Source of the DNA: Stieleria varia
GTDB taxonomy: Bacteria; Planctomycetota; Planctomycetia; Pirellulales; Pirellulaceae
Direction: 5' to 3'
Assembly (NCBI RefSeq): GCF_038443385.1
Contig: NZ_CP151726.1
Coordinates: 4,898,001 to 4,962,000, forward strand
Length of the DNA stretch: 64,000 nucleotides
In this document: in pieces, positions 1 through 64,000 of the stretch
How the letters are laid out: every line of letters starts with the position of its first letter
Position numbering within the stretch: the stretch's first letter is position 1
Notes under the pieces: generated by a model
What the model was told of the DNA's origin: nothing
Seen by the model: only the letters and a program-made list of their open reading frames with translations
Database searches by the model: none
Position numbers and translations under genes: made by a program

Positions 1-2716
1 GTGGATCCTTCGTTCCCGTCTCGGATCCCTTAATGGTCATGTCGATCTTCTCACCGCCGACGTAATAGTCACCCGCATAGGCGCCGTCGACCAGAGCGTC
101 CACGACATACCCCAAGTCCGTCGTATCGATGCCCATCTCCGACGCCGCCAGCAATTTAGGACGAAGATGAATCTCGGGACTGGAGAGTTCCAAGCTCGGC
201 TCCGCGGAAGCTTGCGCGCCGGGCATCAGTCGTTCGACATCGGCCAAGACCCTCGCGGCAATGTCCACCATCCTCTTCAAGTCGGGACCAGAGATCTCGA
301 TGTCAATGGTTCGACCGCCGGTCAGACCTCGGCCGAACAAGCTGGATTGTGCGCCGATGACACGGATCCCTGGCAGTCCGGCGCCGGCGGCTCGTACCAA
401 CGGAATCAACTCCGCCGCACGTGCTTCATCTGCCGCCCGAAATCCCATGAAAAGACTTCGCTCGCGGATCGAGCAGAAATAGTAGTCGATGGCCGGCGCG
501 TCCGCCCCGTTGCTCGGTCCTTCACCTTCATTGACATCCCAATAGGGGCGCAATCGTTCTTCAACAATCGCTCCGATGTCGGACAGTTCGTCCAAGTTAT
601 ACCCGGGCGGCAAGGAGAATCGGGCGAAGACGAAGTTGCGATTCCCGGTCGGCAAATACTCGACTTTCGGCCACAACCAATAACTGACCCCGAGCGACAG
701 ACCTGTCATCACCAGGGCAACCGTGATCGATCTCAATCGCGACGTCAGAATCCAAGAATTGAATCCGACCACTGCACTGACCAACGCACCGGAAACGGCC
801 ATCACCCAACGCTCCAACCATCCGCTGTGACGCTCGGATTCCGGCTGCCGCTCGGATTCCGGATGCCGCTCGGATTCCGGATGCCGATCGGGCGATGTAT
901 TCGCTGTCGTTGCATTATCCAATTCGGACGATGCGTTCGCGTCTACGGCGTCGCTGCGGCGAAACAGTCGTGAGGCGGCGACTGGAATGACCGTGAAAGA
1001 AACCACGAGTGAAAATGCGATCCCACAACTGATGGCAAGGGCAATGTCGCGAAAGAGCTGACCCGCCGTTGCTTGGACAAAGATCACCGGCAAGAACACA
1101 GCGATCGTCGTCAACGTCGACGCGACAATCGCGCCGGCGACCTCGCTCACACCCCGAGACGCTGCGTTGAATGCGGTTTCACCCATCTGCTTTCGCCGCG
1201 TGATGTTTTCTAAGACCACGACAGCGTTGTCGACCAACATCCCGACGGCAAACGCCATTCCGGCGAGAGAAATCACGTTCAACGAACGGCCCAGCAACGT
1301 CATGCACAAGAACGCGCCTGTGATGCTGATCGGAATCGCCAGCGCGGCGACCAAGGCACCACGGGCATACCGATAGCCCAAGATGATGATCAGTGCCAAC
1401 GTGCCAAGGTAGTACCACGGCGACAGATAGACGGACGCGACGGCGGTGGCTGCGATCGCGATGCTGGAGAGCATCGTGGCACGACTGAAGTGCAAGAAAA
1501 GCATCAGCACGATGATGGTTGCCGCGCTGCCGATCAGCATGTTTTGCAACACCAACGCAATCGCGGACTCAATGTACTCCGTTTCGTCGTAATACTGAAA
1601 CAGCTCCAGCCCCTCTCGAGCCAGGAAGCCTTCGTTCAATTCTCGTTCCGCCTTTCGCAGTCCGTGCATCACTTCTAACACGTTTGCACCGGTGACCCGC
1701 TGCACACTCAATCCGATGCTCTCGGTCCCGTATCGACGAGACACGCTATCGCGATCCTTGTAGCCCAATCGGACTTCGGCCACATCGCCGACATACACAC
1801 GCATGTTGCCGTCGGATACCAGTAGCTGCTGCTTGACTTGTTCGGGGTCACGAAACTGCCCCAAGGTTCGGATGACCCATGTTCGCTTGCCTTGGAAAAT
1901 CTCACCCGCCGTGCTGTCGCTGTTCTGGCGGTTGAGAGCCTCTCGAACTTGGCGAATCGTGATTTGGCGGGCCGCCAGTTTTTCGGCATCGACGATGATC
2001 TGCAATTCTTGTTCGCGACCTCCGTTAGTTTCCGCATCCGCGACGCCGGGGACTCGTTCCAAGCGAGGCTCGACAAAGTTCTCTGAGAACTTGCGGAGCT
2101 TTTCCAGGTCGATCGGCGGTGGACGAAGCGTCTCCAGTTGCGGATGGATCTCACCAAACTCGTCCAAACAATTCTGCAAACGGAACACACGCAACGCGGA
2201 ATTGCGTGCCCGTCGAGCCGGTTCCAGCAACTCCGCCAATTCAGGATGTTCGGTTTGGAAAGCAACGATCGCTTCGTTGCTCGGCGGACGCGGCGTCAAT
2301 GCGAATCGTGCAATGGGGCGGTCTCCCAAGTCCGACGCTTCGATGACCGGCTCTCCAGAATCAACCGGGTACTCACGAACCTGTTGCAAGCGAGTGTTTA
2401 CTCTGGCCAATGCGTCGTCGATGTCCGTTCCGATCTCGAACTCCAGCGTCAGTTCGGCGTTGGAGACACGGCAGCTGGACGATAGTTTGACGAGTCCCTC
2501 GACACCCTGCAGTTGTTCCTCCTGCTCCAAAACGATTTCGCGTTCGATCTCCTGTGGGCTGGCGCCAGGCCAATTGGTCTCGATGGTCAACACCGGATTC
2601 TGAACTTCGGGAACCAATTGTTTGGGAATCAACCCAAGCGACAACGTGCCGAACAACGCAGCTAGAATTGCGCCGACGTAGACTTTGACGGGATTTTGAA
2701 TCAGGGTGTCAAACAC
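1..2716 (-). CDS. RND-family efflux transporter permease (C-terminus outside window)
   Basis: This is the inner-membrane, proton-driven pump subunit of a tripartite efflux system. The first 905 codons are visible; the rest lies beyond base 1. The GTG start at 2716 is five bases after the adaptor stop codon, so the two genes form an operon. The N-terminus (FDTLIQNPVKVYVGAI) is a typical first transmembrane helix. A helix with GMLVDNAVVVLEN corresponds to the TM4 proton-relay region, where AcrB has Asp-Asp and this protein has Asp-Asn. The Asn form is, from memory, common in non-AcrB RND pumps. Two pump halves are separated by a cytoplasmic linker carrying a short repeat. The substrate cannot be told; drug or lipid export (HAE-like) is more likely than metal export because no metal-site motif was noticed. 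Confidence 0.9.
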   Translation of the reverse strand, partial: MFDTLIQNPVKVYVGAILAALFGTLSLGLIPKQLVPEVQNPVLTIETNWPGASPQEIEREIVLEQEEQLQGVEGLVKLSSSCRVSNAELTLEFEIGTDIDDALARVNTRLQQVREYPVDSGEPVIEASDLGDRPIARFALTPRPPSNEAIVAFQTEHPELAELLEPARRARNSALRVFRLQNCLDEFGEIHPQLETLRPPPIDLEKLRKFSENFVEPRLERVPGVADAETNGGREQELQIIVDAEKLAARQITIRQVREALNRQNSDSTAGEIFQGKRTWVIRTLGQFRDPEQVKQQLLVSDGNMRVYVGDVAEVRLGYKDRDSVSRRYGTESIGLSVQRVTGANVLEVMHGLRKAERELNEGFLAREGLELFQYYDETEYIESAIALVLQNMLIGSAATIIVLMLFLHFSRATMLSSIAIAATAVASVYLSPWYYLGTLALIIILGYRYARGALVAALAIPISITGAFLCMTLLGRSLNVISLAGMAFAVGMLVDNAVVVLENITRRKQMGETAFNAASRGVSEVAGAIVASTLTTIAVFLPVIFVQATAGQLFRDIALAISCGIAFSLVVSFTVIPVAASRLFRRSDAVDANASSELDNATTANTSPDRHPESERHPESERQPESERHSGWLERWVMAVSGALVSAVVGFNSWILTSRLRSITVALVMTGLSLGVSYWLWPKVEYLPTGNRNFVFARFSLPPGYNLDELSDIGAIVEERLRPYWDVNEGEGPSNGADAPAIDYYFCSIRERSLFMGFRAADEARAAELIPLVRAAGAGLPGIRVIGAQSSLFGRGLTGGRTIDIEISGPDLKRMVDIAARVLADVERLMPGAQASAEPSLELSSPEIHLRPKLLAASEMGIDTTDLGYVVDALVDGAYAGDYYVGGEKIDMTIKGSETGTKDP
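831..884 (-). repeat. Three tandem 18-bp repeats coding (HPESER)n in the RND linker
   Basis: Three head-to-tail 18-bp units (831-848, 849-866, 867-884) differ by one or two bases. On the coding strand they give a charged hexapeptide repeat (His/Gln-Pro-Glu-Ser-Glu-Arg). It lies in the cytoplasmic loop between the two transmembrane halves of the permease, after VIPVAASRLFRR and before the next hydrophobic helix. The unit is a whole number of codons, so copy number can change without breaking the frame. Confidence 0.85.
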
Positions 2717-2720
2717 TGTG

Positions 2721-4049
2721 TTACTCGACCTCAGCGGCAAACGAAACCGACTGCCCGATTGCCAACCGCTCGTTTCCTCGTGTAACCACCCATTCTCCTG
2801 CTTGCAAATCTCCCGTCACCGCAATCAACTCGCCGTCGGCGATCCCAAGCTCCACAGGGACGCGGCGAACCGCTCCGGTCAACATGCCTGCTTGTCCATC
2901 CACATCGACGACGAACACGCTGTGTTTCGTGCGATCCAAGACGATTGAATCGGTCGGTACGAACAGTGATTGAGTTTCAGGTCCGACCGGCAGGTCAATT
3001 CGCACAACCATCCCTGACATCAAGATCGGGATGCCGTCGACGGTTCGATTCTCGATTCTTAACAAGATTGGAAATGTTCGAGAGCGAGTGTCTGCCGAAG
3101 GCACGATGCGTTCCAGGGTAGCCAACAGCAACTCGCCGGGACGCTCGGGACACTCCACGCGAATCGATTGTCCTTGGCGAAGTGCAATGATTTGGGAAAC
3201 CGGCACCGCGACTTCGACCAAGACGGTATCCAACTCGATCATGTCGATGACCGGATCACCTGCCACCACCCAAGCACCGGCTTCCGTATGCTCTGCAGTG
3301 ACATAGCCATCAAACGGTGCGACAACGGTGTGCTTTTGCAAACGGTCCTCCAACAATCGAACGCGTTCTCCCTGCAGATCCACGCTCGCTTGCGCTTGGG
3401 CGATCTGTTCCAAGCGAGGACCCGCGACGGTCCGATCGTATGCGACCTTTGCTGCTCGATAAAGTTGTTCCGACGAGTCGGCATCGGCAATAGCAACGTC
3501 GACTTCGTCAGCCGAGGCCGCATTGGATGCGATCAGTCGCTTGATGCGTTTCATTTGGCTTTCCGAACGCCGGGAAATCGCAGCGGCCGCTTCCATTCTT
3601 GCTCTGGCTTCCTCCACATCCTCGGAGCGTGATCCCGCTTGCAGCTCCGCAAGCTGCTGTTGCGCTAGGCGATGCTCTGCCTTGGCGGCCGCGATCTCGA
3701 TCTTGATGACTTCCGTTTTCAGATTTGCGATATCCTCTCCCTTGGCCAAGTGATCGCCACGTTTGACGTGCAGAATATCGACGCGTCCGGCGAGCGCGCA
3801 ACCGATGGTGGTCATCCGGCTCGGCGTCACCGTTCCCAGCAGTTGGTAGGATGACTTGGATTGTCGAAGTTGGACTTTGCTGGCCGTCACGGGCGCTCCG
3901 CTGTCTTGTGCGGTCGCCCTGGTTTTGGCGGTACCGGGTAGGAACACAGCAACAACAAAAATCAGCCACAAAAACTTGCGTCTGGAGCGATCTGAAAAAA
4001 TGAGCGTACAGTCAAGTCCGTACGCACTTTCGGGAGGCAATTCACGCAT
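2721..4049 (-). CDS. Efflux RND transporter periplasmic adaptor subunit (HlyD/AcrA family)
   Basis: This is the membrane-fusion protein that links the RND pump encoded just downstream to an outer-membrane channel. The chosen ATG at 4049 gives 442 residues. A hydrophobic signal/anchor (FLWLIFVVAVFLPG) follows at about residues 23-36. Longer in-frame extensions run into the repeats upstream and are rejected. A biotinyl-lipoyl-like half (GRVDILHVKRGDHLAKGEDIANL) is followed by an Ala/Glu-rich alpha-helical hairpin of about 120 residues. The second lipoyl half (VVAPFDGYVTAEHTEAGAWV) and beta-barrel and membrane-proximal domains complete the family order. Its length is normal for the family. No outer-membrane factor is seen nearby. 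Confidence 0.92.
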   Translation of the reverse strand: MRELPPESAYGLDCTLIFSDRSRRKFLWLIFVVAVFLPGTAKTRATAQDSGAPVTASKVQLRQSKSSYQLLGTVTPSRMTTIGCALAGRVDILHVKRGDHLAKGEDIANLKTEVIKIEIAAAKAEHRLAQQQLAELQAGSRSEDVEEARARMEAAAAISRRSESQMKRIKRLIASNAASADEVDVAIADADSSEQLYRAAKVAYDRTVAGPRLEQIAQAQASVDLQGERVRLLEDRLQKHTVVAPFDGYVTAEHTEAGAWVVAGDPVIDMIELDTVLVEVAVPVSQIIALRQGQSIRVECPERPGELLLATLERIVPSADTRSRTFPILLRIENRTVDGIPILMSGMVVRIDLPVGPETQSLFVPTDSIVLDRTKHSVFVVDVDGQAGMLTGAVRRVPVELGIADGELIAVTGDLQAGEWVVTRGNERLAIGQSVSFAAEVE

Positions 4050-4249
4050 ACATTTGCCTGCCACCCCACGCTGAGTCGCGAAATGGGATGGGGATCGGTG
4101 GGAGGAGGGAACGAGTGAGGTACGAACAGGTGGGGGCATGCCGCAAAGCGGAGTCAGGTGCATGCTGTCGTGACATCTTAGTTGGCGGTCGAGCATGAAA
4201 CCATGCGTCCATGGCCAACGGTCGCCAAAACCGGCAGAACGCCGGGCTT

Positions 4250-4625
4250 CGCTCGATTGACCCGCAGCCGAAGGCGTAGGAGACGCGACCAACCGGATTG
4301 CACCGCAGCGCATAACGCCGCTTCCGCCTGCGCCGTTGGCTACGGGTCAAACGGGGCTGGTGTGAGATTGCAACGCCGGGCAAGTTCGTTTGACCCGCAG
4401 CCGAAGGCGCAGGAGACGCTATCAACCGGATTGCACCGCAGTGTCTAACGCCGCTTCCGCCTGCGCCGTTGGCTACGGGTCAAACGGGGCTGGTGTGAGA
4501 TTGCAACGCCGGGGCTCGTTCGATTGACCCGCAGCCGAAGGCGCAGGAGACGCTATCAACCGGATTGCACCGCAGTGTCTAACGCCGCTTCCGCCTGCGC
4601 CGTTGGCTACGGGTCAAACGGGGCG
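4250..4625. repeat. Three direct copies of a ~133-bp palindromic repeat
   Basis: Three near-identical units start at about 4257, 4390 and 4524 (periods 133 and 134). Each opens with TTGACCCGCAGCCGAAGGCG and closes with the approximate inverse, GCGCCGTTGGCTACGGGTCAA, so each can fold into a long imperfect hairpin. The block fills the gap between the di-haem oxidoreductase stop (4627) and the adaptor start (4049). Copies 2 and 3 agree more closely with each other than with copy 1. No coding potential is evident. Confidence 0.85.
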
Positions 4626-4626
4626 T

Positions 4627-6393
4627 TCAGTCCATTTGCATGATTGCAAGAGCCTGACGTGAGAAATCGGAGTCCGACGTATCCTGGTGATTGACTTCGG
4701 AAACACTCACTTTGGAATCGCTGATCTCGCTGGCCGACCAACCGACTTCGTTCAAGAATTCTTCGTCGCCCATTGCCAAGGCGCTCTGTGCTGGCAAAGG
4801 AGCCTTCAAACTGCTCAAAAACGCAATCACTGATTCTTGATCGCCCCACGTCAGCTTTCGGTAAGCGGTCGCAGCGGAACTCGCTTCGCCGCCGTGCCAG
4901 CGGATGGCGGCATCAATCGTTTCGGCCCGACCGTCATGCAAGTACGGTCCCGTGTCAGCCAGTCCCCATAACGGCGGCGTCCGCCATTCGCGTGCAAAGT
5001 CATCCCATCCCATTCTTGTCACGTCAGGTGTGGGAGCTGACGCGTCCACCGACTGACCATAGGGAAACTGGGGGAACTCAGGTCGTGGATACGGATAGGG
5101 CATTGGTAATGAACGACCACCGTAGTATTCCAAAATCGGACTTCCTGACGAATCCGAGAGCCCGGGGACACGCATCCGGGCGACGCCGACGGACGTCGGG
5201 ATCGGGGCGGGCGACGGTGCGGAGAGGAGATCTCCCATGTCGTGCAGCAGCAGGTCGCTGTAGATGCCGTAGGCAGGGCGAATGTTTTCGACGTGACACA
5301 CCGCGCAGCCGATTTTTGCAAACAGCCGTTCGCCGTCGCTGACGTTCTTGGGAACAGCAACACGTTGCCGTTTCGGCGCGGGAATGGACACTACGAACTT
5401 GGTCAACTCTACGACTTGCGTTTCATTCAAATCAACGCCTTCGCTGCGATAGGTCTCATCCGCGATGTCCGGCGTTTGGGGAGTCGAGCGGAGCTGCAAG
5501 CCGAGTTCACCCGCGCATGCTCCGCGAACAAATTGCTGTAGCGTCCCCGTCTGTGCCCTCCAGCCAAACCTGCCGACCCCCAACCTCCCCGAGACTTCAC
5601 CGCCACTGGTCCGGACTTGGGAAAGTGCAATCTTGTTGAGTTGCCTCATCTCGATCCGATTGATCGCCCCCAAACCGTACAACGGAGGCGAGTTTCGTTG
5701 ACTGAGATAAAAGTCCACGTTCTCGGTCCTACCCGACAAGACAGGTTTGGCTGCGATTGCACTGGAGGTCCGCGTCGATTCCTCGAGCCACTCATCAGGG
5801 ACGTCGCCCGCAATCTTGCGTTTGAGTTCCTTTCGAACCAGATCGTAAAACGGGCGAGTGGATCGAGAGTGCACAACGATATCGATCGATATGCTGTTGT
5901 TGGCGGAAACCAACCCGGGAAAGATTTCCTTGAGTTCCTGCAGATGGGTCGGATCAAGTCGTCGAGCTTCGACGGCTTTCGTGATGACGGGTGATCTGGG
6001 ATCGATGGTCAGCAACGTGACGTTGTGATTCACGCCGGACGCCCCGCCACCGACATGGCAAGCCTCACAGGATTGGGCATTGTGCATCGGCCCCAGGCCA
6101 TCACCGCGAACAAACCCGCCAGCTGGTGCGTCTTGCGGAGCCGGCTCGAATGTCCATCGTTTCTGAAAAAGGTACTGACCTTCCGTGATCGACTCGGCTC
6201 GAGACGATGCACTGCTGCTTGGACTGGGCGACTGAGCAAAAGCGACGATGTGGGGACATGCCCAGAAAGCAACCAAGGCGACCAACACTGGCCATCGAAT
6301 TGGGCAATTGAGTGGAGCGATCGTGGTGGAGAGGGATGCGACTCTCGAGAGTCGTGCTCTGGAGAGCGACGCGGATTCTGACGATTGAGTCAT
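4627..6393 (-). CDS. Di-haem oxidoreductase, putative peroxidase (DUF1111/DHOR family)
   Basis: This is a secreted c-type cytochrome of the di-haem oxidoreductase family, probably acting in the periplasm in electron transfer or peroxide reduction. The ATG at 6393 gives 588 residues. It places a hydrophobic signal segment (WPVLVALVAFWACPHIVAFA) near residues 36-55. Two CxxCH haem sites are visible, SCEACHVGGG in the N-terminal third and GCAVCHVENI in the middle. The C-terminal segment TPPLWGLADTGPYLHDGRA is a hallmark of the family, and the protein ends with the usual FLSSL helix region. No partner gene is adjacent; the physiological substrate is unknown. Confidence 0.88.
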   Translation of the reverse strand: MTQSSESASLSRARLSRVASLSTTIAPLNCPIRWPVLVALVAFWACPHIVAFAQSPSPSSSASSRAESITEGQYLFQKRWTFEPAPQDAPAGGFVRGDGLGPMHNAQSCEACHVGGGASGVNHNVTLLTIDPRSPVITKAVEARRLDPTHLQELKEIFPGLVSANNSISIDIVVHSRSTRPFYDLVRKELKRKIAGDVPDEWLEESTRTSSAIAAKPVLSGRTENVDFYLSQRNSPPLYGLGAINRIEMRQLNKIALSQVRTSGGEVSGRLGVGRFGWRAQTGTLQQFVRGACAGELGLQLRSTPQTPDIADETYRSEGVDLNETQVVELTKFVVSIPAPKRQRVAVPKNVSDGERLFAKIGCAVCHVENIRPAYGIYSDLLLHDMGDLLSAPSPAPIPTSVGVARMRVPGLSDSSGSPILEYYGGRSLPMPYPYPRPEFPQFPYGQSVDASAPTPDVTRMGWDDFAREWRTPPLWGLADTGPYLHDGRAETIDAAIRWHGGEASSAATAYRKLTWGDQESVIAFLSSLKAPLPAQSALAMGDEEFLNEVGWSASEISDSKVSVSEVNHQDTSDSDFSRQALAIMQMD

Positions 6394-6648
6394 CTCAATT
6401 TCCCGTGCGAGGGTAGAGAAGAAGAGGAGTACCTTCGTTATCCCGTTATGAGGGATTAAATGCAAGGATTTTCTGATTTTTGACTCGTCTCGCACTAAAT
6501 CAGTTTGCCTAATCGATTTTGTCCCCCAACCTTACTACGGTGGCGCGTGCCTCCAGCGATCCGAATCATCTTTGGAAATCTTGCGTCTTCGGAATCTACC
6601 GGTAACCCGCTCCCTAACGACGCTAGGGGCAATGGAGTCTCATCGATC

Positions 6649-7011
6649 ATGTTACGTCTTAGTGGAACGGCGCCCTCTCGCGATGTGGAAGACTTGATCC
6701 GTGAACTGTTGGAGGAAGATGCCTATTACGATCGCACGGAGCACCGTTCTACGCACCGGGAAACACTCGTGCGTCCGGTGCAAATCAGCATCCGAGGCGG
6801 GGAAACGATCAGCGCTTTCTCCAGAAATGTCTCCGCCGCGGGAATGGGATTGATCACCAATCAGGTCATCGCCGAACGCGCCATCGGCGTGTTGACGATC
6901 GAACGCATCAAAGGCATGCCATCCAGGTTGCTGGCCGAGTGCCGTTGGTGCAGAAGCTATGGCGGGGACTGGAAAATATCTGGCTGGCAGTTCATCAACG
7001 TGCATCAGTAG
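6649..7011 (+). CDS. PilZ-domain-like protein
   Basis: This 120-residue cytoplasmic protein looks like the single-domain PilZ proteins of planctomycetes. PilZ domains bind cyclic di-GMP and switch partner proteins. The visible signs are an Arg-rich lead (HRSTHRETLVRPV) followed by a strand ending SRNVSAAGMGLIT. That matches the PilZ pattern RxxxR then (D/N)xSxxG, with Asn in place of the usual Asp. The ATG at 6649 is preferred because the upstream 48 codons have no family character. It is divergent from the di-haem oxidoreductase gene, with a 255-base shared upstream region. Ligand binding is inferred, not shown. Confidence 0.75.
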   Translation: MLRLSGTAPSRDVEDLIRELLEEDAYYDRTEHRSTHRETLVRPVQISIRGGETISAFSRNVSAAGMGLITNQVIAERAIGVLTIERIKGMPSRLLAECRWCRSYGGDWKISGWQFINVHQ

Positions 7012-7329
7012 TGATCAGACTGACATCTGATTTGAGAAACAATACGGGCTGTTCCGATTGTCCGCATTGGATGTTGTGTTTCGTTCGTGCTCTCTTTGAT
7101 GAGCATATCGATCGCAAGGCCCATTTCTGTGTCAATTTGTGACCGTTATCCCGCCTGAGGGTATCCCGTCATCTCAAAGTGACGGATCACACGGGCCGCG
7201 ACGATTGGATCTGTGACGGCCCACCCTCATCAAAATAGCCACAGGCTACCAGGTGACCCCACAGACGAACCGGTACGGATACCAAACTGTCGCTGGGCCG
7301 AATTAAAAACGATGCATGGAGGTATGATG
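7012..7329. other. Non-coding gap of about 320 bases
   Basis: This gap lies between the PilZ gene and the outer-membrane protein. It holds the ribosome-binding site GGAGG at 7318-7322, which serves the next gene. I see no repeat, RNA gene or clear promoter in the rest. Confidence 0.5.
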
Positions 7330-8343
7330 ATGCGCAAACGAAAATTGTTTAGCATCGCTACGCTGGCGGCTCTCGCACTTGGATCCACAATCAACGCAAA
7401 CGCAAGTGACGTGAGCTTGGTCGCGGTCGACGTCGCTTATGAGCAAGATCTGATCACCGAATCGGACGAGGACCGCACGGAGACCGTCAACACCGCAGTG
7501 TTGCTCGAAGACCGCTTCGCGAACATGGAAGCTCGTCTGTCGATGATCGAGTCTCAAACCGTGGTCGCCGCACCGGCACCGTCGGCTTGCAACAGTTGCC
7601 CGACTCCCAGTAGCCGCATTGCCACCAACTGTGTTGGCAAATGCACCACATACGCAGGTGTTGAGCTGGCGATCTTGAAACCGCACACCGGTGCGCTTTC
7701 GATCACCGCGCTGGGAACCACGACGAACTTGACGCCTGCGTTTGACAGTGACGTTTCGCCGCGAATCTTCATCGGACGCGAACTGTCCAACGGACTGGGT
7801 TTCCGAGCCACCTACTGGCAATATGATCACAAGACCGACGATACCGCGATTGGTGGATTGTTCACCGGTCTGGAGATCCACGCGTTGGACTTGGAGACCA
7901 CCAGTCGCACACAGTTTTACGGCAGCGACGTGACCGTTTCTGCTGGTCTGCGATACGGCAACATGGAACTCGGATTGACGGTTCCAGGACTCGGCAGCGC
8001 CGCGTATGAAACGGAAGGCGTCGGCCCGACCTTCGCCGCTCAAATGCGACGTCAACTGGGTTCGTCCAATCTCCACTACTTCCTCGGTGGTCGCGCCAGC
8101 ATCCTGCTGACGGACAGCTCGTTGGTCATCCCCGGCTTGGTGAGCTTGGACGCCGACGACACGGTCACGCAAGTCCTGGAATTGCGATCCGGTTTGGAAG
8201 CACGTCGTCGCTTGGGCAGCAACGAGTTGGTCGCGCAAGTGGCGTTTGAGACACAGAACTGGCAAGCCGGAGCGATCGCGGGACTCGTCAACCCAGACGT
8301 CGCTTTGGTAGGCCCCGCATTCCGATTGGGACTGACTTTCTAG
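7330..8343 (+). CDS. Putative outer-membrane beta-barrel protein
   Basis: This secreted protein of about 337 residues is most likely an outer-membrane beta-barrel. Three consecutive ATG codons occur (7324, 7327, 7330). GGAGG at 7318-7322 leaves a seven-base spacer to the third, so 7330 is chosen. MRKRKLFSIATLAALALGST is a clear signal peptide cleaved near ANA-SD. A short coiled-coil-like segment (LLEDRFANMEARLSMIE) follows, then a Cys-containing linker and a run of alternating strands. Phrases such as GLGFRATYWQYDH and the terminal GPAFRLGLTF, with its final aromatic residue, are typical of barrel proteins. It resembles the Lpg1974-type pore family as I remember it. It is followed directly by a strong terminator. 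Confidence 0.7.
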   Translation: MRKRKLFSIATLAALALGSTINANASDVSLVAVDVAYEQDLITESDEDRTETVNTAVLLEDRFANMEARLSMIESQTVVAAPAPSACNSCPTPSSRIATNCVGKCTTYAGVELAILKPHTGALSITALGTTTNLTPAFDSDVSPRIFIGRELSNGLGFRATYWQYDHKTDDTAIGGLFTGLEIHALDLETTSRTQFYGSDVTVSAGLRYGNMELGLTVPGLGSAAYETEGVGPTFAAQMRRQLGSSNLHYFLGGRASILLTDSSLVIPGLVSLDADDTVTQVLELRSGLEARRRLGSNELVAQVAFETQNWQAGAIAGLVNPDVALVGPAFRLGLTF

Positions 8344-8415
8344 TCGATTGAGCCCGATCGCTTGAGCAAGATCGATTGAGTCAAACCGATCGACCCTGTA
8401 CCTCAAGGACAAATG

Positions 8416-8457
8416 AATCGCCCTGGTGTCTCCCGAGCACCAGGGCGATTCTCTTTT
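8416..8457 (+). terminator. Rho-independent terminator after the outer-membrane protein gene
   Basis: A perfect 13-bp stem (AATCGCCCTGGTG at 8416-8428 with its inverse at 8438-8450) encloses a 9-base loop. It is followed by CTCTTTT. It lies 73 bases after the stop codon. Confidence 0.9.
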
Positions 8458-8947
8458 GTGGACGATGTGACGTGAGGCCTACAGCGTTTGTCCGTCTAAC
8501 TCCCGAAACGATTACGTCTGCGACTCCACTTGAACTCGAATCGCTTCCAAGTCGATTATGGAAACATCAGAGGGAAACTCGCGGTCGAGCAGGAAAACGG
8601 CTGGCAAACCACCGCAACAACAACTCCCATGCACAGAAACACGGGGCAGCAAAAGCCATTCACGCGATGGATAGCAATCACGTTAGGAATCTCGTCTGAA
8701 ACAGCGTGCGGAGGACTTTGAAAAGACTACCGCGAGATTCTGACAGGATTGCGAAGCGATTGATGGCGAGGAAAGCAGCCACATATCTGTAGTGGACGAG
8801 GTCACGAGTCCTCCAAAGCTTTTTTCGCCAAGCGACTCGTGACCTCGTCCACCACGGCAGCTACAGATTCATCTGCCGCTCGCGTTACTTGGCCGAGCGA
8901 AACGCAAGCGAGACATTTGGATCCGCCGGGTCAACGGATCGAGATGT
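8458..8947. repeat. Non-coding gap with a long perfect inverted repeat
   Basis: Most of this gap shows nothing recognisable. At 8792-8810 and 8834-8852 two 19-base arms (GTGGACGAGGTCACGAGTC and its exact inverse) flank a 23-base centre. The same arm, with one change, recurs alone near 17384 (GTGGACGACGTCACGAGTC), which marks it as part of a dispersed repeat family. Confidence 0.8.
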
Positions 8948-9199
8948 TCAGCTCAGCTTTGCGATCGCTTCGGCCACCAATGCAGGATCGTCCTGCTCAC
9001 GCAAGTGCTTGATCTGTTTTGCGTCCAATCCTGCTTTTTCTAGATGACTGACCAAGCGCTTCCAAACGGTCTCCCGTTTCTTGCCTTCGCTCAAGTACAG
9101 CTCGGTGATCGCTTCCTGAGCTTTTTGCAGCCCGATGGAATCACGATTCCGATAGTAGTTCTTGATGATGCGATCTTGATGGGGAGTGCGATTGGACAT
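8948..9199 (-). CDS. Small conserved-looking protein of unknown function
   Basis: This 83-residue, mostly alpha-helical, charged protein is not recognised as a named family. The ATG at 9199 is chosen over the adjacent in-frame TTG because GGAG lies about eight bases upstream. The sequence is rich in Lys/Arg/Glu (RDRIIKNYYRNRD is not exact; the visible core is HQDRIIKNYYRNRDSIGLQ). It ends in a helix with LREQDDPALVAEAIAKLS. It has no Cys, signal peptide or membrane segment, so it is probably cytoplasmic. It is monocistronic, flanked by a repeat on one side and a structured intergenic segment on the other. Confidence 0.7.
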   Translation of the reverse strand: MSNRTPHQDRIIKNYYRNRDSIGLQKAQEAITELYLSEGKKRETVWKRLVSHLEKAGLDAKQIKHLREQDDPALVAEAIAKLS

Positions 9200-9337
9200 C
9201 AAAGAGACTCCAGCAATCGATAGAGAATGAAAAAATCAGACGAAAATGGAACGATCATGGATGGACGCATGCGTTACACCGCCGACGATTGTTCTGTGAG
9301 CAATAAGTTTATCGGCCGCGGAGCCATCCCTCTAGAG

Positions 9338-9480
9338 TAAGCTTACCGGCTTCTGCCGGGCCCCGTCCCTTGTCGTGGGGCCTGTATGTAACCTGCCGAA
9401 ATCTTTGATTTCGTGAGCCGACGGCGGGTAAGAGAACGTCCGGCTTAGAACGTGGCGGAATCACGGTTTTTAGCCGGAGT
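9338..9480. other. Intergenic segment with several nested hairpins
   Basis: The 573-base gap before aroH holds a dense set of potential stems. These are CCGGC/GCCGG (9346-9359), GGCCCC/GGGGCC (about 9359-9382) and ACCTGCCG with CGGCGGGT, enclosing GAAATC/GATTTC (9390-9429). The last is TCCGGCT/AGCCGGA (9439-9478), enclosing CGTG/CACG. It matches no RNA family I can name. It could be a structured RNA, a leader, or decayed repeat DNA. A degenerate fragment of the family-4 element seems to lie further on, at about 9552-9578. Confidence 0.4.
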
Positions 9481-9773
9481 TTGCATCCAATCCCAAACTG
9501 CTCAATCCCTAACAGCTCAACGTATCGAAGCGGATAACGCTACCAAACGCAGTGAGCCGTGACGCGTGAGCGGCCGGGTCTTGCACGCATCGAGCATCCA
9601 TTTCAGTGTTTCGACTAAATCAGCCGCCCGCTCAAGCTTCCTATTGGGGGCCCCTTTCCGAACGCCTGTCCGACGCAGAGAATACGCAGGCGATGCGGCG
9701 GTCCCCAGAGTGGTGGCCAGACAATATACTTGATCAGAAATCACAGAAAACGGCAAAGAAGCGGGAGCAAGGA

Positions 9774-10199
9774 ATGACGGTGTGCCGAGGCGTCCGTGGC
9801 GCGACAACGGTTGAAAACGACGATCGAGACGAGATATTGCTCGCAACGCGGCAATTGATCGGTTTGATGATCCGCCAAAACGGAATCGACTCGGCCGACT
9901 TGGCAAGTGCATTCTTTACGGTCACCAAAGACCTGACCGCTGAGTTTCCCGCGCTTGCGGCCAGACAGTTGGGATGGCTGGAGGTTCCGCTGCTGTGCGG
10001 CTACGAGATCACCGTGGAAGGCTCGTTGCCGCGATGCATCCGAGTCTTGCTGCACTGGAACACGACAAAAACGCAGTCGGAGATCCATCACATCTATCTC
10101 CACGAAGCGGTCAAACTTCGCCCCGATCTGTCCAAGTTGCCACCGGTCGACTTTGAAGAACTTGAGCAATGGATCCGCGGCCACCTGTGTGAGGACTGA
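9774..10199 (+). CDS. aroH: Chorismate mutase (AroH type)
   Basis: This enzyme converts chorismate to prephenate, the first step toward phenylalanine and tyrosine. The 141-residue protein is close to the monofunctional Bacillus AroH class rather than the AroQ class. Visible matches to that family are the N-terminal [10 protein letters not shown] (substrate-binding Arg), CGYEITV (catalytic-site Glu), RCIRVLLHW (key Arg) and [14 protein letters not shown] near the C-terminus. The ATG at 9774, preceded by GGGAG, starts exactly where the family starts; the longer in-frame extension is spurious. It lies six bases upstream of a gene of unknown function, so the two are probably cotranscribed. Confidence 0.92.
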
Positions 10200-10205
10200 T
10201 CTCCC

Positions 10206-11156
10206 GTGGCAAAATTTTCCCAGGTCCAGTTCAAACCTTCGGTTGACCTGAGCGCCATTCATGCCGCTTACGTGGTCGCGACCGGTGCTGCCTGCACGGA
10301 TGAGCGTACTGAGAACCTGTTGGTCAAGCCGGCGGCGGAACTCAATACACGTCTGCTGTCATCATCCATCGACATCCCGATGTTCTGGCACAGCTTGTAC
10401 GCAGCCTACGCAGCCGGCGAATCCGAACAGACTGCTTGCGAGTCTGCCTTGTCCGCAGGTGGTTGCAGCGAGCTACAACTGGAACAGACCGGCAAGGCCG
10501 TTGCCCGACTGGTGGCCGAATGCACCGGCAAATTCAAGAAGCGGTTTCCAAAGCTCGAGGCCCAACTGGAGTTGCGAGCCAACCCGCTGAAAACCAAATG
10601 GGAGACTTGCGGCCCAGGACTGCTGATCCAAAGTGCCGCACTGATCTGGGATTCCACACCTCCGACCGGCTGGTGGCCCGCGAAAATCCACGGCTGGTTG
10701 GTTCAGCCGATCCGTGGCGGCGACGGACAGTTCGACGCCAAGACACAACGGTTTTGGATCGAAGCGATGTTGACCGATGGAGATCCTCGGATTCCCGAAG
10801 TGTTGCGAGTGGGGTGGCTCGTCACTCAACTTGCCATCGCCAGGAATTCCGGAACGAAGGTTGCCGACTCGAGCGGCCGGATGCCTTGGGGATTGGGAAC
10901 CATCCCGATTGTGTTGGCGGCAGGAGCGGAGTTGGATCTCGTTCATGGACCGCTGCCGATTGCGGATACGGTTCGATGGTGGCGGATGGGCGATGACGCC
11001 ATCGCAAAAATCTTGATCGATTGGTGGGGCCAATGGCGGCAGACAAAGACCTCGATGCCGGTCGCCCTCAAAGCCTTGGACAAGATGCTGCAATCCACCC
11101 GACAGCCGTTTTTGCAACGCAAGATCGACTTGAGCGACATCGAAGACGAATTGTGA
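10206..11156 (+). CDS. Protein of unknown function in the aroH operon
   Basis: This 316-residue cytoplasmic protein begins at a GTG six bases after aroH. I recognise no catalytic motif. It is mixed alpha-helical, with several Trp-rich stretches (PPTGWWPAKIHGWL, ADTVRWWRMG, WWGQWRQTK). It has no signal peptide or membrane helix. The tight spacing suggests translation coupled to chorismate mutase. A link to aromatic amino-acid metabolism would rest on position alone. Confidence 0.75.
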   Translation: MAKFSQVQFKPSVDLSAIHAAYVVATGAACTDERTENLLVKPAAELNTRLLSSSIDIPMFWHSLYAAYAAGESEQTACESALSAGGCSELQLEQTGKAVARLVAECTGKFKKRFPKLEAQLELRANPLKTKWETCGPGLLIQSAALIWDSTPPTGWWPAKIHGWLVQPIRGGDGQFDAKTQRFWIEAMLTDGDPRIPEVLRVGWLVTQLAIARNSGTKVADSSGRMPWGLGTIPIVLAAGAELDLVHGPLPIADTVRWWRMGDDAIAKILIDWWGQWRQTKTSMPVALKALDKMLQSTRQPFLQRKIDLSDIEDEL

Positions 11157-11333
11157 GCCAACACCGGTGTTGTCAACCTCCTCTTCATGCGAGTGATTCC
11201 TGCGTCTGCGGAGCAAAATCCAACGAATCTTGACTCCCCAAGAGACTGCATTGCACGGAAAAGGTAGAATAGGAGTTGCAGATGGTTCTCTGCTCCCTGT
11301 TCTCGTTCCTTTTCACTCTTTGTCGTTGGGTCC

Positions 11334-12188
11334 ATGCCGATTCAGATCAAATGTTCGTGCGGGAAATCGCTCGCTGTCCAAGATCAGTTTGCCGGTCGGA
11401 AGGTGAAATGTCCCGGTTGCGGCCAGCCCGTCCAGGTCCCCGGTTCGCCGCAGGCTGGCTCCCCTCAGACAAGCTCACAGCCGAACCCGAAACCGGCCCC
11501 TGGTTCTCAGCAACAAGCCTACGCGCAGGCTCCCCAAGCTCAGCCACTGCAAGCACAAGCTCCACAGCAAGCCCCCGCTTACGGCGGCTTGGACGACTTG
11601 TTCGACGAAGCAGGATTTCAGAGGAATGTCACGTCGGTTTGCCCAGCATGCAACGAACCGATGCCACCCGAAGCCGCGTTGTGCGTCAAATGCGGTTTCA
11701 ACAAGTTGACCGGTCAGACGGTTCAGCGTCACATGACCGTCGGCGTCGACATCGATCCCAGTGAAATGGTTCTGCGGAAAGCGGAACAGGACATGAAGGA
11801 TGCGGATCGGATGCAGCGGAACATGACGGAGAATGCAGGCATGCCTTGGTGGATGCTCGGCTTGATCCTCTTTGTTCTTGGATCAGCCACCACCGTTGCG
11901 GTCCTGGCGGTCAACGCCGCCAACCGTGTTGAGAATGTCGGTTTCGATCCAATGTCGATGTTTCTGCAACTTGCCGGTGCGGCCTGTTCGTTGGTCGCCA
12001 TCGGTGCCACGATCAAACTGATCTTTGACGGTTTTCAGGAAAGCCCCAAGACAGGCCTGTTGTGCTTGACCATCGTCTACCTGTTCGTATTCACCTTCCA
12101 AAAACCGAAAGGCCGAATCGGGGCGTTGATCGTCGCGGTTGTCATGGGCGGCATCGCAGGCGGATTGTTCGCCGCATCCAACCGCTGA
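11334..12188 (+). CDS. Zinc-ribbon membrane protein of unknown function
   Basis: This 284-residue protein has an N-terminal zinc ribbon (KCSCGKSLAVQ...KCPGCGQPV) that resembles the short MJ0042/planctomycete zinc-finger type. A Gln/Pro/Ala-rich linker spans about residues 38-85. A second cysteine pair region follows (CPACNEPMPPEAALCVKCGF). At least three hydrophobic helices fill the C-terminal half (WWMLGLILFVLGSATTVAVLAV, FLQLAGAACSLVAIGATIKLIF, ALIVAVVMGGIAGGLF). Such proteins are frequent in planctomycetes and their role is not established. It ends four bases before the convergent RraB-type gene. Confidence 0.8.
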   Translation: MPIQIKCSCGKSLAVQDQFAGRKVKCPGCGQPVQVPGSPQAGSPQTSSQPNPKPAPGSQQQAYAQAPQAQPLQAQAPQQAPAYGGLDDLFDEAGFQRNVTSVCPACNEPMPPEAALCVKCGFNKLTGQTVQRHMTVGVDIDPSEMVLRKAEQDMKDADRMQRNMTENAGMPWWMLGLILFVLGSATTVAVLAVNAANRVENVGFDPMSMFLQLAGAACSLVAIGATIKLIFDGFQESPKTGLLCLTIVYLFVFTFQKPKGRIGALIVAVVMGGIAGGLFAASNR

Positions 12189-12192
12189 CTCC

Positions 12193-12579
12193 TTACTCGT
12201 CGTCGTAATCGTCTTCGAGCATCACACCCCAACCATCGGAAAGGCCACCAAAGGGGCTCGCGATGCGCGTCAGGTCGTCTTGAATGCGTACGATCTCATC
12301 GTAGGTCGGAACCATCTTGACCGTCACATAGATGTCCCAAGCCGGGCCGAATTCTTCATCATCCGGATCGATGATGCCATCCTCGTCCGGTTCACCTTCA
12401 TCGAACTCGATGAAGGCTTCGTAGCCGGCTTCGACCAATGCTTTGGCGATCGCGTTAGCCGATGCTTCATCAACGGTCAGAACCGGAAACTCAATTTCCA
12501 TCGGCTGCGTCATGTCGACGCCTTGCGATGCGAGATCCGCCAACACCATCCCGTCTTCGTCGTTTGGATAGTCCGTCAT
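12193..12579 (-). CDS. rraB: RraB-family protein (ribonuclease E inhibitor type)
   Basis: This acidic 128-residue protein looks like RraB, which in Escherichia coli binds RNase E and changes its cleavage choice. The visible family pattern is NDEDGMVLADLASQGVDM at the N-terminus. Then comes an ACT-like beta-alpha-beta fold (IEFPVLTVDEASANAIAKAL) and WDIYVTVKMVPTYDEI. The protein ends with the characteristic GGLSDGWGVMLE. The C-terminus is very acidic. It is monocistronic and convergent with the zinc-ribbon gene. Whether the partner here is RNase E is not shown by the window. Confidence 0.8.
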   Translation of the reverse strand: MTDYPNDEDGMVLADLASQGVDMTQPMEIEFPVLTVDEASANAIAKALVEAGYEAFIEFDEGEPDEDGIIDPDDEEFGPAWDIYVTVKMVPTYDEIVRIQDDLTRIASPFGGLSDGWGVMLEDDYDDE

Positions 12580-12848
12580 ATCATACTCATAGGGTTAGGA
12601 AGGCGAATGGTCGTCCATCTGCCGATTCGGGCTTGTACCGACCACAAAAAACAGTGGCTCACCGGCATTCGATCGCAGATTGGAACAACAATGCCACGTT
12701 TTGGCAACGAGTACCACTCATTCGCCTCATGCCGACGCGTCCCAGGTAGAATGGTCACTCCGATGGTAGCAACCACTGTGCCCTCGGTGGCCCGCCGTCT
12801 CCCGCCTTCACATACTCGCTTCCCTCATCAATCCCGACGGATGACCGG

Positions 12849-15800
12849 ATGACTTTCTCCAGCCGCTGTCTGATTCTGCTCTGCTGTTTCGGCGTCCAAC
12901 CACTCGCCTCCGCCGAAACGCTTCGTCATCCGGCAAGCCTGCAAGACCAACTGCTAGCGACTGACCCAGAATTCTTGGCACTCGAAGCCGATTTGCGGGG
13001 TGATGCTCGACGTGGTGCGATCGTGTTTTTTAAATCCGCAGCCGCTTGCGTGAGATGTCACAGCACCAGCGACACGCGATCGCCGCTCGGACCAAACTTG
13101 AGCCAGTTCGATGAACCGGTCAGTCACCGTTACTTGATCGACGCGATCCTCAGACCGTCGGCAAGCATTCGCAAAGGTTACGAGACGGTCGCCGTTCTGA
13201 AGACCGATGGGCAGGTCGTTCAAGGCCTGCAGGTCAAGGAAGACGACGAAGAGATCGAACTACGCGACGCGACCGATCTGCAACGCTCGGTGGTGATCCG
13301 CAAAGTAGACGTGGAGGCGATTCGTCGCTCGAACAAGTCCATGATGCCCGAAGGCTTGGCCGGTACACTACGAGATCAACGCGAGTTCTATGACTTGGCC
13401 AAATACCTTTTCGAAATCAGCCGAGGTGGCGAGCAACGAGCGGACGAACTGAAACCGACTGATGAACAGCTCGCGGTCGTCGACGATTCCCAAAATCTGG
13501 ACCACGCAGGCATCATCAAACGGCTGAAACAAAGGGACTTTGATACCGGATCGGCAATCTTTCACGGATACTGCGTGAATTGCCACGGTCCGGACGGCAA
13601 CCGGCCTTCGCTCGCGACGGCCCGCGCGTTCGGAACTCAACCGCTCAAGTTTGGCTCGGATCCCTACCGGATGTTCATGACCCTGACACGCGGCGGAGGA
13701 CTGATGGCGCCGATGAGTCAATTGACGCCGATGGAACGCTACCAAGTCGTGCACTACATCCGCGAAGCGTTCATGAAAGATCGCAATCCGGACTACGTCA
13801 AAATCGACTCGCGGTACCTGGATTCACTGCCCAAGGGAACGGAAAAGGGCGACCGAATCCCAGAGGTCCAGCGGGACTTTGGACCAGCCCTGGCGTCACA
13901 ATTGGAACGTCGGTTCCCCAGCGTGCTGTCCATCCCGATGGGCAATGTGACCCTCTCGTACGACCTGCACACGATGGATCAAGCCGGTTTGTGGTCGGGT
14001 GGTTTTTTGGATCTCAGCGAGACGCAACACATGCGCCCACGCGGCGAAGGAACCGCAAACCCACGCGGCCAATTTATCGATGGCTTGCAGGGATGGCGAT
14101 GGGCGCACGAAGGACGGTTCGACTATCCAACCGAAGACGTTTTGCCCCGCGGTCCGCTGCCGATCAAGTGGATGGACTATCACGGGCATTACTTGCACGA
14201 CAACGATGTCGTCCTCAGCTATTCAATCGACGGTCGAGAAATCAAGGAATGGCCATCTGTCATTCCCCAAGACGACGACAACCTTGCCGTGCGTCACGTG
14301 ATGGAGATTGATCCCGGTCCACCACTGACACTATCGGTCGCTCAATCCGTCGCCAGTGAAAATAACCGAGGTGGCGTTTGCACCGAAACTCCATCGGTGA
14401 ACGACCCAATGACGGGCGATGCAAACTCGTCCGTCGCCTATTGCGAAAACAACGTCGGCGGCAAATCGGGCGGCGTTTCATTCGCCCAGGTTCGCGGCGA
14501 CACAAACGGATTGACTTGGCAGATCGATGACGAGTCCCGGATCGTGCTCGTGATCCCTCAGAGCAATGAAAAACGTCTCATCGAAATAAGACGCCAGGTT
14601 GCAACATCAGCGTCTGCGTTTGGCAGTCTTGTGGGCCAATGGCTGAATGAGCCCGCTGCTGAAATCACAGCCGAGACCACAGCTGAGATCGCATCCATCC
14701 AATCCATGACCAGCGGCGGTGAGCTGCGGTGGCCAAAAGTGATCTCAACGATCGGCTACCCTGGTTTGGAAAATGGAGCCTACGCGCTGGATACGATCAC
14801 GATCCCGGACGAGTCTCCCTCGAACACTTGGTTTCGCACATCGGCGTTGGACTTTTTACCCGACGGACGGATGGTCGTTGCGATGTACGGTGGCGACGTT
14901 TGGATCGTATCGGGAATCGATGATCAGCTCACCGGTCTGCAGTGGAAACGTTTCGCGGCCGGACTTTACGAACCATTCGGACTGCGGGTCGTCGATGGCC
15001 AGGTTTACTTGACGTGTAAAGATCGGTTGGTGCGACTGCATGATTTTAACGGGGACGACGAAGCCGACTTTTATGAAAGTTTCAGTGCGGAAACGGACGT
15101 GTCCGTGAATTTCCATGCCTTCAATTTCGACCTGCAAGTCGATTCGAAAGGCAATTTCTACTACGCCAAAAGCGGCCACGGCGCCGATTACTCTTTGCCC
15201 GGAGCGGTCATCAAAGTCTCACCCGATGGAAGCCAACGCAGCGTCCTGAGCACAGGATTTCGTACCCCCAACGGAATCGGAATGCTGCCCGACGACCGCG
15301 TGGTCGCGAGTGATAACCAAGGACAATGGACGCCCGCATCCAAGATCAGCGTGCTCCGACAAGGCGGATTCTATGGCTGGGTCCCGACCTACAACATCGC
15401 GGGCAAGTGGTCGCCCGATGGCGGGAAGATCGATATCAAGTCCATTGTGCCGCCCACCACGTTTGATCGACCGATGATCTGGATGCCGCAAGAATTCGAC
15501 AACTCATGCGGCGGACAACTCTGGGTCGATGATCCGCGTTGGGGACCACTGTCGGGTCGCCTGCTGCACACAAGCTTCGGCAAAGGATGGATGTCGTACA
15601 CAATGATGCAGCGTGTGGACGAAGTCGATCAGGCCGCGATTGTGAAGTTGCCATTCGATTTTCGAACCGGCATCATGCGCGCGAGGGTCAATCCGGCGGA
15701 TGGCCAAGTCTACGCGTGTGGGCTGCAAGGCTGGAACGGTGGCGGTCGCGTCGGCTTACTCGAAAACGGAGTTCAACGGCTACGATACACGGGCAAACCG

Positions 15801-16154
15801 TTTCAGATGGTCAGCGATTGCCAAGTGGAATCGGACGGACTGTTGATTAGGTTCAATTTTCCGCTGGATCCGGTGTCTGCGACCGATCTGCAAAACCACT
15901 TGGCCGAATACTGGAACTACCACTGGCGGAGCGACTACGGCAGCGACATGTACTCCCCAACGACCGACAAACCCGGCAAGGAAGCGATCCCTGTATCAAC
16001 GATCTCACTCACCCCAGACCGCATGGCCATGAAGCTACACGTGACAGATCTGAAACCTGTCGATCAAGTCCACTTGATTTTGAAGGTCAAAGACGAGAGC
16101 GGACAACCGTTCGAAGAAGAAATCTATTGGACCATCAACCGCGTACCAAGGTGA
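12849..16154 (+). CDS. Secreted c-type cytochrome / DUF6797 / beta-propeller fusion protein
   Basis: This 1101-residue exported protein has a modular build typical of planctomycetes. A signal peptide covers about residues 1-24. A first haem-binding domain has CVRCHS near residue 66 and a second cytochrome c domain has CVNCHG near residue 241. A DUF6797-like segment (about 340-460) carries WRWAHEGRFDYPTED. A C-terminal propeller (about 640-1000), resembling sorbosone/glucose dehydrogenases, includes FRTPNGIGMLPDDRVVASDN. It probably oxidises a sugar or polyol in the periplasm and passes electrons to its own haems; the substrate is unknown. Its 3' end overlaps the convergent hydrolase gene by 31 bases. 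Confidence 0.88.
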   Translation: MTFSSRCLILLCCFGVQPLASAETLRHPASLQDQLLATDPEFLALEADLRGDARRGAIVFFKSAAACVRCHSTSDTRSPLGPNLSQFDEPVSHRYLIDAILRPSASIRKGYETVAVLKTDGQVVQGLQVKEDDEEIELRDATDLQRSVVIRKVDVEAIRRSNKSMMPEGLAGTLRDQREFYDLAKYLFEISRGGEQRADELKPTDEQLAVVDDSQNLDHAGIIKRLKQRDFDTGSAIFHGYCVNCHGPDGNRPSLATARAFGTQPLKFGSDPYRMFMTLTRGGGLMAPMSQLTPMERYQVVHYIREAFMKDRNPDYVKIDSRYLDSLPKGTEKGDRIPEVQRDFGPALASQLERRFPSVLSIPMGNVTLSYDLHTMDQAGLWSGGFLDLSETQHMRPRGEGTANPRGQFIDGLQGWRWAHEGRFDYPTEDVLPRGPLPIKWMDYHGHYLHDNDVVLSYSIDGREIKEWPSVIPQDDDNLAVRHVMEIDPGPPLTLSVAQSVASENNRGGVCTETPSVNDPMTGDANSSVAYCENNVGGKSGGVSFAQVRGDTNGLTWQIDDESRIVLVIPQSNEKRLIEIRRQVATSASAFGSLVGQWLNEPAAEITAETTAEIASIQSMTSGGELRWPKVISTIGYPGLENGAYALDTITIPDESPSNTWFRTSALDFLPDGRMVVAMYGGDVWIVSGIDDQLTGLQWKRFAAGLYEPFGLRVVDGQVYLTCKDRLVRLHDFNGDDEADFYESFSAETDVSVNFHAFNFDLQVDSKGNFYYAKSGHGADYSLPGAVIKVSPDGSQRSVLSTGFRTPNGIGMLPDDRVVASDNQGQWTPASKISVLRQGGFYGWVPTYNIAGKWSPDGGKIDIKSIVPPTTFDRPMIWMPQEFDNSCGGQLWVDDPRWGPLSGRLLHTSFGKGWMSYTMMQRVDEVDQAAIVKLPFDFRTGIMRARVNPADGQVYACGLQGWNGGGRVGLLENGVQRLRYTGKPFQMVSDCQVESDGLLIRFNFPLDPVSATDLQNHLAEYWNYHWRSDYGSDMYSPTTDKPGKEAIPVSTISLTPDRMAMKLHVTDLKPVDQVHLILKVKDESGQPFEEEIYWTINRVPR

Positions 16155-17017
16155 TCCGCAATGGCCCGCATGGTTTCATCGGGCATCGGGTCATTGTGCC
16201 CCAAACCAGGAACGGTGATGAACTCTTTGTCTTGAGTTCCCAGTTCCGCAAACAAGTGTTCCGCATGCTCGATGGGTATCAGGCGATCTGTCGTGCCGTG
16301 AATCTGTAGCACAGCACCGTCGTAGTCTTTCAGCCGCGCGATGCAGTCGTAACGATTTCGCATCAACAACCGAATCGGAAAGATCGGATACTTGCCAGCC
16401 GCCACATCAACAAGTCGTTCAAACGAGCGTTCCAGAACCAACATCTGAGCGCCGCGCTGATCAGCGACCGCAGCGGCACATCCACCGCCGAGCGATCGTC
16501 CGTACAAAATGATTTCTGAATCGGTGACACCAAAGTATTCTTTGACGGCATCATGTGCCGCCAAGCAGTCGGCGATCACGGATGCTTCACTGGGCGTGCC
16601 CTCATCATTTCCGAATCCGCGATACTCCGCCAGAACCACCTTGGCATTCAATGCACGCGAGAGCTGCCTCGTCCAAGGCTCCAACCAAGCTGCTTGAGAG
16701 CCGTTTCCGTGGAAAAACAACACAATGTTCGGTGCGTCGGCGGGGCAATACATTTGGCCGGTCAGCATGACGCCGTTTTCCGTAGGGTACTCAAACGGCA
16801 AGAACGCCGGCTCGCTGCTTGATGTGCTGTTTGCTGGGGAAGCAAATCTCGCAGTTGCGTCCATGTACGCACCCGGATAAACCAAACGAGTCTCCATCGC
16901 GACCAGGGCGATCAAGCAACCCACGTAACACAGAGCCGACACCCTAAGAAACTTAACGAGCCCGCGCCGCCAAAGAGGTTTCCGTTTGGCGGGCTCTGGT
17001 AATGATTCGTCCGACAT
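16124..17017 (-). CDS. Membrane-anchored alpha/beta hydrolase
   Basis: This 297-residue serine hydrolase is probably anchored by an N-terminal helix (FLRVSALCYVGCLIALVAME). The oxyanion strand is NIVLFFHGNGSQ. The nucleophile elbow is GRSLGGG, with Ser as nucleophile. An acid is likely in IHGTTDRLIPIEHAE and the base in PGLGHNDPM. This arrangement is that of the BEM46/YqkD-like family (Hydrolase_4/Abhydrolase). Substrate unknown. The ATG at 17017 is preferred to an upstream TTG. The gene ends inside the coding end of the cytochrome fusion gene. Confidence 0.85.
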   Translation of the reverse strand: MSDESLPEPAKRKPLWRRGLVKFLRVSALCYVGCLIALVAMETRLVYPGAYMDATARFASPANSTSSSEPAFLPFEYPTENGVMLTGQMYCPADAPNIVLFFHGNGSQAAWLEPWTRQLSRALNAKVVLAEYRGFGNDEGTPSEASVIADCLAAHDAVKEYFGVTDSEIILYGRSLGGGCAAAVADQRGAQMLVLERSFERLVDVAAGKYPIFPIRLLMRNRYDCIARLKDYDGAVLQIHGTTDRLIPIEHAEHLFAELGTQDKEFITVPGLGHNDPMPDETMRAIADHLGTRLMVQ

Positions 17018-17057
17018 GGCAATGAGGCTCGCCCTTTTCAAGGTAACGAATGACTAG

Positions 17058-17170
17058 TGGTCTGGGATAACTTATTTTTAGGGTAGTGGATCTTGTTAAA
17101 GATCCTGTAGCGGTGGGATCTTTGGCAAGAAACACTACGTTAAACCCTAACTTTTAGCTGCCACAGACCA
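17058..17170. mobile_element. CTAG-flanked miniature inverted-repeat element, family 1
   Basis: This 113-bp sequence lies between CTAG at 17054-17057 and CTAG at 17171-17174. Counting the flanks, the ends form a perfect 12-base inverted repeat (ACTAGTGGTCTG and CAGACCACTAGT). The interior includes GTAGTGGATCTTGTTAAAGA and a near-inverse. A second copy with the left end missing lies at 41797-41883. It has no open reading frame of note. It lies in the gap upstream of the hydrolase gene. Confidence 0.8.
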
Positions 17171-17174
17171 CTAG

Positions 17175-17343
17175 TGCATCGTCCGGTCTTGATTTTGGGG
17201 TTAGCCGTTTTGGCGTTAGCCACGGTTGTGTCTTGATTTTGGGGTTAGCCGTTTTGGCGTTAGCCACGGTTGTGTCACGAAAACCGTGGCTATCGCCAAA
17301 ACGGCTCATCTACCGAACCCACGTTCTAAGACTGGACGATGCA
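17175..17343. mobile_element. CTAG-flanked miniature inverted-repeat element, family 2
   Basis: This 169-bp element abuts family 1 and shares its CTAG (17171-17174). The other CTAG is at 17344-17347. The terminal inverted repeats are TGCATCGTCCGGTCTT and AAGACTGGACGATGCA, with one mismatch. The interior has a directly repeated block of about 45 bp containing GGGGTTAGCCGTTTTGGCG, followed by its inverse, so the centre can form a strong hairpin. The right end of the composite element at 50967-52056 has the same terminus. Confidence 0.8.
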
Positions 17344-17394
17344 CTAGTACGTTTGCGGCTGTTGATTCTGAGCCGGAACGCGTAGTGGACGACG

Positions 17395-17547
17395 TCACGA
17401 GTCCCGACGCATCAGCCGGAACGCGATAGCGTTCGGTTCCCGAGTATAGGCGGGAGAACCGGACGCTATCGCGTGGCGGCTGATTTGCGCGGACTGTTTC
17501 CGCACCAATCCGTGTAAATCGTATGGTAAAAACGTGTTACGAAAACT
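17395..17547. mobile_element. Truncated copy of the family-3 CTAG element
   Basis: This copy contains the family-3 core: ACGCGATAGCG, then the inverse CGCTATCGCGT, then GCGCGGACTGTTTCCGCACC. It lacks the CCGGATTATT terminus found in the full copies at 41888, 46288 and 62402. It ends at CTAG 17548-17551. Together with families 1 and 2 it fills the whole gap between the hydrolase and the TIGR03032 gene. Confidence 0.7.
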
Positions 17548-17748
17548 CTAGTGAGTCGTGTGAATCATCCGAACCAGCCCATCTCTCGCAGCTCCAAAGA
17601 CACCAATTCCCCGCGATTTGAGTCTGGCAACCAAACCGCTTATGCTGTCGGCTCAATCAGCTATCTCTATTTGAGCGGGAATCAAGCATCTGTGACAAGT
17701 GACGACGAGGGCAATGCGGCTCAAGCAGGCAAAAAGGATGCTTTGCCA

Positions 17749-18804
17749 ATGCGCGAGATCAACTATCGCCACAGCTCGCAGTTTGTTCCCATCCTGGATC
17801 ACTTGGGCGTTTCCCTGCTAATTTCAACCTACGCGGCTGGCAAAGTCGTCTCGGTGGGCTTGAGCAAGAGCGAATTGACACTGGGGTTCTCCAATTTCCA
17901 GCAGGCGATGGGGATCGCGGTTGGCAAAGATCGGCTTGCGATCGGCGGTCCCAATCTGATCTGGAAACTACGAAACGCACAAGAATTGGCGTCCAAGATT
18001 GAGCCGGCGGGCACATACGATCGTGGCTACTTGGCCCGCGAGTCATTCGTGACGGGCAACATCCATGTACACGAGATGGGATGGGGCCGCGATGGCGAAC
18101 TTTGGATCGTCAACACACTTTTCTCGTGCCTTTGTAATCTGCACGACGCCTACAATTTCGTCCCCCGCTGGCAACCGTCGTTCATCTCCGAGTTGGCACC
18201 TCAGGATCGCTGCCACCTCAACGGAATGTGCATGATTGATGGCAAGCCGCGATACGTGACGGCCCTTGGGACAAGCGATTCGCCACGTGGATGGCGTGAC
18301 AATAAGTCCGACGGCGGCGTCGTGATCGATGTTCGCAGCAACCAAGTCGTCGCCAGCGGTTTCTGCATGCCTCACTCACCACGATGGTACCAGGGCAAGC
18401 TGTACCTGTTGGACAGCGGTCGAGGCCGGCTGGTAGTGGTCGATCCCGAGTCAGGAAACTTTGAGACCATCGTGGACTTCCCAGGCTACGGCCGCGGACT
18501 GGCGTTTGCCGGTCAATTCGCGCTGATTGGAATGAGTAAAGCAAGGGAGACCTCCGTGTTTGGTGGCGTCCCCATTTGCAACGACCGTGCGTCGATGCGA
18601 TGTGGAATCGTCGTCGTTGACATGATCTCCGCAAAAAGTGTCGCCTACCTGGAGTTCGAATCAGGCGTCGAAGAACTCTTTGATGTCCAAGTCATTTCAG
18701 ATTCCAAGCGAACCGTTATCTGCGGCCCGTTTCCCAACGAAGACGGTCAAACTCCAGTCTGGGTTGTCCCCAACTCGCAACAAATCGATCGGATGCCTCT
18801 ATGA
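17749..18804 (+). CDS. TIGR03032/DUF4915-family protein
   Basis: This 351-residue protein of unknown biochemical function resembles the TIGR03032 family. Recognisable features are FVPILDHLGVSLLISTYAAGKV near the start, HVHEMGWGRDGELWIVNTLFSCLC in the middle and CMPHSPRWYQGKLYLLDSGRG later. The pattern suggests a beta-propeller-like fold. The ATG at 17749 is chosen because it gives the usual family length. The frame is open back to a GTG at 17551, but that codon sits on a CTAG insertion junction and the extra 66 residues are polar and low-complexity. The stop overlaps the next start by four bases (ATGA), indicating translational coupling. Confidence 0.78.
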   Translation: MREINYRHSSQFVPILDHLGVSLLISTYAAGKVVSVGLSKSELTLGFSNFQQAMGIAVGKDRLAIGGPNLIWKLRNAQELASKIEPAGTYDRGYLARESFVTGNIHVHEMGWGRDGELWIVNTLFSCLCNLHDAYNFVPRWQPSFISELAPQDRCHLNGMCMIDGKPRYVTALGTSDSPRGWRDNKSDGGVVIDVRSNQVVASGFCMPHSPRWYQGKLYLLDSGRGRLVVVDPESGNFETIVDFPGYGRGLAFAGQFALIGMSKARETSVFGGVPICNDRASMRCGIVVVDMISAKSVAYLEFESGVEELFDVQVISDSKRTVICGPFPNEDGQTPVWVVPNSQQIDRMPL

Positions 18805-19100
18805 CCAACCCGTATGAACCGACAGCGACCACAACGGATACTCCGCCACCCGAACCAAAGTCCGCTTGGAAAGTGACGACCGGTTTGATCGGCTGGTGCT
18901 TTGCCGGACTGGTCTATCTGGTCATCGGCTGGCCGGTTGCCGCCGCGTTGGCGTTCTTTTATTCCTTCAATCGCAAGGGACTTGCCGAAAAGGAAGCATT
19001 AGAAGCAAACGTGCGTGCGTGCCCGAATTGCCAACGCGAAATCGGTGCGAATTCTCGTATCTGCCCTCGATGCATGACTCGTTTCGAAAACTCAATTTGA
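18801..19100 (+). CDS. Small zinc-ribbon membrane protein
   Basis: This 99-residue protein has a Pro/Thr-rich N-terminus and one or two membrane helices (GLIGWCFAGLVYLVIGWPVAAALAFFYSF is the hydrophobic zone, about residues 28-56). A C-terminal zinc ribbon, CPNCQREIGANSRICPRCM, has four cysteines in two CxxC pairs. It overlaps the preceding TIGR03032 gene by four bases. No specific role is known. Confidence 0.8.
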   Translation: MTNPYEPTATTTDTPPPEPKSAWKVTTGLIGWCFAGLVYLVIGWPVAAALAFFYSFNRKGLAEKEALEANVRACPNCQREIGANSRICPRCMTRFENSI

Positions 19101-19127
19101 AAACCCGACAGAGCTTCTGAGATCCCC

Positions 19128-19493
19128 ATGAGCCAATCAAAGTCCCACGATCAACGAATCGCAGAACTGACTTTTGCGTCAGTGTATCCGCACTACCTGG
19201 CAAAGGTGGAGAGAAAGGGGCGAACCAAAGAAGAGCTGCATGAAGTGATCCAATGGCTGACAGGTTTCAGCGAAAAAAAGATGCAACAACAGATCGACGA
19301 GGGCGTGACGTTTGAGCAGTTCTTTCAACGCGCCAAGCTCAACAAGAACGCTCACCTCATCACCGGCGCGATCTGCGGCTACCGCGTGGAAGAAATCGAG
19401 AATCCACTGACGCAGAAAGTGCGGTACTTGGACAAGTTGGTCGACGAACTGGCCAAAGGCAAGAAGATGGAAAAGATTCTACGCCAAGAGTGA
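19128..19493 (+). CDS. DUF2200 family protein
   Basis: This 121-residue cytoplasmic protein matches the DUF2200 family as I recall it. It has RIAELTFASVYPHYLAKVER at the start, then EVIQWLTGFSEKKMQQQI. The centre, ITGAICGYRVEEIENPLTQK, is followed by RYLDKLVDELAKGK near the end. It is compact, helical and charged, with no known enzymatic motif. It follows the zinc-ribbon gene by 27 bases on the same strand, so it may be the last gene of that transcript. Confidence 0.85.
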   Translation: MSQSKSHDQRIAELTFASVYPHYLAKVERKGRTKEELHEVIQWLTGFSEKKMQQQIDEGVTFEQFFQRAKLNKNAHLITGAICGYRVEEIENPLTQKVRYLDKLVDELAKGKKMEKILRQE

Positions 19494-20186
19494 AAAGAGA
19501 TCACAAGACCAAACGGCCCTCGCCCACCATTCTTGCTTCCACTGCCAAAAGCCTGAATGGACAACTGCGGCAACAAGAGTTCTGCGAGCAGGAGCATGCC
19601 GCACGGTGTAATTTTCACCGTGTAATTATTGCAGATGAGAAAAATGAGGACACAGCACATCAATAGTTTGCTGAGCGTTCCTGCGTGCCTTCCAAGTCCG
19701 TCCCCGGGGGTAATCTTTTGCACCGCCCCATGCTTAATGCTGCCATCGTCTCCGCGACGAGCATCAGATGACCACCAACGGCGTAGCTCTTTATGGAAAG
19801 CCGCGGAGGCGGCGGAAGCGTAAAGCCTGGGACGCCAGTCCAAGGTCTCGCTCTGGTAGAAAATTACGGGTAGAAAATGTCTCAGAGAACGATTCTTCGG
19901 TACAGTCGCCGCCGACAATCTTCTACCCGTAATCTTCTACCAAATCACAATTGACCAACTGTACGGCTCGACCTTCGTGATGAACACGAAAGCCTTGGAA
20001 GAGAAGGTTACGGGAGGAATGGTCAATGATTGACGAATCAAGGACCGTTACATCCAATCTGCCAAGACTGAAGAAGAAAACCACCCCCGTCCCCATCCGT
20101 CCCCTTTCGTCCCATCCGTCTTGTTTTCTCGCTTCAAAGACCTCCGTCCCCTTATTGTTCGTCGCACCGGTGAGTGAATATCGAAG
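19494..20186. repeat. Non-coding gap with repeat fragments and a 21-base inverted repeat
   Basis: Near 19797-19850 there is a fragment of the larger repeat found at 22650 and 24370 (GGCGGCGGAAGCGTAAAGCC). At 19855-19941 two arms starting GGTAGAAAATTACGGGTAG, with one mismatch between them, face each other across about 45 bases. From 20080 there is a C-rich run with short CCCCATCCGTCCC-like repeats. No gene is supported here. Confidence 0.65.
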
Positions 20187-22328
20187 TCATTCGTCCAGGA
20201 CATTGACTTTCACTGAATTGGCAGTTTCGGCGGACAAGTTGACTTCACCAAGCGAATGAGAATCGTTTGGTTCAGTGGACTCGGAGTGGAGTCGCAGACT
20301 CGCGCCGACAGGAAGTTTCTCTATCGTGTAGTAGCCTTCCGCGTCCGTCTTGACTTTCAAGCGTTTCCATTCAATGGATGTGTCGAGTGGATCCAGCGGG
20401 TCCTGATCTGACTCTTGATCGACCTCAACGCTAACAAACGCGTTGACGGATCGTCCAGCAATGGGCTCTTCGTCTCGGCTGAGCAATCTACCACGAAAAC
20501 TTATGGTGGGTTGCAGCATGACACGCAGCATGCGTTGCGGTTGATCGACTGTGACAATGCCTCCCCAATCACCGTCTTCGCTGTACGCGATCACGGCCAC
20601 ACGCGTGGCCATGGTATTGAACGAAAAAACTCCGTCGTTTCGAACCGAAACCGTTACCGTACCAGGAAACCGTCCATCGATCGATCCGGCGACCACAGTC
20701 AAAGTGCTAAAATCAATCTCCTTGTGATCTCCTTTCACGCAGACGCCAAGGATTGTTCTCGGTTCGTCGAACTCCCGATGAATGGTGAGTTTGTTCGGTT
20801 GCCCCACAACTACGGGGATCTTCTCTTCGACACGCCAATTGGGATCGAGGATGCTGACCTCAAGTTCTTTTCCCGGTTGGACGTGCACGACAGCACCACC
20901 ATCTTCGTTGGTCCTCACCCATGAGGCGCGAGTGCCACTCCCGTATTCCTTCTGACCATTTTTTAGCCAACTGAAAACGTGCGTTTGACACACAAGGAGT
21001 TGTTGATTGGGTAGTGGACGATGGTTTTCGCCAGCGGTTACTTGGATCTCCAACGCAGCCGATCTCTGTATGTCAAGTATAATCGGCGTTGGCTCTCTTC
21101 CGTCATCGGGCGCAGGAATCAGATCGATCATGTCGCTCGTGAATTTCGTATCGTTGACGCAAACGCAGTAGGTCGCACCCGGCAGCACATCGGCCACGAA
21201 TCGGCCCTCTTTGTCCGTCACCGAAAGAAGAACATCACTGCGGCGTAATCGTTCGCCCTGAAAACTTCGCAATTGGATGGTAAACCCGGCTTTCGACCCC
21301 TTGGTACGTTTCAATACTCCTGAAACCTTGACTCGTTTACGCTTTTGTTCGACTCTGACGAGAAAGTCATTGATTACCCACTTACCCTTGTCGACTTGGA
21401 ACCACTGGTTGTCATCCAAATCGACGTAACAACTATGATTCTCCCAGTCGGGAAACCATTTGAATACAGCGTCACCTTGATCATCAGTCACCATCTCCGA
21501 CGCGTCGATGGTACCCATTAAGTTGTAGAACGGTGGCGGTGTCCCTACCTGAAATTGAAATCGAATACCCGACACAGGAATGTTATCGCCGTCAACGACA
21601 TGAATCTTCAGTGGACGACACTCATGAAGCGTCACCGTGTGCGTCTCAGCGTCAGGGTCCCGAATAGGTTCACGATCAAAATAAAATCCGCCAAACCAAG
21701 GATTGTCCGTCCACGTGGTGATCGCACGAAGTTGTTCATCGCTAAGCAAGTCAAACGCCGCAGAACCGTCGTCACCGGTGCGTTTGATCATCACGTGACC
21801 CGTGCTCATTTCCAACTTGACGTTGGCTTTGGCGACAGGTGATCCATCTTGAACGGCTCTCACGGTGACCGTACGAACGCAGTGGCGAAGCGTGATGGGC
21901 AAACCGTCGATTGCAGTTTGCCGCAAGCGGACCCGATCAATGGTTAGATCGCTGCGCTGGGAACCGTCTGCCGATACGGCATCAATACGCACTGCGTACC
22001 AGTCCTGGCGATGCACCGGCAACCATACTTCGTATTGATTCCCCGTCACCGTCACGGGCAAAGTTTCGGAAACCGTCCTGCGGTTCAACTTCGCCGACAC
22101 AGACGGATTCGTCGCTGGTTCGCCTGAGGGCAGCAGGATGTCACCTTTTAATCGAATCTCCAAATCATCCAGGTTGCCCCGGATCCATTCCTCCGCAGTT
22201 TCTGCCTCGTCTACGCTGTTGGGAGCGACTGATTCTTCTCCTAGGCTTGCCATCGCAAACGGCAGGGTGGCGATTGTGAAAAGCAATACAAACCGAACGG
22301 TTCGAAAAACATTAGCGATTGGCAGCAT
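20187..22328 (-). CDS. Secreted multidomain protein, paralog 1 of a pair flanking the PKS/NRPS island
   Basis: This 713-residue exported protein of unknown function starts at the ATG at 22328. A signal peptide (FRTVRFVLLFTIATLPFAMA) follows; the long upstream extension lies in repeat DNA and is rejected. The body looks like a chain of carboxypeptidase-regulatory or Ig-like beta-sandwich domains. Repeated signatures are of the type DKEGRFVADVLPGATYCVCVND and DAEGYYTIEKLPVGA. It aligns along its whole length with the protein at 38905-41064 (for example EEWIRGNLDDLEIRLKG against EEWIRGDGENLEIRLRG, and IHREFDEPRTILG against IHREFDEPRTVLG). No enzyme motif is seen. Confidence 0.82.
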   Translation of the reverse strand: MLPIANVFRTVRFVLLFTIATLPFAMASLGEESVAPNSVDEAETAEEWIRGNLDDLEIRLKGDILLPSGEPATNPSVSAKLNRRTVSETLPVTVTGNQYEVWLPVHRQDWYAVRIDAVSADGSQRSDLTIDRVRLRQTAIDGLPITLRHCVRTVTVRAVQDGSPVAKANVKLEMSTGHVMIKRTGDDGSAAFDLLSDEQLRAITTWTDNPWFGGFYFDREPIRDPDAETHTVTLHECRPLKIHVVDGDNIPVSGIRFQFQVGTPPPFYNLMGTIDASEMVTDDQGDAVFKWFPDWENHSCYVDLDDNQWFQVDKGKWVINDFLVRVEQKRKRVKVSGVLKRTKGSKAGFTIQLRSFQGERLRRSDVLLSVTDKEGRFVADVLPGATYCVCVNDTKFTSDMIDLIPAPDDGREPTPIILDIQRSAALEIQVTAGENHRPLPNQQLLVCQTHVFSWLKNGQKEYGSGTRASWVRTNEDGGAVVHVQPGKELEVSILDPNWRVEEKIPVVVGQPNKLTIHREFDEPRTILGVCVKGDHKEIDFSTLTVVAGSIDGRFPGTVTVSVRNDGVFSFNTMATRVAVIAYSEDGDWGGIVTVDQPQRMLRVMLQPTISFRGRLLSRDEEPIAGRSVNAFVSVEVDQESDQDPLDPLDTSIEWKRLKVKTDAEGYYTIEKLPVGASLRLHSESTEPNDSHSLGEVNLSAETANSVKVNVLDE

Positions 22329-22449
22329 CGTGATCTCAAAACCAGTAGGGTCCGACGGACGATTCCAAGGACCACTGTATTGCCAGCCAGTAACCACGTC
22401 AAACTTATGCGCCCTCGCGACCTCATCGAAGGAGGATCGCCGCCAATAT

Positions 22450-22649
22450 GTTTGATATGGCAAAGAAAAAGGGACGGCAAAGAAAAAGGGACGGGCAAAG
22501 AAAAAGGGACGGGGGTAGTTTGGGCCGGGGGTAGTTTGGGCACACGAGACGGCAGCGTAAAGCGTGGGGCGTGAGCCCCATGGGGGGACGCACCACCGCG
22601 TCTGAAAAGCCGGCAAAGAAAACGGGACGGGGGTAATATTGGGCACACG
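22450..22649. repeat. Purine-rich short repeats upstream of paralog 1
   Basis: The segment holds four iterations of a short unit around GGCAAAGAAAAAGGGACGGG, plus two of GGGGGTAGTTTGGGC. These sit in front of a first partial copy of the large repeat (ACGGCAGCGTAAAGCGTGGG). The block looks like slippage-prone or recombining repeat DNA. It also creates a spurious N-terminal extension of the neighbouring gene. Confidence 0.7.
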
Positions 22650-22885
22650 AAACGGCAGCGTAAAGCATGGGACGTGAGCCCCATGGGGGGCGAACCACCG
22701 CGTCTGAAAAGCCGCGACGCGGCGACAGATACGTCACGGATTCTCACACAATCTGTCGCCGCCTCCGCGGCTTGTCTGGCGTCGTTGCGGAACGTGACCT
22801 GGGACTGACGTCCCAGGCTTTACGCTTTCGCCGCCTCCGCGGCTTTCGATGGCGAACGAGCAATAAAGTACTGAGGGTGAGAGTA
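22650..22885 (+). repeat. ~220-bp dispersed repeat, copy 1
   Basis: The copy runs from CGGCAGCGTAAAGCATGGG to CGAACGAGCAATAA. A nearly identical copy in the same orientation is at 24370-24600. Its two ends are inverted relative to each other (CGTAAAGCATGGG against CCCAGGCTTTACG). Inside, GGCGACAGATACGTCACGG and CAATCTGTCGCC form another stem. It has no coding signal. Partial copies lie near 19800 and 24730. Confidence 0.85.
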
Positions 22886-23022
22886 ATTGGTGTCGGATGC
22901 CGACTTGGGCGCGGTCTCCGCTTTATTGCTGCCCCTGGTCTCCCCGAATGGGAGCAGACAATATGGGGAAGGGAGGATTAGGCAGACAACGGATGAGAGC
23001 GCCGCCTCGATGTGGATGTTTG

Positions 23023-23085
23023 CACGCGAAGGCGTTAAGACGCGAAGAGTGGGCACTTGTCTTCGCGTCTTTGCGCCTTCGCGTG
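23023..23085. repeat. Long imperfect inverted repeat
   Basis: Two 25-base arms at 23023-23047 and 23061-23085 match at all but two positions around a 13-base centre. The left arm begins CACGCGAAGGCG and the right arm ends CGCCTTCGCGTG. The stem is stable enough to stop transcription in either direction but has no T-run. The rest of the gap from 22886 to 23279 shows nothing coding. Confidence 0.8.
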
Positions 23086-23279
23086 AGTAAACTTGGAGGG
23101 TGAGAAACGGTGTCGGACACCGAATTGGAAGGATGAGCGATGATCAGGAGCGACGTGTTCGTTCTCGTGGACAATCCTTGCGACGAATTGGCGATTCGAG
23201 ATCGAACTTCCTCGCAGTCGAATCCAGTTAGGACTCGTCGCCACACGGAATGCCGCGGCGCATGCTTCAACGGAGCTTC

Positions 23280-24044
23280 TCATGTTCCGTCAACCAAATT
23301 GGCTTCCGACGTCTTCTCTCCTCCGGAATCGCTAGGATTCAAGGGTTCGGAACCTTCGACGTCACCGCTGAACAATTCCCATTGAATTGGCTGACGCGTT
23401 GAGAGGTAGATTTCAACTTCATTCCCAGGAACTCTTGCGACTTTGAAAATCAAGTCGCCGTCATTAGGGATGCAGACGCAAGCGAATTCTTCTCCGTGAA
23501 TCTTGAAAGAAATGTTGTTGCCTTTTAATTCACCGATGCTTTTCCAAGCAATAAGAACATTGTTGAAACTGATAAACTCGTCGCTCATCGTCTCGTCACC
23601 TTCCCGCTCTACATCCTGGACGACCTTATTCACGACGCCGGAGTCTGAAATCTGCCAGAACGAATTTCCCTTCACTAATGAGTCGATGACCTCGAGCTTG
23701 CCATCATTTGATCGATACCGTGCGAATCGCGGCGACGGTCCCTTGAAATCGACGAGCGTAAAAAACGACCACTGACCTGCGTCCTTATCCAACAGAGCAT
23801 AGGCGTCACAGGAAACGTCGACCTCATAGTTCGGGGAAGTAATCGCACTGCGTTCGGTCACTCTTTTCAATCGAACCACGAATCCGCTGTACTGTTCTGT
23901 CTCGACTAACGTGAGTTCATTTGGAGTGAGCCACTGCGTTTGTGGGCTTTGATGCTTGGAACAGCCTGAAGCACTCGTCAGTGTTGCGACAACCACTAAC
24001 AGGAGCGAGCACGAAATAATTCCACCCAAATCTAGGTGATTCAT
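23280..24044 (-). CDS. Secreted or lipid-anchored protein of unknown function
   Basis: This 254-residue protein has an N-terminal hydrophobic segment (IISCSLLLVVVATLTSASGC) ending in a possible lipobox cysteine. The -3 residue is Ala, so the lipobox is weak. The rest is a soluble domain without recognised motifs; single Cys residues occur at CDAYALLD and ACVCIPND. It lies alone between two copies of the ~220-bp repeat. I cannot assign a role. Confidence 0.7.
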   Translation of the reverse strand: MNHLDLGGIISCSLLLVVVATLTSASGCSKHQSPQTQWLTPNELTLVETEQYSGFVVRLKRVTERSAITSPNYEVDVSCDAYALLDKDAGQWSFFTLVDFKGPSPRFARYRSNDGKLEVIDSLVKGNSFWQISDSGVVNKVVQDVEREGDETMSDEFISFNNVLIAWKSIGELKGNNISFKIHGEEFACVCIPNDGDLIFKVARVPGNEVEIYLSTRQPIQWELFSGDVEGSEPLNPSDSGGEKTSEANLVDGT

Positions 24045-24195
24045 TGAAACTCAGCTCCCGTGAATTCTGGAATTTCGGATGACAAAACTCTTGCTCTACC
24101 CTCGTCATTGTTTTGATGGGGACAGAGTATTGTCGGACTAGTCAGCAAAGTGAACGGTCCCAGTTCGTGAGTTCACAATTTCACAAGTTCGTCTT

Positions 24196-24238
24196 CTTTC
24201 CAATCGTTTGCCGCCTTTGGCGGCAAACGATTGGAAAG
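24196..24238. repeat. Perfect 20-bp hairpin
   Basis: Arms 24196-24215 and 24219-24238 (CTTTCCAATCGTTTGCCGCC and its exact inverse) are separated by three T bases. No T-run follows on either strand, so it is not a classical terminator. It is 152 bases upstream of the start of the lipoprotein-like gene. Confidence 0.85.
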
Positions 24239-24369
24239 ACGGAGCCACGTTAATGGAGGCCTCGTCAAGCTAACTTCGAAACTCATCTACTCATGAGGCA
24301 AGCTCATGGGGGTCCAGAGGATGATGCAGGGTATTATATCGCTTCCAGCTTCCACCTCAAATTCCCAGT

Positions 24370-24600
24370 CGCAGATGCGACGGCAGCGTAAAACATGGGG
24401 CGTGAACCCCATGGGGGGCGCACCACCGCGTCTGAAAAGCCGCGACGCGGCGACAGATACGTCACGGATTCTCACACAATCTGTCGCCGCCTCCGCGGCT
24501 TGTCTGGCGTCGTTGCGGAACGTGACCTGGGACTTGCGTCCCAGGCTTTACGCTTTCGCCGCCTCCGCGGCTTTTTAAGACGAACGAGCAATAACGGCCG
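24370..24600 (+). repeat. ~220-bp dispersed repeat, copy 2
   Basis: The same sequence and orientation as 22650-22885, with only a few substitutions (for example ACTTGCGTCCCAGG for ACTGACGTCCCAGG). The pair brackets the lipoprotein-like gene at 23280-24044 as direct repeats about 1.7 kb apart. Recombination between them would delete that gene. Confidence 0.85.
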
Positions 24601-24757
24601 ATTGGTCCCACCCATCAACTTGACACTGCGTTATCGGGAAATCGTATGCACATCCTGACACAACAGATAGCGTTGAACGGATGGCGTCATGCAGAGCATG
24701 ACCTACCGGGATCCCAGTCGCGGATGCGACGGCAGCGTAAAGCATGGGGCGTGAGCC

Positions 24758-25005
24758 TGGACTGCTCAACATTTGGTGTTGACCTGTTTTACGCTGCCTC
24801 CGTTTTGTTCACCATGTCACCTCCACCAAGGAACTTGGGGGCGGGCGAGCAGAGCCGTTTAGGCGAATGCGAGGGAGGGGGCAACGGTGACGCGAGAGGC
24901 TCGTCAACGCGTATTGCGGCGCGTAGGCCCCCTCCCGGATCTTGCTTCGCTCGATCCGACCTCCCCCAGCTGCGCCGGTGGAGGTGACAGTTAACTTGAA
25001 CGAGC
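24758..25005. repeat. Nested repeat remnants downstream of the NRPS gene
   Basis: At 24758-24783 there is the left terminus of the hairpin-array element (TGGACTGCTCAACATTTGG). At 24816-24881 a 66-base block matches 53246-53313 in inverted orientation. Outer arms CACCTCCACC and GGTGGAGGTG (about 24819 and 24980) bracket a GAGGGAGGGGGC and GCCCCCTCCC pair. No gene is supported between the NRPS stop at 25090 and the lipoprotein-like gene. Confidence 0.7.
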
Positions 25006-25089
25006 AATAATGGGAAAGGGGTTTTTACGCGTAAGGCCTACGAATCCGCCTTCGAAATCCTCTACGCCACCCATTGATGAGGCGTCCCC

Positions 25090-28000
25090 TTAGCGGGTTG
25101 CGGGGAATGGTTGCGTCAAGGCGTCGGCTAACTGCTTGACGTGCGGTTGTTGCACCATGCTGTGATGATGACCACTCACATACTGCACATCCACTTGTCG
25201 CACCCACTTGCTCCAACCTCGGTCTGACTGTGAATCAGATGCGGCCTCCATCGGGACATCGGTGGGGCGGACCAACAATACATCGACATCCAACGGTTGC
25301 AACTCGTACTGCGATGCAAGCTCGACGTGGTGTCGAAACAAACGCTTCAAATCGGCGATGATCTTCTCCACCAATGCCGGTGGCGTCTCCTCAGCCAAAA
25401 CACCGAGTTTTTCCGCGTGGCGGTACAGCATCGGCAGAATCTCGTCTTCCGATAGTTGTGCCAGATCACGGAGCGAAAGATCGATTCCGTACTCCAAACC
25501 CACCGCGTTTGCGTCCTCGTCCGCAGATCGCTCCGGAATGGTTGTGTCCAACAGCACCAGTCGATCGACCGACAGTCCGGCCGACATCATCTGTCTGGCG
25601 ATCTCATACGCGACCACGCCGCCCAAGGACCAGCCGCCGATTTGATAGGGACCGTCGGATTGGATCGTACGAATCGCTGCGATGTACTCGTTCGACATCT
25701 CATCAATCGTTTCCGGCAGTCGCTCCGTACCATGCAATCCACGTGATCGGATCGCCCACAGCGGCTGCTCGGCAGGCATCGCATCGGCCAGTTCACGATA
25801 ACAAGCAACGATCCCGCCAGGCGGATGGATCATGAACAGCGGACGAAGCTCCCCAGAGGGCTTCAGCGGCGCTAGCAGCGGGTGCAGGTCACTTTCCGAA
25901 TCAGAATGAATCGATCGCTTGGCCCACTCGACACAGTGCCGACCGAATCGCTCCTCCATCTGCGATTCGTAAAGCTCCACGAGTCGACGTGAGAGCTGGC
26001 TGATGTCGGCCAAGTCAAAAAGGAGTGCCGTGGGGACATCGACACCAAGGATGTCCGACAGAGTTTGCGTCAACATTGCGGCTTGCAGAGAGCTGCCGCC
26101 GAGCTGAAAAAAGTTTTCGGTCACGCCGACGGCAGGCAGTTGAAGTGTCTCTGCCCACAAGTCAGCCAAGAAACGTTCCAGCTCCGTCTGCGGCAATACG
26201 CCCACATCTTGGCGTGTCGATTGACTGACGATCTCCGGCAACTGATTCCTCAGCAATTTGCCGCTCGTGCCGGTGGGTAACTCCGTCAATCCCGAGAACA
26301 CCTGCGGACGTTTGTAGCTGGGCAACTTTTCGGCGACAAACCGGGTCAGTGAAGTGACCATCGCGTCATTAAGTTGAGCTGACGGTTCACCGTCGTCGCC
26401 GTCCGGGACGACGAAGGCCACGAGCATTGCAGAGGGTGAGTCGGCATTGAGAATCTTGCATGCGGCTGCGGAGACTTGAGGATGGTTGGCGACGACCCGC
26501 TCAATCTCCTCCAGCTCGATCCGATACCCACCTAGTTTCACTTGTCCATCGTCTCGCCTGAGAAATTCAATCTGTCCATCCACGCGACGACGCCCGATGT
26601 CGCCCGTCAGATAGACGCGTTGTTCGTTGTTTGCATCAGGCAAAGCAACAAACGAATTCTGCGTTTTCATCGGATCGGCAAGGTATCCGGTGGCCAGTCC
26701 ACGACCGGTGATCGCGATTTGCCCAGGAACCGTGGGCGGATTGGGTTGCAGAAACTCGTTGACAATGCGAATCTCCGCGCCGTCGATTTCTGTTCCGATG
26801 GGGACACGCCGATTGGCGGGATGATCGGTCGCACAATACGCGGTGGCTTCAACGGAACATTCCGTGGGTCCATAGAAATTCCACAATTCCGCTTTCGTGA
26901 TTTGGCGAACAAGGCGCGGCAGGTCACTAGGCATCGCTTCGCCGCCACACCAAATCTGCCTGACGCTGGTAACCTTTCGAAACCGCGGACGTTGCAGCAG
27001 AACACGGATCAAGCTGGGGACGGCGGGCAAGATCGTGATGGAGTCGCGAATGATCTGATCGATCAACGAATCGGGATCACGAAACACACCAGCGTCAGGC
27101 CAAACAAGCGTGGCACCCTGAGCGAGCGTCGTGAACGCTACTCCAATCGCCGCGTCGAACTGATGCGACAACAACATCAACACGCGATCGTCGCTCAAAA
27201 GTGGCACGTCGCGGCTACGCCAACGAAGCGTGTTGGCGATTCCACGGTGAGGAACCATCACTCCTTTGGGCGTGCCCGTTGATCCGGAAGTGTAGATGAC
27301 ATAAGCAAGATCGTTCGGAGAAACATCATCGTTCTTTGACACACTCGACGGTGAGTCTTTCATTACATCACGCAGCTCGATTCTGCGATCCGCCGGTACT
27401 GATTCTTGCCAGGAACCGGTGTCATCAACGATGGCGAAAGGAATCGTGGTATCGCACTGAAGCTGCTGAAACGAAACCGCCGGTTGCGAACTGTCGATCG
27501 GAATGAACGCGGCACCGGACGCCATCACGCCAAGGATGCCGATCATCGCATCGGCTCCTCGTGGGGCGCAAACCGGAACAAAATCACCAATACCGACCTT
27601 CGCCGCGTTCAAATGCGCTGCCAATCGAAGCGCACGATCCAGAACCTCTCGATAAGTGAGAACAACGTCGTCAAGCTGCATCGCCGGTCGATCTGCATAC
27701 TCGCACTCCGCTGGACCGAACAACAGCGATTTGAGAGTCTCCTCAGGGCTGTCAACACGGGCATGACCATGCGACGACTCGATCCGTTTGTCATTCCACG
27801 CGACGGACTTCACTCTCTCATCTGGCGAACGAAGCAACTGGGTGAACAGTGTTTGAAAGTTCTGCGACATCTGTTCAACGGTGTCACGCTGAAACAAATC
27901 TCGGCAGTAACAAATCAATCCACGAAGCTCGTTTTGTGCAAACTCAAAGACGAACTCGACGTCGTGATGGCAAGTCGGGTGACGCACGAAGAATCCTTCC

Positions 28001-29229
28001 TGATTGAGGCCTCCTTCGTCGACATAACTCTGTTGCGAATCCATCAAGAAACCGGCCCGTCCCTCCTCGCTCCGCAAATGCGCCTTTTCAAACGTACACG
28101 ACACTTGGAACAGCGGAGTTCGCCCTGCATCGCGTTTTGGACCGACTTGTCGAACGATCTCGGAGAGCGGCAACTGCTCGTGCTGCAACGCATCAAACAT
28201 GTGCTGACTGATGGTCGACACAAAATCGGCGAAACAAGGATTGGCCGAAACATCCGCCGGAATCGGCAACATGTTCACAAAAAAGCCGACGGTGTTTTCA
28301 AAACGCTGCTGGCTGCGTCCCGAAAACGGCGTTCCGACAAGAAAGGCGTCTTGTCCGGTGGAGCGGGCAATGAAAACGGACAATGCAGCCATCACAACGG
28401 CGTTGGGTGTGGTGCCGAATTTCGCGGCGCTTTGTTTGATTTTGTCGACGAAGCCATCTTGCATCGAGAAGGTGACGACGTCGGCACGTCCTGTGAAGCT
28501 TTCAGGACGATGGTAGTCCGTCACCCAATCCAGCACGGTCGGGATGCCTGACAACGAACTTTTCCAATACTGGCGGTCGGTCTGCGATAGAGGACTGTCC
28601 AAGCGTTGCCGCTGATGGTCGACAAACTCATGGTAATTGTTCGATGCCGCCGGCAATTCAGGCTCCCCGCCGCTCGCGAATGCCGAGTACGCGGTACGGA
28701 TTTCGCTCATCATCAAGATCAACGACCAAAAATCGACCACGATGTGATGCGTAGTCGCCACCACAACGCAATCGGTTTCACTGCGCCGTAGACATGCAAC
28801 TCGAATCAGCGGACCGGTCGTCAAATCGAACGGTCGCTGCGTCTGTTCCAGCACCAACGCTCGAAGCGCCTCGTCATCCGCGCCTGACGCGTCGGTGATC
28901 GTGAACTCAGGTGCCAGTTGTGGGTGAACGGTTTGTTTCAGTTCACCGGACTCTGCAGAGAACGTGGTACGTAGCGATGCGTGTCTCTGGGCAAGCCACA
29001 CGATCGAACGCTCCAGCGCGTCGATGTCTAAGCGTGAACGAATCCGTGACGGCAGAAAGACGTTGTATGCCGTTGAGTTGGGATCCCGTCGGAACGCGTG
29101 CCACAGGCCCTGTTGCCCCAACGACATGGGGAAACAACTGCTCGCAACGCTCCTTTGCTGCAGCAGGTTCCGCAGCAGTTCACGTTTCTGCTCAGGCGTC
29201 AGTCCATCGATGGGGCCATTTAAATTCAT
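25090..29229 (-). CDS. Non-ribosomal peptide synthetase module (C-A-PCP-TE)
   Basis: This 1379-residue enzyme adds one amino acid and releases the product. A short helical lead (LTPEQKRELLRNLLQQR) may dock to the PKS. The condensation domain (about 30-450) has HHIVVDFW near 164, Phe replacing the usual Gly of HHxxxDG. The adenylation domain (about 480-995) shows YTSGSTGTPKG near 650, NFYGPTE near 783, YLTGDIGRR and the catalytic Lys in SGKLLR near 988. A hand alignment to GrsA gives pocket residues D-A-G-I-W-G-F-V-E-K, which I cannot match to a known amino acid. The carrier domain has LGGSS near 1045. The thioesterase has GWSLGG near 1200 and GHHHSM near 1355. It lies nine bases after the PKS. 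Confidence 0.95.
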   Translation of the reverse strand: MNLNGPIDGLTPEQKRELLRNLLQQRSVASSCFPMSLGQQGLWHAFRRDPNSTAYNVFLPSRIRSRLDIDALERSIVWLAQRHASLRTTFSAESGELKQTVHPQLAPEFTITDASGADDEALRALVLEQTQRPFDLTTGPLIRVACLRRSETDCVVVATTHHIVVDFWSLILMMSEIRTAYSAFASGGEPELPAASNNYHEFVDHQRQRLDSPLSQTDRQYWKSSLSGIPTVLDWVTDYHRPESFTGRADVVTFSMQDGFVDKIKQSAAKFGTTPNAVVMAALSVFIARSTGQDAFLVGTPFSGRSQQRFENTVGFFVNMLPIPADVSANPCFADFVSTISQHMFDALQHEQLPLSEIVRQVGPKRDAGRTPLFQVSCTFEKAHLRSEEGRAGFLMDSQQSYVDEGGLNQEGFFVRHPTCHHDVEFVFEFAQNELRGLICYCRDLFQRDTVEQMSQNFQTLFTQLLRSPDERVKSVAWNDKRIESSHGHARVDSPEETLKSLLFGPAECEYADRPAMQLDDVVLTYREVLDRALRLAAHLNAAKVGIGDFVPVCAPRGADAMIGILGVMASGAAFIPIDSSQPAVSFQQLQCDTTIPFAIVDDTGSWQESVPADRRIELRDVMKDSPSSVSKNDDVSPNDLAYVIYTSGSTGTPKGVMVPHRGIANTLRWRSRDVPLLSDDRVLMLLSHQFDAAIGVAFTTLAQGATLVWPDAGVFRDPDSLIDQIIRDSITILPAVPSLIRVLLQRPRFRKVTSVRQIWCGGEAMPSDLPRLVRQITKAELWNFYGPTECSVEATAYCATDHPANRRVPIGTEIDGAEIRIVNEFLQPNPPTVPGQIAITGRGLATGYLADPMKTQNSFVALPDANNEQRVYLTGDIGRRRVDGQIEFLRRDDGQVKLGGYRIELEEIERVVANHPQVSAAACKILNADSPSAMLVAFVVPDGDDGEPSAQLNDAMVTSLTRFVAEKLPSYKRPQVFSGLTELPTGTSGKLLRNQLPEIVSQSTRQDVGVLPQTELERFLADLWAETLQLPAVGVTENFFQLGGSSLQAAMLTQTLSDILGVDVPTALLFDLADISQLSRRLVELYESQMEERFGRHCVEWAKRSIHSDSESDLHPLLAPLKPSGELRPLFMIHPPGGIVACYRELADAMPAEQPLWAIRSRGLHGTERLPETIDEMSNEYIAAIRTIQSDGPYQIGGWSLGGVVAYEIARQMMSAGLSVDRLVLLDTTIPERSADEDANAVGLEYGIDLSLRDLAQLSEDEILPMLYRHAEKLGVLAEETPPALVEKIIADLKRLFRHHVELASQYELQPLDVDVLLVRPTDVPMEAASDSQSDRGWSKWVRQVDVQYVSGHHHSMVQQPHVKQLADALTQPFPATR

Positions 29230-29238
29230 CAGGTCGCA

Positions 29239-32200
29239 CTATTCCAACATCTGCTTGAGCAGTTGATCGACCGCCGACTCTGACATGCCGGGCAACTGTT
29301 GCAGCAACAATCCGGCTTGGTCACCAGTGATGGGTTCCGGGAGGGTTTCGTTCATGGGAATTTTGCTCACGGGCGGCGATTTCTGCGACTCATCGTAGGA
29401 GCCGGGCGACTGCATGGTCAAGGATTCGATCTCGGTTGCCAATTGATCGATGCTGGGACAACGCATCAGCATCGCGATGGGCAAGCTGATCTCGATGCGA
29501 CTTTCGATCCAGTTTCGCAATTCCACCGCCATCAGTGAATCGAGCCCCATCTCCACGAGCGGTCGATGCGATTCGACTTGGGAAAGTTCCATCCCGAGCA
29601 GACTCGCGGTCTTTGTGCACACAATCGCGCGGATCATCTCTCGCCTGTCCTCTGAGTCCGCTTCGCGAATCTGCTTGGCCGTCGCCAGCGTGTTGACGCC
29701 GCCGGAGACAAACTCGTTACGATGTTGCAGCAGATGAGCGAACCTTGGTGACGGGTCGGAGGTGATCCCCAGACCACGCCAAAGCGACCAGTCCATTTTC
29801 AGGACGCTCAATTGCAACGCTTCGTTCTGCATTGCGAACTGCAAGGCATCCGTTGCTTGTCGGACGGTGAAACTCAGCACGCCTTGGCGTTCCAGTCGTT
29901 GCCCCAGTTCGTCTCGTTGAGCAAGGTAGCCGACTTCGCCCAAATGTCCCCAGTTGATGACGAGTCCTGGCAAGCCGACCGCGCGACGATAATGCGTCAG
30001 CGAATCCAACAAAGCGTTCGCTGCGGAATAGTTGGCCTGTCCGGCATGACCGAAAACGCTTGAAAGCGACGAAAACAATACAAAGTGGTCCAACGAGCGA
30101 TCCAACGACGCTTCGTGCATGTTCCAACCACCGATGACCTTTGGCCGCAAGACACGCGTCAGAGTTTCGCGATCCAGGTCGGCCAGCAAGCGGTCTTCTA
30201 ACACCATCGCGGTGTGGAACATCCCCTTCAGTGGCGGCATGTGATCATCGATGTGCCGCAACACGGAGTCCACATCAGCACGACACGTGATGTCGGCCGG
30301 CAAGACCTTGACCTCGACGCCCATCGACTTCATCGATTCGACTTGCTTGGACACGTCCGCTGGCAGCTTTTTTCGTCGACCACTCAGCACAAGATGCCGG
30401 GCACCGCGTTGGGCCATCCATCGCGCGATTTGCAATCCGAATCCACCGGTCCCACCGGCAATCCAGTACGTTGCGTCGGCACGAAACTCCACCGGCGGTC
30501 GAGCGGAGGGATACAACGCGTCGGGTGGTGAGTCGAATCGCACGGTGACTTTACCGACATGCTTGGCTTGCTGCATGAACCGATACGCCTCACGCGTTTC
30601 TGCGACAGGGTATGCGATCGTGGGCAGCGGTTGTAATTCGTTGGACTCAAACCTCGGAACCAGGTCACGCAGCATGTCGCCCATTCGTTCCGGCTGGACC
30701 TTGAACAATTGATCCAAATCGATCGCGAACATGGCCAAGTTGTTTCGCATGGGCGCCAGTCCCAACGGCCGATCGGCGTAGATGTCACGCTTGCCGATCT
30801 CCAAAAAGCGTCCGCCGGTGTTGAGAATCGACAGTCCCTTCTCGATCGCTTCGCCGGGCAATGAGTTCAGAATCGCATCGACTCCGCGCCCACCGGTGAT
30901 CGCCATTGTTTGCTGAGCGAAGGCAAGCGATCGTGAATCCATTGCATAGGATGCACCAGCGTCGAGAACGTACTGCCGCTTCTCTGCCGTACCGGCCGTT
31001 GCCAAAACCTCAACACCCGCTGCGAGCGCCAATTGAATCGCAGCCAAGCCGACACCGCCGCTGGCCGAGTGAATCAATACGCTCTCGCCTTTTCGCATCC
31101 GGGCGCATTCGTGCAACGCGTACTGAGCCGTCAAGAACGCGATCGGCAACGCCGCAGCTTGCTGAGCGGAAAGATTCTGGGGTTGCCGAGCGACCAGGGC
31201 CGCGTCCACGACGACTTTATCGGCAAACGATCCCGGGGCAATCGCGATGACTTGGTCACCCGGCTTCCACTGCGAGACATTCTGTCCGACGCGAGAGATT
31301 CGTCCGGCACACTCGGCACCCAAAGCGACCGGTCCATCCGGCAATCCGGGGTACAAATCCAGGGCTTTCATCACGTCGCTGAAATTCAGACCGGTCGCCT
31401 CGACAGCGATTTCGACTTGATCGTCCAGCAAAATCCTGCTCGGTTCGGTTTCATACCGAAGCTCTTCGATTGCGGCGGAGTTGCCTCGACGCAGGCGGTA
31501 GCTCCCATAATTCTTTGGTGTCGGCAACAACGGCTGACGAGCTTGCGGTACGAAGCGTCGAACAAAACGCTTTCCATCGCGATACATGATCTCGTCTTCG
31601 TCGTCGCCGCAGGCCACGATCTCGGCCAGTAGTTGGTCGACGGTTTGAATTGTGCGTGACGGCTTGATCACGTCAGCAAACGGAGCACTGCGGGTGACAT
31701 CAACCAACTTGCAACGCAGACGCGAGCATTCGCTGATCATCACGCGTCCCATACCGATCAGCGGGGACTGCGCAACGGCGACTTGCTGGATGGTATCGTC
31801 GGGACTCTGTGCATCGGTCGTCACCAGGGTGAGGTTCGCCGCCGAACCGTCGTGAACCCGCTCCCATGCCTGAACCCAATGCGTCGGGGCCAGAGTCGTC
31901 AGCACGGTGCTACGTTCCAGTCGGGCAGGATTCAGATCGCTGTTCTCCGGAGCGTCGAGTCCCCAGAGAAAGACGATGTCAGTGGGCGGTTGCTCCATCT
32001 CGTCGAGGACCCTGGCAAAATCATCCAAATTCTCAGGATCGATGATGAAGGTCCGATCGTCGAGTCGGCGATACGACGTTCCATGCTGAATCTGGTACAC
32101 ATCGCCTAGTTGTCGAAGCGAACCGACCAAAGCCGCACCAAGCCCACCTCGGTCACTCAGCACGCACCAAAGTCGTTGCGTGTTGTCGGAACTAAGCGAT

Positions 32201-35200
32201 TTGACCTCCGACGGCTGCCAAACGTAACGGTAAATCAAATCGATCGAATCGATCTTGTTGGGATCGGCTGTAACACTCGCTGGTCCGGAGACCCGTCGAC
32301 TCTCAAACCCACGAATCGATACGCAGTGCTGACCGGATGCGTCGACGATGTCGATGTCCGCCAGCATCCGGTACGGATCTTTGCTCAAGATGCGTACGTG
32401 AGCAGTCAACATGCCGGCAACAGGTCGGTGAACAATGATTTTTTGAATCGTATTGGGCAGATACAGATCACTCAGCGTGTGATCAAACGCCGCGTCGGCG
32501 ATGATCATCCCATGAAAACAACTGTCCAGTGCGGCCGGGTGCAACGCATATCCTGGATCAGATCCGCGGACCTTGATCGTCACGACCGCTTCGCCGTCCC
32601 GTCGATCCGCACCGACGACACAACGAAACTCCGGCCCGTACTGAAGCCCAAGGGAATCGCAGTACGCGTAGCAACGTTCCGCGGTCACGGACTCTTCGCA
32701 GCGTGCGATCGCCTGCGAAATCGATTCCACCGACCAATCCGAGGTCATCTCAGAATCAAGAATCTGCATCGGCAGCGTCGAGTCATCGCTCAGCGTGACA
32801 TCCGCTATCGTCTGCCAAGTCGACTCGTCGGTCTCACTGGCGCTGAAGGTCAGCCGATTACGTTCGACGTCAAAACGAACATTCATTCGCTTGGCGTTCT
32901 CGTCATCGAGCAACAGCGGATGGTGCAATCGCAGTGACTCAAGGCACACTGCTGGCGAGTCCATTTGTTTGGCATCGAAATGTGCCGCGTCCTCGGCGAT
33001 CTGCTTGCCAGCCGTATAAGCCATTTCAATGATGGCTGCGGCCGGTAAGACAATCTTTCCGCGAACCGCGTGATCGCGCAAGTAGCGTTGCAACCGCAAG
33101 TCGATACGGCCTTGCCATTGCGCGTTGCCGCTGTCGACGGAGTCTTGCAATAGCGGGTGGTAGTCTGCAACCGTTCGTGTGCTCAGCGACTCCAACGATT
33201 CCGACCACAGGCGTTGACGCTGAAAGGGATACTCGGGCAAGTCGAGTTTACGCGACGGCTTGTCGTTCAGCCGAGACCAATCCAAGTCCAAACCGATGCT
33301 ATACAAACTCGCCAGCGAATCGGTCATGCACAGTAGGTCGTTGCGATCACGGTGTAGCGATGGAACCACGCGTACCTCGGCACCCGTGCGTTGATAACAC
33401 TCCGTGATGGCAAACGAAAGCACTGGGTGGGGGCCGATTTCGACCGCGACCGCAAAGCCGAGTCCGCTTGCGACTCGCATCGCGTCGGCAAACAGGACGC
33501 TTTGGCGGACATTTTGCCACCAGTATTCGGCATCCAACCCGGTTCCGTCAAAAACATCCCCGGTCACCGTCGAGATCAACGGCGTGTGCGTGGGACTTGG
33601 TTGGATGTTGGCCAACGACCGGATCAGTTCGTCCCGGACCGGCATCATCTGAGGGCTGTGGAAAGCGTACTCGACTTTCAAGCGACGACAGAACACACCC
33701 GCCACGTTGAGTTTTTCGTCCAACGACGCAATCACCGATTCGTCACCCGAGATCGTGATCGATGTCGGCCCGTTGATCGCCGCGATCGAGACGTGATCCA
33801 AGCAGTCGCGAATCCATGGTCTGACTTCATCTGGCGAAAGCCCCACGGCGATCATCGCGCCGCGAGACGTTGCCAGATCCATAGTTCGACCGCGGTGGAT
33901 CGCCACGCAACATGCGTCTTGGAAACTGAGACCGCCCGACAGGTGCGCCGCTGCAATCTCGCCCACGCTGTGACCGACGATGGCGGTGGGAACGATTCCC
34001 CAGTCACGCCACGTCTCCGCTACCGCGACTTGCAGCGCAAAGATGCACGGCTGCGCGATTCGCGTGGACTGCAATCGCGATTCGGTCTCGCGTTTCGACA
34101 ATTCATCCAACAGCGACCAACGGACGTACTTGGCAAACTCCCGATCGCATCGCTCGATACAATCGCGAAACACTTTGTTATTCTCCAATAGCCCGCGACC
34201 CATCGCCCACCACTGGGGTCCTTGTCCGCTGCAAACAAACAGCACACCACGATCCAGCTGACTTTTGGATAACCGATGCTGTGAATGTTTATCGGGATCG
34301 GCCGCGATCTCACGAAGCTGAGCGGCCCACTGCTCTCGGGATTCGGCAACGACGCCGACGCGGTACTCCAGGTGGCTGCGTTGATGTGCAACCGCATCAG
34401 CGATCGCCGCGTCATCGACATCGCTCGGCAATTCGTCCAGCCAATCGGCATATCGGTCCGCGATCGCCGCAAGGGATTCCGCATCGCGAGCGGACAGAGG
34501 CAGCAGGTTGAGTGCCGGATGCTTGGAGATTGCGGATCGTTTCGTTGAGGAAATCGCGGTACTCGGTGCGACTTCATCGGGTGCTTGGCCGACCAAGACG
34601 TGCGCGTTCGCGCCCCCGTATCCAAAACCGTTCACTCCCGCCAAACGAGGCGTATCGCTTGCCGGCCACGGAGTCAGTGTGGTGGGGACACGCAGGTTCA
34701 ATGATGCGAAATCGATTTGCGGATTCGCCGATTGAAAATGCAAATTCGGTGGAATCTGAGCGTTACGAATCGACAATGCGACTTTGATCAAGCTCGCGAT
34801 TCCCGCTCCGGCTTCCAGGTGTCCGATGTTTGTTTTGACCGAACCGATCAGGCATGGCTCGCCGCGATTCTGTCCGCCGCGATTCTGTCCCACCACGGCC
34901 GCCAACGCGTTGGCTTCGATCGGGTCACCGACCGGCGTTCCGGTTCCATGAGCTTCCACGTATTGAATCGCAGCGGGATCGATATCCGCGATCTGGCAAG
35001 CTCGACGAACCAATGCTTGCTGGGCATCGCCGCTGGGCACTGTCATGCCTTGCGTGCGACCGTCTTGATTCAAGACACTGGCTCGGATCACTGCATGAAT
35101 CTGATCGCCGTCGCGTTGGGCGTCCGACAACCGTTTCAACATCACCATCCCGGCGCCTTCGCTGCGAACGTATCCGTTTGCTCGGGCGTCGAACGTTTTG

Positions 35201-35946
35201 CAACGTCCGTCCGGCGACAGCACGCCGAGTTGGCTGAAGGCCACATAAAAGTCAGGCAACAGCAACGCGTTCACGCCACCGGCAAAAGCGACACTGGTAT
35301 CGCAACGCTGCAAGGACTCGCACGCCATGTGAACGGCGACGAGGGAAGACGAGCACGCAGTGTCAACCGCGACGCTGGGACCGCGCAAGTCGAAACAGTA
35401 CGAAATCCGATTCGCTGCGATACTGCTGCTGCCGCCCGTGTTGCTGTAGGGACCGATCACGCCGCGATCCTGGTAGCTCAATCCGGCGACCGCGTAGTCA
35501 AAACTGGAGATCCCGACGTAAACACCTGCTGCGGTGCCGGCCAGACTTTCGATCGGGTGACCGGCGTTCTCGACGCAGCGCCACGCGACTTCCAGCAACA
35601 TCCTTTGCTGTGGGTCCATCGCGGCCGCTTCACGTGGCGAGATCCCAAACAATTTCGCGTCGAACTGATCGATGTCAGAGACGTATCCGCCCCACTGGCT
35701 CTGAGTCTTTCCAGGGGCGACGGGGCCAGGTGCGTAGAATTTTTGCAAACTCCATCGCGTCTCTGGCGTTTTCTGGATCGCGTCACGCCCATTGCTCAGC
35801 AATTCCCAGTAAGCATCCGGATTGTCCACGCCGCCTGGCAGTCGACAACCCATCCCGATGATCGCGATCGGTTCATAACGTACTGCTGCGGCGTCACCGT
35901 GACGCGCATTGCGGTGATTCGATGGTGGAGGGGATGAGGCTGCCAC
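29239..35946 (-). CDS. Type I polyketide synthase, fully reducing module (KS-AT-DH-ER-KR-ACP)
   Basis: This 2235-residue enzyme carries every domain needed to extend and fully reduce a chain. The KS (about 23-450) has DTACSSS near 196, EAHGTGT and NIGHLEAG. The AT (about 565-880) has GHSVGE near 659 and YAFHS near 759; the AFH motif points to malonyl-CoA. The DH has HAVRGKIVLP near 957. The ER has SASGGVGLAAIQ near 1634. The KR has GGTGGFG near 1836 and the catalytic Tyr in QANYSAAN near 1974. The ACP has MGLDSL near 2134. The start is a GTG at 35946. There is no loading domain, so the starter may come in trans or the module may work iteratively. Cotranscription with the NRPS is nearly certain. 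Confidence 0.96.
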   Translation of the reverse strand: MAASSPPPSNHRNARHGDAAAVRYEPIAIIGMGCRLPGGVDNPDAYWELLSNGRDAIQKTPETRWSLQKFYAPGPVAPGKTQSQWGGYVSDIDQFDAKLFGISPREAAAMDPQQRMLLEVAWRCVENAGHPIESLAGTAAGVYVGISSFDYAVAGLSYQDRGVIGPYSNTGGSSSIAANRISYCFDLRGPSVAVDTACSSSLVAVHMACESLQRCDTSVAFAGGVNALLLPDFYVAFSQLGVLSPDGRCKTFDARANGYVRSEGAGMVMLKRLSDAQRDGDQIHAVIRASVLNQDGRTQGMTVPSGDAQQALVRRACQIADIDPAAIQYVEAHGTGTPVGDPIEANALAAVVGQNRGGQNRGEPCLIGSVKTNIGHLEAGAGIASLIKVALSIRNAQIPPNLHFQSANPQIDFASLNLRVPTTLTPWPASDTPRLAGVNGFGYGGANAHVLVGQAPDEVAPSTAISSTKRSAISKHPALNLLPLSARDAESLAAIADRYADWLDELPSDVDDAAIADAVAHQRSHLEYRVGVVAESREQWAAQLREIAADPDKHSQHRLSKSQLDRGVLFVCSGQGPQWWAMGRGLLENNKVFRDCIERCDREFAKYVRWSLLDELSKRETESRLQSTRIAQPCIFALQVAVAETWRDWGIVPTAIVGHSVGEIAAAHLSGGLSFQDACCVAIHRGRTMDLATSRGAMIAVGLSPDEVRPWIRDCLDHVSIAAINGPTSITISGDESVIASLDEKLNVAGVFCRRLKVEYAFHSPQMMPVRDELIRSLANIQPSPTHTPLISTVTGDVFDGTGLDAEYWWQNVRQSVLFADAMRVASGLGFAVAVEIGPHPVLSFAITECYQRTGAEVRVVPSLHRDRNDLLCMTDSLASLYSIGLDLDWSRLNDKPSRKLDLPEYPFQRQRLWSESLESLSTRTVADYHPLLQDSVDSGNAQWQGRIDLRLQRYLRDHAVRGKIVLPAAAIIEMAYTAGKQIAEDAAHFDAKQMDSPAVCLESLRLHHPLLLDDENAKRMNVRFDVERNRLTFSASETDESTWQTIADVTLSDDSTLPMQILDSEMTSDWSVESISQAIARCEESVTAERCYAYCDSLGLQYGPEFRCVVGADRRDGEAVVTIKVRGSDPGYALHPAALDSCFHGMIIADAAFDHTLSDLYLPNTIQKIIVHRPVAGMLTAHVRILSKDPYRMLADIDIVDASGQHCVSIRGFESRRVSGPASVTADPNKIDSIDLIYRYVWQPSEVKSLSSDNTQRLWCVLSDRGGLGAALVGSLRQLGDVYQIQHGTSYRRLDDRTFIIDPENLDDFARVLDEMEQPPTDIVFLWGLDAPENSDLNPARLERSTVLTTLAPTHWVQAWERVHDGSAANLTLVTTDAQSPDDTIQQVAVAQSPLIGMGRVMISECSRLRCKLVDVTRSAPFADVIKPSRTIQTVDQLLAEIVACGDDEDEIMYRDGKRFVRRFVPQARQPLLPTPKNYGSYRLRRGNSAAIEELRYETEPSRILLDDQVEIAVEATGLNFSDVMKALDLYPGLPDGPVALGAECAGRISRVGQNVSQWKPGDQVIAIAPGSFADKVVVDAALVARQPQNLSAQQAAALPIAFLTAQYALHECARMRKGESVLIHSASGGVGLAAIQLALAAGVEVLATAGTAEKRQYVLDAGASYAMDSRSLAFAQQTMAITGGRGVDAILNSLPGEAIEKGLSILNTGGRFLEIGKRDIYADRPLGLAPMRNNLAMFAIDLDQLFKVQPERMGDMLRDLVPRFESNELQPLPTIAYPVAETREAYRFMQQAKHVGKVTVRFDSPPDALYPSARPPVEFRADATYWIAGGTGGFGLQIARWMAQRGARHLVLSGRRKKLPADVSKQVESMKSMGVEVKVLPADITCRADVDSVLRHIDDHMPPLKGMFHTAMVLEDRLLADLDRETLTRVLRPKVIGGWNMHEASLDRSLDHFVLFSSLSSVFGHAGQANYSAANALLDSLTHYRRAVGLPGLVINWGHLGEVGYLAQRDELGQRLERQGVLSFTVRQATDALQFAMQNEALQLSVLKMDWSLWRGLGITSDPSPRFAHLLQHRNEFVSGGVNTLATAKQIREADSEDRREMIRAIVCTKTASLLGMELSQVESHRPLVEMGLDSLMAVELRNWIESRIEISLPIAMLMRCPSIDQLATEIESLTMQSPGSYDESQKSPPVSKIPMNETLPEPITGDQAGLLLQQLPGMSESAVDQLLKQMLE

Positions 35947-36142
35947 GGTGTCGGTCTTCAGGATTAGGGGGGAGGTATGCGGGGGAAACGCTCCATTGAA
36001 CTGACTTCAAAGAGCCCGCGGGGGCGAAAAGCAATTGCATGCATTCCGCCTCAAACTCACCTCGGTCGTTTTATTGTCCGGAATCAGTTCCGATTAGGCA
36101 AACGACAGAACACCGATAATCTTCCCAACAAACACGGCCGGT

Positions 36143-37300
36143 TTACCAAGGACGAAACGCTTCCGTCGGCATCATCCGGCTGGCCCGTCTGGCTGGCAGG
36201 ATTGCACCCAACAGCCCGATCGTCAGGCCCAACACGGCTCCCTGTAGCAGTACCGGCAGATCGATCACCGGCGTCAGGATCCCGCGAACGGACGGTGAAA
36301 GCGATAAAATCCAGGTCAAAAGAATCGCCAACAGGCTGCCCAGTACGACGGAAACAATCGCCAATACCAACGACTCCAACAGAATCATCCACGTCACCCT
36401 ACGGCTCGGCCAGCCTACCGCCCGTAGTATCCCAATCTCTCGCGTCCGCTCCATCACGCTGGTCATCATCGTGTTGAGTGTTCCGATCGCACCGATCACC
36501 ACGGCAATCATGGACGTCATCCAAGCCATCGCGCCGGCGATCTGCATCCGAGTGTCGGTCTGCACGAACTCGTCAGTGGTCAAAGCCAACAATCTGCGAT
36601 CCAACTGCTGGATTTCCTCGGAGATCTGTTTCGCTGACTCCACCGTCGCGTCGGAGCGCAGCACGACGTTGATGTAAGTGACTTGGCCGTTCCTGTCGGT
36701 CAACAATTGCAGCTGCTCCAGTGGCATGATCATCGAGCCGTTCTCCCAAGCACTGCTGCTCTCAAAAATTCCCGCGACCAAATACGGCTCCTCAAAAAGC
36801 GAGACCGATCCGCCGATCCCCACGCCGAGACGATCGGCCAAGTTCACCCCCAAGGACACTTGCGCTTGATCGGCAACCGAACTCGCTGATTCAGGATTCT
36901 CTGACTCAGCATTCTCTGCTCGCTCACGCCAACGGTAATCGTCTCGCAGCCAACTATCGGTGCGAATCCCCATCGTCGGGATCCCATAAACTCCTTGCTC
37001 CTCAAACGACAACGTCTCCAGCAAAACCCCAGCCGCGTTGTCTACTCCGGGGATCGCTCGAATCTTTTCCTCAAACGCTTCGTCGACACTGCTGCTGAGA
37101 CGATCCGCTGACCCCTGCCGTGAAACCACGATGTCGACGCTGTGGGATTCATAGACACCCGAAAATGACTTCGTGAAACCGCGAGCGATCCCAATCAGAG
37201 CGACCACGGCGGCGATGGCGGCGGAGAACGCTAGCAACGTCAGACTAGTACGAAGTGGCCTGCGAGTCAGATTTTTGAGCACGAGTGATGAAAAACGCAT
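36143..37300 (-). CDS. ABC transporter permease (FtsX/MacB-like)
   Basis: This 385-residue inner-membrane protein has the FtsX/MacB layout. One N-terminal helix (TSLTLLAFSAAIAAVVALIG) is followed by a large periplasmic domain. Three C-terminal helices end in LGAILPARRASRMMPTEAFR, the typical tail. The cytoplasmic motif MERTREIGILRAVGWPSRR contacts the ATPase in this family. The ATG at 37300 is chosen over a longer start. No ATPase gene is adjacent, so it must share one from elsewhere. It lies 196 bases upstream of the PKS on the same strand and could export the product, but that rests on position. Confidence 0.88.
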   Translation of the reverse strand: MRFSSLVLKNLTRRPLRTSLTLLAFSAAIAAVVALIGIARGFTKSFSGVYESHSVDIVVSRQGSADRLSSSVDEAFEEKIRAIPGVDNAAGVLLETLSFEEQGVYGIPTMGIRTDSWLRDDYRWRERAENAESENPESASSVADQAQVSLGVNLADRLGVGIGGSVSLFEEPYLVAGIFESSSAWENGSMIMPLEQLQLLTDRNGQVTYINVVLRSDATVESAKQISEEIQQLDRRLLALTTDEFVQTDTRMQIAGAMAWMTSMIAVVIGAIGTLNTMMTSVMERTREIGILRAVGWPSRRVTWMILLESLVLAIVSVVLGSLLAILLTWILSLSPSVRGILTPVIDLPVLLQGAVLGLTIGLLGAILPARRASRMMPTEAFRPW

Positions 37301-37432
37301 CCTTGACGCCAGATCGAGCTTGCATTGATTCAGAAAAACCGGCAAAAGCACCGTAAGCATGGCCCCCCCGTCGGTCCCTTGCAACCACAGGTTCCTGAAC
37401 CTCGATCACGTTTGGGAATTGGTGGCACGTTT

Positions 37433-37490
37433 TCGACTTGGAAAGTCGAACGACAATCGCGAAACATAGTCGCTCGACTTTCCAAGTCGA
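37433..37490. repeat. Inverted repeat between divergent permease and SppA-like genes
   Basis: Two 22-base arms (37433-37454, 37469-37490) share TCGACTTGGAAAGTCG with one mismatch around a 14-base loop. The same core occurs twice in direct orientation at 42324-42389, so this is a dispersed repeat rather than a dedicated operator. It nevertheless lies in the divergent promoter region of two genes. Confidence 0.8.
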
Positions 37491-37551
37491 TAGCGCGCAA
37501 CACCGAACAAGCCAACCACAGTCCAAGACACACCAACCAAGCGACAATCGA

Positions 37552-38691
37552 ATGAGCCGACCGGCTGATTCACGACCGAAACAGCAACCCGTCACGTCCC
37601 TACTTTTTGTCACGGCGGTGCTTCTGTTCACCTTTGTCGGCTGCGGTCGTCGAACCCTGATGCACCGAGGCGAGATGACCGTCGGTGGCAAGATGGGAGT
37701 CAGTGGCGATGTCGGTTTCTCCGGCGACGTCAACATGAACGGTGACATCAACACCACAATGAGCATGATCACCAACAACACGGCATCGCGGCTCGCCCCT
37801 GTGTTGGTTTCCGGATCGACGCAAAGCGGCACGCAAGCCAAAGTGGCTGTCATTGATGTCGATGGTCTGCTGCTGGACAAAAACATCAGCGGGTTTGGCT
37901 CGATGGGTGAGAACCCCGTCGCGTTGTTCCGAGAAAAGCTCGACGCGGTGCGAGAGGATGCGAACGTCACTGCCTTGGTGTTACGTATCAACTCGCCCGG
38001 TGGCGGCGTGACCGCATCGGACATGATGTGCCACGAACTGGAAAAGCTGAAGACCGAACGCAAGATGCCTGTGGTCGCGTGTTTGATGGACACCGGAACC
38101 GGTGGCGCGTATTACTTGGCCAGCCATTGCGATCAAGTCATCTCGCATCCGACGACTATCGTTGGCGGAATCGGCGTGATTTTGAATGTGTACAATCTCG
38201 AAGACACGATGGGTTCGTTCAACATCTTGTCCACTCCCGTTAAATCTGGTGAGCAGATCGATGCTGGCACGCCCGAACGGACAATGGCTGACGAGGAGTT
38301 GGAGATGTTGCAGGCGATCGCCGACTCGTTTCATCTTCGTTTCACCGATCACATCGCCCGCGTCCGCAGCAAAGCAACCGATGCGAAGTCGTGGTCCGAA
38401 GGCCAAGTGTTCTCGGGGCAACGAGCTGTTGAACTGGGCTTGGTCGATCGCGTCGGATATCTCGATGACGCGATCGAATTGGCGCAGCAAATGTCGGGAG
38501 CGACCAGCGATTCTGGAGTGGTCATGTACCGCAGAGACAACGACCGAGCGTACACACCGTTGGATGTGACTCCCAATCAACCCACGATGTCGTCTTTGTT
38601 ACCGATCAAGATGCCCGGGTTGGATCGCAGCAGCATGCCAACGTTCCTGTACCTTTGGCAACCCGAACCAAGCATGTCATCGGGCATCTGA
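37552..38691 (+). CDS. SppA-like S49 family lipoprotein, probably catalytically inactive
   Basis: This 379-residue protein starts at the ATG at 37552. A signal ends at a lipobox (TFVGC). A short Gly/Met-rich repeat follows (GGKMGVSGDVGFSGDVNMNG), then an S49 peptidase domain with LVLRINSPGGGVTASD and PTTIVGGIGVIL. SppA enzymes use a Ser/Lys dyad. Aligned by eye, the position of the nucleophile in ASGGYY is Gly here (TGTGGAYYLAS). The catalytic Lys of the SGxYKD motif is Ile (KSGEQIDAG). If the alignment is right, this is a pseudoprotease or scaffold. It is divergent from the permease gene. Confidence 0.85.
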   Translation: MSRPADSRPKQQPVTSLLFVTAVLLFTFVGCGRRTLMHRGEMTVGGKMGVSGDVGFSGDVNMNGDINTTMSMITNNTASRLAPVLVSGSTQSGTQAKVAVIDVDGLLLDKNISGFGSMGENPVALFREKLDAVREDANVTALVLRINSPGGGVTASDMMCHELEKLKTERKMPVVACLMDTGTGGAYYLASHCDQVISHPTTIVGGIGVILNVYNLEDTMGSFNILSTPVKSGEQIDAGTPERTMADEELEMLQAIADSFHLRFTDHIARVRSKATDAKSWSEGQVFSGQRAVELGLVDRVGYLDDAIELAQQMSGATSDSGVVMYRRDNDRAYTPLDVTPNQPTMSSLLPIKMPGLDRSSMPTFLYLWQPEPSMSSGI

Positions 38692-38904
38692 ACACATCCA
38701 TCGTTTGTCAGCATCTTGTTAAACGCTCGATTTCCGACCCTCCCAACTGCGTCGGGAGGGTGACGTAGGTGGCTCTCCAGCAACATCTTAAAAACTGCAC
38801 GACCTCTTTCTTGGGGGAGGTGCCAGTGGACAAGCAACGGCTCAATGAATAACGCCGAGCAGTCGAGTTAACACCTAGGACTGAACAGGCCAGGGAGAGT
38901 TTAG

Positions 38905-41064
38905 CTACTCGGGGACGGTTCGGACGAGAGTCTCTTGCTGACTCTTTTCCGTGACGGTGACGCTACCCAGCCAGTGTGGCTTGTTTTGCTGCGGTTTGCT
39001 GGTTGAGAGATTGACCTCCGCACCGATCGGCAGACCCTGCAATTGGTAATATCCTTGGTCATCCGTCGTCACACTAAATCGTTTCCACTCGAATCGTGTC
39101 GATAGTGGCATCAAGGGATCTTGATCACGCTCCTGCGCGACTTCGACAGAAACGACTGCCAACACCGAGCGGTTAGATGCCGGCTGATTCTCGGCAGTGA
39201 CCAACCTGCCACGAAAATCGATCGTCGGTTTCATCGTCAAGCGAAGCAATCGTCTTGGGTTGTCGGCGGTGACGATGCCGCCCAGTTTGCCGTCGTCCGT
39301 CACCGCAATAGCGCCAACTCGTGAGCCCATGGTCGTGAACGAAAAAACTCCATTGTCACGCGGCGAAACCTTCTCCGTTCCCTGAACTTTGCCATCCACC
39401 GATCCAGCGAGAACCGAGACACTTGAAAAATCAAACTCCTTGTTGTCGCCTTTTACCACGATTCCTAAAACAGTTCTCGGCTCGTCAAACTCTCGATGGA
39501 TATGCAGCAGGCTCGGCTGGCCTTGCACCACATCTATCTTTTCCTCAACGGACCAAGCAGGTGTATGGATGCTGACCTCCAATTTCTTACCGGGTTCGAC
39601 TAGAGCGATCGCTTTTCCGTCTTCGTCCGTTGTCGCCCAGGAATCTCGCGAGCCGATACCATTCTTCGTCTCGTCATTCTCTAGCCAAGTGAATACATGA
39701 GACTGACGCAGATACAAGAGCTGATCAGCAATGGGTCGTTTCGATTCACCAGCCGTGACTTGTATCGTCACGGGCGACGCTTTCAGAAACTTGAGATTGA
39801 CCGCGTCGCCCAACGCTCCGTCATCTCGAATGGGAATCACGTCGATCATTTCGCTGACAAACGCGGCATCGTTGACGCAGACGCAATAGGTTTTGCCCGG
39901 CAATACTTCTGCGTAGAAGCGTCCATCCTGGTCGGTAACAGCAGCTGCTACGTCGCTCCGTCGTTCCTGTTCACCTTGGAAACTCCTCAATTGAACGAGA
40001 AAACCAGCTTTTGATCCCATGGCACGAGCGATCGTTCCAGACATCCGCTTTCTCGCTGTTCGGGGTTTCACTTGCGTCACAAAGAGGTCATCTTCCCACC
40101 GGCTCTTGCCGTCTTGAACCCATCTCGCGTCGTCAATGTCGACGTAACAGTGGACTTCCTGCCAATCAGGAAACCAATCGAAAAAAGCAACGCCGCGATC
40201 ATCGGTTACCATCGTGGATTGTTCTAGCGTTCCCAAATAGTTGTAGTGTGGCGGTGGAGTGGCGATCTGCAATTGCATGGACACCCCAGCCAGCGGTTCT
40301 CCATCTCCATCGACGACATGGAATGCTTGTCGGCGGCAATGGTGCAACTGCACGACATGTGCATCCGCCGCAGGGTCACGAACGGGCCCTCGAGAAAACT
40401 GGTAGCCTCCGATTCGCCGGTCATCGGTCCAAGCCGTGATGGCACTGAGTTTCTCGCTGGGTAAGAGATCAAACCGTGCCTTGCCCTGCTGATCGGACAG
40501 ACTTGTCAATTGGTAGCCACTCTCCAGTACAACTTTGACATGCGTCCCTGCAACGGGGACATCATTGTGTATCACCTCCAGAGTCACGGTCCGATTGCAA
40601 TGTTGCAGCGTGATTATTTTCCCTTCGATCGCTGCCTCACGCACCGCGAAACGGTTGATCAGCATGCCATTGCGTTGCGACTTGTCATCTGAAACCGCCA
40701 TCAAACTCACCCCGTACCAATCGTCTCGATGCGCTGGCAGCCAAACTTCAAACTGGCTGCCAGTCATCGTCACGGGAATGGTCTCAGGCAAATTCTTTGT
40801 CAACATGGCTGTGACGGTAGCAGAAACCGCCGGCTCGCCCGAAGGCAGCAGTACAACACCTCGCAATCGAATCTCAAGGTTCTCGCCGTCTCCACGAATC
40901 CATTCCTCAGTGGACTCGACGGTGGGACTGTCCTTTCCGGGTATGACACTCGAATTAAGTGGCGGTATATCCGATGCCGTCGAGGTGTCAGATGAAGACA
41001 ATAAGATCAGCGTGACCAGCAGCATGCCCAAATACAGTCGAACTCCGGAGATCGTGATGTGCAT
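38905..41064 (-). CDS. Secreted multidomain protein, paralog 2 of a pair flanking the PKS/NRPS island
   Basis: This 719-residue exported protein has a signal peptide (LYLGMLLVTLILLSSSDTSTA). It is homologous over its length to the protein at 20187-22328, with identical short blocks such as GSKAGF, QLRSFQGE, TYCVCVND, VTAGE and IHREFDEPRT. Domain signatures of the type DQDGRFYAEVLPGKTYC recur, as in carboxypeptidase-regulatory-like beta-sandwiches. Even the region upstream of the start resembles that of paralog 1: CAATACAGTGG lies 46 bases before the ATG here and 44 there. Function unknown. The two copies lie on the same strand, on either side of the biosynthetic genes. Confidence 0.82.
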   Translation of the reverse strand: MHITISGVRLYLGMLLVTLILLSSSDTSTASDIPPLNSSVIPGKDSPTVESTEEWIRGDGENLEIRLRGVVLLPSGEPAVSATVTAMLTKNLPETIPVTMTGSQFEVWLPAHRDDWYGVSLMAVSDDKSQRNGMLINRFAVREAAIEGKIITLQHCNRTVTLEVIHNDVPVAGTHVKVVLESGYQLTSLSDQQGKARFDLLPSEKLSAITAWTDDRRIGGYQFSRGPVRDPAADAHVVQLHHCRRQAFHVVDGDGEPLAGVSMQLQIATPPPHYNYLGTLEQSTMVTDDRGVAFFDWFPDWQEVHCYVDIDDARWVQDGKSRWEDDLFVTQVKPRTARKRMSGTIARAMGSKAGFLVQLRSFQGEQERRSDVAAAVTDQDGRFYAEVLPGKTYCVCVNDAAFVSEMIDVIPIRDDGALGDAVNLKFLKASPVTIQVTAGESKRPIADQLLYLRQSHVFTWLENDETKNGIGSRDSWATTDEDGKAIALVEPGKKLEVSIHTPAWSVEEKIDVVQGQPSLLHIHREFDEPRTVLGIVVKGDNKEFDFSSVSVLAGSVDGKVQGTEKVSPRDNGVFSFTTMGSRVGAIAVTDDGKLGGIVTADNPRRLLRLTMKPTIDFRGRLVTAENQPASNRSVLAVVSVEVAQERDQDPLMPLSTRFEWKRFSVTTDDQGYYQLQGLPIGAEVNLSTSKPQQNKPHWLGSVTVTEKSQQETLVRTVPE

Positions 41065-41270
41065 GGCTGTCTCAAACGCAGAAGGGATCTCGGACGAAAG
41101 TAGTTTGGCCCACTGTATTGTCGATCAACGCCTGCGTCAAATCTTTGCGATGTCAACGCCACCGTCGCTCGATACTGCAGATCGAAAGTGTGCTATGTAA
41201 CGTGCGATAATAAAGCGTCTTTTGTGCCCCTCAGTCCAAAGTCAAACAGACGACGAGTGTTCATTGGACC

Positions 41271-41663
41271 CTATCGAGCTCTACGCGGGTGATGCGTCGA
41301 CAAATTTGCTGCGACATCGCTGCCCGCGAGAACGGCGACCGTGCGGTCGATCCCTGCTTTCATCAACAGACGACGTACGCCGACCATCAACGCGTGCCAC
41401 ATCTGGATCGTCTCCGGCGTTGGGACACAAACGGCATCGTCGGCGCCAAATCCTCGTTCACTGACGGTGATGCTCGGCGGCAGATGCAACAAGGCTTCCA
41501 GCATCAAGTGTTGGCGGCACTCGTTTTCCGTCAGTCCCGGATCGTCGTAAATCCAAAGGTGGGGCGACAGTGCTCGATCGATCGCAGCCAGGGCTGCTTG
41601 CTGTGGAGAATCGCCATCAAGAACCAAGTCAACCGGACCACATTGAACGTAAAACTTTGCCAT
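41271..41663 (-). CDS. Small protein of unknown function
   Basis: This 130-residue cytoplasmic protein begins MAKFYVQCGPVDLVLDGDSP, with an Ala-rich helix (QQAALAAIDRAL) next. Then comes a segment with acidic and His residues (LTENECRQHLMLEALLHLP). It has no recognised catalytic motif, signal or membrane segment. It resembles small planctomycete-specific hypothetical proteins in composition. It is flanked by paralog 2 downstream and a cluster of CTAG elements upstream. Confidence 0.65.
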   Translation of the reverse strand: MAKFYVQCGPVDLVLDGDSPQQAALAAIDRALSPHLWIYDDPGLTENECRQHLMLEALLHLPPSITVSERGFGADDAVCVPTPETIQMWHALMVGVRRLLMKAGIDRTVAVLAGSDVAANLSTHHPRRAR

Positions 41664-41796
41664 CGGATTGTCTCTTCCGTGAAAGAACTCTGGAGCGGAA
41701 AAGCAAGGCGGTGAACCTCACTGCCTTGCGACAGTGAGAGTTATCGCAGGCCTAGGGACACGTCTGGTCCAAGGGGAAAAACACTGATCTTCAGCG

Positions 41797-41883
41797 TAGT
41801 GGATCTTGTTAAAGATCCTGTAGCGGTGGGATCTTTGGCAAGATCCACCACGGCAAACCCTAGCTTCTAGCTGTCCCAGACCA
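41797..41883. mobile_element. Truncated family-1 CTAG element
   Basis: The sequence GTAGTGGATCTTGTTAAAGA and its continuation match the element at 17058-17170. The right terminus CAGACCA is followed by CTAG at 41884-41887, but the left terminus is not recognisable. It is joined through that CTAG to a complete family-3 element. Confidence 0.75.
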
Positions 41884-41887
41884 CTAG

Positions 41888-42063
41888 GCGCGGATTATTC
41901 ACGCGACTCCCTACAGTCTCCGCAACACGTTTGCGTGAAACGGTTTGCGCGGATTGGCACGAAAACAGTCTGCGCACATCAGCCGCCACGCGATAGCGTC
42001 CGGTTCTTGCACCTAGACTCGGAAACCGGACGCTATCGCGTGCCGGCTAATGAATAATCCGGG
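41888..42063. mobile_element. Family-3 CTAG element, copy A
   Basis: This 176-bp element lies between CTAG 41884-41887 and CTAG 42064-42067. The termini are GCGCGGATTATT and AATAATCCGGG. The interior has CGCCACGCGATAGCGTCCGG facing CCGGACGCTATCGCGTGCCG, a strong hairpin. Copies B (46288-46462) and C (62402-62577) have almost the same length. No coding capacity; it would need a transposase in trans. Confidence 0.85.
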
Positions 42064-42133
42064 CTAGTGTCTCACTTGGTTGTGCCCTCGGCTCTTGTCC
42101 AATGCCTTGCATTCTTGCCGCTCCCGACGCTAG

Positions 42134-42250
42134 TGGCCTGTTGATTTAATCGAAATTGGGAACGCAAGGGTGAGCCGTGGGCCGTAAGGCACCGGGCAAT
42201 GCGGTAGGCCCGGCCGCTTACGCGTCGCGGCTCACTAAGTCAACAGTCCG
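42134..42250. mobile_element. Family-4 CTAG element, copy A
   Basis: This 117-bp element lies between CTAG 42130-42133 and CTAG 42251-42254. The ends are TGGCCTGTTGATTTAAT and the imperfect inverse ACTAAGTCAACAGTCCG. Inside, GTGAGCCGTGGGCCGTAAG pairs with part of CTTACGCGTCGCGGCTCAC. A second copy of exactly the same length and opposite orientation is at 62281-62397. Confidence 0.85.
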
Positions 42251-42323
42251 CTAGGCTGGGAGACTTCTGGGGAGACGCGATTGCTCAGGTGAACGTTGTC
42301 GCTTGTCGAGACGTTTGGCGGGG

Positions 42324-42389
42324 CACGCTATCGACTTGGAAAGTCGAGCGACAATGAACGCACGCTATCGAGTTGGAAAGTCGAGCGAC
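42324..42389. repeat. Two direct repeats of a 29-base block
   Basis: The blocks at 42324-42352 and 42361-42389 differ at one base and contain TTGGAAAGTCGAGCGAC. Each has a short internal palindrome (CGACTTGGAAAGTCG in the first). The same core forms the inverted repeat at 37433-37490. They lie just downstream of the helicase stop at 42407. Confidence 0.8.
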
Positions 42390-42406
42390 GATTCAACGAT
42401 CTCGGC

Positions 42407-45400
42407 TTACCCCGCGACAACGCCTTCCTTGATCAACCGGATCAGATCTTCCGTTTCCATCTTGGCGGCGCGATCGGTGCCGTCCAAGACGCCCGCGACC
42501 AGTTCGCGTTTGTCGGCATGCATTTCCAGGATCTGCTCTTCGATGGTTCCCGATGCAACCAATCGGTACACCGTCACAGGGCGTTCTTGACCGATGCGGT
42601 GCGCACGGTCCGTCGCTTGATCTTCCACCGCCGGGTTCCACCAGGGGTCCAGGTGGATGACGTAGTCGGCGGCGGTCAAGTTCAAACCTGTTCCACCGGC
42701 CTTGAGTGAAATCAAGAACAACTCACCTTCGCCATCCTGAAACGCGTCCACGCGTCGCTGACGTTCTCTAGCAGGCGTGGCTCCGTCCAAGTATTGATAG
42801 GTGACACCGGCCGCGTCGAGTGACTCACGGATGACGGTCAAGTGTTTGACAAACTGGCTGAAGATCAACGCACGGTGGTCGCCTTCACGCAGCTCCTGGA
42901 CAAGATTGAGCAACAATTCCAACTTGGCACTGTTCTTCTTCCAACGCGGATCGACCAAGCGTGGGTGACACGCCAGTTGTCGCAATTTGGTGAGCCACGC
43001 GAGCGTTCTCATGCGATGCTCACCCGTTTTGGACGGGTCATCTGCGCCGCTGAGTTCCGCAAGTGCCGCAAGCCGTGCGTCGTCATACAACTTGCGTTCC
43101 GCAACACTGAGTTCGGCTTGCAAAGTGATCTCGGTGCGCGGGGGCAATTCGCTGAGTACCTTTTCCTTGGTTCGACGCAAAATGAAGGGACGCATCAAAT
43201 GCGCCAGCGATGCTCGCCGCTCACCGTCCTTGTGTCGCTCGATCGGATCAGCAAATCGTGTGCGGAATCGTTCCCAGGACCCGAGCAGCCCGGGGCTGAG
43301 TGTACGAAAGAGACTCCACAGTTCGCCCAAATGGTTTTCCAGTGGCGTGCCCGACAAAGCGATTCGCCAATCCGCATCCAAACTGCGGATCGCACGAGAC
43401 GTCTTCGTTTGAGCGTTCTTGATGTACTGAGCTTCGTCCAACACCAACGTGTTCCATTCACGCTTGGCAAACCTTTCGGCGTCACGTTGCACCAGTTGGT
43501 AGCTGGCAATGACCAAGTCGCCAGGTCCAGCCGCTTCGATCAATTTCTCTCGGTCGCTGTCTCGATAGAGCAGCGGACGCAGGGTTGGCGCGAAACGCTC
43601 GGTCTCGCGAACCCAATTGTCTCCCACGCTGGTCGGGGCGATCACGAGAGCCGGACCGTCCGCCGAACGTGTCAGCAACACGCCGAGCGCCTGCACGGTC
43701 TTGCCCAGACCCATGTCGTCCGCCAAAACAGCACCGACGCCCCATTGGCTCAATCGCGACAGCCATTGGAAACCATCGAGTTGGTAATCGCGAAAATCCA
43801 CGTCCAACGCGGATGGCTTTTCTGGTGTCCAATCTGCCAGCGACTCCAGCTTGGCGATCGTCTCCTGCCATCGGGCCGTGGTTTCCAAAGTAACATCGTC
43901 GCCGATCAGTTCGGCGATTGCGGGAACGGCAGCATCTGCAACGCGAAAACTGCCCCGTTCGTTGACCAACGTGTCGCCCAATTGCTCCAACCTGCGACGA
44001 AACGCGTCGCTGATCTTGGCAAACTCGCGATCGCCGACACGAACGAGCGAGCGGCGTTCTTGCACAGCGGCCAACAAATCTGCGAGCTTGATTTCTTGAC
44101 CGTCCAGCGAAACGGTGCCGGAGATCCCGAACCAGTCCTTGCGATCCTCGATTTGGACGCGCAGCGCCGACGGTGTGATTTCTCCGCGGACCTTGATCGT
44201 CTCTCCTTCGGGCCAAATGATCTGCGGCGCGTCTTCTCCTGCTTCGTATAGCTTCGTCAACAGATTCAGCGCCGTTTCGTCGGTCTCGGCTGTCCACTTC
44301 CACGCTTGATCCTCGGACAACTGATCGAGCCCAAAGCGTCGAACGATCGCGTTGGCTTTTTCACGCTCGTCCACGAGATTGCGTCGTAGTCGAACGGGCC
44401 CATCGTCACCCAAACAAGGAACGATCTTGGGTTCCTCGGCCGGTACCTGTGTTTTGGGAAAACGCGGCTCGTGCGCGCTGAGTGTGACCACCATTCCAGC
44501 GCCCGGACGCGGTCGCATCTCGAAAACCAACTCGGTTTCGGCAGCGACAATCGGTCCGGCCAGTTGATCCGGCAGATCAACTCGGACCAGCGATCCCAAG
44601 CGTGGCAGACCCATGGTCATTCTCGCTGCGGTATCGCTATCCAACAGGACTTCGGATAAATCACTTTGCAGCAAGAACTTGATCACACGCGTGGCTCGCG
44701 GATCCCGCAACTCGCACAACGCGATCCGGTTACGCTTGGTATCGATCGCCAAAACGACCGGTTCGATCGGACCGGCCTTGCCAAGCAAGAACGTATTGCT
44801 GCCGCCCTGGAGTTCCATGCCGGGAATCGACAGGACCGGACGAAATTGAGTGTCGGGCGTGGTGCCTGGCTCCTCGTCTGCTGCAACATTGACGGGTTGC
44901 AACATCAATGAAATCTCCCCGCGGCAAACATCAACCGGCCGTCGATCGTTGTCATCCCAAACAACGTTGGGGTGTCCTGCAAGTTTTCTCAGTGCGCGAA
45001 AAACATGAAAGTGCTCGCCTTCCACGTTGTACGACGGGTGAGCAACCAACATCGCGATCTCTGCGTCGATCGGCGAATCGGAAAAGTCTCGATCCAGCAA
45101 ATCGTAGCTTTGAATCTCACGACCTTTCGTCCACCCCGCGCCCGTTTTTCGCGGACGTTGCTCGTAAGCGGTGATCGTCAGCGGACCGTAATAGTTGGAC
45201 TGATTCAAGCGAATTCGCCATTGAATCCGTGAAACATTTTCCGGCTGCGTCTCAGCGGCTTGATCGGCAAATGACAGAAGTCGATCCACCATTTCACGCC
45301 CCGCGGCAACCGTGTCGACCTTCAGCTCACCGAGAAACTCAAAAATCTCTGTCACGCTGCGGCGCGCCAACTGCTCCTGCAACCACCAAGACGTTGCCAA

Positions 45401-45754
45401 CGTATGACTACAGCGCGTTACACCCGGCTGCAAAAAATCTTCGCATTGGCAAGTCGGGCACGCTTCCAGCGAAAAACTCAGCTCCGACAATTCATCGATA
45501 CTGCTGGTCAACTCGGTGTCTTCGTCGTCGTGGTCGTAGATGTCCAGGGTGACGATCGAGGGTGGCTGTCGATTGGCTCGGACGCGGAATTCAAACCGCA
45601 GCGATCCATCGATCTGGGAAAACCGCGGCGGTTCCACCCGCATCATCGCGGCCCGTTTGTCCAACGTCTGATCGTGCGAGTCCACCAGCCGCTGCGCTGC
45701 TTCGGTCATCAACAGCCCGAATGCACCCGCAGTGTTTTCCGTCGATAAATCCAT
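42407..45754 (-). CDS. SWIM zinc-finger SNF2-family helicase/ATPase
   Basis: This 1115-residue ATP-driven DNA translocase belongs to the bacterial SNF2 (HepA/RapA-related) group. Near residues 98-112 a SWIM zinc finger is visible (CQCEDF...RCSH, CxC then CxH). A long middle domain precedes the motor. Motor motifs are ADDMGLGKT near 683 (Walker A), LVLDEAQYIKN near 771 (DEAQ box), IALSGTPLENHLGELW and FSQFVKHL. The C-terminal lobe ends with DRAHRIGQERPVTVYR near 1051. The start at ATG 45754 omits an unlikely 15-residue extension. It is probably involved in chromatin or transcription remodelling. It is divergent from a ferredoxin gene. Confidence 0.93.
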   Translation of the reverse strand: MDLSTENTAGAFGLLMTEAAQRLVDSHDQTLDKRAAMMRVEPPRFSQIDGSLRFEFRVRANRQPPSIVTLDIYDHDDEDTELTSSIDELSELSFSLEACPTCQCEDFLQPGVTRCSHTLATSWWLQEQLARRSVTEIFEFLGELKVDTVAAGREMVDRLLSFADQAAETQPENVSRIQWRIRLNQSNYYGPLTITAYEQRPRKTGAGWTKGREIQSYDLLDRDFSDSPIDAEIAMLVAHPSYNVEGEHFHVFRALRKLAGHPNVVWDDNDRRPVDVCRGEISLMLQPVNVAADEEPGTTPDTQFRPVLSIPGMELQGGSNTFLLGKAGPIEPVVLAIDTKRNRIALCELRDPRATRVIKFLLQSDLSEVLLDSDTAARMTMGLPRLGSLVRVDLPDQLAGPIVAAETELVFEMRPRPGAGMVVTLSAHEPRFPKTQVPAEEPKIVPCLGDDGPVRLRRNLVDEREKANAIVRRFGLDQLSEDQAWKWTAETDETALNLLTKLYEAGEDAPQIIWPEGETIKVRGEITPSALRVQIEDRKDWFGISGTVSLDGQEIKLADLLAAVQERRSLVRVGDREFAKISDAFRRRLEQLGDTLVNERGSFRVADAAVPAIAELIGDDVTLETTARWQETIAKLESLADWTPEKPSALDVDFRDYQLDGFQWLSRLSQWGVGAVLADDMGLGKTVQALGVLLTRSADGPALVIAPTSVGDNWVRETERFAPTLRPLLYRDSDREKLIEAAGPGDLVIASYQLVQRDAERFAKREWNTLVLDEAQYIKNAQTKTSRAIRSLDADWRIALSGTPLENHLGELWSLFRTLSPGLLGSWERFRTRFADPIERHKDGERRASLAHLMRPFILRRTKEKVLSELPPRTEITLQAELSVAERKLYDDARLAALAELSGADDPSKTGEHRMRTLAWLTKLRQLACHPRLVDPRWKKNSAKLELLLNLVQELREGDHRALIFSQFVKHLTVIRESLDAAGVTYQYLDGATPARERQRRVDAFQDGEGELFLISLKAGGTGLNLTAADYVIHLDPWWNPAVEDQATDRAHRIGQERPVTVYRLVASGTIEEQILEMHADKRELVAGVLDGTDRAAKMETEDLIRLIKEGVVAG

Positions 45755-45878
45755 GCGCTCCGTGTTCCTCTCGATGTGGGGCCGCCGACAATTGGCCAAT
45801 CCGCTATTCTACCGATGGATTTGGTTTTCGCGATGCCAAATGGACTGATCATTCCCCTCAAATCATGAAGTTTTCAAG

Positions 45879-46241
45879 ATGCCGAAGTTGACCGTAGAAG
45901 GTGTTGGTGAATTCGAAGTTGCTGCCGGAAAACGACTTGTCAAGGCCCTCACCGAGGACGCCGGAACCGACCAATTGCACGCCTGCGGAGGCGTTTCACG
46001 CTGTACCACTTGCCGAGTGAAGTTCCATTCCGGGGAGCCGGACAAGATCACCGAGGCCGAAAAAGAAACCCTGAGGGTCCGGGAAGTCACCGAGAAAGGA
46101 GTGCGATTGAGCTGCCAAATCGCTTGCGAGGCAGACATGCACGTCGAGCTGATCAGCCGCTTCGAGGGTTCCGGCCGCAAGGACGCAGGCTCCCCCGTCG
46201 CCGACGAAATCGAGCCCACACCCGTCTGGACCGAAAAGTAG
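45879..46241 (+). CDS. 2Fe-2S ferredoxin
   Basis: This 120-residue plant/adrenodoxin-type ferredoxin carries one-electron traffic in the cytoplasm. The four cluster ligands are visible as Cys36, Cys42, Cys45 (ACGGVSRCTTC) and Cys79 (RLSCQIAC). The acidic C-terminal tail is longer than in minimal ferredoxins. No reductase or oxygenase gene is adjacent, so the partner is unknown. It is followed at once by a family-3 mobile element. Confidence 0.92.
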   Translation: MPKLTVEGVGEFEVAAGKRLVKALTEDAGTDQLHACGGVSRCTTCRVKFHSGEPDKITEAEKETLRVREVTEKGVRLSCQIACEADMHVELISRFEGSGRKDAGSPVADEIEPTPVWTEK

Positions 46242-46287
46242 CGAACACCGCCGGTCCACTACAAGAAAGCTCCTGCCACCCACCTAG

Positions 46288-46509
46288 CCCGGATTATTTA
46301 CGCGACTCAATACGGTCATCGCAACACGTTTGCGTAAAACGGCTTGCGCGGATTGGCAGAAAAACAGTCTGCGCAGATCAGCCGCCACGCGATCGCGTCC
46401 GGTTCTCACGCCTATGCTCGGGAACCGGACGCTATCGCGTGCCGGCTGATGAATAATCCGGGCTAGCGCCCGAGGCTCACTGGGGCCACCAGCTGCGCCG
46501 GGAGAGGTG
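46288..46509. mobile_element. Family-3 CTAG element, copy B, inserted in a hairpin-unit remnant
   Basis: The 175-bp element (46288-46462) lies between CTAG 46284-46287 and CTAG 46463-46466. Its termini are CCCGGATTATT and AATAATCCGGG, a nearly perfect inverted pair. Immediately to the right (46467-46509) is the second half of the hairpin-array unit (GAGGCTCACTGGGGCCACCA). The insertion therefore hit the CTAG in the centre of that palindrome. The rest of the gap to 46641 holds no gene. Confidence 0.85.
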
Positions 46510-46641
46510 ACAGAAATTTGCGGAGCGCCATAGTGCCACAACCCCTCGTTTCACCCCCATCTAACCAACGCGGACCATCTCGAGCGGATACAATGAAGCG
46601 CCCTCCCCGCCAGCCCATTTTCTCCCACTCCCGGTGCGCGA

Positions 46642-48627
46642 GTGAATTCATCCCGCCTCTGTTTGTCGCTGCTTCTCTGCTTGATTTCCCTCGGTTGGTG
46701 TTCGCCTCTGGAACGCATTTTCGCCGAAGAGCCAACCCAGCCTGCACGGCCCACCAATCGACTCGCCGCTGAGTCCAGTCCTTACCTGCTACAACACGCT
46801 CACAATCCGGTCGACTGGTATCCGTGGGGCGACGAAGCGTTCGCGAAAGCAAAACGCGAAAACAAGATGGTGTTCTTGTCCGTCGGCTATGCGGCATGTC
46901 ATTGGTGTCACGTGATGGAACGCGAGACGTTTGAGGACGCTGAGATCGCAGCGTTTCTCAACGAGCACTTTGTGTGCATCAAAGTCGATCGCGAAGAACG
47001 GCCCGATGTCGACCAGATCTACATGACGGCGGTGCAAATGATCTCGGGCAGTGGCGGTTGGCCAATGTCCGTCTTCTTGCTGCCCGATGCGAAACCGTTT
47101 TGGGGAGGAACGTACTTCCCAGCCCGAACAGGTGACCGTGGCCAAGCCACCGGATTCTTGAGCATCATCCGGCAGATCAACGAGGCTTGGAAAAGCCAGC
47201 CGGACACCGTTTCCAAACAAGCAGAGCATGTGACCTCTGCCATCCAAGCCCAACAGGCACTCGAATCAAAAGAGGAAAGAAGCAAGCGACCTGCGTTGCA
47301 GCCATCTTGGGTCGACGCGGTCGCGAGAGAGCTGGCAAGACAGTTTGACGAGGATCACGGAGGCTTTGGCTACTCGGAAACCAATCCCAATCAACCAAAG
47401 TTTCCCGAGCCATCCAACTTGATCTACCTATTGCATCGCGCTAAGCAACAGGGACTCGACGAAGTTGAGCGTGAGCGCGCCCGGACCATGTTGACCGCCA
47501 CACTCGACGGCATGATCGCCGGGGCGATGTTCGACCATATCGGCGGCGGATTTCACCGTTACAGTGTCGATCGCTATTGGATGATTCCGCACTTTGAGAA
47601 AATGCTGTACGACAACGCCCAATTGGCATCGGTGTTTGCTCAAGCCTACCAACTCACTGAAAACCCCGAATACCGACTGATCGCCGAGCGAACTTGCCAA
47701 TTCGTGATCGATGAACTGACGGCACCCGGCGGCGGATTCTATAGCTCGCTGGACGCCGATAGCGAAGGAGTAGAGGGCAAGTTCTATCGATGGACCAAGG
47801 AAGAGCTGGACGAGGCGGCAAACGAAATTGACGGCTACGCTACTTTTGCGAAAACGTACCGATTGGATCAGCCACCGACATTCGAAGAAGAGTTCTTTGT
47901 TCCGCATCCTGGAAAGCCGCTCGCTGAGATCGCGGGCGAAACCGGCAAGACTTTTCCGGAGCTTGTGGCCTCATTGGAAGCCTCTCGCAAGCGGTTGTTG
48001 GAGGTGCGGGCAAAACGCAAACGACCGCCAACAGACACCAAGATCCTGACGGCATGGAACGGACTGATGATTGCAGGGCTTGCCGACGCAGGCCGTTTGC
48101 TCGATCGCCCCGACTTCATCGATGCCGCGATTGCGTCAGCAGACTTTATCCAGTCCAACCTCGTCGATGAAAACGGACGATTGTTGCGAACCCACGCCGG
48201 CGGCGCAGCCAAACTGAATGGCTACATCGACGACTATGCGTTTTATGTGTCCGGATTACTCGCGCTCTATCAAGCGACCGAAAACCCCAAGTGGCTCGCC
48301 GCCGCCGAGCAATGGAATGACAAGTTGCTAGAGTTGTTTTGGGACGAAGCCGACCATGGATTCTTCTTCACCACGCACGACCATCCAACGTTGATCGTCC
48401 GCGTCAAAGATTCCGTGGACAGCGCCGTCCCATCGGGCGTCGGCGTGACGCTGCAGAATCTCGCGGACTTGGTTCGTCTCACCGAAGACAAGGGCAAACC
48501 AAAGCTTTATGTAGAACGCATCCTGCAGACGCTCTCGTCACTCACACCGTACTTCCAACGCGCCCCCGCATCGGTCCCCCGGGCCGCCACCGTGCTGGCC
48601 CAAAGTACGTCAGCCTTTCCAGGCTGA
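46642..48627 (+). CDS. DUF255 thioredoxin-fold protein (YyaL/SSP411 family)
   Basis: This 661-residue protein belongs to the highly conserved DUF255 family. Its N-terminal domain is thioredoxin-like and its C-terminal domain is an alpha/alpha barrel similar to N-acylglucosamine epimerases. Visible matches are [19 protein letters not shown], the CHWC redox motif in [13 protein letters not shown] and [12 protein letters not shown]. Later come [12 protein letters not shown] and [11 protein letters not shown]. The GTG start at 46642 adds an N-terminal hydrophobic segment ([17 protein letters not shown]), so this form is probably exported, unlike many relatives. The physiological role of the family is not settled. 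Confidence 0.92.
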
Positions 48628-48677
48628 CATACCCTGTAAGACCGGTTGGACTTCACGTTTTCCCGGAATTCGTCCCA

Positions 48678-50966
48678 ATGAAAGCCTCCATCTACAACCT
48701 TCTTCGCGTACTCGTTGTCTCATGTCTGGCTTTCGCAGCATCAGCAAATTTGACCGCGGACGAGCCAGCGGCAACGAGGCCTTTGCAGAATTTGCCGGAG
48801 GAACCCGCAGCCGAGATGGTTGCCGGCATCGATCGTTTTCTGCTGCAACAACTTGCTCTCACCGGTCAACAACGCGACAAACATTGGCAGGAACGGCGAC
48901 AGTGGGATGAGAACCGCCAATTCCTGATCCAACAACTCGGTCTTGAGCCCCAACGCTATTCGCCGACAACGGGATTTCTTCATGAAGATTCCCCCGTTCA
49001 CTCCGGTGATACGTTCACGGCCACACATGTTCGTTGGCCTGTGCTCGGGCACCCCGCTCCACAGGCCGCCGACGCCGTCGGGATGTGGGGGGAAGCGATT
49101 CATTTGCGACCGCATGCCCCAGCGGGCAGGCTGACGATTGTGATGCCCGACGCGGACGAGCTGCCCGAAAGTTGGCTGTTCCCGCTGGAGGTCGAATCAG
49201 ACGACGATCAGCATGCATGGCAAAATCGCCGCGTCTACCTACAAACGCTCGCGCAAAGCGGAACCGACGTGATCATCGTCGCCACCGTCAACCGCGGCCT
49301 ACATCAGCACAACTCGGCAACGATGACCCGTCGTGAATACCTGCACCGCGCAGCGTTCGAACTCGGACGTACGCTGACGGGCTACGAGATTCAAACCATC
49401 CAATCGCTTTTGGATCGATTCGCCGACTATCAGCACAAGTCTGTTTACGCGGCAGGCGAAAGCATCAATGCTGCTTTGATGGCAACCGCAATCGACTCTC
49501 GCGTCGATTCACTTACCGTGGAAGGTCTGATCGGCACGCGAGCCAATGTTTGGAGCGAGCCGATCAGTCGTCAAATCTTCGGTCTGCACAACCGCTTCGA
49601 CAACGCTCACTTGTTGGCATTGATTGCACCACGAAAGGTAACCGTGATCGAGGCGCGTAACTATTCGATTGAGCTACCCGGTGGCGGCGGAGCACCCGCG
49701 ACCTGGCAATCTCCAGACCGGGCCGAGTATGAGGCACAACTGGTGGTCTTACGAGAAGTATGCAAGCGAGAAGGTCTGACATTGTCTTCTTGGTTCAACT
49801 CGTTACCCGATGACGCTCATTTAATGCCCCATCGCAACTCAGCGATCCAGCTCGCGAAGTCATCAAACGTGAACACAATTCTGGCACAAGCAAGCCGCCG
49901 CAGCGATCGCCTATTCGACACCATCGACGCATACAATCAACTGCTGCTGACGGAGTCCGAGTATGAACGCGAGGGATACCTGAATATCGGATTACAACGC
50001 AATGACCACGAAACCAATGTCGTCGACGCAAGTTCCATCGCGGCGTATCAAGACTCCATCGAGCCTTTCCGCGACGATTTTCGCGAGAACGTGATCGGCT
50101 GGTACGACGAACCACTGCTCGCCCCGGATCCCCGTTCAACGGTTGCCTTTCAGGGTGAGAGCTGGACGGCTCACCATGTGATGCTGGATGTCTTTCCCGA
50201 CGTGTTCGCGTACGGCATTCTGCTGTTGCCAAACGATATCCAGCCGACGGACTCACGTCCCGTCGTGGTTTGCCAACATGGACTCGAAGGTCGCCCGGAG
50301 GACACGATCCGGGGTGACCATCGCGCCTATCACGATTACGCAGCCAAGCTTGCTGACATGGGATACGTGGTCTTTGCACCCCAGAATCCATACATCGGAC
50401 AAGACAAATTTCGAACGCTGCAGCGAAAATCGTATCCGATGGGCAAGACGTTGTTCTCTGTCATCGGTGCACAGCATCAGCAGATACTGGGCTGGCTGAA
50501 GACCGTGCCGGGAGTGAACGCGGACAAGATCGCGTTCTATGGTTTGTCATACGGTGGTAAATCTGCCATGCGTCTCCCCGCGTTGTTGCCCGATTACTGT
50601 TTGTCCATCTGCTCAGCGGACTTCAACGACTGGGTTTGGAAAAACGCGTCCTCACGTTCGCGATACAGCTACATCGGAACGGGCGAGTACGAAATCTTTG
50701 AATTCGGCTTGGGCAAGAAGTTCAACTACGCCGAGATGGCTGCCTTGATCGCCCCAAGACCTTTCATGGTCGAACGGGGCCACCACGACGGCGTCGCACC
50801 AGACGATCGAGTGGCCAAGGAGTTTGCCAAGGTTCGCTACCTCTACGAAGCACGATTGCAACTTGCCGACCGATGCGAGATCGAATGGTTCAACGGCCCC
50901 CACACGATCAACGGCCAAGGAACCTTTCAGTTCCTAGAGAAACATCTCGGCAAAGCGAAAGACTAG
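48678..50966 (+). CDS. Secreted two-lobed alpha/beta hydrolase (acetyl-esterase-like)
   Basis: This 762-residue exported protein starts at the ATG at 48678 with a signal peptide (LLRVLVVSCLAFAASANLTA). It seems to hold two hydrolase-like halves. In the first, AAGESINAAL replaces a clear GxSxG elbow. The second is complete: HGLEG oxyanion region, FYGLSYGGKSAM nucleophile and HTINGQGTF near the end for the His. This resembles dienelactone hydrolase/acetyl xylan esterase relatives common in polysaccharide-degrading planctomycetes. The stop codon TAG is part of a CTAG site where a composite mobile element begins. Confidence 0.85.
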   Translation: MKASIYNLLRVLVVSCLAFAASANLTADEPAATRPLQNLPEEPAAEMVAGIDRFLLQQLALTGQQRDKHWQERRQWDENRQFLIQQLGLEPQRYSPTTGFLHEDSPVHSGDTFTATHVRWPVLGHPAPQAADAVGMWGEAIHLRPHAPAGRLTIVMPDADELPESWLFPLEVESDDDQHAWQNRRVYLQTLAQSGTDVIIVATVNRGLHQHNSATMTRREYLHRAAFELGRTLTGYEIQTIQSLLDRFADYQHKSVYAAGESINAALMATAIDSRVDSLTVEGLIGTRANVWSEPISRQIFGLHNRFDNAHLLALIAPRKVTVIEARNYSIELPGGGGAPATWQSPDRAEYEAQLVVLREVCKREGLTLSSWFNSLPDDAHLMPHRNSAIQLAKSSNVNTILAQASRRSDRLFDTIDAYNQLLLTESEYEREGYLNIGLQRNDHETNVVDASSIAAYQDSIEPFRDDFRENVIGWYDEPLLAPDPRSTVAFQGESWTAHHVMLDVFPDVFAYGILLLPNDIQPTDSRPVVVCQHGLEGRPEDTIRGDHRAYHDYAAKLADMGYVVFAPQNPYIGQDKFRTLQRKSYPMGKTLFSVIGAQHQQILGWLKTVPGVNADKIAFYGLSYGGKSAMRLPALLPDYCLSICSADFNDWVWKNASSRSRYSYIGTGEYEIFEFGLGKKFNYAEMAALIAPRPFMVERGHHDGVAPDDRVAKEFAKVRYLYEARLQLADRCEIEWFNGPHTINGQGTFQFLEKHLGKAKD

Positions 50967-52056
50967 TGCGGTGTCACATCTAAGAAATAGGGTTACCGTG
51001 GACTGCTCAAAGTTTGGCATTGACATTGTTTTTCAGTGCATGTTTTTGTTTCATGCGTCGCAATCAAAGTGAGCCTCAGGCGCTAGCCGTGGGCCGGCAC
51101 CACAATCCGCCTCAGGCCCACAACTAGCGCCTGAGGCTCACTGGGGCCACCAGCTGCGCCGGCAGTAGGGATAATCCTGAGCTGAACAAAACTTGGCGTT
51201 GACATTGTTTTTTCAGTCCATGTTTTTGTTTCATGCGTCGCAATCAAAGTGAGCCTCAGGCGCTAGCCGTGGGCCGGCACCACAATCCGCCTCAGGCCCA
51301 CGGCTAGCGCCTGAGGCTCACTGGGGGCCACCAGCTGCGCCGGCAGTAGGGATAATCCTGGGCTGAACAAAACTTGGCGTTGACATTGTTTTTCAGTCCA
51401 TGTTTTTGCTTCATGCGTCGCAATCAAAGTGAGCCTCAGGCGCTAGCCGTGGGCCGGCACCACAATCCGCCTCAGGCCCACGGCTAGCGCCTGAGGCTCA
51501 CTGGGGCCACCAGCTGCGCCGGCAGTAGGGATAATCCTGGGCTGAACAAAACTTGGCGTTGACATTGTTTTTCAGTTCATGTTTTTGTTTCATGCATCGC
51601 AATCAAAGTGAGCCTCAGGCGCTAGCCGTGGGCCGGCACCACAATCCGCCTCAGGCCCACGGCTAGCGCCTGAGGCTCACTGGGGCCACCAGCTGCGCCG
51701 GCAGTAGGGATAATCCTGGGCTGAACAAAACTTGGCGTTGACATTGTTTTTCAGTCCATGTTTTTGCTTCATGCGTCGCAATCAAAGTGAGCCTCAGGCG
51801 CTAGCCGTGGGCCGGCACCACAATCCGCCTCAGGCCCACGGCTAGCGCCCACGGCTAGCGCCTGAGGTTCACTGGGGGCCACCAGCTGCGCCGGCAGTAG
51901 GGGCATAAACTTGCGCAAACCCAAAAAGAAACAACACCAAACTTTGAGCAGTCCAGCGGTACCGGTGGCGAAAGTCGTCAAGACTTTCGGCAATTTGCAC
52001 GTTGCCGAAACTCTTGACGAGTTTTGCTACCCCCAAACTGATTGCCGGACGACGCA
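50967..52056. mobile_element. Composite element between CTAG sites, containing a hairpin array
   Basis: The segment is bounded by CTAG 50963-50966 and CTAG 52057-52060. The right end, inverted, reads TGCGTCGTCCGGCAATCAG, matching the family-2 terminus at 17175. Inside lies a second element (50999-51955) with its own perfect 19-base terminal inverted repeats. Outside it a further stem (GTCGTCAAGACTTTCGGCAA with a near-inverse) lies at about 51970-52022. The left CTAG overlaps the stop codon of the hydrolase gene, which the insertion has preserved. Confidence 0.7.
50999..51955. repeat. Hairpin array 1: five tandem ~180-bp units inside 19-base inverted termini
   Basis: The termini are TGGACTGCTCAAAGTTTGG (50999-51017) and its exact inverse (51937-51955). 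Between them are five units with a period of 179-180 bp. Each contains the perfect 26-base inverted arms beginning GTGAGCCTCAGGCGCTAGCC and their inverse, around a centre holding CACCACAATCCGCC. The start of each unit (CTTGGCGTTGACATTG) is a variant of the outer terminus, so the array seems to have grown by repeated copying of one element. No protein is coded. Confidence 0.92.
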
Positions 52057-52076
52057 CTAGACGATAATGTCGCTGC

Positions 52077-52442
52077 TCACGCCTGCTTGCCGAACGCCAG
52101 TCGAAAAACAGCGGGGCTACGAAGTCCCAGTGCGATCCATGCGAGAACGCCGATGATAATCGGGAAATAGAATGGGTCGCCGACGCGAATGTGCGTTGCG
52201 GTGGCTCCTCCCAGATAGGCCGCCAACAGGATTGCAGCGACAAACGCTGTTTGTGGGATCAGGAATAGAATCGCAATGGCCACTTCGACCACTCCGATCC
52301 AGAACATGACGTCTTCCGTCCAGCCCAACTTTGCAAACATCTCCGCCTTGCCTTCCCATTGCGTGAACTTTCCCATCGCGCTGGCCACGATCAGAAACAC
52401 GGCAATCAAAACGCTCAACACCCATCCGGCTATCTTCGGCAT
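52077..52442 (-). CDS. DoxX-like membrane protein
   Basis: This 121-residue inner-membrane protein has four hydrophobic helices (GWVLSVLIAVFLIVASA, VMFWIGVVEVAIAILFLIP, AFVAAILLAAYLGGA, FPIIIGVLAWIALGL). It shows the DoxX-family pattern ASAMGKFTQW in the first loop and GGATATHIRVGD before the last helix. DoxX-type proteins are linked to respiratory or redox functions, but this subgroup is not characterised. It is followed in the upstream direction by a DUF1579 gene on the same strand; the two probably form a unit. Confidence 0.88.
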   Translation of the reverse strand: MPKIAGWVLSVLIAVFLIVASAMGKFTQWEGKAEMFAKLGWTEDVMFWIGVVEVAIAILFLIPQTAFVAAILLAAYLGGATATHIRVGDPFYFPIIIGVLAWIALGLRSPAVFRLAFGKQA

Positions 52443-52565
52443 CGTTATTCCTTTGATTCAATGGTCACGTGAATCAACACTTGCGATAGTAAATCTCGAA
52501 GAATGAAACGGGACAGCCATTCGATAGGATCGATGGATTCGCCAAGTCATTCTGTGGTTCATTTG

Positions 52566-53036
52566 TCATGCTCGGGTGTGACTGCCAAGCATGAATCGCT
52601 TCCACTCACCCGAGTCCGTCTGTATCTCGCTGATGAACAACCAGGTATCGGCGTCGATGGTCTCGATCGTGTCGCGATACTTGCCCAGACCGCTGCCATC
52701 GAACTTGGGGCCTTCCGAATAGAGCGGCAACCGATTGCCCGCCGGATCGAGGACACCATGATAGGGCCAAATATTCGCCATCATGGACCCGATGAATGTT
52801 CCGACATACTGATTCTGTGTCGGATCAAAGCCTAGAGTCATGATGGACGACCACTGCCCGTCCGGCGAATCCCCACTGCTTTCGCAGATCAACCACAATC
52901 CGCCAAGCGACCGGCAATTCATCAGCCCTTGAGCAGACGTCTTGCTGCCGTCCGGCATTTCGCACTCGTGCTCAAATTTCCACTGTCCGACCAATCGGTC
53001 GAGCCAGACGTGTTCCTGTTGTGGTTTCGAAAACAT
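52566..53036 (-). CDS. DUF1579 family protein
   Basis: This 156-residue soluble protein matches DUF1579. The signs are HVWLDRLVGQWKFEHECEMP at the N-terminus, the central GGLWLICESSG and GFDPTQNQYVGTFIGSM. The family forms a small beta-barrel of unknown function. There is no signal peptide. It is 123 bases upstream of the DoxX-like gene, same strand. The pairing of DUF1579 with DoxX suggests a shared stress or redox setting, which is inference only. Confidence 0.88.
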   Translation of the reverse strand: MFSKPQQEHVWLDRLVGQWKFEHECEMPDGSKTSAQGLMNCRSLGGLWLICESSGDSPDGQWSSIMTLGFDPTQNQYVGTFIGSMMANIWPYHGVLDPAGNRLPLYSEGPKFDGSGLGKYRDTIETIDADTWLFISEIQTDSGEWKRFMLGSHTRA

Positions 53037-53245
53037 TTTTCAACTCCGATACGGATAGAATGGCAATGAATGCCCGTTTTGCGTCACTTCTGTACATGGT
53101 CGATCCAACCAAGCCAGAATCGACAACCTCTTCCATGAAGTCAGCCATTCTTGCAAAGAAGTGCCCCGTCAGGAAGAAACGATCCAGTGGTTTGTCAGCA
53201 CTAAGGATTCGGGTTCTTTAAAGCGAGCGTATTGAGCTACCGTTT

Positions 53246-53313
53246 CCCCCTCCCTCGCATTCGCCTAAACGGCTCTGCTCGACCTCCCCCAAGTTCCTTG
53301 GGGGAGGTGACAC
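53246..53313. repeat. Dispersed repeat with a 12-bp hairpin
   Basis: The block from CCCCCTCCCTCGCATTCGCC matches 24816-24881 in inverted orientation. It contains ACCTCCCCCAAG/CTTGGGGGAGGT with a three-base loop at 53282-53308. It lies in the 317-base gap between the glycoside hydrolase stop and the DUF1579 start. Nothing else is seen in that gap. Confidence 0.8.
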
Positions 53314-53353
53314 ATGCAACAAAAACATTGACAAAACAACAGACCATCGTCAG

Positions 53354-56014
53354 TCACTCTTGGCCGACATCTACCGTTTTGAGCACCGTGTACATGCTTG
53401 AAGAATTGAGTTCGAGTGTGTCGCCGCGGAGGGTGGTTCCTTTGTCAACAGGGTAACCGTTGGCGTCGGTCAGGTGCACCGTATACGGTCGGTTTCCTTT
53501 GAACCGCACTCGACCGTCGATTTGCCGGACGTTGATCGGCAGGCTGCCCGTGTTTTGAATCGTCCCGGACGTGGATTGGAATCCGTACATCTTTTCTTCA
53601 CTGAATGCTTGGATGAGTATTCTGCGCGACTGTGATAGGGGCGTGCCGTCGAGGCTGATCACATGAATGGTCCCGTACTGCATCTCCGATTCGATCTGTA
53701 TGTCCGCGAGCTCAATCGAGCCTGCCTTGGACAGAAAACCTGTCACCGCCTGACTGCACGGTGTGTTCACCGTCAACCAACCGTCGTGATAGTTCCAGTT
53801 CAGCTCCCCGGTGATGCTCTTGATAAGACCCGATTCTCGGTCAATGAAGCGACTGATGTCTAACTCAGCTGGCTGGGCGTTGGGAGAAAACGAACGTTCG
53901 ACTCGGCCGACAAACGGAGTCAAGGGATCAAAACTTTGCAGCGTCGCTTGGGAATCGGATGCCGGCTGATCGGAAGTCCGGAAGTCGGCATTTCGACCTT
54001 CGATGATGTGCGTCCCACGCAACGACATCACGTCATCGTCATTGGAAACAAGCCTACGTACCGGAGCCGACTGTGCCACGTCACCCCGCCGGTATTGCAA
54101 CGCTGCCGCGGGTGATTGACCGATCTCGCCCGGCATCATCCATGTCCACTTGCCGTTGCCCGTGTTTTCCCACTTGCCATCGGCCGCCGCAAACCACACG
54201 TAGCCGTCCACTCCTTGCAGGGCCGCATAGCTTGCAGTGAGTAGATTCCCGTCGGCGATGAAGCGGTTCGGTTTGTTCCAGGCGATCTCGCTGTGCAGAT
54301 GCGGACGACCGGCCGTTTGCCAATAACTGATCGGAACATTCTCTGGATTCAACAAGGCACTGGCATCTTCGTACCGTTGCCCTTCTCGGACGGAATACCC
54401 CGACGCGTCGCCCTCATGTCGGGCTCCGAAATACCCGTGCTTGTCGACCACATCGGTTGCCATATAAGTCCATCGTTCGATGCCGCCCAAGACTGCATTG
54501 TCGGCCGTCGTCCAGTTGCTTGCGGACATCAATGACTTACAACCGACGTCTCGCATGTGCTTGGCAGTCGCAGCGTAGTAGTCTCGCTGCAGCGTCGCGA
54601 GAAACGCAATCTGATCCGTCATGCGTCGACGCTTGCCATCGCTGCTCCTCATGCCCTCGCGGGTCATGTTCCAAGCATCAAGCACAGCCACGCGTCCCTG
54701 GGCAGCATTGTCCCGTGGATGCGTTTCAGGCCGCCACACTTTGAGTGCGGATTCGATGCTGCCATACTTTGTGTTTAGGTACTTCGCAAACTGAGTCTCG
54801 AGAGTCTTTAGTGGGCCAGGCCCGAGATTCTCGGCACTGAAGGTCCAGAAGAACAAGCTGTCTTCATTGATGATTTCGATGCAAGCGATCGCGGGTTCGT
54901 CGGACAATCGCCGCCCATCGACTGGAGTGGACAGGATCTGTGTGACCCATTCACGCGTCATCGATTGCATCTTAGGTTCGAAGTACGGTAGCGCGAACGG
55001 ATGCTTTCCGATCGCGCTGCCATTGATCTGGTCCGATGGTTTTAACTTCATCCACAGAGGAAAGTAGAATGAGATGTGCGAGTAGATTCCTTCTCGCTTG
55101 AAAGCATTCACCACATGGTGCAGTCTTTTTAGTTTGTCGCGATCAATGCGAGATGCATCATCACCTGTTCGGTCGAACAACGCACCATGGATCCGAACGA
55201 GGTTGATGCCAAACTTTGCCCAACGTCGCGCCGTCATGCGAATCGTTGCGTCATCGGCTTTCAGCAGCTCATGGCCGGTGTTGATGCCCCAGAAACGCAC
55301 CGGCGCGCCGCTGCCGAGCAAAAACTGTTCACCGTTTGATTTTATAAACCCGTCTTGTCCTGCCGATTTCTCGTTGAGGAAACGCAAGTCGACCAATGCG
55401 TTGGAGTCAAACGGATCTGGATCGGGTTCGAACGCCCACCACCCCGATTCAGCGAGCCCCAGTTTCTGCCCAGGCTGTAACGTTCCTGACGGTTCGAATT
55501 CCGACTGGGTCAACAGAAAACAGTCGATCCCACCGTGATGGTTGTTGTTGCTTTCCATGCGAAACTCAATCGTCGACTTTCCTGCTAAGAGCTTGAGCGA
55601 ACCCACTCGAACCCAGCCGACAAATCGGAGATCTGGCTTTCCATCATTGGCAATGTTCACCACATCAACAGCAGAATGCGTATCGATCGCGTTCCATCCG
55701 GATTGATTGATCTGATAAGACAAACGGGAGGCAATCGGATTGGTTCGCACCCAGAATGAATAGTCGCCCGGTTCAGTGACATCGATTTCATAGCCGACCG
55801 TGCCGATGCCACTGGCGTCAAAGTGACTCGCCCAGTTCTTGCCTGATAGCAGATCTTTCTTCACCGCATCGCTGTACCAGGAATGCGGTTTCAGCTGCTG
55901 AGTCTGGCTATTTTCGCCTTCGATCCAGATGTCATCGGCAACGACCGGTGAACCGAACTGGACCAAGCAAAGGGCTGAGCTCAATACGATGGAAAAGATG
56001 GCTAAGCGGAACAT
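53354..56014 (-). CDS. Secreted glycoside hydrolase (clan GH-A-like) with N-terminal beta-sandwich
   Basis: This 886-residue exported protein has a signal peptide (LAIFSIVLSSALCLVQFGSPVVA). A carbohydrate-binding-like domain (about 30-175) includes IWIEGEN and EPGDYSFWVRTN. A TIM-barrel-like catalytic region begins near residue 200, with VRFWGINTGHELL and KFGINLVRIHGALFD. The acid/base motif is probably IEIINEDSLFFWTF (Asn-Glu). A beta-rich C-terminal domain ends the protein. The build suggests polysaccharide degradation outside the cytoplasm. Family number and substrate cannot be fixed from sight. No sulfatase or transporter gene is beside it. Confidence 0.82.
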   Translation of the reverse strand: MFRLAIFSIVLSSALCLVQFGSPVVADDIWIEGENSQTQQLKPHSWYSDAVKKDLLSGKNWASHFDASGIGTVGYEIDVTEPGDYSFWVRTNPIASRLSYQINQSGWNAIDTHSAVDVVNIANDGKPDLRFVGWVRVGSLKLLAGKSTIEFRMESNNNHHGGIDCFLLTQSEFEPSGTLQPGQKLGLAESGWWAFEPDPDPFDSNALVDLRFLNEKSAGQDGFIKSNGEQFLLGSGAPVRFWGINTGHELLKADDATIRMTARRWAKFGINLVRIHGALFDRTGDDASRIDRDKLKRLHHVVNAFKREGIYSHISFYFPLWMKLKPSDQINGSAIGKHPFALPYFEPKMQSMTREWVTQILSTPVDGRRLSDEPAIACIEIINEDSLFFWTFSAENLGPGPLKTLETQFAKYLNTKYGSIESALKVWRPETHPRDNAAQGRVAVLDAWNMTREGMRSSDGKRRRMTDQIAFLATLQRDYYAATAKHMRDVGCKSLMSASNWTTADNAVLGGIERWTYMATDVVDKHGYFGARHEGDASGYSVREGQRYEDASALLNPENVPISYWQTAGRPHLHSEIAWNKPNRFIADGNLLTASYAALQGVDGYVWFAAADGKWENTGNGKWTWMMPGEIGQSPAAALQYRRGDVAQSAPVRRLVSNDDDVMSLRGTHIIEGRNADFRTSDQPASDSQATLQSFDPLTPFVGRVERSFSPNAQPAELDISRFIDRESGLIKSITGELNWNYHDGWLTVNTPCSQAVTGFLSKAGSIELADIQIESEMQYGTIHVISLDGTPLSQSRRILIQAFSEEKMYGFQSTSGTIQNTGSLPINVRQIDGRVRFKGNRPYTVHLTDANGYPVDKGTTLRGDTLELNSSSMYTVLKTVDVGQE

Positions 56015-56140
56015 GTGGGAACACTCATTGGCTCAAAAAACTCTGTCTTGGTTGTTAAACTCGAGCTGAATGATAATCCCTTGTGTATCGCATATGTTCC
56101 TTCCACAAGAGGGCCGAGCCAACGTAGATTTCTGCCGGGC

Positions 56141-57715
56141 TAATCCTGGGCTGAACTAAACTTGGCGTTGACATTGTTTTTTCAGTCCATGTTTTTGTTC
56201 CATGCATCGCAATCAAAGTGAGCCTCAGGCGCTAGCCGTGGGCCGGCACCACAATCCGCCTCAGGCCCACGGCTAGCGCCTGAGGCTCACTGGGGCCACC
56301 AGCTGCGCCGGCAGTAGGGCTAATCCTGGGCTGAACTAAACTTGGCGTTGACATTGTTTTTTCAGTCCATGTTTTTGTTCCATGCATCGCAATCAAAGTG
56401 AGCCTCAGGCGCTAGCCGTGGGCCGGCACCACAATCCGCCTCAGGCCCACGGCTAGCGCCTGAGGCTCACTGGGGCCACCAGCTGCGCCGGCAGTAGGGC
56501 TAATCCTGGGCTGATCAAAACTTGGCGTTGACATTGTTTTTTCAGTCCATGTTTTTGTTCCATGCATCGCAATCAAAGTGAGCCTCAGGCGCTAGCCGTG
56601 GGCCGGCACCACAATCCGCCTCAGGCCCACGGCTAGCGCCTGAGGCTCACTGGGGGCCACCAGCTGCGCCGGCAGTAGGGATAATCCTGGGCTGAACAAA
56701 ACTTGGCGTTGACATTGTTATTCAGTTCATGTTTTTGTTTCATGCATCGCAATCAAAGTGAGCCTCAGGCGCTAGCCGTGGGCCGGCACCACAATCCGCC
56801 TCAGGCCCACGGCTAGCGCCTGAGGCTCACTGGGGCCACCAGCTGCGCCGGCAGTAGGGCTAATCCTGGGCTGATCAAAACTTGGCGTTGACATTGTTTT
56901 TTCAGTCCATGTTTTTGTTCCATGCATCGCAATCAAAGTGAGCCTCAGGCGCTAGCCGTGGGCCGGCACCACAATCCGCCTCAGGCCCACGGCTAGCGCC
57001 TGAGGCTCACTGGGGGCCACCAGCTGCGCCGGCAGTAGGGATAATCCTGGGCTGTACTAAACTTGGCGTTGACATTGTTTTTCAGTTCATGTTTTTGTTT
57101 CATGCGTCGCAATCAAAGTGAGCCTCAGGCGCTAGCCGTGGGCCGGCACCACAATCCGCCTCAGGCCCACGGCTAGCGCCTGAGGCTCACTGGGGCCACC
57201 AGCTGCGCCGGCAGTAGGGATAATCCTGGGCTGAACAAAACTTGGCGTTGACATTGTTTTTCAGTTCATGTTTTTGTTTCATGCGTCGCAATCAAAGTGA
57301 GCCTCAGGCGCTAGCCGTGGGCCGGCACCACAATCCGCCTCAGGCCCACGGCTAGCGCCTGAGGCTCACTGGGGGCCACCAGCTGCGTCGGCAGTAGGGA
57401 TAATCCTGGGCTGAACAAAACTTGGCGTTGACATTGTTTTTCAGTTCATGTTTTTGTTTCATGCGTCGCAATCAAAGTGAGCCTCAGGCGCTAGCCGTGG
57501 GCCGGCACCACAATCCGCCTCAGGCCCACGGCTAGCGCCTGAGGCTCACTGGGGGCCACCAGCTGCGCCGGCAGTAGGGATAATCCTGGGCTGATCAAAA
57601 CTTGGCGTTGACATTGTTTTCCAGTTCATGTTTTTGTTTCATGCGTCGCAATCAAAGTGAGCCTCAGGCGCTAGCCGTGGGCCGGCACCACAATCCGCCT
57701 CAGGCCCACGGCTAG
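56141..57715. repeat. Hairpin array 2, left part: units 1 to 9 (ninth interrupted)
   Basis: Eight complete ~180-bp units and most of a ninth follow one another from about 56141. Each has the same 26-base inverted arms as in array 1. Units 1, 2, 3 and 5 share CAGTCCATG and TTCCATGCATCG. Unit 4 is a variant with TTATTCAGTTCATG. Units 6 onward share CAGTTCATG and TTTCATGCGTCG. This ordered distribution is what local duplication would give. The array stops at CTAG 57712-57715, where an insertion sequence begins. Confidence 0.92.
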
Positions 57716-59448
57716 TCCGGATATTGCATCCATCGGTTATTGACGCGGGGTTGCGAGTTCGATACGTCCGCTTTTGGGAAATGATTTGATTTTGATGGGG
57801 GCTTTCGCAGCGCCGCGCAGAAGGCCCCCCCTCCCCCAAGCGAATGATTCGCTTCGTGGTTGCGTTTTCCTCGAGGGTTGCCGCCCTTAGTCGCTTCGGC
57901 AAAGACGCGCCATGACTTCGTTAAAGAGACTCGCGCTAGGGCAGTGAGTCGGAAGGTGAAAAATCACTCGCCGACAAGTCACGCGCACTCGCGCGGCAAT
58001 CTTGAACAGACGCAAGCGGATCGTATCCACACGCATCCGAGCATGTGTAGTGCCCTGAAGTGCCAACCGGCGGATTCCGTCGACCAACACATACGCCAAC
58101 GACGACAGAATCAAACGAAACTGATTGGCCATGAAGTCTGTGCAGCTGGTTCGATCGGCAAACAAACACATCTGTTGTTCCTTGATCCGATTCTCCATTT
58201 CACAACGCTGACAATAACGTTCTCGATAGAAATCCTTCGGGTTCCAAGCAACACTGCAGATCGTTCCAGGATCGAGGATTTGTCGAACCTGTTTGCCGTC
58301 CACGCGAGGGCGATGATAAGTCGGCTCGACGATCCCTTGGGCACTGGGCAGGTTTGTCACGACGAAACGCGGGTTGGCTCCCTTGTCGCCGTGCTCCGCC
58401 TTGCCGAGAACCCAGCGATGACGGTCCCATGTTTCCTGAGTGCGATAACGGAACCACTTGAAAAGCGTTCGCGTGGATTTAAATTTCAAATGCTCAAGTC
58501 GAGCACGGGTCATTTCGCAGGCAATATTGCGGATCAAGACGTTGTTCTTGGGCAATCCGAAGACATAGTAGACGTCGTTTTTATCGCACCAACGCATGAG
58601 TCTTTCATCAGAATATCCGCCATCGCCACGTAAAATGATTTTCGTCTCCGGCCATCGCGAACGAATCTTTTGAACCAGCAGTTTGGTCACCGCGCGAGCG
58701 TGATGGGCTGCGCCAAAACTGCTGGGACGTAAGTAGGCGACAAGCAACTGATAGCCACAGAACACGTACAGCGGCAGAAAACAGTGGCCGTCGTAGAATC
58801 CATTGAAGTAGTTTTTGTCTTGATTGCCGTGCGTCGGATCATCTGTGGCATCATAGTCCAAGGTGATTTCTTCGGGCGGTTTCTCGTAGCTGTCCAGAAA
58901 GGTGTTTACGATTTCTTCGTGGATAGCCAGCATCGCTTTGCGATCGACACGATTTTCGAAACGTGAATGCGTTGACGGACTGGCCAAAGGAACGTGTTCG
59001 TCGCTGTCATAGTCATTCTGTGCAGGCGTGCGTCCGGCAGCGACTTGAAAGGCTGCATCATGCCGCAAGTGGGCGTGATCGTTGCCGTCCTCGTAGCCTG
59101 CCGCAATTCCAAAGATACGACTGGTCAGGATCTCGGCCTGCGGATGTGCGGTGTAGATAGGATCGCGTGGATCGGCAATACAAGCGTCGACTCGGCGGAT
59201 CAGGCCGAGTCGTTGATCGACTTCGCGAAGCAGTAGCAATCCGGCGTCGGACGTGAGCGTTCCGCCATCAAAATCAAACTCGACAGCTTGGCGACGGAGG
59301 CGTTTCAGTGCAGCTCGTTTTCGATTACGCTTTGTCATTGCCGAGAGCCTTGGGCTTGGGATGTGTGAAGTGTTGTAACTCCAATGCATACCAGGACTAA
59401 GGCTCTTGCGCTATAGGGGGAAACAAATTTTCGGATGCAATATCCGGG
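57716..59448 (-). mobile_element. IS1380-family insertion sequence
   Basis: This element of about 1.73 kb has inverted ends TCCGGATATTGCATCC (57716-57731) and GGATGCAATATCCGGG (59433-59448), with only the outermost base unmatched. CTAG flanks it at 57712-57715 and 59449-59452 (GCTAG if five bases are counted). The interrupted hairpin unit continues on the far side without loss, which confirms the boundaries. One transposase gene on the minus strand fills it. It looks intact and recent. Confidence 0.92.
57887..59338 (-). CDS. IS1380-family transposase
   Basis: This 483-residue DDE transposase cuts and joins the ends of the surrounding insertion sequence. The start at ATG 59338 is preferred because the family begins with a basic segment (MTKRNRKRAALKRLRRQAV). 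Likely catalytic acids lie in TLDYDATDDPTHG, ILRGDGGYSDERLMRW and the family signature DFYRERYCQRCEMENRIKEQ. The frame is uninterrupted and both ends of the element are present, so it is probably active. The nearby CTAG-flanked miniature elements have partly similar termini and could be mobilised by this enzyme. Confidence 0.93.
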   Translation of the reverse strand: MTKRNRKRAALKRLRRQAVEFDFDGGTLTSDAGLLLLREVDQRLGLIRRVDACIADPRDPIYTAHPQAEILTSRIFGIAAGYEDGNDHAHLRHDAAFQVAAGRTPAQNDYDSDEHVPLASPSTHSRFENRVDRKAMLAIHEEIVNTFLDSYEKPPEEITLDYDATDDPTHGNQDKNYFNGFYDGHCFLPLYVFCGYQLLVAYLRPSSFGAAHHARAVTKLLVQKIRSRWPETKIILRGDGGYSDERLMRWCDKNDVYYVFGLPKNNVLIRNIACEMTRARLEHLKFKSTRTLFKWFRYRTQETWDRHRWVLGKAEHGDKGANPRFVVTNLPSAQGIVEPTYHRPRVDGKQVRQILDPGTICSVAWNPKDFYRERYCQRCEMENRIKEQQMCLFADRTSCTDFMANQFRLILSSLAYVLVDGIRRLALQGTTHARMRVDTIRLRLFKIAARVRVTCRRVIFHLPTHCPSASLFNEVMARLCRSD

Positions 59449-59709
59449 CTAGCGCCTGAGGCTCACTGGGGCCACCAGCTTCGTCGGCAGTAGGGATAAT
59501 CCTGGGCTGAACAAAACTTGGCGTTGACATTGTTTTTCAGTTCATGTTTTTGTTTCATGCGTCGCAATCAAAGTGAGCCTCAGGCGCTAGCCGTGGGCCG
59601 GCACCACAATCCGCCTCAGGCCCACGGCTAGCGCCTGAGGCTCACTGGGGGCCACCAGCTGCGCCGGCAGTAGGGCTAATCCTGGGCTGAACTAAACTTG
59701 GCGTTGACA
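59449..59709. repeat. Hairpin array 2, right part: end of unit 9, unit 10 and a partial start
   Basis: After the insertion sequence the palindrome resumes at CTAG. The array completes unit 9, holds one full unit (about 59490-59680) and ends after a partial eleventh start (ACTTGGCGTTGACA). The total is ten hairpins. The segment from 59710 to the protease stop at 59880 contains no recognisable gene. Confidence 0.9.
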
Positions 59710-59879
59710 GGGATTTTGGTTTTGCAAGTTTTGTTCCGCGAAGCTCCTTCCGTCGAGCTTGTCTCGGCGGAGGAAACAACTGACGGCTACCTTCGCACGC
59801 CAACAGAATTTGCCCACCGTCCGCGAATCGCCGAAGGCGACTCACGGGCGGTGGGCAGGTGATCGAGCGACAGTGGCCT

Positions 59880-61649
59880 TCACTCGCCGGTGCGTTGACT
59901 GATCTGTGCGCTACTGCTCGCGAGCGATTCGATCGCTCGTTGCAGAACCACGTCTTCCTTGTCCGTCAGGATGCGTCCTGATTGGTCCGGTCGAGCCGCG
60001 ATGTAGGTTTCCTGATCGGGGTCGTTTTCCACTGCGATCGTCGGCAACACGCCGTTGAGACTGATCTCACGCCCCTTGGGCGAGTAGAACTTCGCCGTCG
60101 TCAGGCACAGCCCAAATTTAGCCGACTGCATGCGAAAGATACCTTGTACGCTGCCTTTGCCGTAGCTGCGCTGACCCACGATGCTGCCACGAGCACTGTC
60201 GGCGATGGCACCGGCAAAGATCTCACTGGCACTGGCGCTGTCGCCGTCGATCAGAACCGCCAGGGGAACGCTCCAGGTGTTTGCACGGTGTGCGACGTAG
60301 TCATAGTTCTCTCTCGCATTACGTCCGCGAGTGGTCACGATGCGACCGTTGTCGAGAAAGCGGTCTGCAACTTCGACGGCTGCCGACAACAGACCGCCGG
60401 GGTTGCCACGCACGTCCAACACAAGAGCTCGCATGCCTTGACGGTGCAGCTCCCACAACGCCCGTTCGACGTCGCGAGTGGTGGTCTTTTGAAAGTTGGT
60501 CAGTCGCAAGTATCCGATGCGTGTGACCGGATCAACAAGGTGAACGTTCTCCACACAAGGAACTTCCACGCGGCGACGCTCAACGGACAATTCGCGAGGA
60601 CGACCGTTGCGGTCCACCACCGTCAAGGAAACTTCGCTGTGCTCGGGGCCACGCAGCAGATCAGCCGCAACATCGGGATTGGTTTGTTTGGTGTGAGCGG
60701 TTTCGACGCGAATGATCTTTTCGCCCGCCATGATGCCTGCTTCTGCGGCCGGTCCACCGGGGATCACCGACAGGATTTGCAACGCGTCAGAGCTCGTTTT
60801 CAATTCGATTCCGAGACCGACAAAGTTTCCTTCGATGTTCGAGAACATTTCATCGAGTTGGTCGCCCGACAACAAACGGGTGTAGGGATCCAGAGTCGAC
60901 ACCGCGCCACTGACGTACTCCAAGATCACCGCCGTGGGACTGAGCCCGATTTCGGCGTTTGCCATTTCGGCGACCAGTGCAACCGTGCCACGAAGATCAT
61001 AACGGTTGTTCGATGGACGTTGCGAGATGCGTTGGTGGATACCCAAGCGGAACTCTTCCACGGCTTCACGAGCAACGTCGCTGTCGAGGCTCAGTTGGTT
61101 GTCGATAAACTTCTGCTGCGTCAATGCGATCTCAAGTGCTGCGGTGCCATGCAACAAGATTCGTGGCAATTGCGTCGTTTCGACGTAGTGCGTTTCCAAG
61201 TTGGCGAGGATCTCGGAGTAAAGATCCAACGCTTCTGCGGCGCTAAGCGTCTTGGTTGCTTCCAAGAAGCTTTGATCGACATAGCGACGGTTGACATCGT
61301 AATGCAGTCGGCTGATCACCAACCGTTGATACAGCGTGCGGCTCTCTGGAAAATCACGCGAGGCTTTCTCGTAGTGGCGGATCGCTTCGTTCCACTTACG
61401 CGCCGACTCCAAAGCCAACCCGGCGTCGATCGCCCGCTGCTCTTTGGAAAGCTCGATCGGGGTCGCCTGTGAGATCACGGGCGACTTGGTGAGCTGACCA
61501 TCGGTTGACGAATCAAACGCCGGCGGTTGGATCGTGATGGGCGGTTGCGCACTTGCTCGATTGTCTGCCCCCATGGAAGACAAACAGAGCGTACAGAGTG
61601 CTAGACCAGCCCAAACCCGTGCGAATCGCGACATGCGTGAAATGTCCAT
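59880..61649 (-). CDS. S41-family C-terminal processing protease with PDZ domain
   Basis: This 589-residue periplasmic serine protease belongs to the tail-specific/CtpA family. The ATG at 61649 is chosen because a signal peptide (FARVWAGLALCTLCLSSMGA) follows; a GTG at 61700 is possible. A tetratricopeptide-like helical region (about 60-200) precedes a PDZ domain (FVGLGIELKTSSDALQI through GPAAEAGIMAGEKII). The catalytic core has DVRGNPGGLLSAAVEVAD, the nucleophile Ser in SASASEIFAGAI and the catalytic Lys in SYGKGSVQ. It probably trims or degrades exported proteins. It is monocistronic. Confidence 0.92.
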   Translation of the reverse strand: MDISRMSRFARVWAGLALCTLCLSSMGADNRASAQPPITIQPPAFDSSTDGQLTKSPVISQATPIELSKEQRAIDAGLALESARKWNEAIRHYEKASRDFPESRTLYQRLVISRLHYDVNRRYVDQSFLEATKTLSAAEALDLYSEILANLETHYVETTQLPRILLHGTAALEIALTQQKFIDNQLSLDSDVAREAVEEFRLGIHQRISQRPSNNRYDLRGTVALVAEMANAEIGLSPTAVILEYVSGAVSTLDPYTRLLSGDQLDEMFSNIEGNFVGLGIELKTSSDALQILSVIPGGPAAEAGIMAGEKIIRVETAHTKQTNPDVAADLLRGPEHSEVSLTVVDRNGRPRELSVERRRVEVPCVENVHLVDPVTRIGYLRLTNFQKTTTRDVERALWELHRQGMRALVLDVRGNPGGLLSAAVEVADRFLDNGRIVTTRGRNARENYDYVAHRANTWSVPLAVLIDGDSASASEIFAGAIADSARGSIVGQRSYGKGSVQGIFRMQSAKFGLCLTTAKFYSPKGREISLNGVLPTIAVENDPDQETYIAARPDQSGRILTDKEDVVLQRAIESLASSSAQISQRTGE

Positions 61650-62202
61650 CGAGTGTCTTGGGGAGGGAGTCCGCGGAGCCAACTGAGGAGGCTTCGACAC
61701 GCGGCCGCATCTGACACTCGAGTACGTGCGGCCACGGGAATATAGGTCACAAAAGATGCCCGGTCAAAAAACCGCGCGATGAGCAACCCAGTCAGACCGA
61801 ACAACCCGCACGACCTCGCAAAATGCGAATCAATTGTGCCGGATGCTCTTCTCGCTCCGCCCATTGGTGCCGTCAAGGAGCTGAATTTGATCAAGAAAAA
61901 ATCTGATTTGTTGATCCCAATCCAGCATGGCAACGTGGTTGAGCTGTGCTCATCACCGCCGCGCCTCCCTGAGCGTTGACGCTCGGAGTTCCCGAGCGCC
62001 CTGGCCTCGCCGGAAATCCTCCGGCAAGCCAACGATACGCAGTGTCCCCAGCAAAGAAAACGGTTGTGTCGGGGAAATTGCCAGGATTGTTGTTGCGGGT
62101 CTCTGCAGTCTCTGCACATCCGCCGCCACGCGATAGCGTCCGGCCGCATGGTTGCGTTATCAAACACTGGGAGGTGACATCCGCTTGGATACGTTGAGCT
62201 GT
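61650..62202. other. Non-coding gap with a short repeat fragment
   Basis: The protease upstream region. Near 62120-62145 there is a fragment of the family-3 core (CGCCACGCGATAGCGTCCGG). A 66-codon frame at 61779-61979 has no clear ribosome-binding site or composition support and is not called. Nothing else is recognised. Confidence 0.5.
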
Positions 62203-62280
62203 TGCGTCTTTTTGGGTTTGCGCAAGTTTATGTCCCTACTGCCGACGCAACTGGTCGCCCCAGTGAGCCTCAGGCGCTAG

Positions 62281-62397
62281 CGGGCCGTTGATTTAGTGAG
62301 CCGCGACTCGTAAGCGGCCGGGCCTACCGCATTGCCCGGTGCCTTACGGCCCACGGCTCACCCTTGCGTTCCCAATTTCGATTAAATCAACAGGCCA
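62281..62397. mobile_element. Family-4 CTAG element, copy B
   Basis: This 117-bp element, in inverted orientation to 42134-42250, lies between CTAG 62277-62280 and CTAG 62398-62401. The ends are CGGGCCGTTGATTTAGTGAG and ATTAAATCAACAGGCCA. It is inserted in the palindrome centre of the hairpin element. Confidence 0.85.
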
Positions 62398-62401
62398 CTA
62401 G

Positions 62402-62577
62402 CCGTGGATTATTCGTCAGCCGGCACGCGATAGCGTCCGGTTTCCGATTACAGGCGTGAGAACCGGGCGCTATCGCGTGGCGGCTGATAGGCGCAGACTG
62501 TTTTCGTGCCAATCCGTGTAAACCGTTTGGTGCAAACGTATTGCGAAGACTGTCGTCAGTGGCGTGAATAATCCGGG
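62402..62577. mobile_element. Family-3 CTAG element, copy C
   Basis: This 176-bp element, in inverted orientation to copies A and B, lies between CTAG 62398-62401 and CTAG 62578-62581. It has CCGTGGATTATT at one end and AATAATCCGGG at the other. It is adjacent to family-4 copy B inside the hairpin element. Confidence 0.85.
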
Positions 62578-62702
62578 CTAGCGCCTGAGGCGGATTGTGG
62601 TGCCGGCCCACGGCTAGCGCCTGAGGCTCACTTTGATTGCGATGCAGGGAACGAAAACATGGACTGAAAAAACAATGTCAACCCCAAACTTTGAGCAGTC
62701 CA

Positions 62703-63377
62703 GGCCAGCGCCGACTGCTCACTAAATCGACAGCTCGACACCGACTTCCCATAACCCCTATTCTGCCCAGGCCGACACATCGAGAAGGCGTCCCAATGCC
62801 CCCATTCGCTTCCCTCTGCCAAGTCACCGTAAACCTCCTGTTTTGAAAGATCAAAAAAAAGTTTTCCACAGTGACTTTTCCGTCTGCGGTGATCAGGGAG
62901 CGGCAATTCTTCACTAACCCTTCATGGTCATTGGGCTTACGTCAGTCCGACCGCCCAAGTTTCCACTCCGCCCCGATTGATCACAGGGGGCACAAGTCTT
63001 TTGCTACTATACAGTTAGGATATCCATTTGTTTTTGATTGACAGGATCAAAGCAATCCCTAAGATTCCCCGCGTCGCCCACATTTAGTGAGTTGCGCCCA
63101 AAAAGGCACTACGGGTAGTGACGGCATTGCCGATTACGGAGACCTTTTGGTAACAACTTATGCACAGGTTTAAACTTTAGGGTTTGGGCACGCATCGCAA
63201 TTGAGGCAAGCCGCAATGAGGCACCCCCATATGTGATGCTGTTCATCGCCATGCGATGGTCGACCAACTGTTCATTTTTCTTTCTGTTCACACCGACCGG
63301 CAACGCAAGGAAGCGAAGAGATTCTCTCGCGGTCGCGTTGTAGGTCCCCCAAGGATGACTAAAGGAGTCTGTAAGAG
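62703..63377. other. Long leader/upstream region of the ribonucleotide reductase gene
   Basis: About 675 bases without a gene. A perfect match to the DnaA-box consensus TTATNCACA lies at 63158-63166 (TTATGCACA), and a near match TTTTCCACA at about 62867-62875. The ribosome-binding site GGAG is at 63364-63367. I looked for a cobalamin riboswitch and for paired NrdR boxes and found neither. Confidence 0.45.
63158..63166 (+). promoter_or_regulatory. Candidate DnaA box upstream of the ribonucleotide reductase gene
   Basis: TTATGCACA fits TTATNCACA exactly, about 212 bases before the start codon. In Escherichia coli DnaA regulates nrdAB, so such a site is plausible here. A single nine-base match is weak evidence. 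Confidence 0.3.
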
Positions 63378-64000
63378 ATGGCCACCGTAATGCCCTTGTC
63401 AGCAACTGAGCCCGCCCGATCCTCCGACATGGATCCGGCACTTGAGAAAGTCAACAATCAGCACGGAGTGGAGTACGCAGAGACCCAGTTCGGAACTCGT
63501 CTGCGTGAGAAGGGCCGTAGCGGCCTGAAGGTCAAGCCAACGTTTTGCCCAGTCAACGACCAAACACCATTTGCTACCAAACAATGGGAACTGCGTTCGG
63601 CAGCGATTAAAGACGAGAATGGAAACGCGTTGTTCGAGCAGAACAATTGTGAGATCCCCGCCGACTGGTCCCAGTTGGCCACCAACGTCGTGGTCAGCAA
63701 GTATTTCTATGGTGACCCGAGTACCGACGGAGAGCGTGAGCGAAGCGTCCGGCAGTTGATTCACCGCGTGACCCGAACGATCGCCGACTGGGGTCTGGCC
63801 GACGGATACTTTGACACCCCCGCCGACGGCGAGAACTTCTATCGCGATCTGACTTGGTTGTGTCTGCACCAGCACGGTGCGTTCAACAGCCCGGTTTGGT
63901 TCAATGTCGGCCTGTACCACCAGTACGGCGTGACGGGATCCAAGTGCAACTGGGCGTGGGATGCTGAGGCAAAGACCACTTTCCAGCCAGAGAATCCCTA
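63378..64000 (+). CDS. nrdJ: Adenosylcobalamin-dependent (class II) ribonucleotide reductase, N-terminal part
   Basis: The gene runs off the window after about 207 codons. The enzyme reduces ribonucleotides to deoxyribonucleotides with a B12-derived radical and works with or without oxygen. The ATG at 63378 follows GGAG by ten bases. The visible segment carries signatures of the long class II enzymes: VVVSKYFYGDP, then the finger LTWLCLHQHGAFNSPVWFN and GLYHQYGVTGSKCNWAW. The radical-forming Cys and substrate loops lie beyond the window. The substrate-binding N-terminal portion is intact as far as seen. Confidence 0.93.
   Translation, partial: MATVMPLSATEPARSSDMDPALEKVNNQHGVEYAETQFGTRLREKGRSGLKVKPTFCPVNDQTPFATKQWELRSAAIKDENGNALFEQNNCEIPADWSQLATNVVVSKYFYGDPSTDGERERSVRQLIHRVTRTIADWGLADGYFDTPADGENFYRDLTWLCLHQHGAFNSPVWFNVGLYHQYGVTGSKCNWAWDAEAKTTFQPENP

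Follow-up and report, generated by a model that had tools for sequence, protein, structure and literature searches.

A conserved PKS-NRPS gene pair of planctomycetes and its possible role in building an exported lipo-amino acid

The closest architectural analogues of the genes considered here are the synthases of the polycyclic tetramate macrolactams (PTM, HSAF-type). These enzymes combine one iterative PKS module, without an ER, with one C-A-PCP-TE module; they place two polyene chains on ornithine, and cyclising redox enzymes are encoded nearby (PMC8399814, in part). In the heterocyst glycolipid system, a polyketide-type lipid synthase (Hgl PKS) is accompanied by the DevBCA exporter, with a thioester reductase domain present in HglB (PMC8064123, in part). 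N-acyl amino acids are already known from planctomycetes: the stieleriacines of Stieleria are made by NasY enzymes and not by an NRPS (PMC12479983, in part), and planctomycete ornithine lipids by OlsH/OlsI, again not by an NRPS (PMC12493201, in part). When species of these bacteria are described, the antiSMASH counts include "mixed type I PKS-NRPS" with no product named (e.g. PMC7717043, PMC12910023, PMC11588811, each in part). PMC4982196 cites a "bimodular NRPS-PKS" reported by Donadio et al. in 2007 and, in the part concerned, calls the products unknown.

The current work concerns a stretch of 64,000 nucleotides from Stieleria varia (the window), in which an earlier note had placed a PKS-NRPS pair at 25090..35946. 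We think it reasonably probable that the two proteins form an assembly line making a lipo-amino acid for export, with an iterative reducing PKS, amidation by the NRPS, thioesterase release and export by a transporter.

Domains and catalytic residues of the pair

Two ORFs fill exactly that interval, both on the minus strand, which the note had not given: a type I PKS (29239..35946; 2235 aa, GTG start) and, downstream of it, an NRPS module (25090..29229; 1379 aa, ATG start), separated by 9 bp (29230-29238). The domain order found with Pfam (E-values down to 1.7e-93, far beyond chance) is the one that the note had read, KS-AT-DH-ER-KR-ACP and, after nine bases, C-A-PCP-TE. In the PKS these are KS (residues 25-529, 34360..35874; PF00109, PF02801, PF16197), AT (570-874, 33325..34239; a Pfam match with the motifs GHSVGE and YAFH), DH (930-1223, 32278..33159; PF21089/PF14765), ER (1508-1800, 30547..31425; PF08240, PF00107, PF13602), KR (1825-2002, 29941..30474; PF08659) and ACP (2109-2171, 29434..29622; PF00550, with its serine in GLDSLMA). 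The NRPS consists of C (34-476, 27802..29130; PF00668, motif HHIVVDFW), A (511-991, 26257..27699; PF00501/PF13193), PCP (1020-1083, 25981..26172; PF00550, LGGSSLQA) and TE (1129-1370, 25120..25845; PF00975, GGWSLGG and GHHHSM) domains. All of these domains are on the minus strand.

The PKS proved to be a fully reducing module, with all six domains and their catalytic residues. In an alignment of 35 rows (34 unique orthologues and the window sequence), KS C198/H333/H376 and AT S660/H763 are invariant in all rows with a residue at the position (33 to 35 of 35). The Y, F and H of YAFH, DH H959, P968 and D1141, the KR S/Y/N/K set (S1959/Y1973/K1936 in the window) and the ACP serine S2137 are kept in 35/35 rows; the ER is also present and conserved among orthologues. 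In the NRPS, the C (HHxxxD), A, PCP (Ser) and terminal TE (Ser/His) domains were confirmed. Among the 120 homologues listed of 941, 107 carry the C-domain motif HHI[VI]VDFW and 119 the TE motif GGWSxGG, the remaining row having no letters at this place. Judged by sequence alignment, the catalytic residues of both proteins are intact and conserved in relatives, as the motifs noticed earlier had indicated; the inactivating substitutions named in the note as a counter-indication were not found among them, and on the strength of this conservation inactive or decaying genes were rejected.

The Pfam search found no loading domain in the PKS and a single extension module, in agreement with the note. 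Among the window ORFs and neighbours scanned, no gene for loading a starter could be recognised, which counts against the assembly line. These observations favour a PKS acting as an elongase, which would take a ready-made chain from fatty-acid synthesis and add one fully reduced C2 unit, leaving the product class unchanged. We regard this as unlikely, since the PTM synthases, the closest analogues in architecture, use one module iteratively (PMC8399814, in part). The best solved relative of the PKS over its full length is mycocerosic acid synthase (MAS), which counts in favour of the assembly line. MAS is iterative and uses a preformed acyl starter; its iteration speaks against the elongase, and its starter makes the two readings overlap. 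The AT is presumably of the malonyl type by the motif rules for GHSVGE and YAFH.

An orthologous family with repeated fusion

The PKS-NRPS family was seen in 39 of 241 genomes from the taxonomic family of the window (Pirellulaceae), and records from Isosphaeraceae and Gemmataceae contain it as well. The two genes neighbour each other or are fused in 18 of 20 related loci; for the other two, one in a good assembly (G011) and one in a fragmented assembly (G020), a PKS with 57-60% identity was located on a separate contig of that genome. The same arrangement was observed in 32 of 38 named-record loci, contig ends accounting for four of the six misses; at locus L082 the NRPS is present and no PKS was found within about 10 kb. 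Divergence of the two proteins is correlated (r = 0.966, 32 loci; 0 of 2000 permutations, which, like the Fisher tests, ignore shared ancestry). Orthologues of PKS and NRPS that stand side by side or fused and diverge together define the family, and the window's pair belongs to it.

Most loci contain two separate genes. The fused ORFs occupy three places on the trees, indicating fusion in at least three lineages. In separate pairs the PKS ends in a helix-like tail, such as LLxQLPxMSDxxVDxLLAxLL, whose counterpart in the window is a predicted docking element (29242..29319, minus strand). The NRPS begins with a helix-like head, the predicted docking partner (29149..29202, minus strand; consensus LSxxQQRELLxxLLxxKA from 22 sequences). 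Both end segments are missing from the fused ORFs. A hand-over from the ACP of the PKS to the C domain of the NRPS is thus a well-supported prediction from loss of the end segments on fusion, repeated fusion and co-divergence.

The natural fusion in some lineages also recalls the PTM synthases. Their order is KS-AT-DH-KR-ACP-C-A-PCP-TE, and their one PKS module works iteratively (PMC8399814, in part); our pair differs from this order by its ER. By this analogy, the last cycle might keep its beta-keto group and the TE might close a tetramic acid by Dieckmann chemistry. This is improbable in our estimation: the pair does not show the PTM order without an ER, the ER being present and conserved, and the PTM redox genes (PMC8399814, in part) were not seen among the window ORFs scanned. 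FAD oxidoreductases, alcohol dehydrogenase and sterol desaturase had no Pfam match in that scan, which covered the 13 larger ORFs.

The searches made here turned up no characterised cluster closely resembling the pair, the other counter-indication named in the note; planctomycete proteins that are themselves uncharacterised head the relatives listed, and LgrA is the best solved relative of the NRPS. On comparison of the sequences, the pair represents an orphan planctomycete family and not a one-off.

The A-domain pocket had been read by eye as D-A-G-I-W-G-F-V-E-K. Ungapped alignment to the LgrA A domains keeps nine of these residues and replaces the fourth by Pro735, giving D-A-G-P-W-G-F-V-E-K; we take Pro735 to be GrsA position 278. 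To our knowledge, no substrate code matches DAGPWGFVEK. The pocket varies within the family: one Stieleria subclade has DA[PV]QWG[FY]CQK (DAPQWGFCQK being the S. neptunia type), and loci grouping with Singulisphaera have DP[CG]E[CY]GLVDK (DPCECGLVDK being the Singulisphaera type) or DAAPCGLI[DN]K. Because the code is not constant, there may be no single product across the family. Glycine was considered as a substrate, since NRPSs that we take to be glycine-activating ranked high with an A-PCP-TE query; it was set aside when this order was lost with the A domain alone. The codes with E278 and D331 at L076 (Singulisphaera acidiphila), L077 and L093 resemble what we assume to be the ornithine code. 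S. acidiphila makes ornithine lipids without an identifiable OlsB or OlsF (PMC12493201, in part), and an OlsB-type acyltransferase (PF13444) was detected in 0 of 6 genomes, the control being positive in 2 of 14. Ornithine lipid as the main role was rejected: deletion of OlsH in S. acidiphila blocks formation of lyso-ornithine lipid, ornithine lipid and the trimethyl form (PMC12493201, in part).

Possible envelope partners and the proposed pathway

The note had called the pair compact, which understates the system: conserved neighbours accompany it and other parts lie elsewhere in the genome. Upstream is a MacB/FtsX-type ABC permease (36143..37384, minus strand; 413 aa; PF12704, PF02687), with homologues in 18 of 20 related loci, of which L057 has only a 112-aa piece. 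Divergent from it is an S49 (SppA-like) peptidase with a lipobox-like FVGC (37438..38691, plus strand; 417 aa; PF01343), with homologues in 16 of 20 related loci and located on the 3' side in L068, L073, L080 and L092. At other loci of the family a linked ATPase, two secreted proteins and a PPTase are also encoded. At L093, HlyD and DevA/DevC-like genes lie by the cluster (DevA match 204.4, family cut-off 295.8; DevC 71.8, cut-off 290.35); at L076, L077 and L087 a similarity search saw no transporter genes beside the PKS, an observation against the assembly-line reading. Of the DevBCA three-gene set (HlyD adaptor, DevA ATPase, DevC permease), the window yielded the permease only.

In the genome of the window (G000), the gene for the ATPase orthologue, at 60% identity (47% for the next-best candidate), is oriented divergently to a gene of the secreted family, and the two lie together 2.9 Mb from the pair; the distance of the ATPase gene from the pair counts against the assembly-line reading. 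The distant secreted gene matches the presence or absence of the NRPS in 14/14 and 15/15 genomes of two genera (23 present, 6 absent). Family-wide the match is less strict: the gene occurs in 37 of 39 NRPS-positive genomes and in 25 of 202 NRPS-negative ones, the latter again counting against the reading. An AlphaFold2 model of the secreted P0242 family (mean pLDDT 83.4) gave a best Foldseek E of 0.14, with 0 matches at or below 0.001, and so points to no function.

In the assembly line that we favour, a starter would prime the single PKS module, malonyl units would be added iteratively, and each beta-keto group would be fully reduced to give a saturated, unbranched acyl-ACP. The conserved end segments would dock PKS to NRPS; the A domain would load one alpha-amino acid, the C domain would amidate it with the acyl chain, and the TE would free the N-acyl amino acid. 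The permease beside the PKS and the ATPase encoded elsewhere may then extract the product from the inner membrane, and the S49 lipoprotein peptidase would work with the transporter in the envelope, as would the secreted proteins. Instead of free-acid release, the TE might transfer the acyl-aminoacyl group to a hydroxy acid, a sugar or a second product, forming a larger membrane or surface lipid. The linked permease, ATPase, peptidase and secreted proteins suggest an envelope product, and devBCA genes are needed to export heterocyst glycolipids (PMC8064123, in part). Such a transfer seems unlikely, as the proteins scanned, a part of the neighbours, included no recognisable glycosyltransferase or additional acyltransferase.

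More broadly, and only tentatively, the product may be an envelope lipid of several planctomycete families: a lipo-amino acid built by PKS-NRPS, without fatty-acid enzymes and an N-acyltransferase, served by a dedicated but scattered MacB/DevC-type exporter and by secreted proteins of so far unmatched folds, its head group switched via the A-domain pocket.

The window's copy can now be placed in a single family of orthologues whose architecture is fixed, which has undergone fusion repeatedly, whose A-domain pocket depends on the lineage and whose co-inherited gene lies far away; a generic orphan cluster thereby becomes a testable system. The scattering of its parts illustrates how the genes of a planctomycete pathway can be dispersed, a point also made for stieleriacines (PMC12479983, in part).

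Comparison with known systems

MAS aligns with PKS residues 23-2056 over its full length (994 bits). The AT motif in the printed alignment is VASH in MAS and YAFH in our PKS, and we know of no NRPS partner of MAS. In NCBIfam, the window PKS scores 1241.6 bits for the sulfolipid PKS NF041183 (cut-off 2400), and its best match, NF045894 "type I polyketide synthase" (1360.2), is below the cut-off of 1740.

A fused ORF of 3665 aa, in a genome of 7145576 bp that we take to be Rhodopirellula baltica SH1, is a family member (identity 49% with the PKS, 45% with the NRPS); unlike our pair it is fused, and both end segments are gone. It is likely that the "bimodular NRPS-PKS" reported by Donadio et al. 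in 2007 corresponds to this ORF.

Two known groups of N-acyl amino acids come from the same genus or class: the stieleriacines, which are N-acyl dehydrotyrosines, and the ornithine lipids of planctomycetes. A stieleriacine was rejected as the product: stieleriacines come from NasY (PMC12479983, in part), so the product of the pair is a separate one. The heterocyst glycolipid system resembles the family in joining a polyketide-type lipid synthase to a DevA/DevC/HlyD-type exporter (PMC8064123, in part), as at L093; HglB carries a thioester reductase domain, whereas release by NRPS and TE is predicted here. The likeness to the PTM synthases was drawn by domain order: one PKS module and one C-A-PCP-TE module are common to both, and our system differs in having an ER, in being encoded mostly by two genes, and in being accompanied by transporter and secreted-protein genes instead of cyclising redox enzymes.

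Gene pair and active sites

The PKS gene (35946 to 29239, minus strand) begins with GTG and encodes 2235 aa, and the NRPS gene (29229 to 25090, minus strand) begins with ATG and encodes 1379 aa; 9 bases separate the PKS stop from the NRPS start. Both genes were thus found where an earlier note had placed them, with the gap that it reported. Pfam returned the same domain orders that the note had read, KS-AT-DH-ER-KR-ACP for the PKS and C-A-PCP-TE for the NRPS. The genome that contains them (G000) is one contig of 9719866 bases, with the window at 4898001-4962000. P0121, the database protein covering the window PKS, falls 31 residues short of the GTG-started frame (window 35854-35946); beginning at Met32 would remove part of the N-terminal end of the KS.

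Forty-four PKS-like open reading frames gave alignments longer than 1500 aa, which left 34 without duplicates and 35 rows with the window. All 35 rows have the DH residues H, P and D, the KR residues S, Y, N and K, the ACP Ser and, in the AT motif YAFH, Y, F and H. The KS Cys is Cys in 33/33 rows with letters at that site, and the AT Ser and both KS His residues are each conserved in 34/34. Within the DH motif HxxxGxxxxP, the Gly is kept in just 12 rows, and the last residue of the second DH motif is His in 30 rows and Gln in 5. In the NRPS, motifs were counted in the 120 listed among 941 homologues: the TE motif GGWSxGG occurs in 119 (the remaining row has no letters there) and the C-domain motif HHI[VI]VDFW in 107. 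The alignments therefore bear out the claim of intact active-site motifs, as the PKS catalytic residues checked and the NRPS C and TE motifs are conserved across relatives. Judged by its GHSVGE and YAFH motifs, the window AT presumably selects malonyl.

Outside the window, G000 has a second fully reducing PKS of 3055 aa (L154:6723-15890; G000:C1:9404722-9413889), which shares 41% identity with the window PKS in the first 1246 aligned columns. It ends in a thioester-reductase-like domain (PF07993), with a methyltransferase gene following it and an ABC ATPase gene nearby, and looks like a reductive-release lipid synthase.

Distribution, linkage and fusion

At a threshold of at least 39% identity, which we set ourselves and which counts some fragments at contig ends, NRPS orthologues occur in at least 39 of 241 Pirellulaceae genomes; the other family matches listed have about 28-38% identity. 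Within the window's genus, 12 of 14 genomes have the orthologue, and a search for the PKS orthologue in the other two (G205, G211) found none either. In the available part of PMC11588811, the antiSMASH table gives one mixed PKS-NRPS for Stieleria sp. TBK1r and none for SV_7m_r (7.11 Mb). In a draw of 392 genomes from the phylum, including 31 of the same class from other families, no listed match over most of the query exceeded 34% identity, the window's own excepted. Among named records, matches at 38-40% were found in Singulisphaera acidiphila, Singulisphaera sp. GP187, Isosphaeraceae MAGs and one Gemmataceae MAG. Two full-length matches are more remote: L103, from a member of the Blastocatellia (30%), and L115, from a Verrucomicrobia MAG (33%).

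The available portions of the open-access papers PMC4982196, PMC7717043, PMC13241502, PMC12910023, PMC11588811, PMC12078418, PMC12254169, PMC12479983, PMC12493201, PMC8064123 and PMC8399814 give no product for this family, and a term search of the accessible text of PMC10896814 had no match. In these portions, PMC4982196 cites an R. baltica bimodular NRPS-PKS of unknown product, and cluster counts are given in PMC7717043, PMC13241502, PMC12910023 and PMC11588811. The PKS-NRPS pair is a real, intact and conserved orphan family, which extends beyond a single cluster.

The PKS adjoins the NRPS or is fused with it in 18/20 loci. In G011 and G020 it is on a different contig of the same genome; it is callable as truly unlinked only in G011, the better assembly. 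Among named records, the two are adjacent or fused in 32/38 loci; four of the six misses (L067, L081, L089, L092) start at or inside the NRPS, at a contig end, and L085 is the G020 locus. The sixth miss is L082 (Pirellulaceae MAG SJ586), where no PKS was detected in the roughly 10 kb flanking the NRPS orthologue on each side. Distances between PKSs and between NRPSs correlate strongly (r = 0.966 for 32 loci including the window; reached by 0/2000 permutations), which at the level of sequence shows co-inheritance and is no independent proof of contact. The two trees, compared in topology only, match in their main groups, with L060 placed differently.

Separate PKSs carry a conserved helix-like C-terminal tail, and separate NRPSs a conserved helix-like N-terminal head; in the fused frames (L058, L068, L073, L075, L080, L084, L087) the ACP passes into the C domain without tail or head. 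L065 was counted as fused by its NRPS head, and L080 has a frame break inside its PKS part. Those fused forms that the trees include occupy three separate places, implying at least three fusions. Together, adjacency or fusion, co-divergence, the absence of the end segments from fused frames and repeated fusion are strong evidence that the PKS ACP delivers to the NRPS C domain.

Adenylation pockets

In alignments to LgrA, GrsA position 278 corresponds to Pro735 of the window A domain, and the code is DAGPWGFVEK. The code read previously, D-A-G-I-W-G-F-V-E-K, had taken its Ile from the wrong position; the other nine residues stand. We know of no code equal to DAGPWGFVEK. Of the 120 listed NRPS homologues, 114 have Glu at position 331, 108 have Trp at 299 and 99 have Pro at 278.

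Codes were compared at 35 loci including the window, with L091 and L094 incomplete. The complete rows outside the Singulisphaera group number 27. Twelve of these, including the window, have DA[GA]PWGF[VI]EK; 9 differ from it by 1-2 changes and keep Glu331, and 6 (L042, L046, L061, L062, L063, L088) have DA[PV]QWG[FY]CQK. The codes are DPCE[CY]GLVDK at L076 and L093 (Singulisphaera), DPGECGLVDK at L077, DAAPCGLI[ND]K at L083 and L090, and DATQVGLVEK at L087. Because the codes vary across loci, the amino acid used probably differs among lineages. The six loci with DA[PV]QWG[FY]CQK form one Stieleria subclade, in which positions 239, 278, 330 and 331 are altered together; this joint change suggests a substrate switch within one genus.

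Neighbouring genes and the nearest known architecture

The MacB/FtsX-type permease of the window (36143..37384, minus strand) has homologues in 18/20 loci, that of L057 being a 112-aa piece only, and the S49 peptidase (37438..38691, plus strand) in 16/20. Large proteins with carboxypeptidase-regulatory-like domains are encoded on each side of the cluster (20187-22646 and 38905-41064, both minus strand); the 20 related loci yielded homologues of neither.

An ATPase gene lies just 3' of the NRPS at L049/L078, L050, L052, L053, L054, L065, L068, L073, L080, L081 and L092. These ATPases are at least 56% identical to that of L049 and score as LolD/MacB/DevA-like at the loci tested (L049, L068). A gene of the P0242 family, whose proteins seem to carry a signal sequence and gave no Pfam hit (two members run), adjoins this ATPase at L050, L052-L054, L065, L068, L073, L080, L081 and L092. 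A second family of that type, P0241, occurs near the cluster at L049/L078, L052-L054, L068, L073, L080 and L092, and a PPTase-like gene at L068 (Pfam ACPS), L073, L080, L081 and L092 (by similarity). Three loci of the Singulisphaera group (L093, L083, L090) have genes for an ATPase and a DevC/FtsX-type permease divergent from the PKS; L093 also has an HlyD-type gene, of which L083 carries a homologue. Similarity comparison did not find this arrangement at L076, L077 or L087.

Counterparts of these genes are dispersed in G000. The best of 71 matches to the cluster ATPase (2065618-2066280) has 60% identity, the next 47%, and is divergent from a P0242-family gene (L152:6441-7460, 40% identity), a pairing that lies next to the NRPS in other genera. 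The cluster PPTase has a single match (6894604-6895176). The P0242 family occurs in 62/241 Pirellulaceae genomes: 37/39 NRPS-positive (exceptions G044, G184) and 25/202 NRPS-negative. Both genes occur in 12 genomes of the window's genus and neither in 2, and both in 11 of genus g5 and neither in 4, with no mismatch; all these counts ignore kinship. Genus g51 keeps P0242 in 13/13 genomes and the NRPS in 6. Since 25 family genomes (G150, G155 and G157-G161 of g51, and 18 others) have P0242 without an NRPS orthologue, a further system may make use of this type of secreted protein too. Its predicted fold had no significant match among solved structures.

Domain order, intact residues, pairing and co-inheritance can be read directly from sequence. 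In the proposed mechanism, the PKS would extend with malonyl, iterate and reduce the chain completely; the NRPS would perform a single amidation, the TE would release the product, and the product would be exported. An exported lipo-amino acid is a plausible product. The nearest known architecture is the polycyclic tetramate macrolactam synthase, given in the available part of PMC8399814 as KS-AT-DH-KR-ACP-C-A-PCP-TE; the window pair differs from it in having an ER, and its neighbouring genes are unlike those of that synthase.
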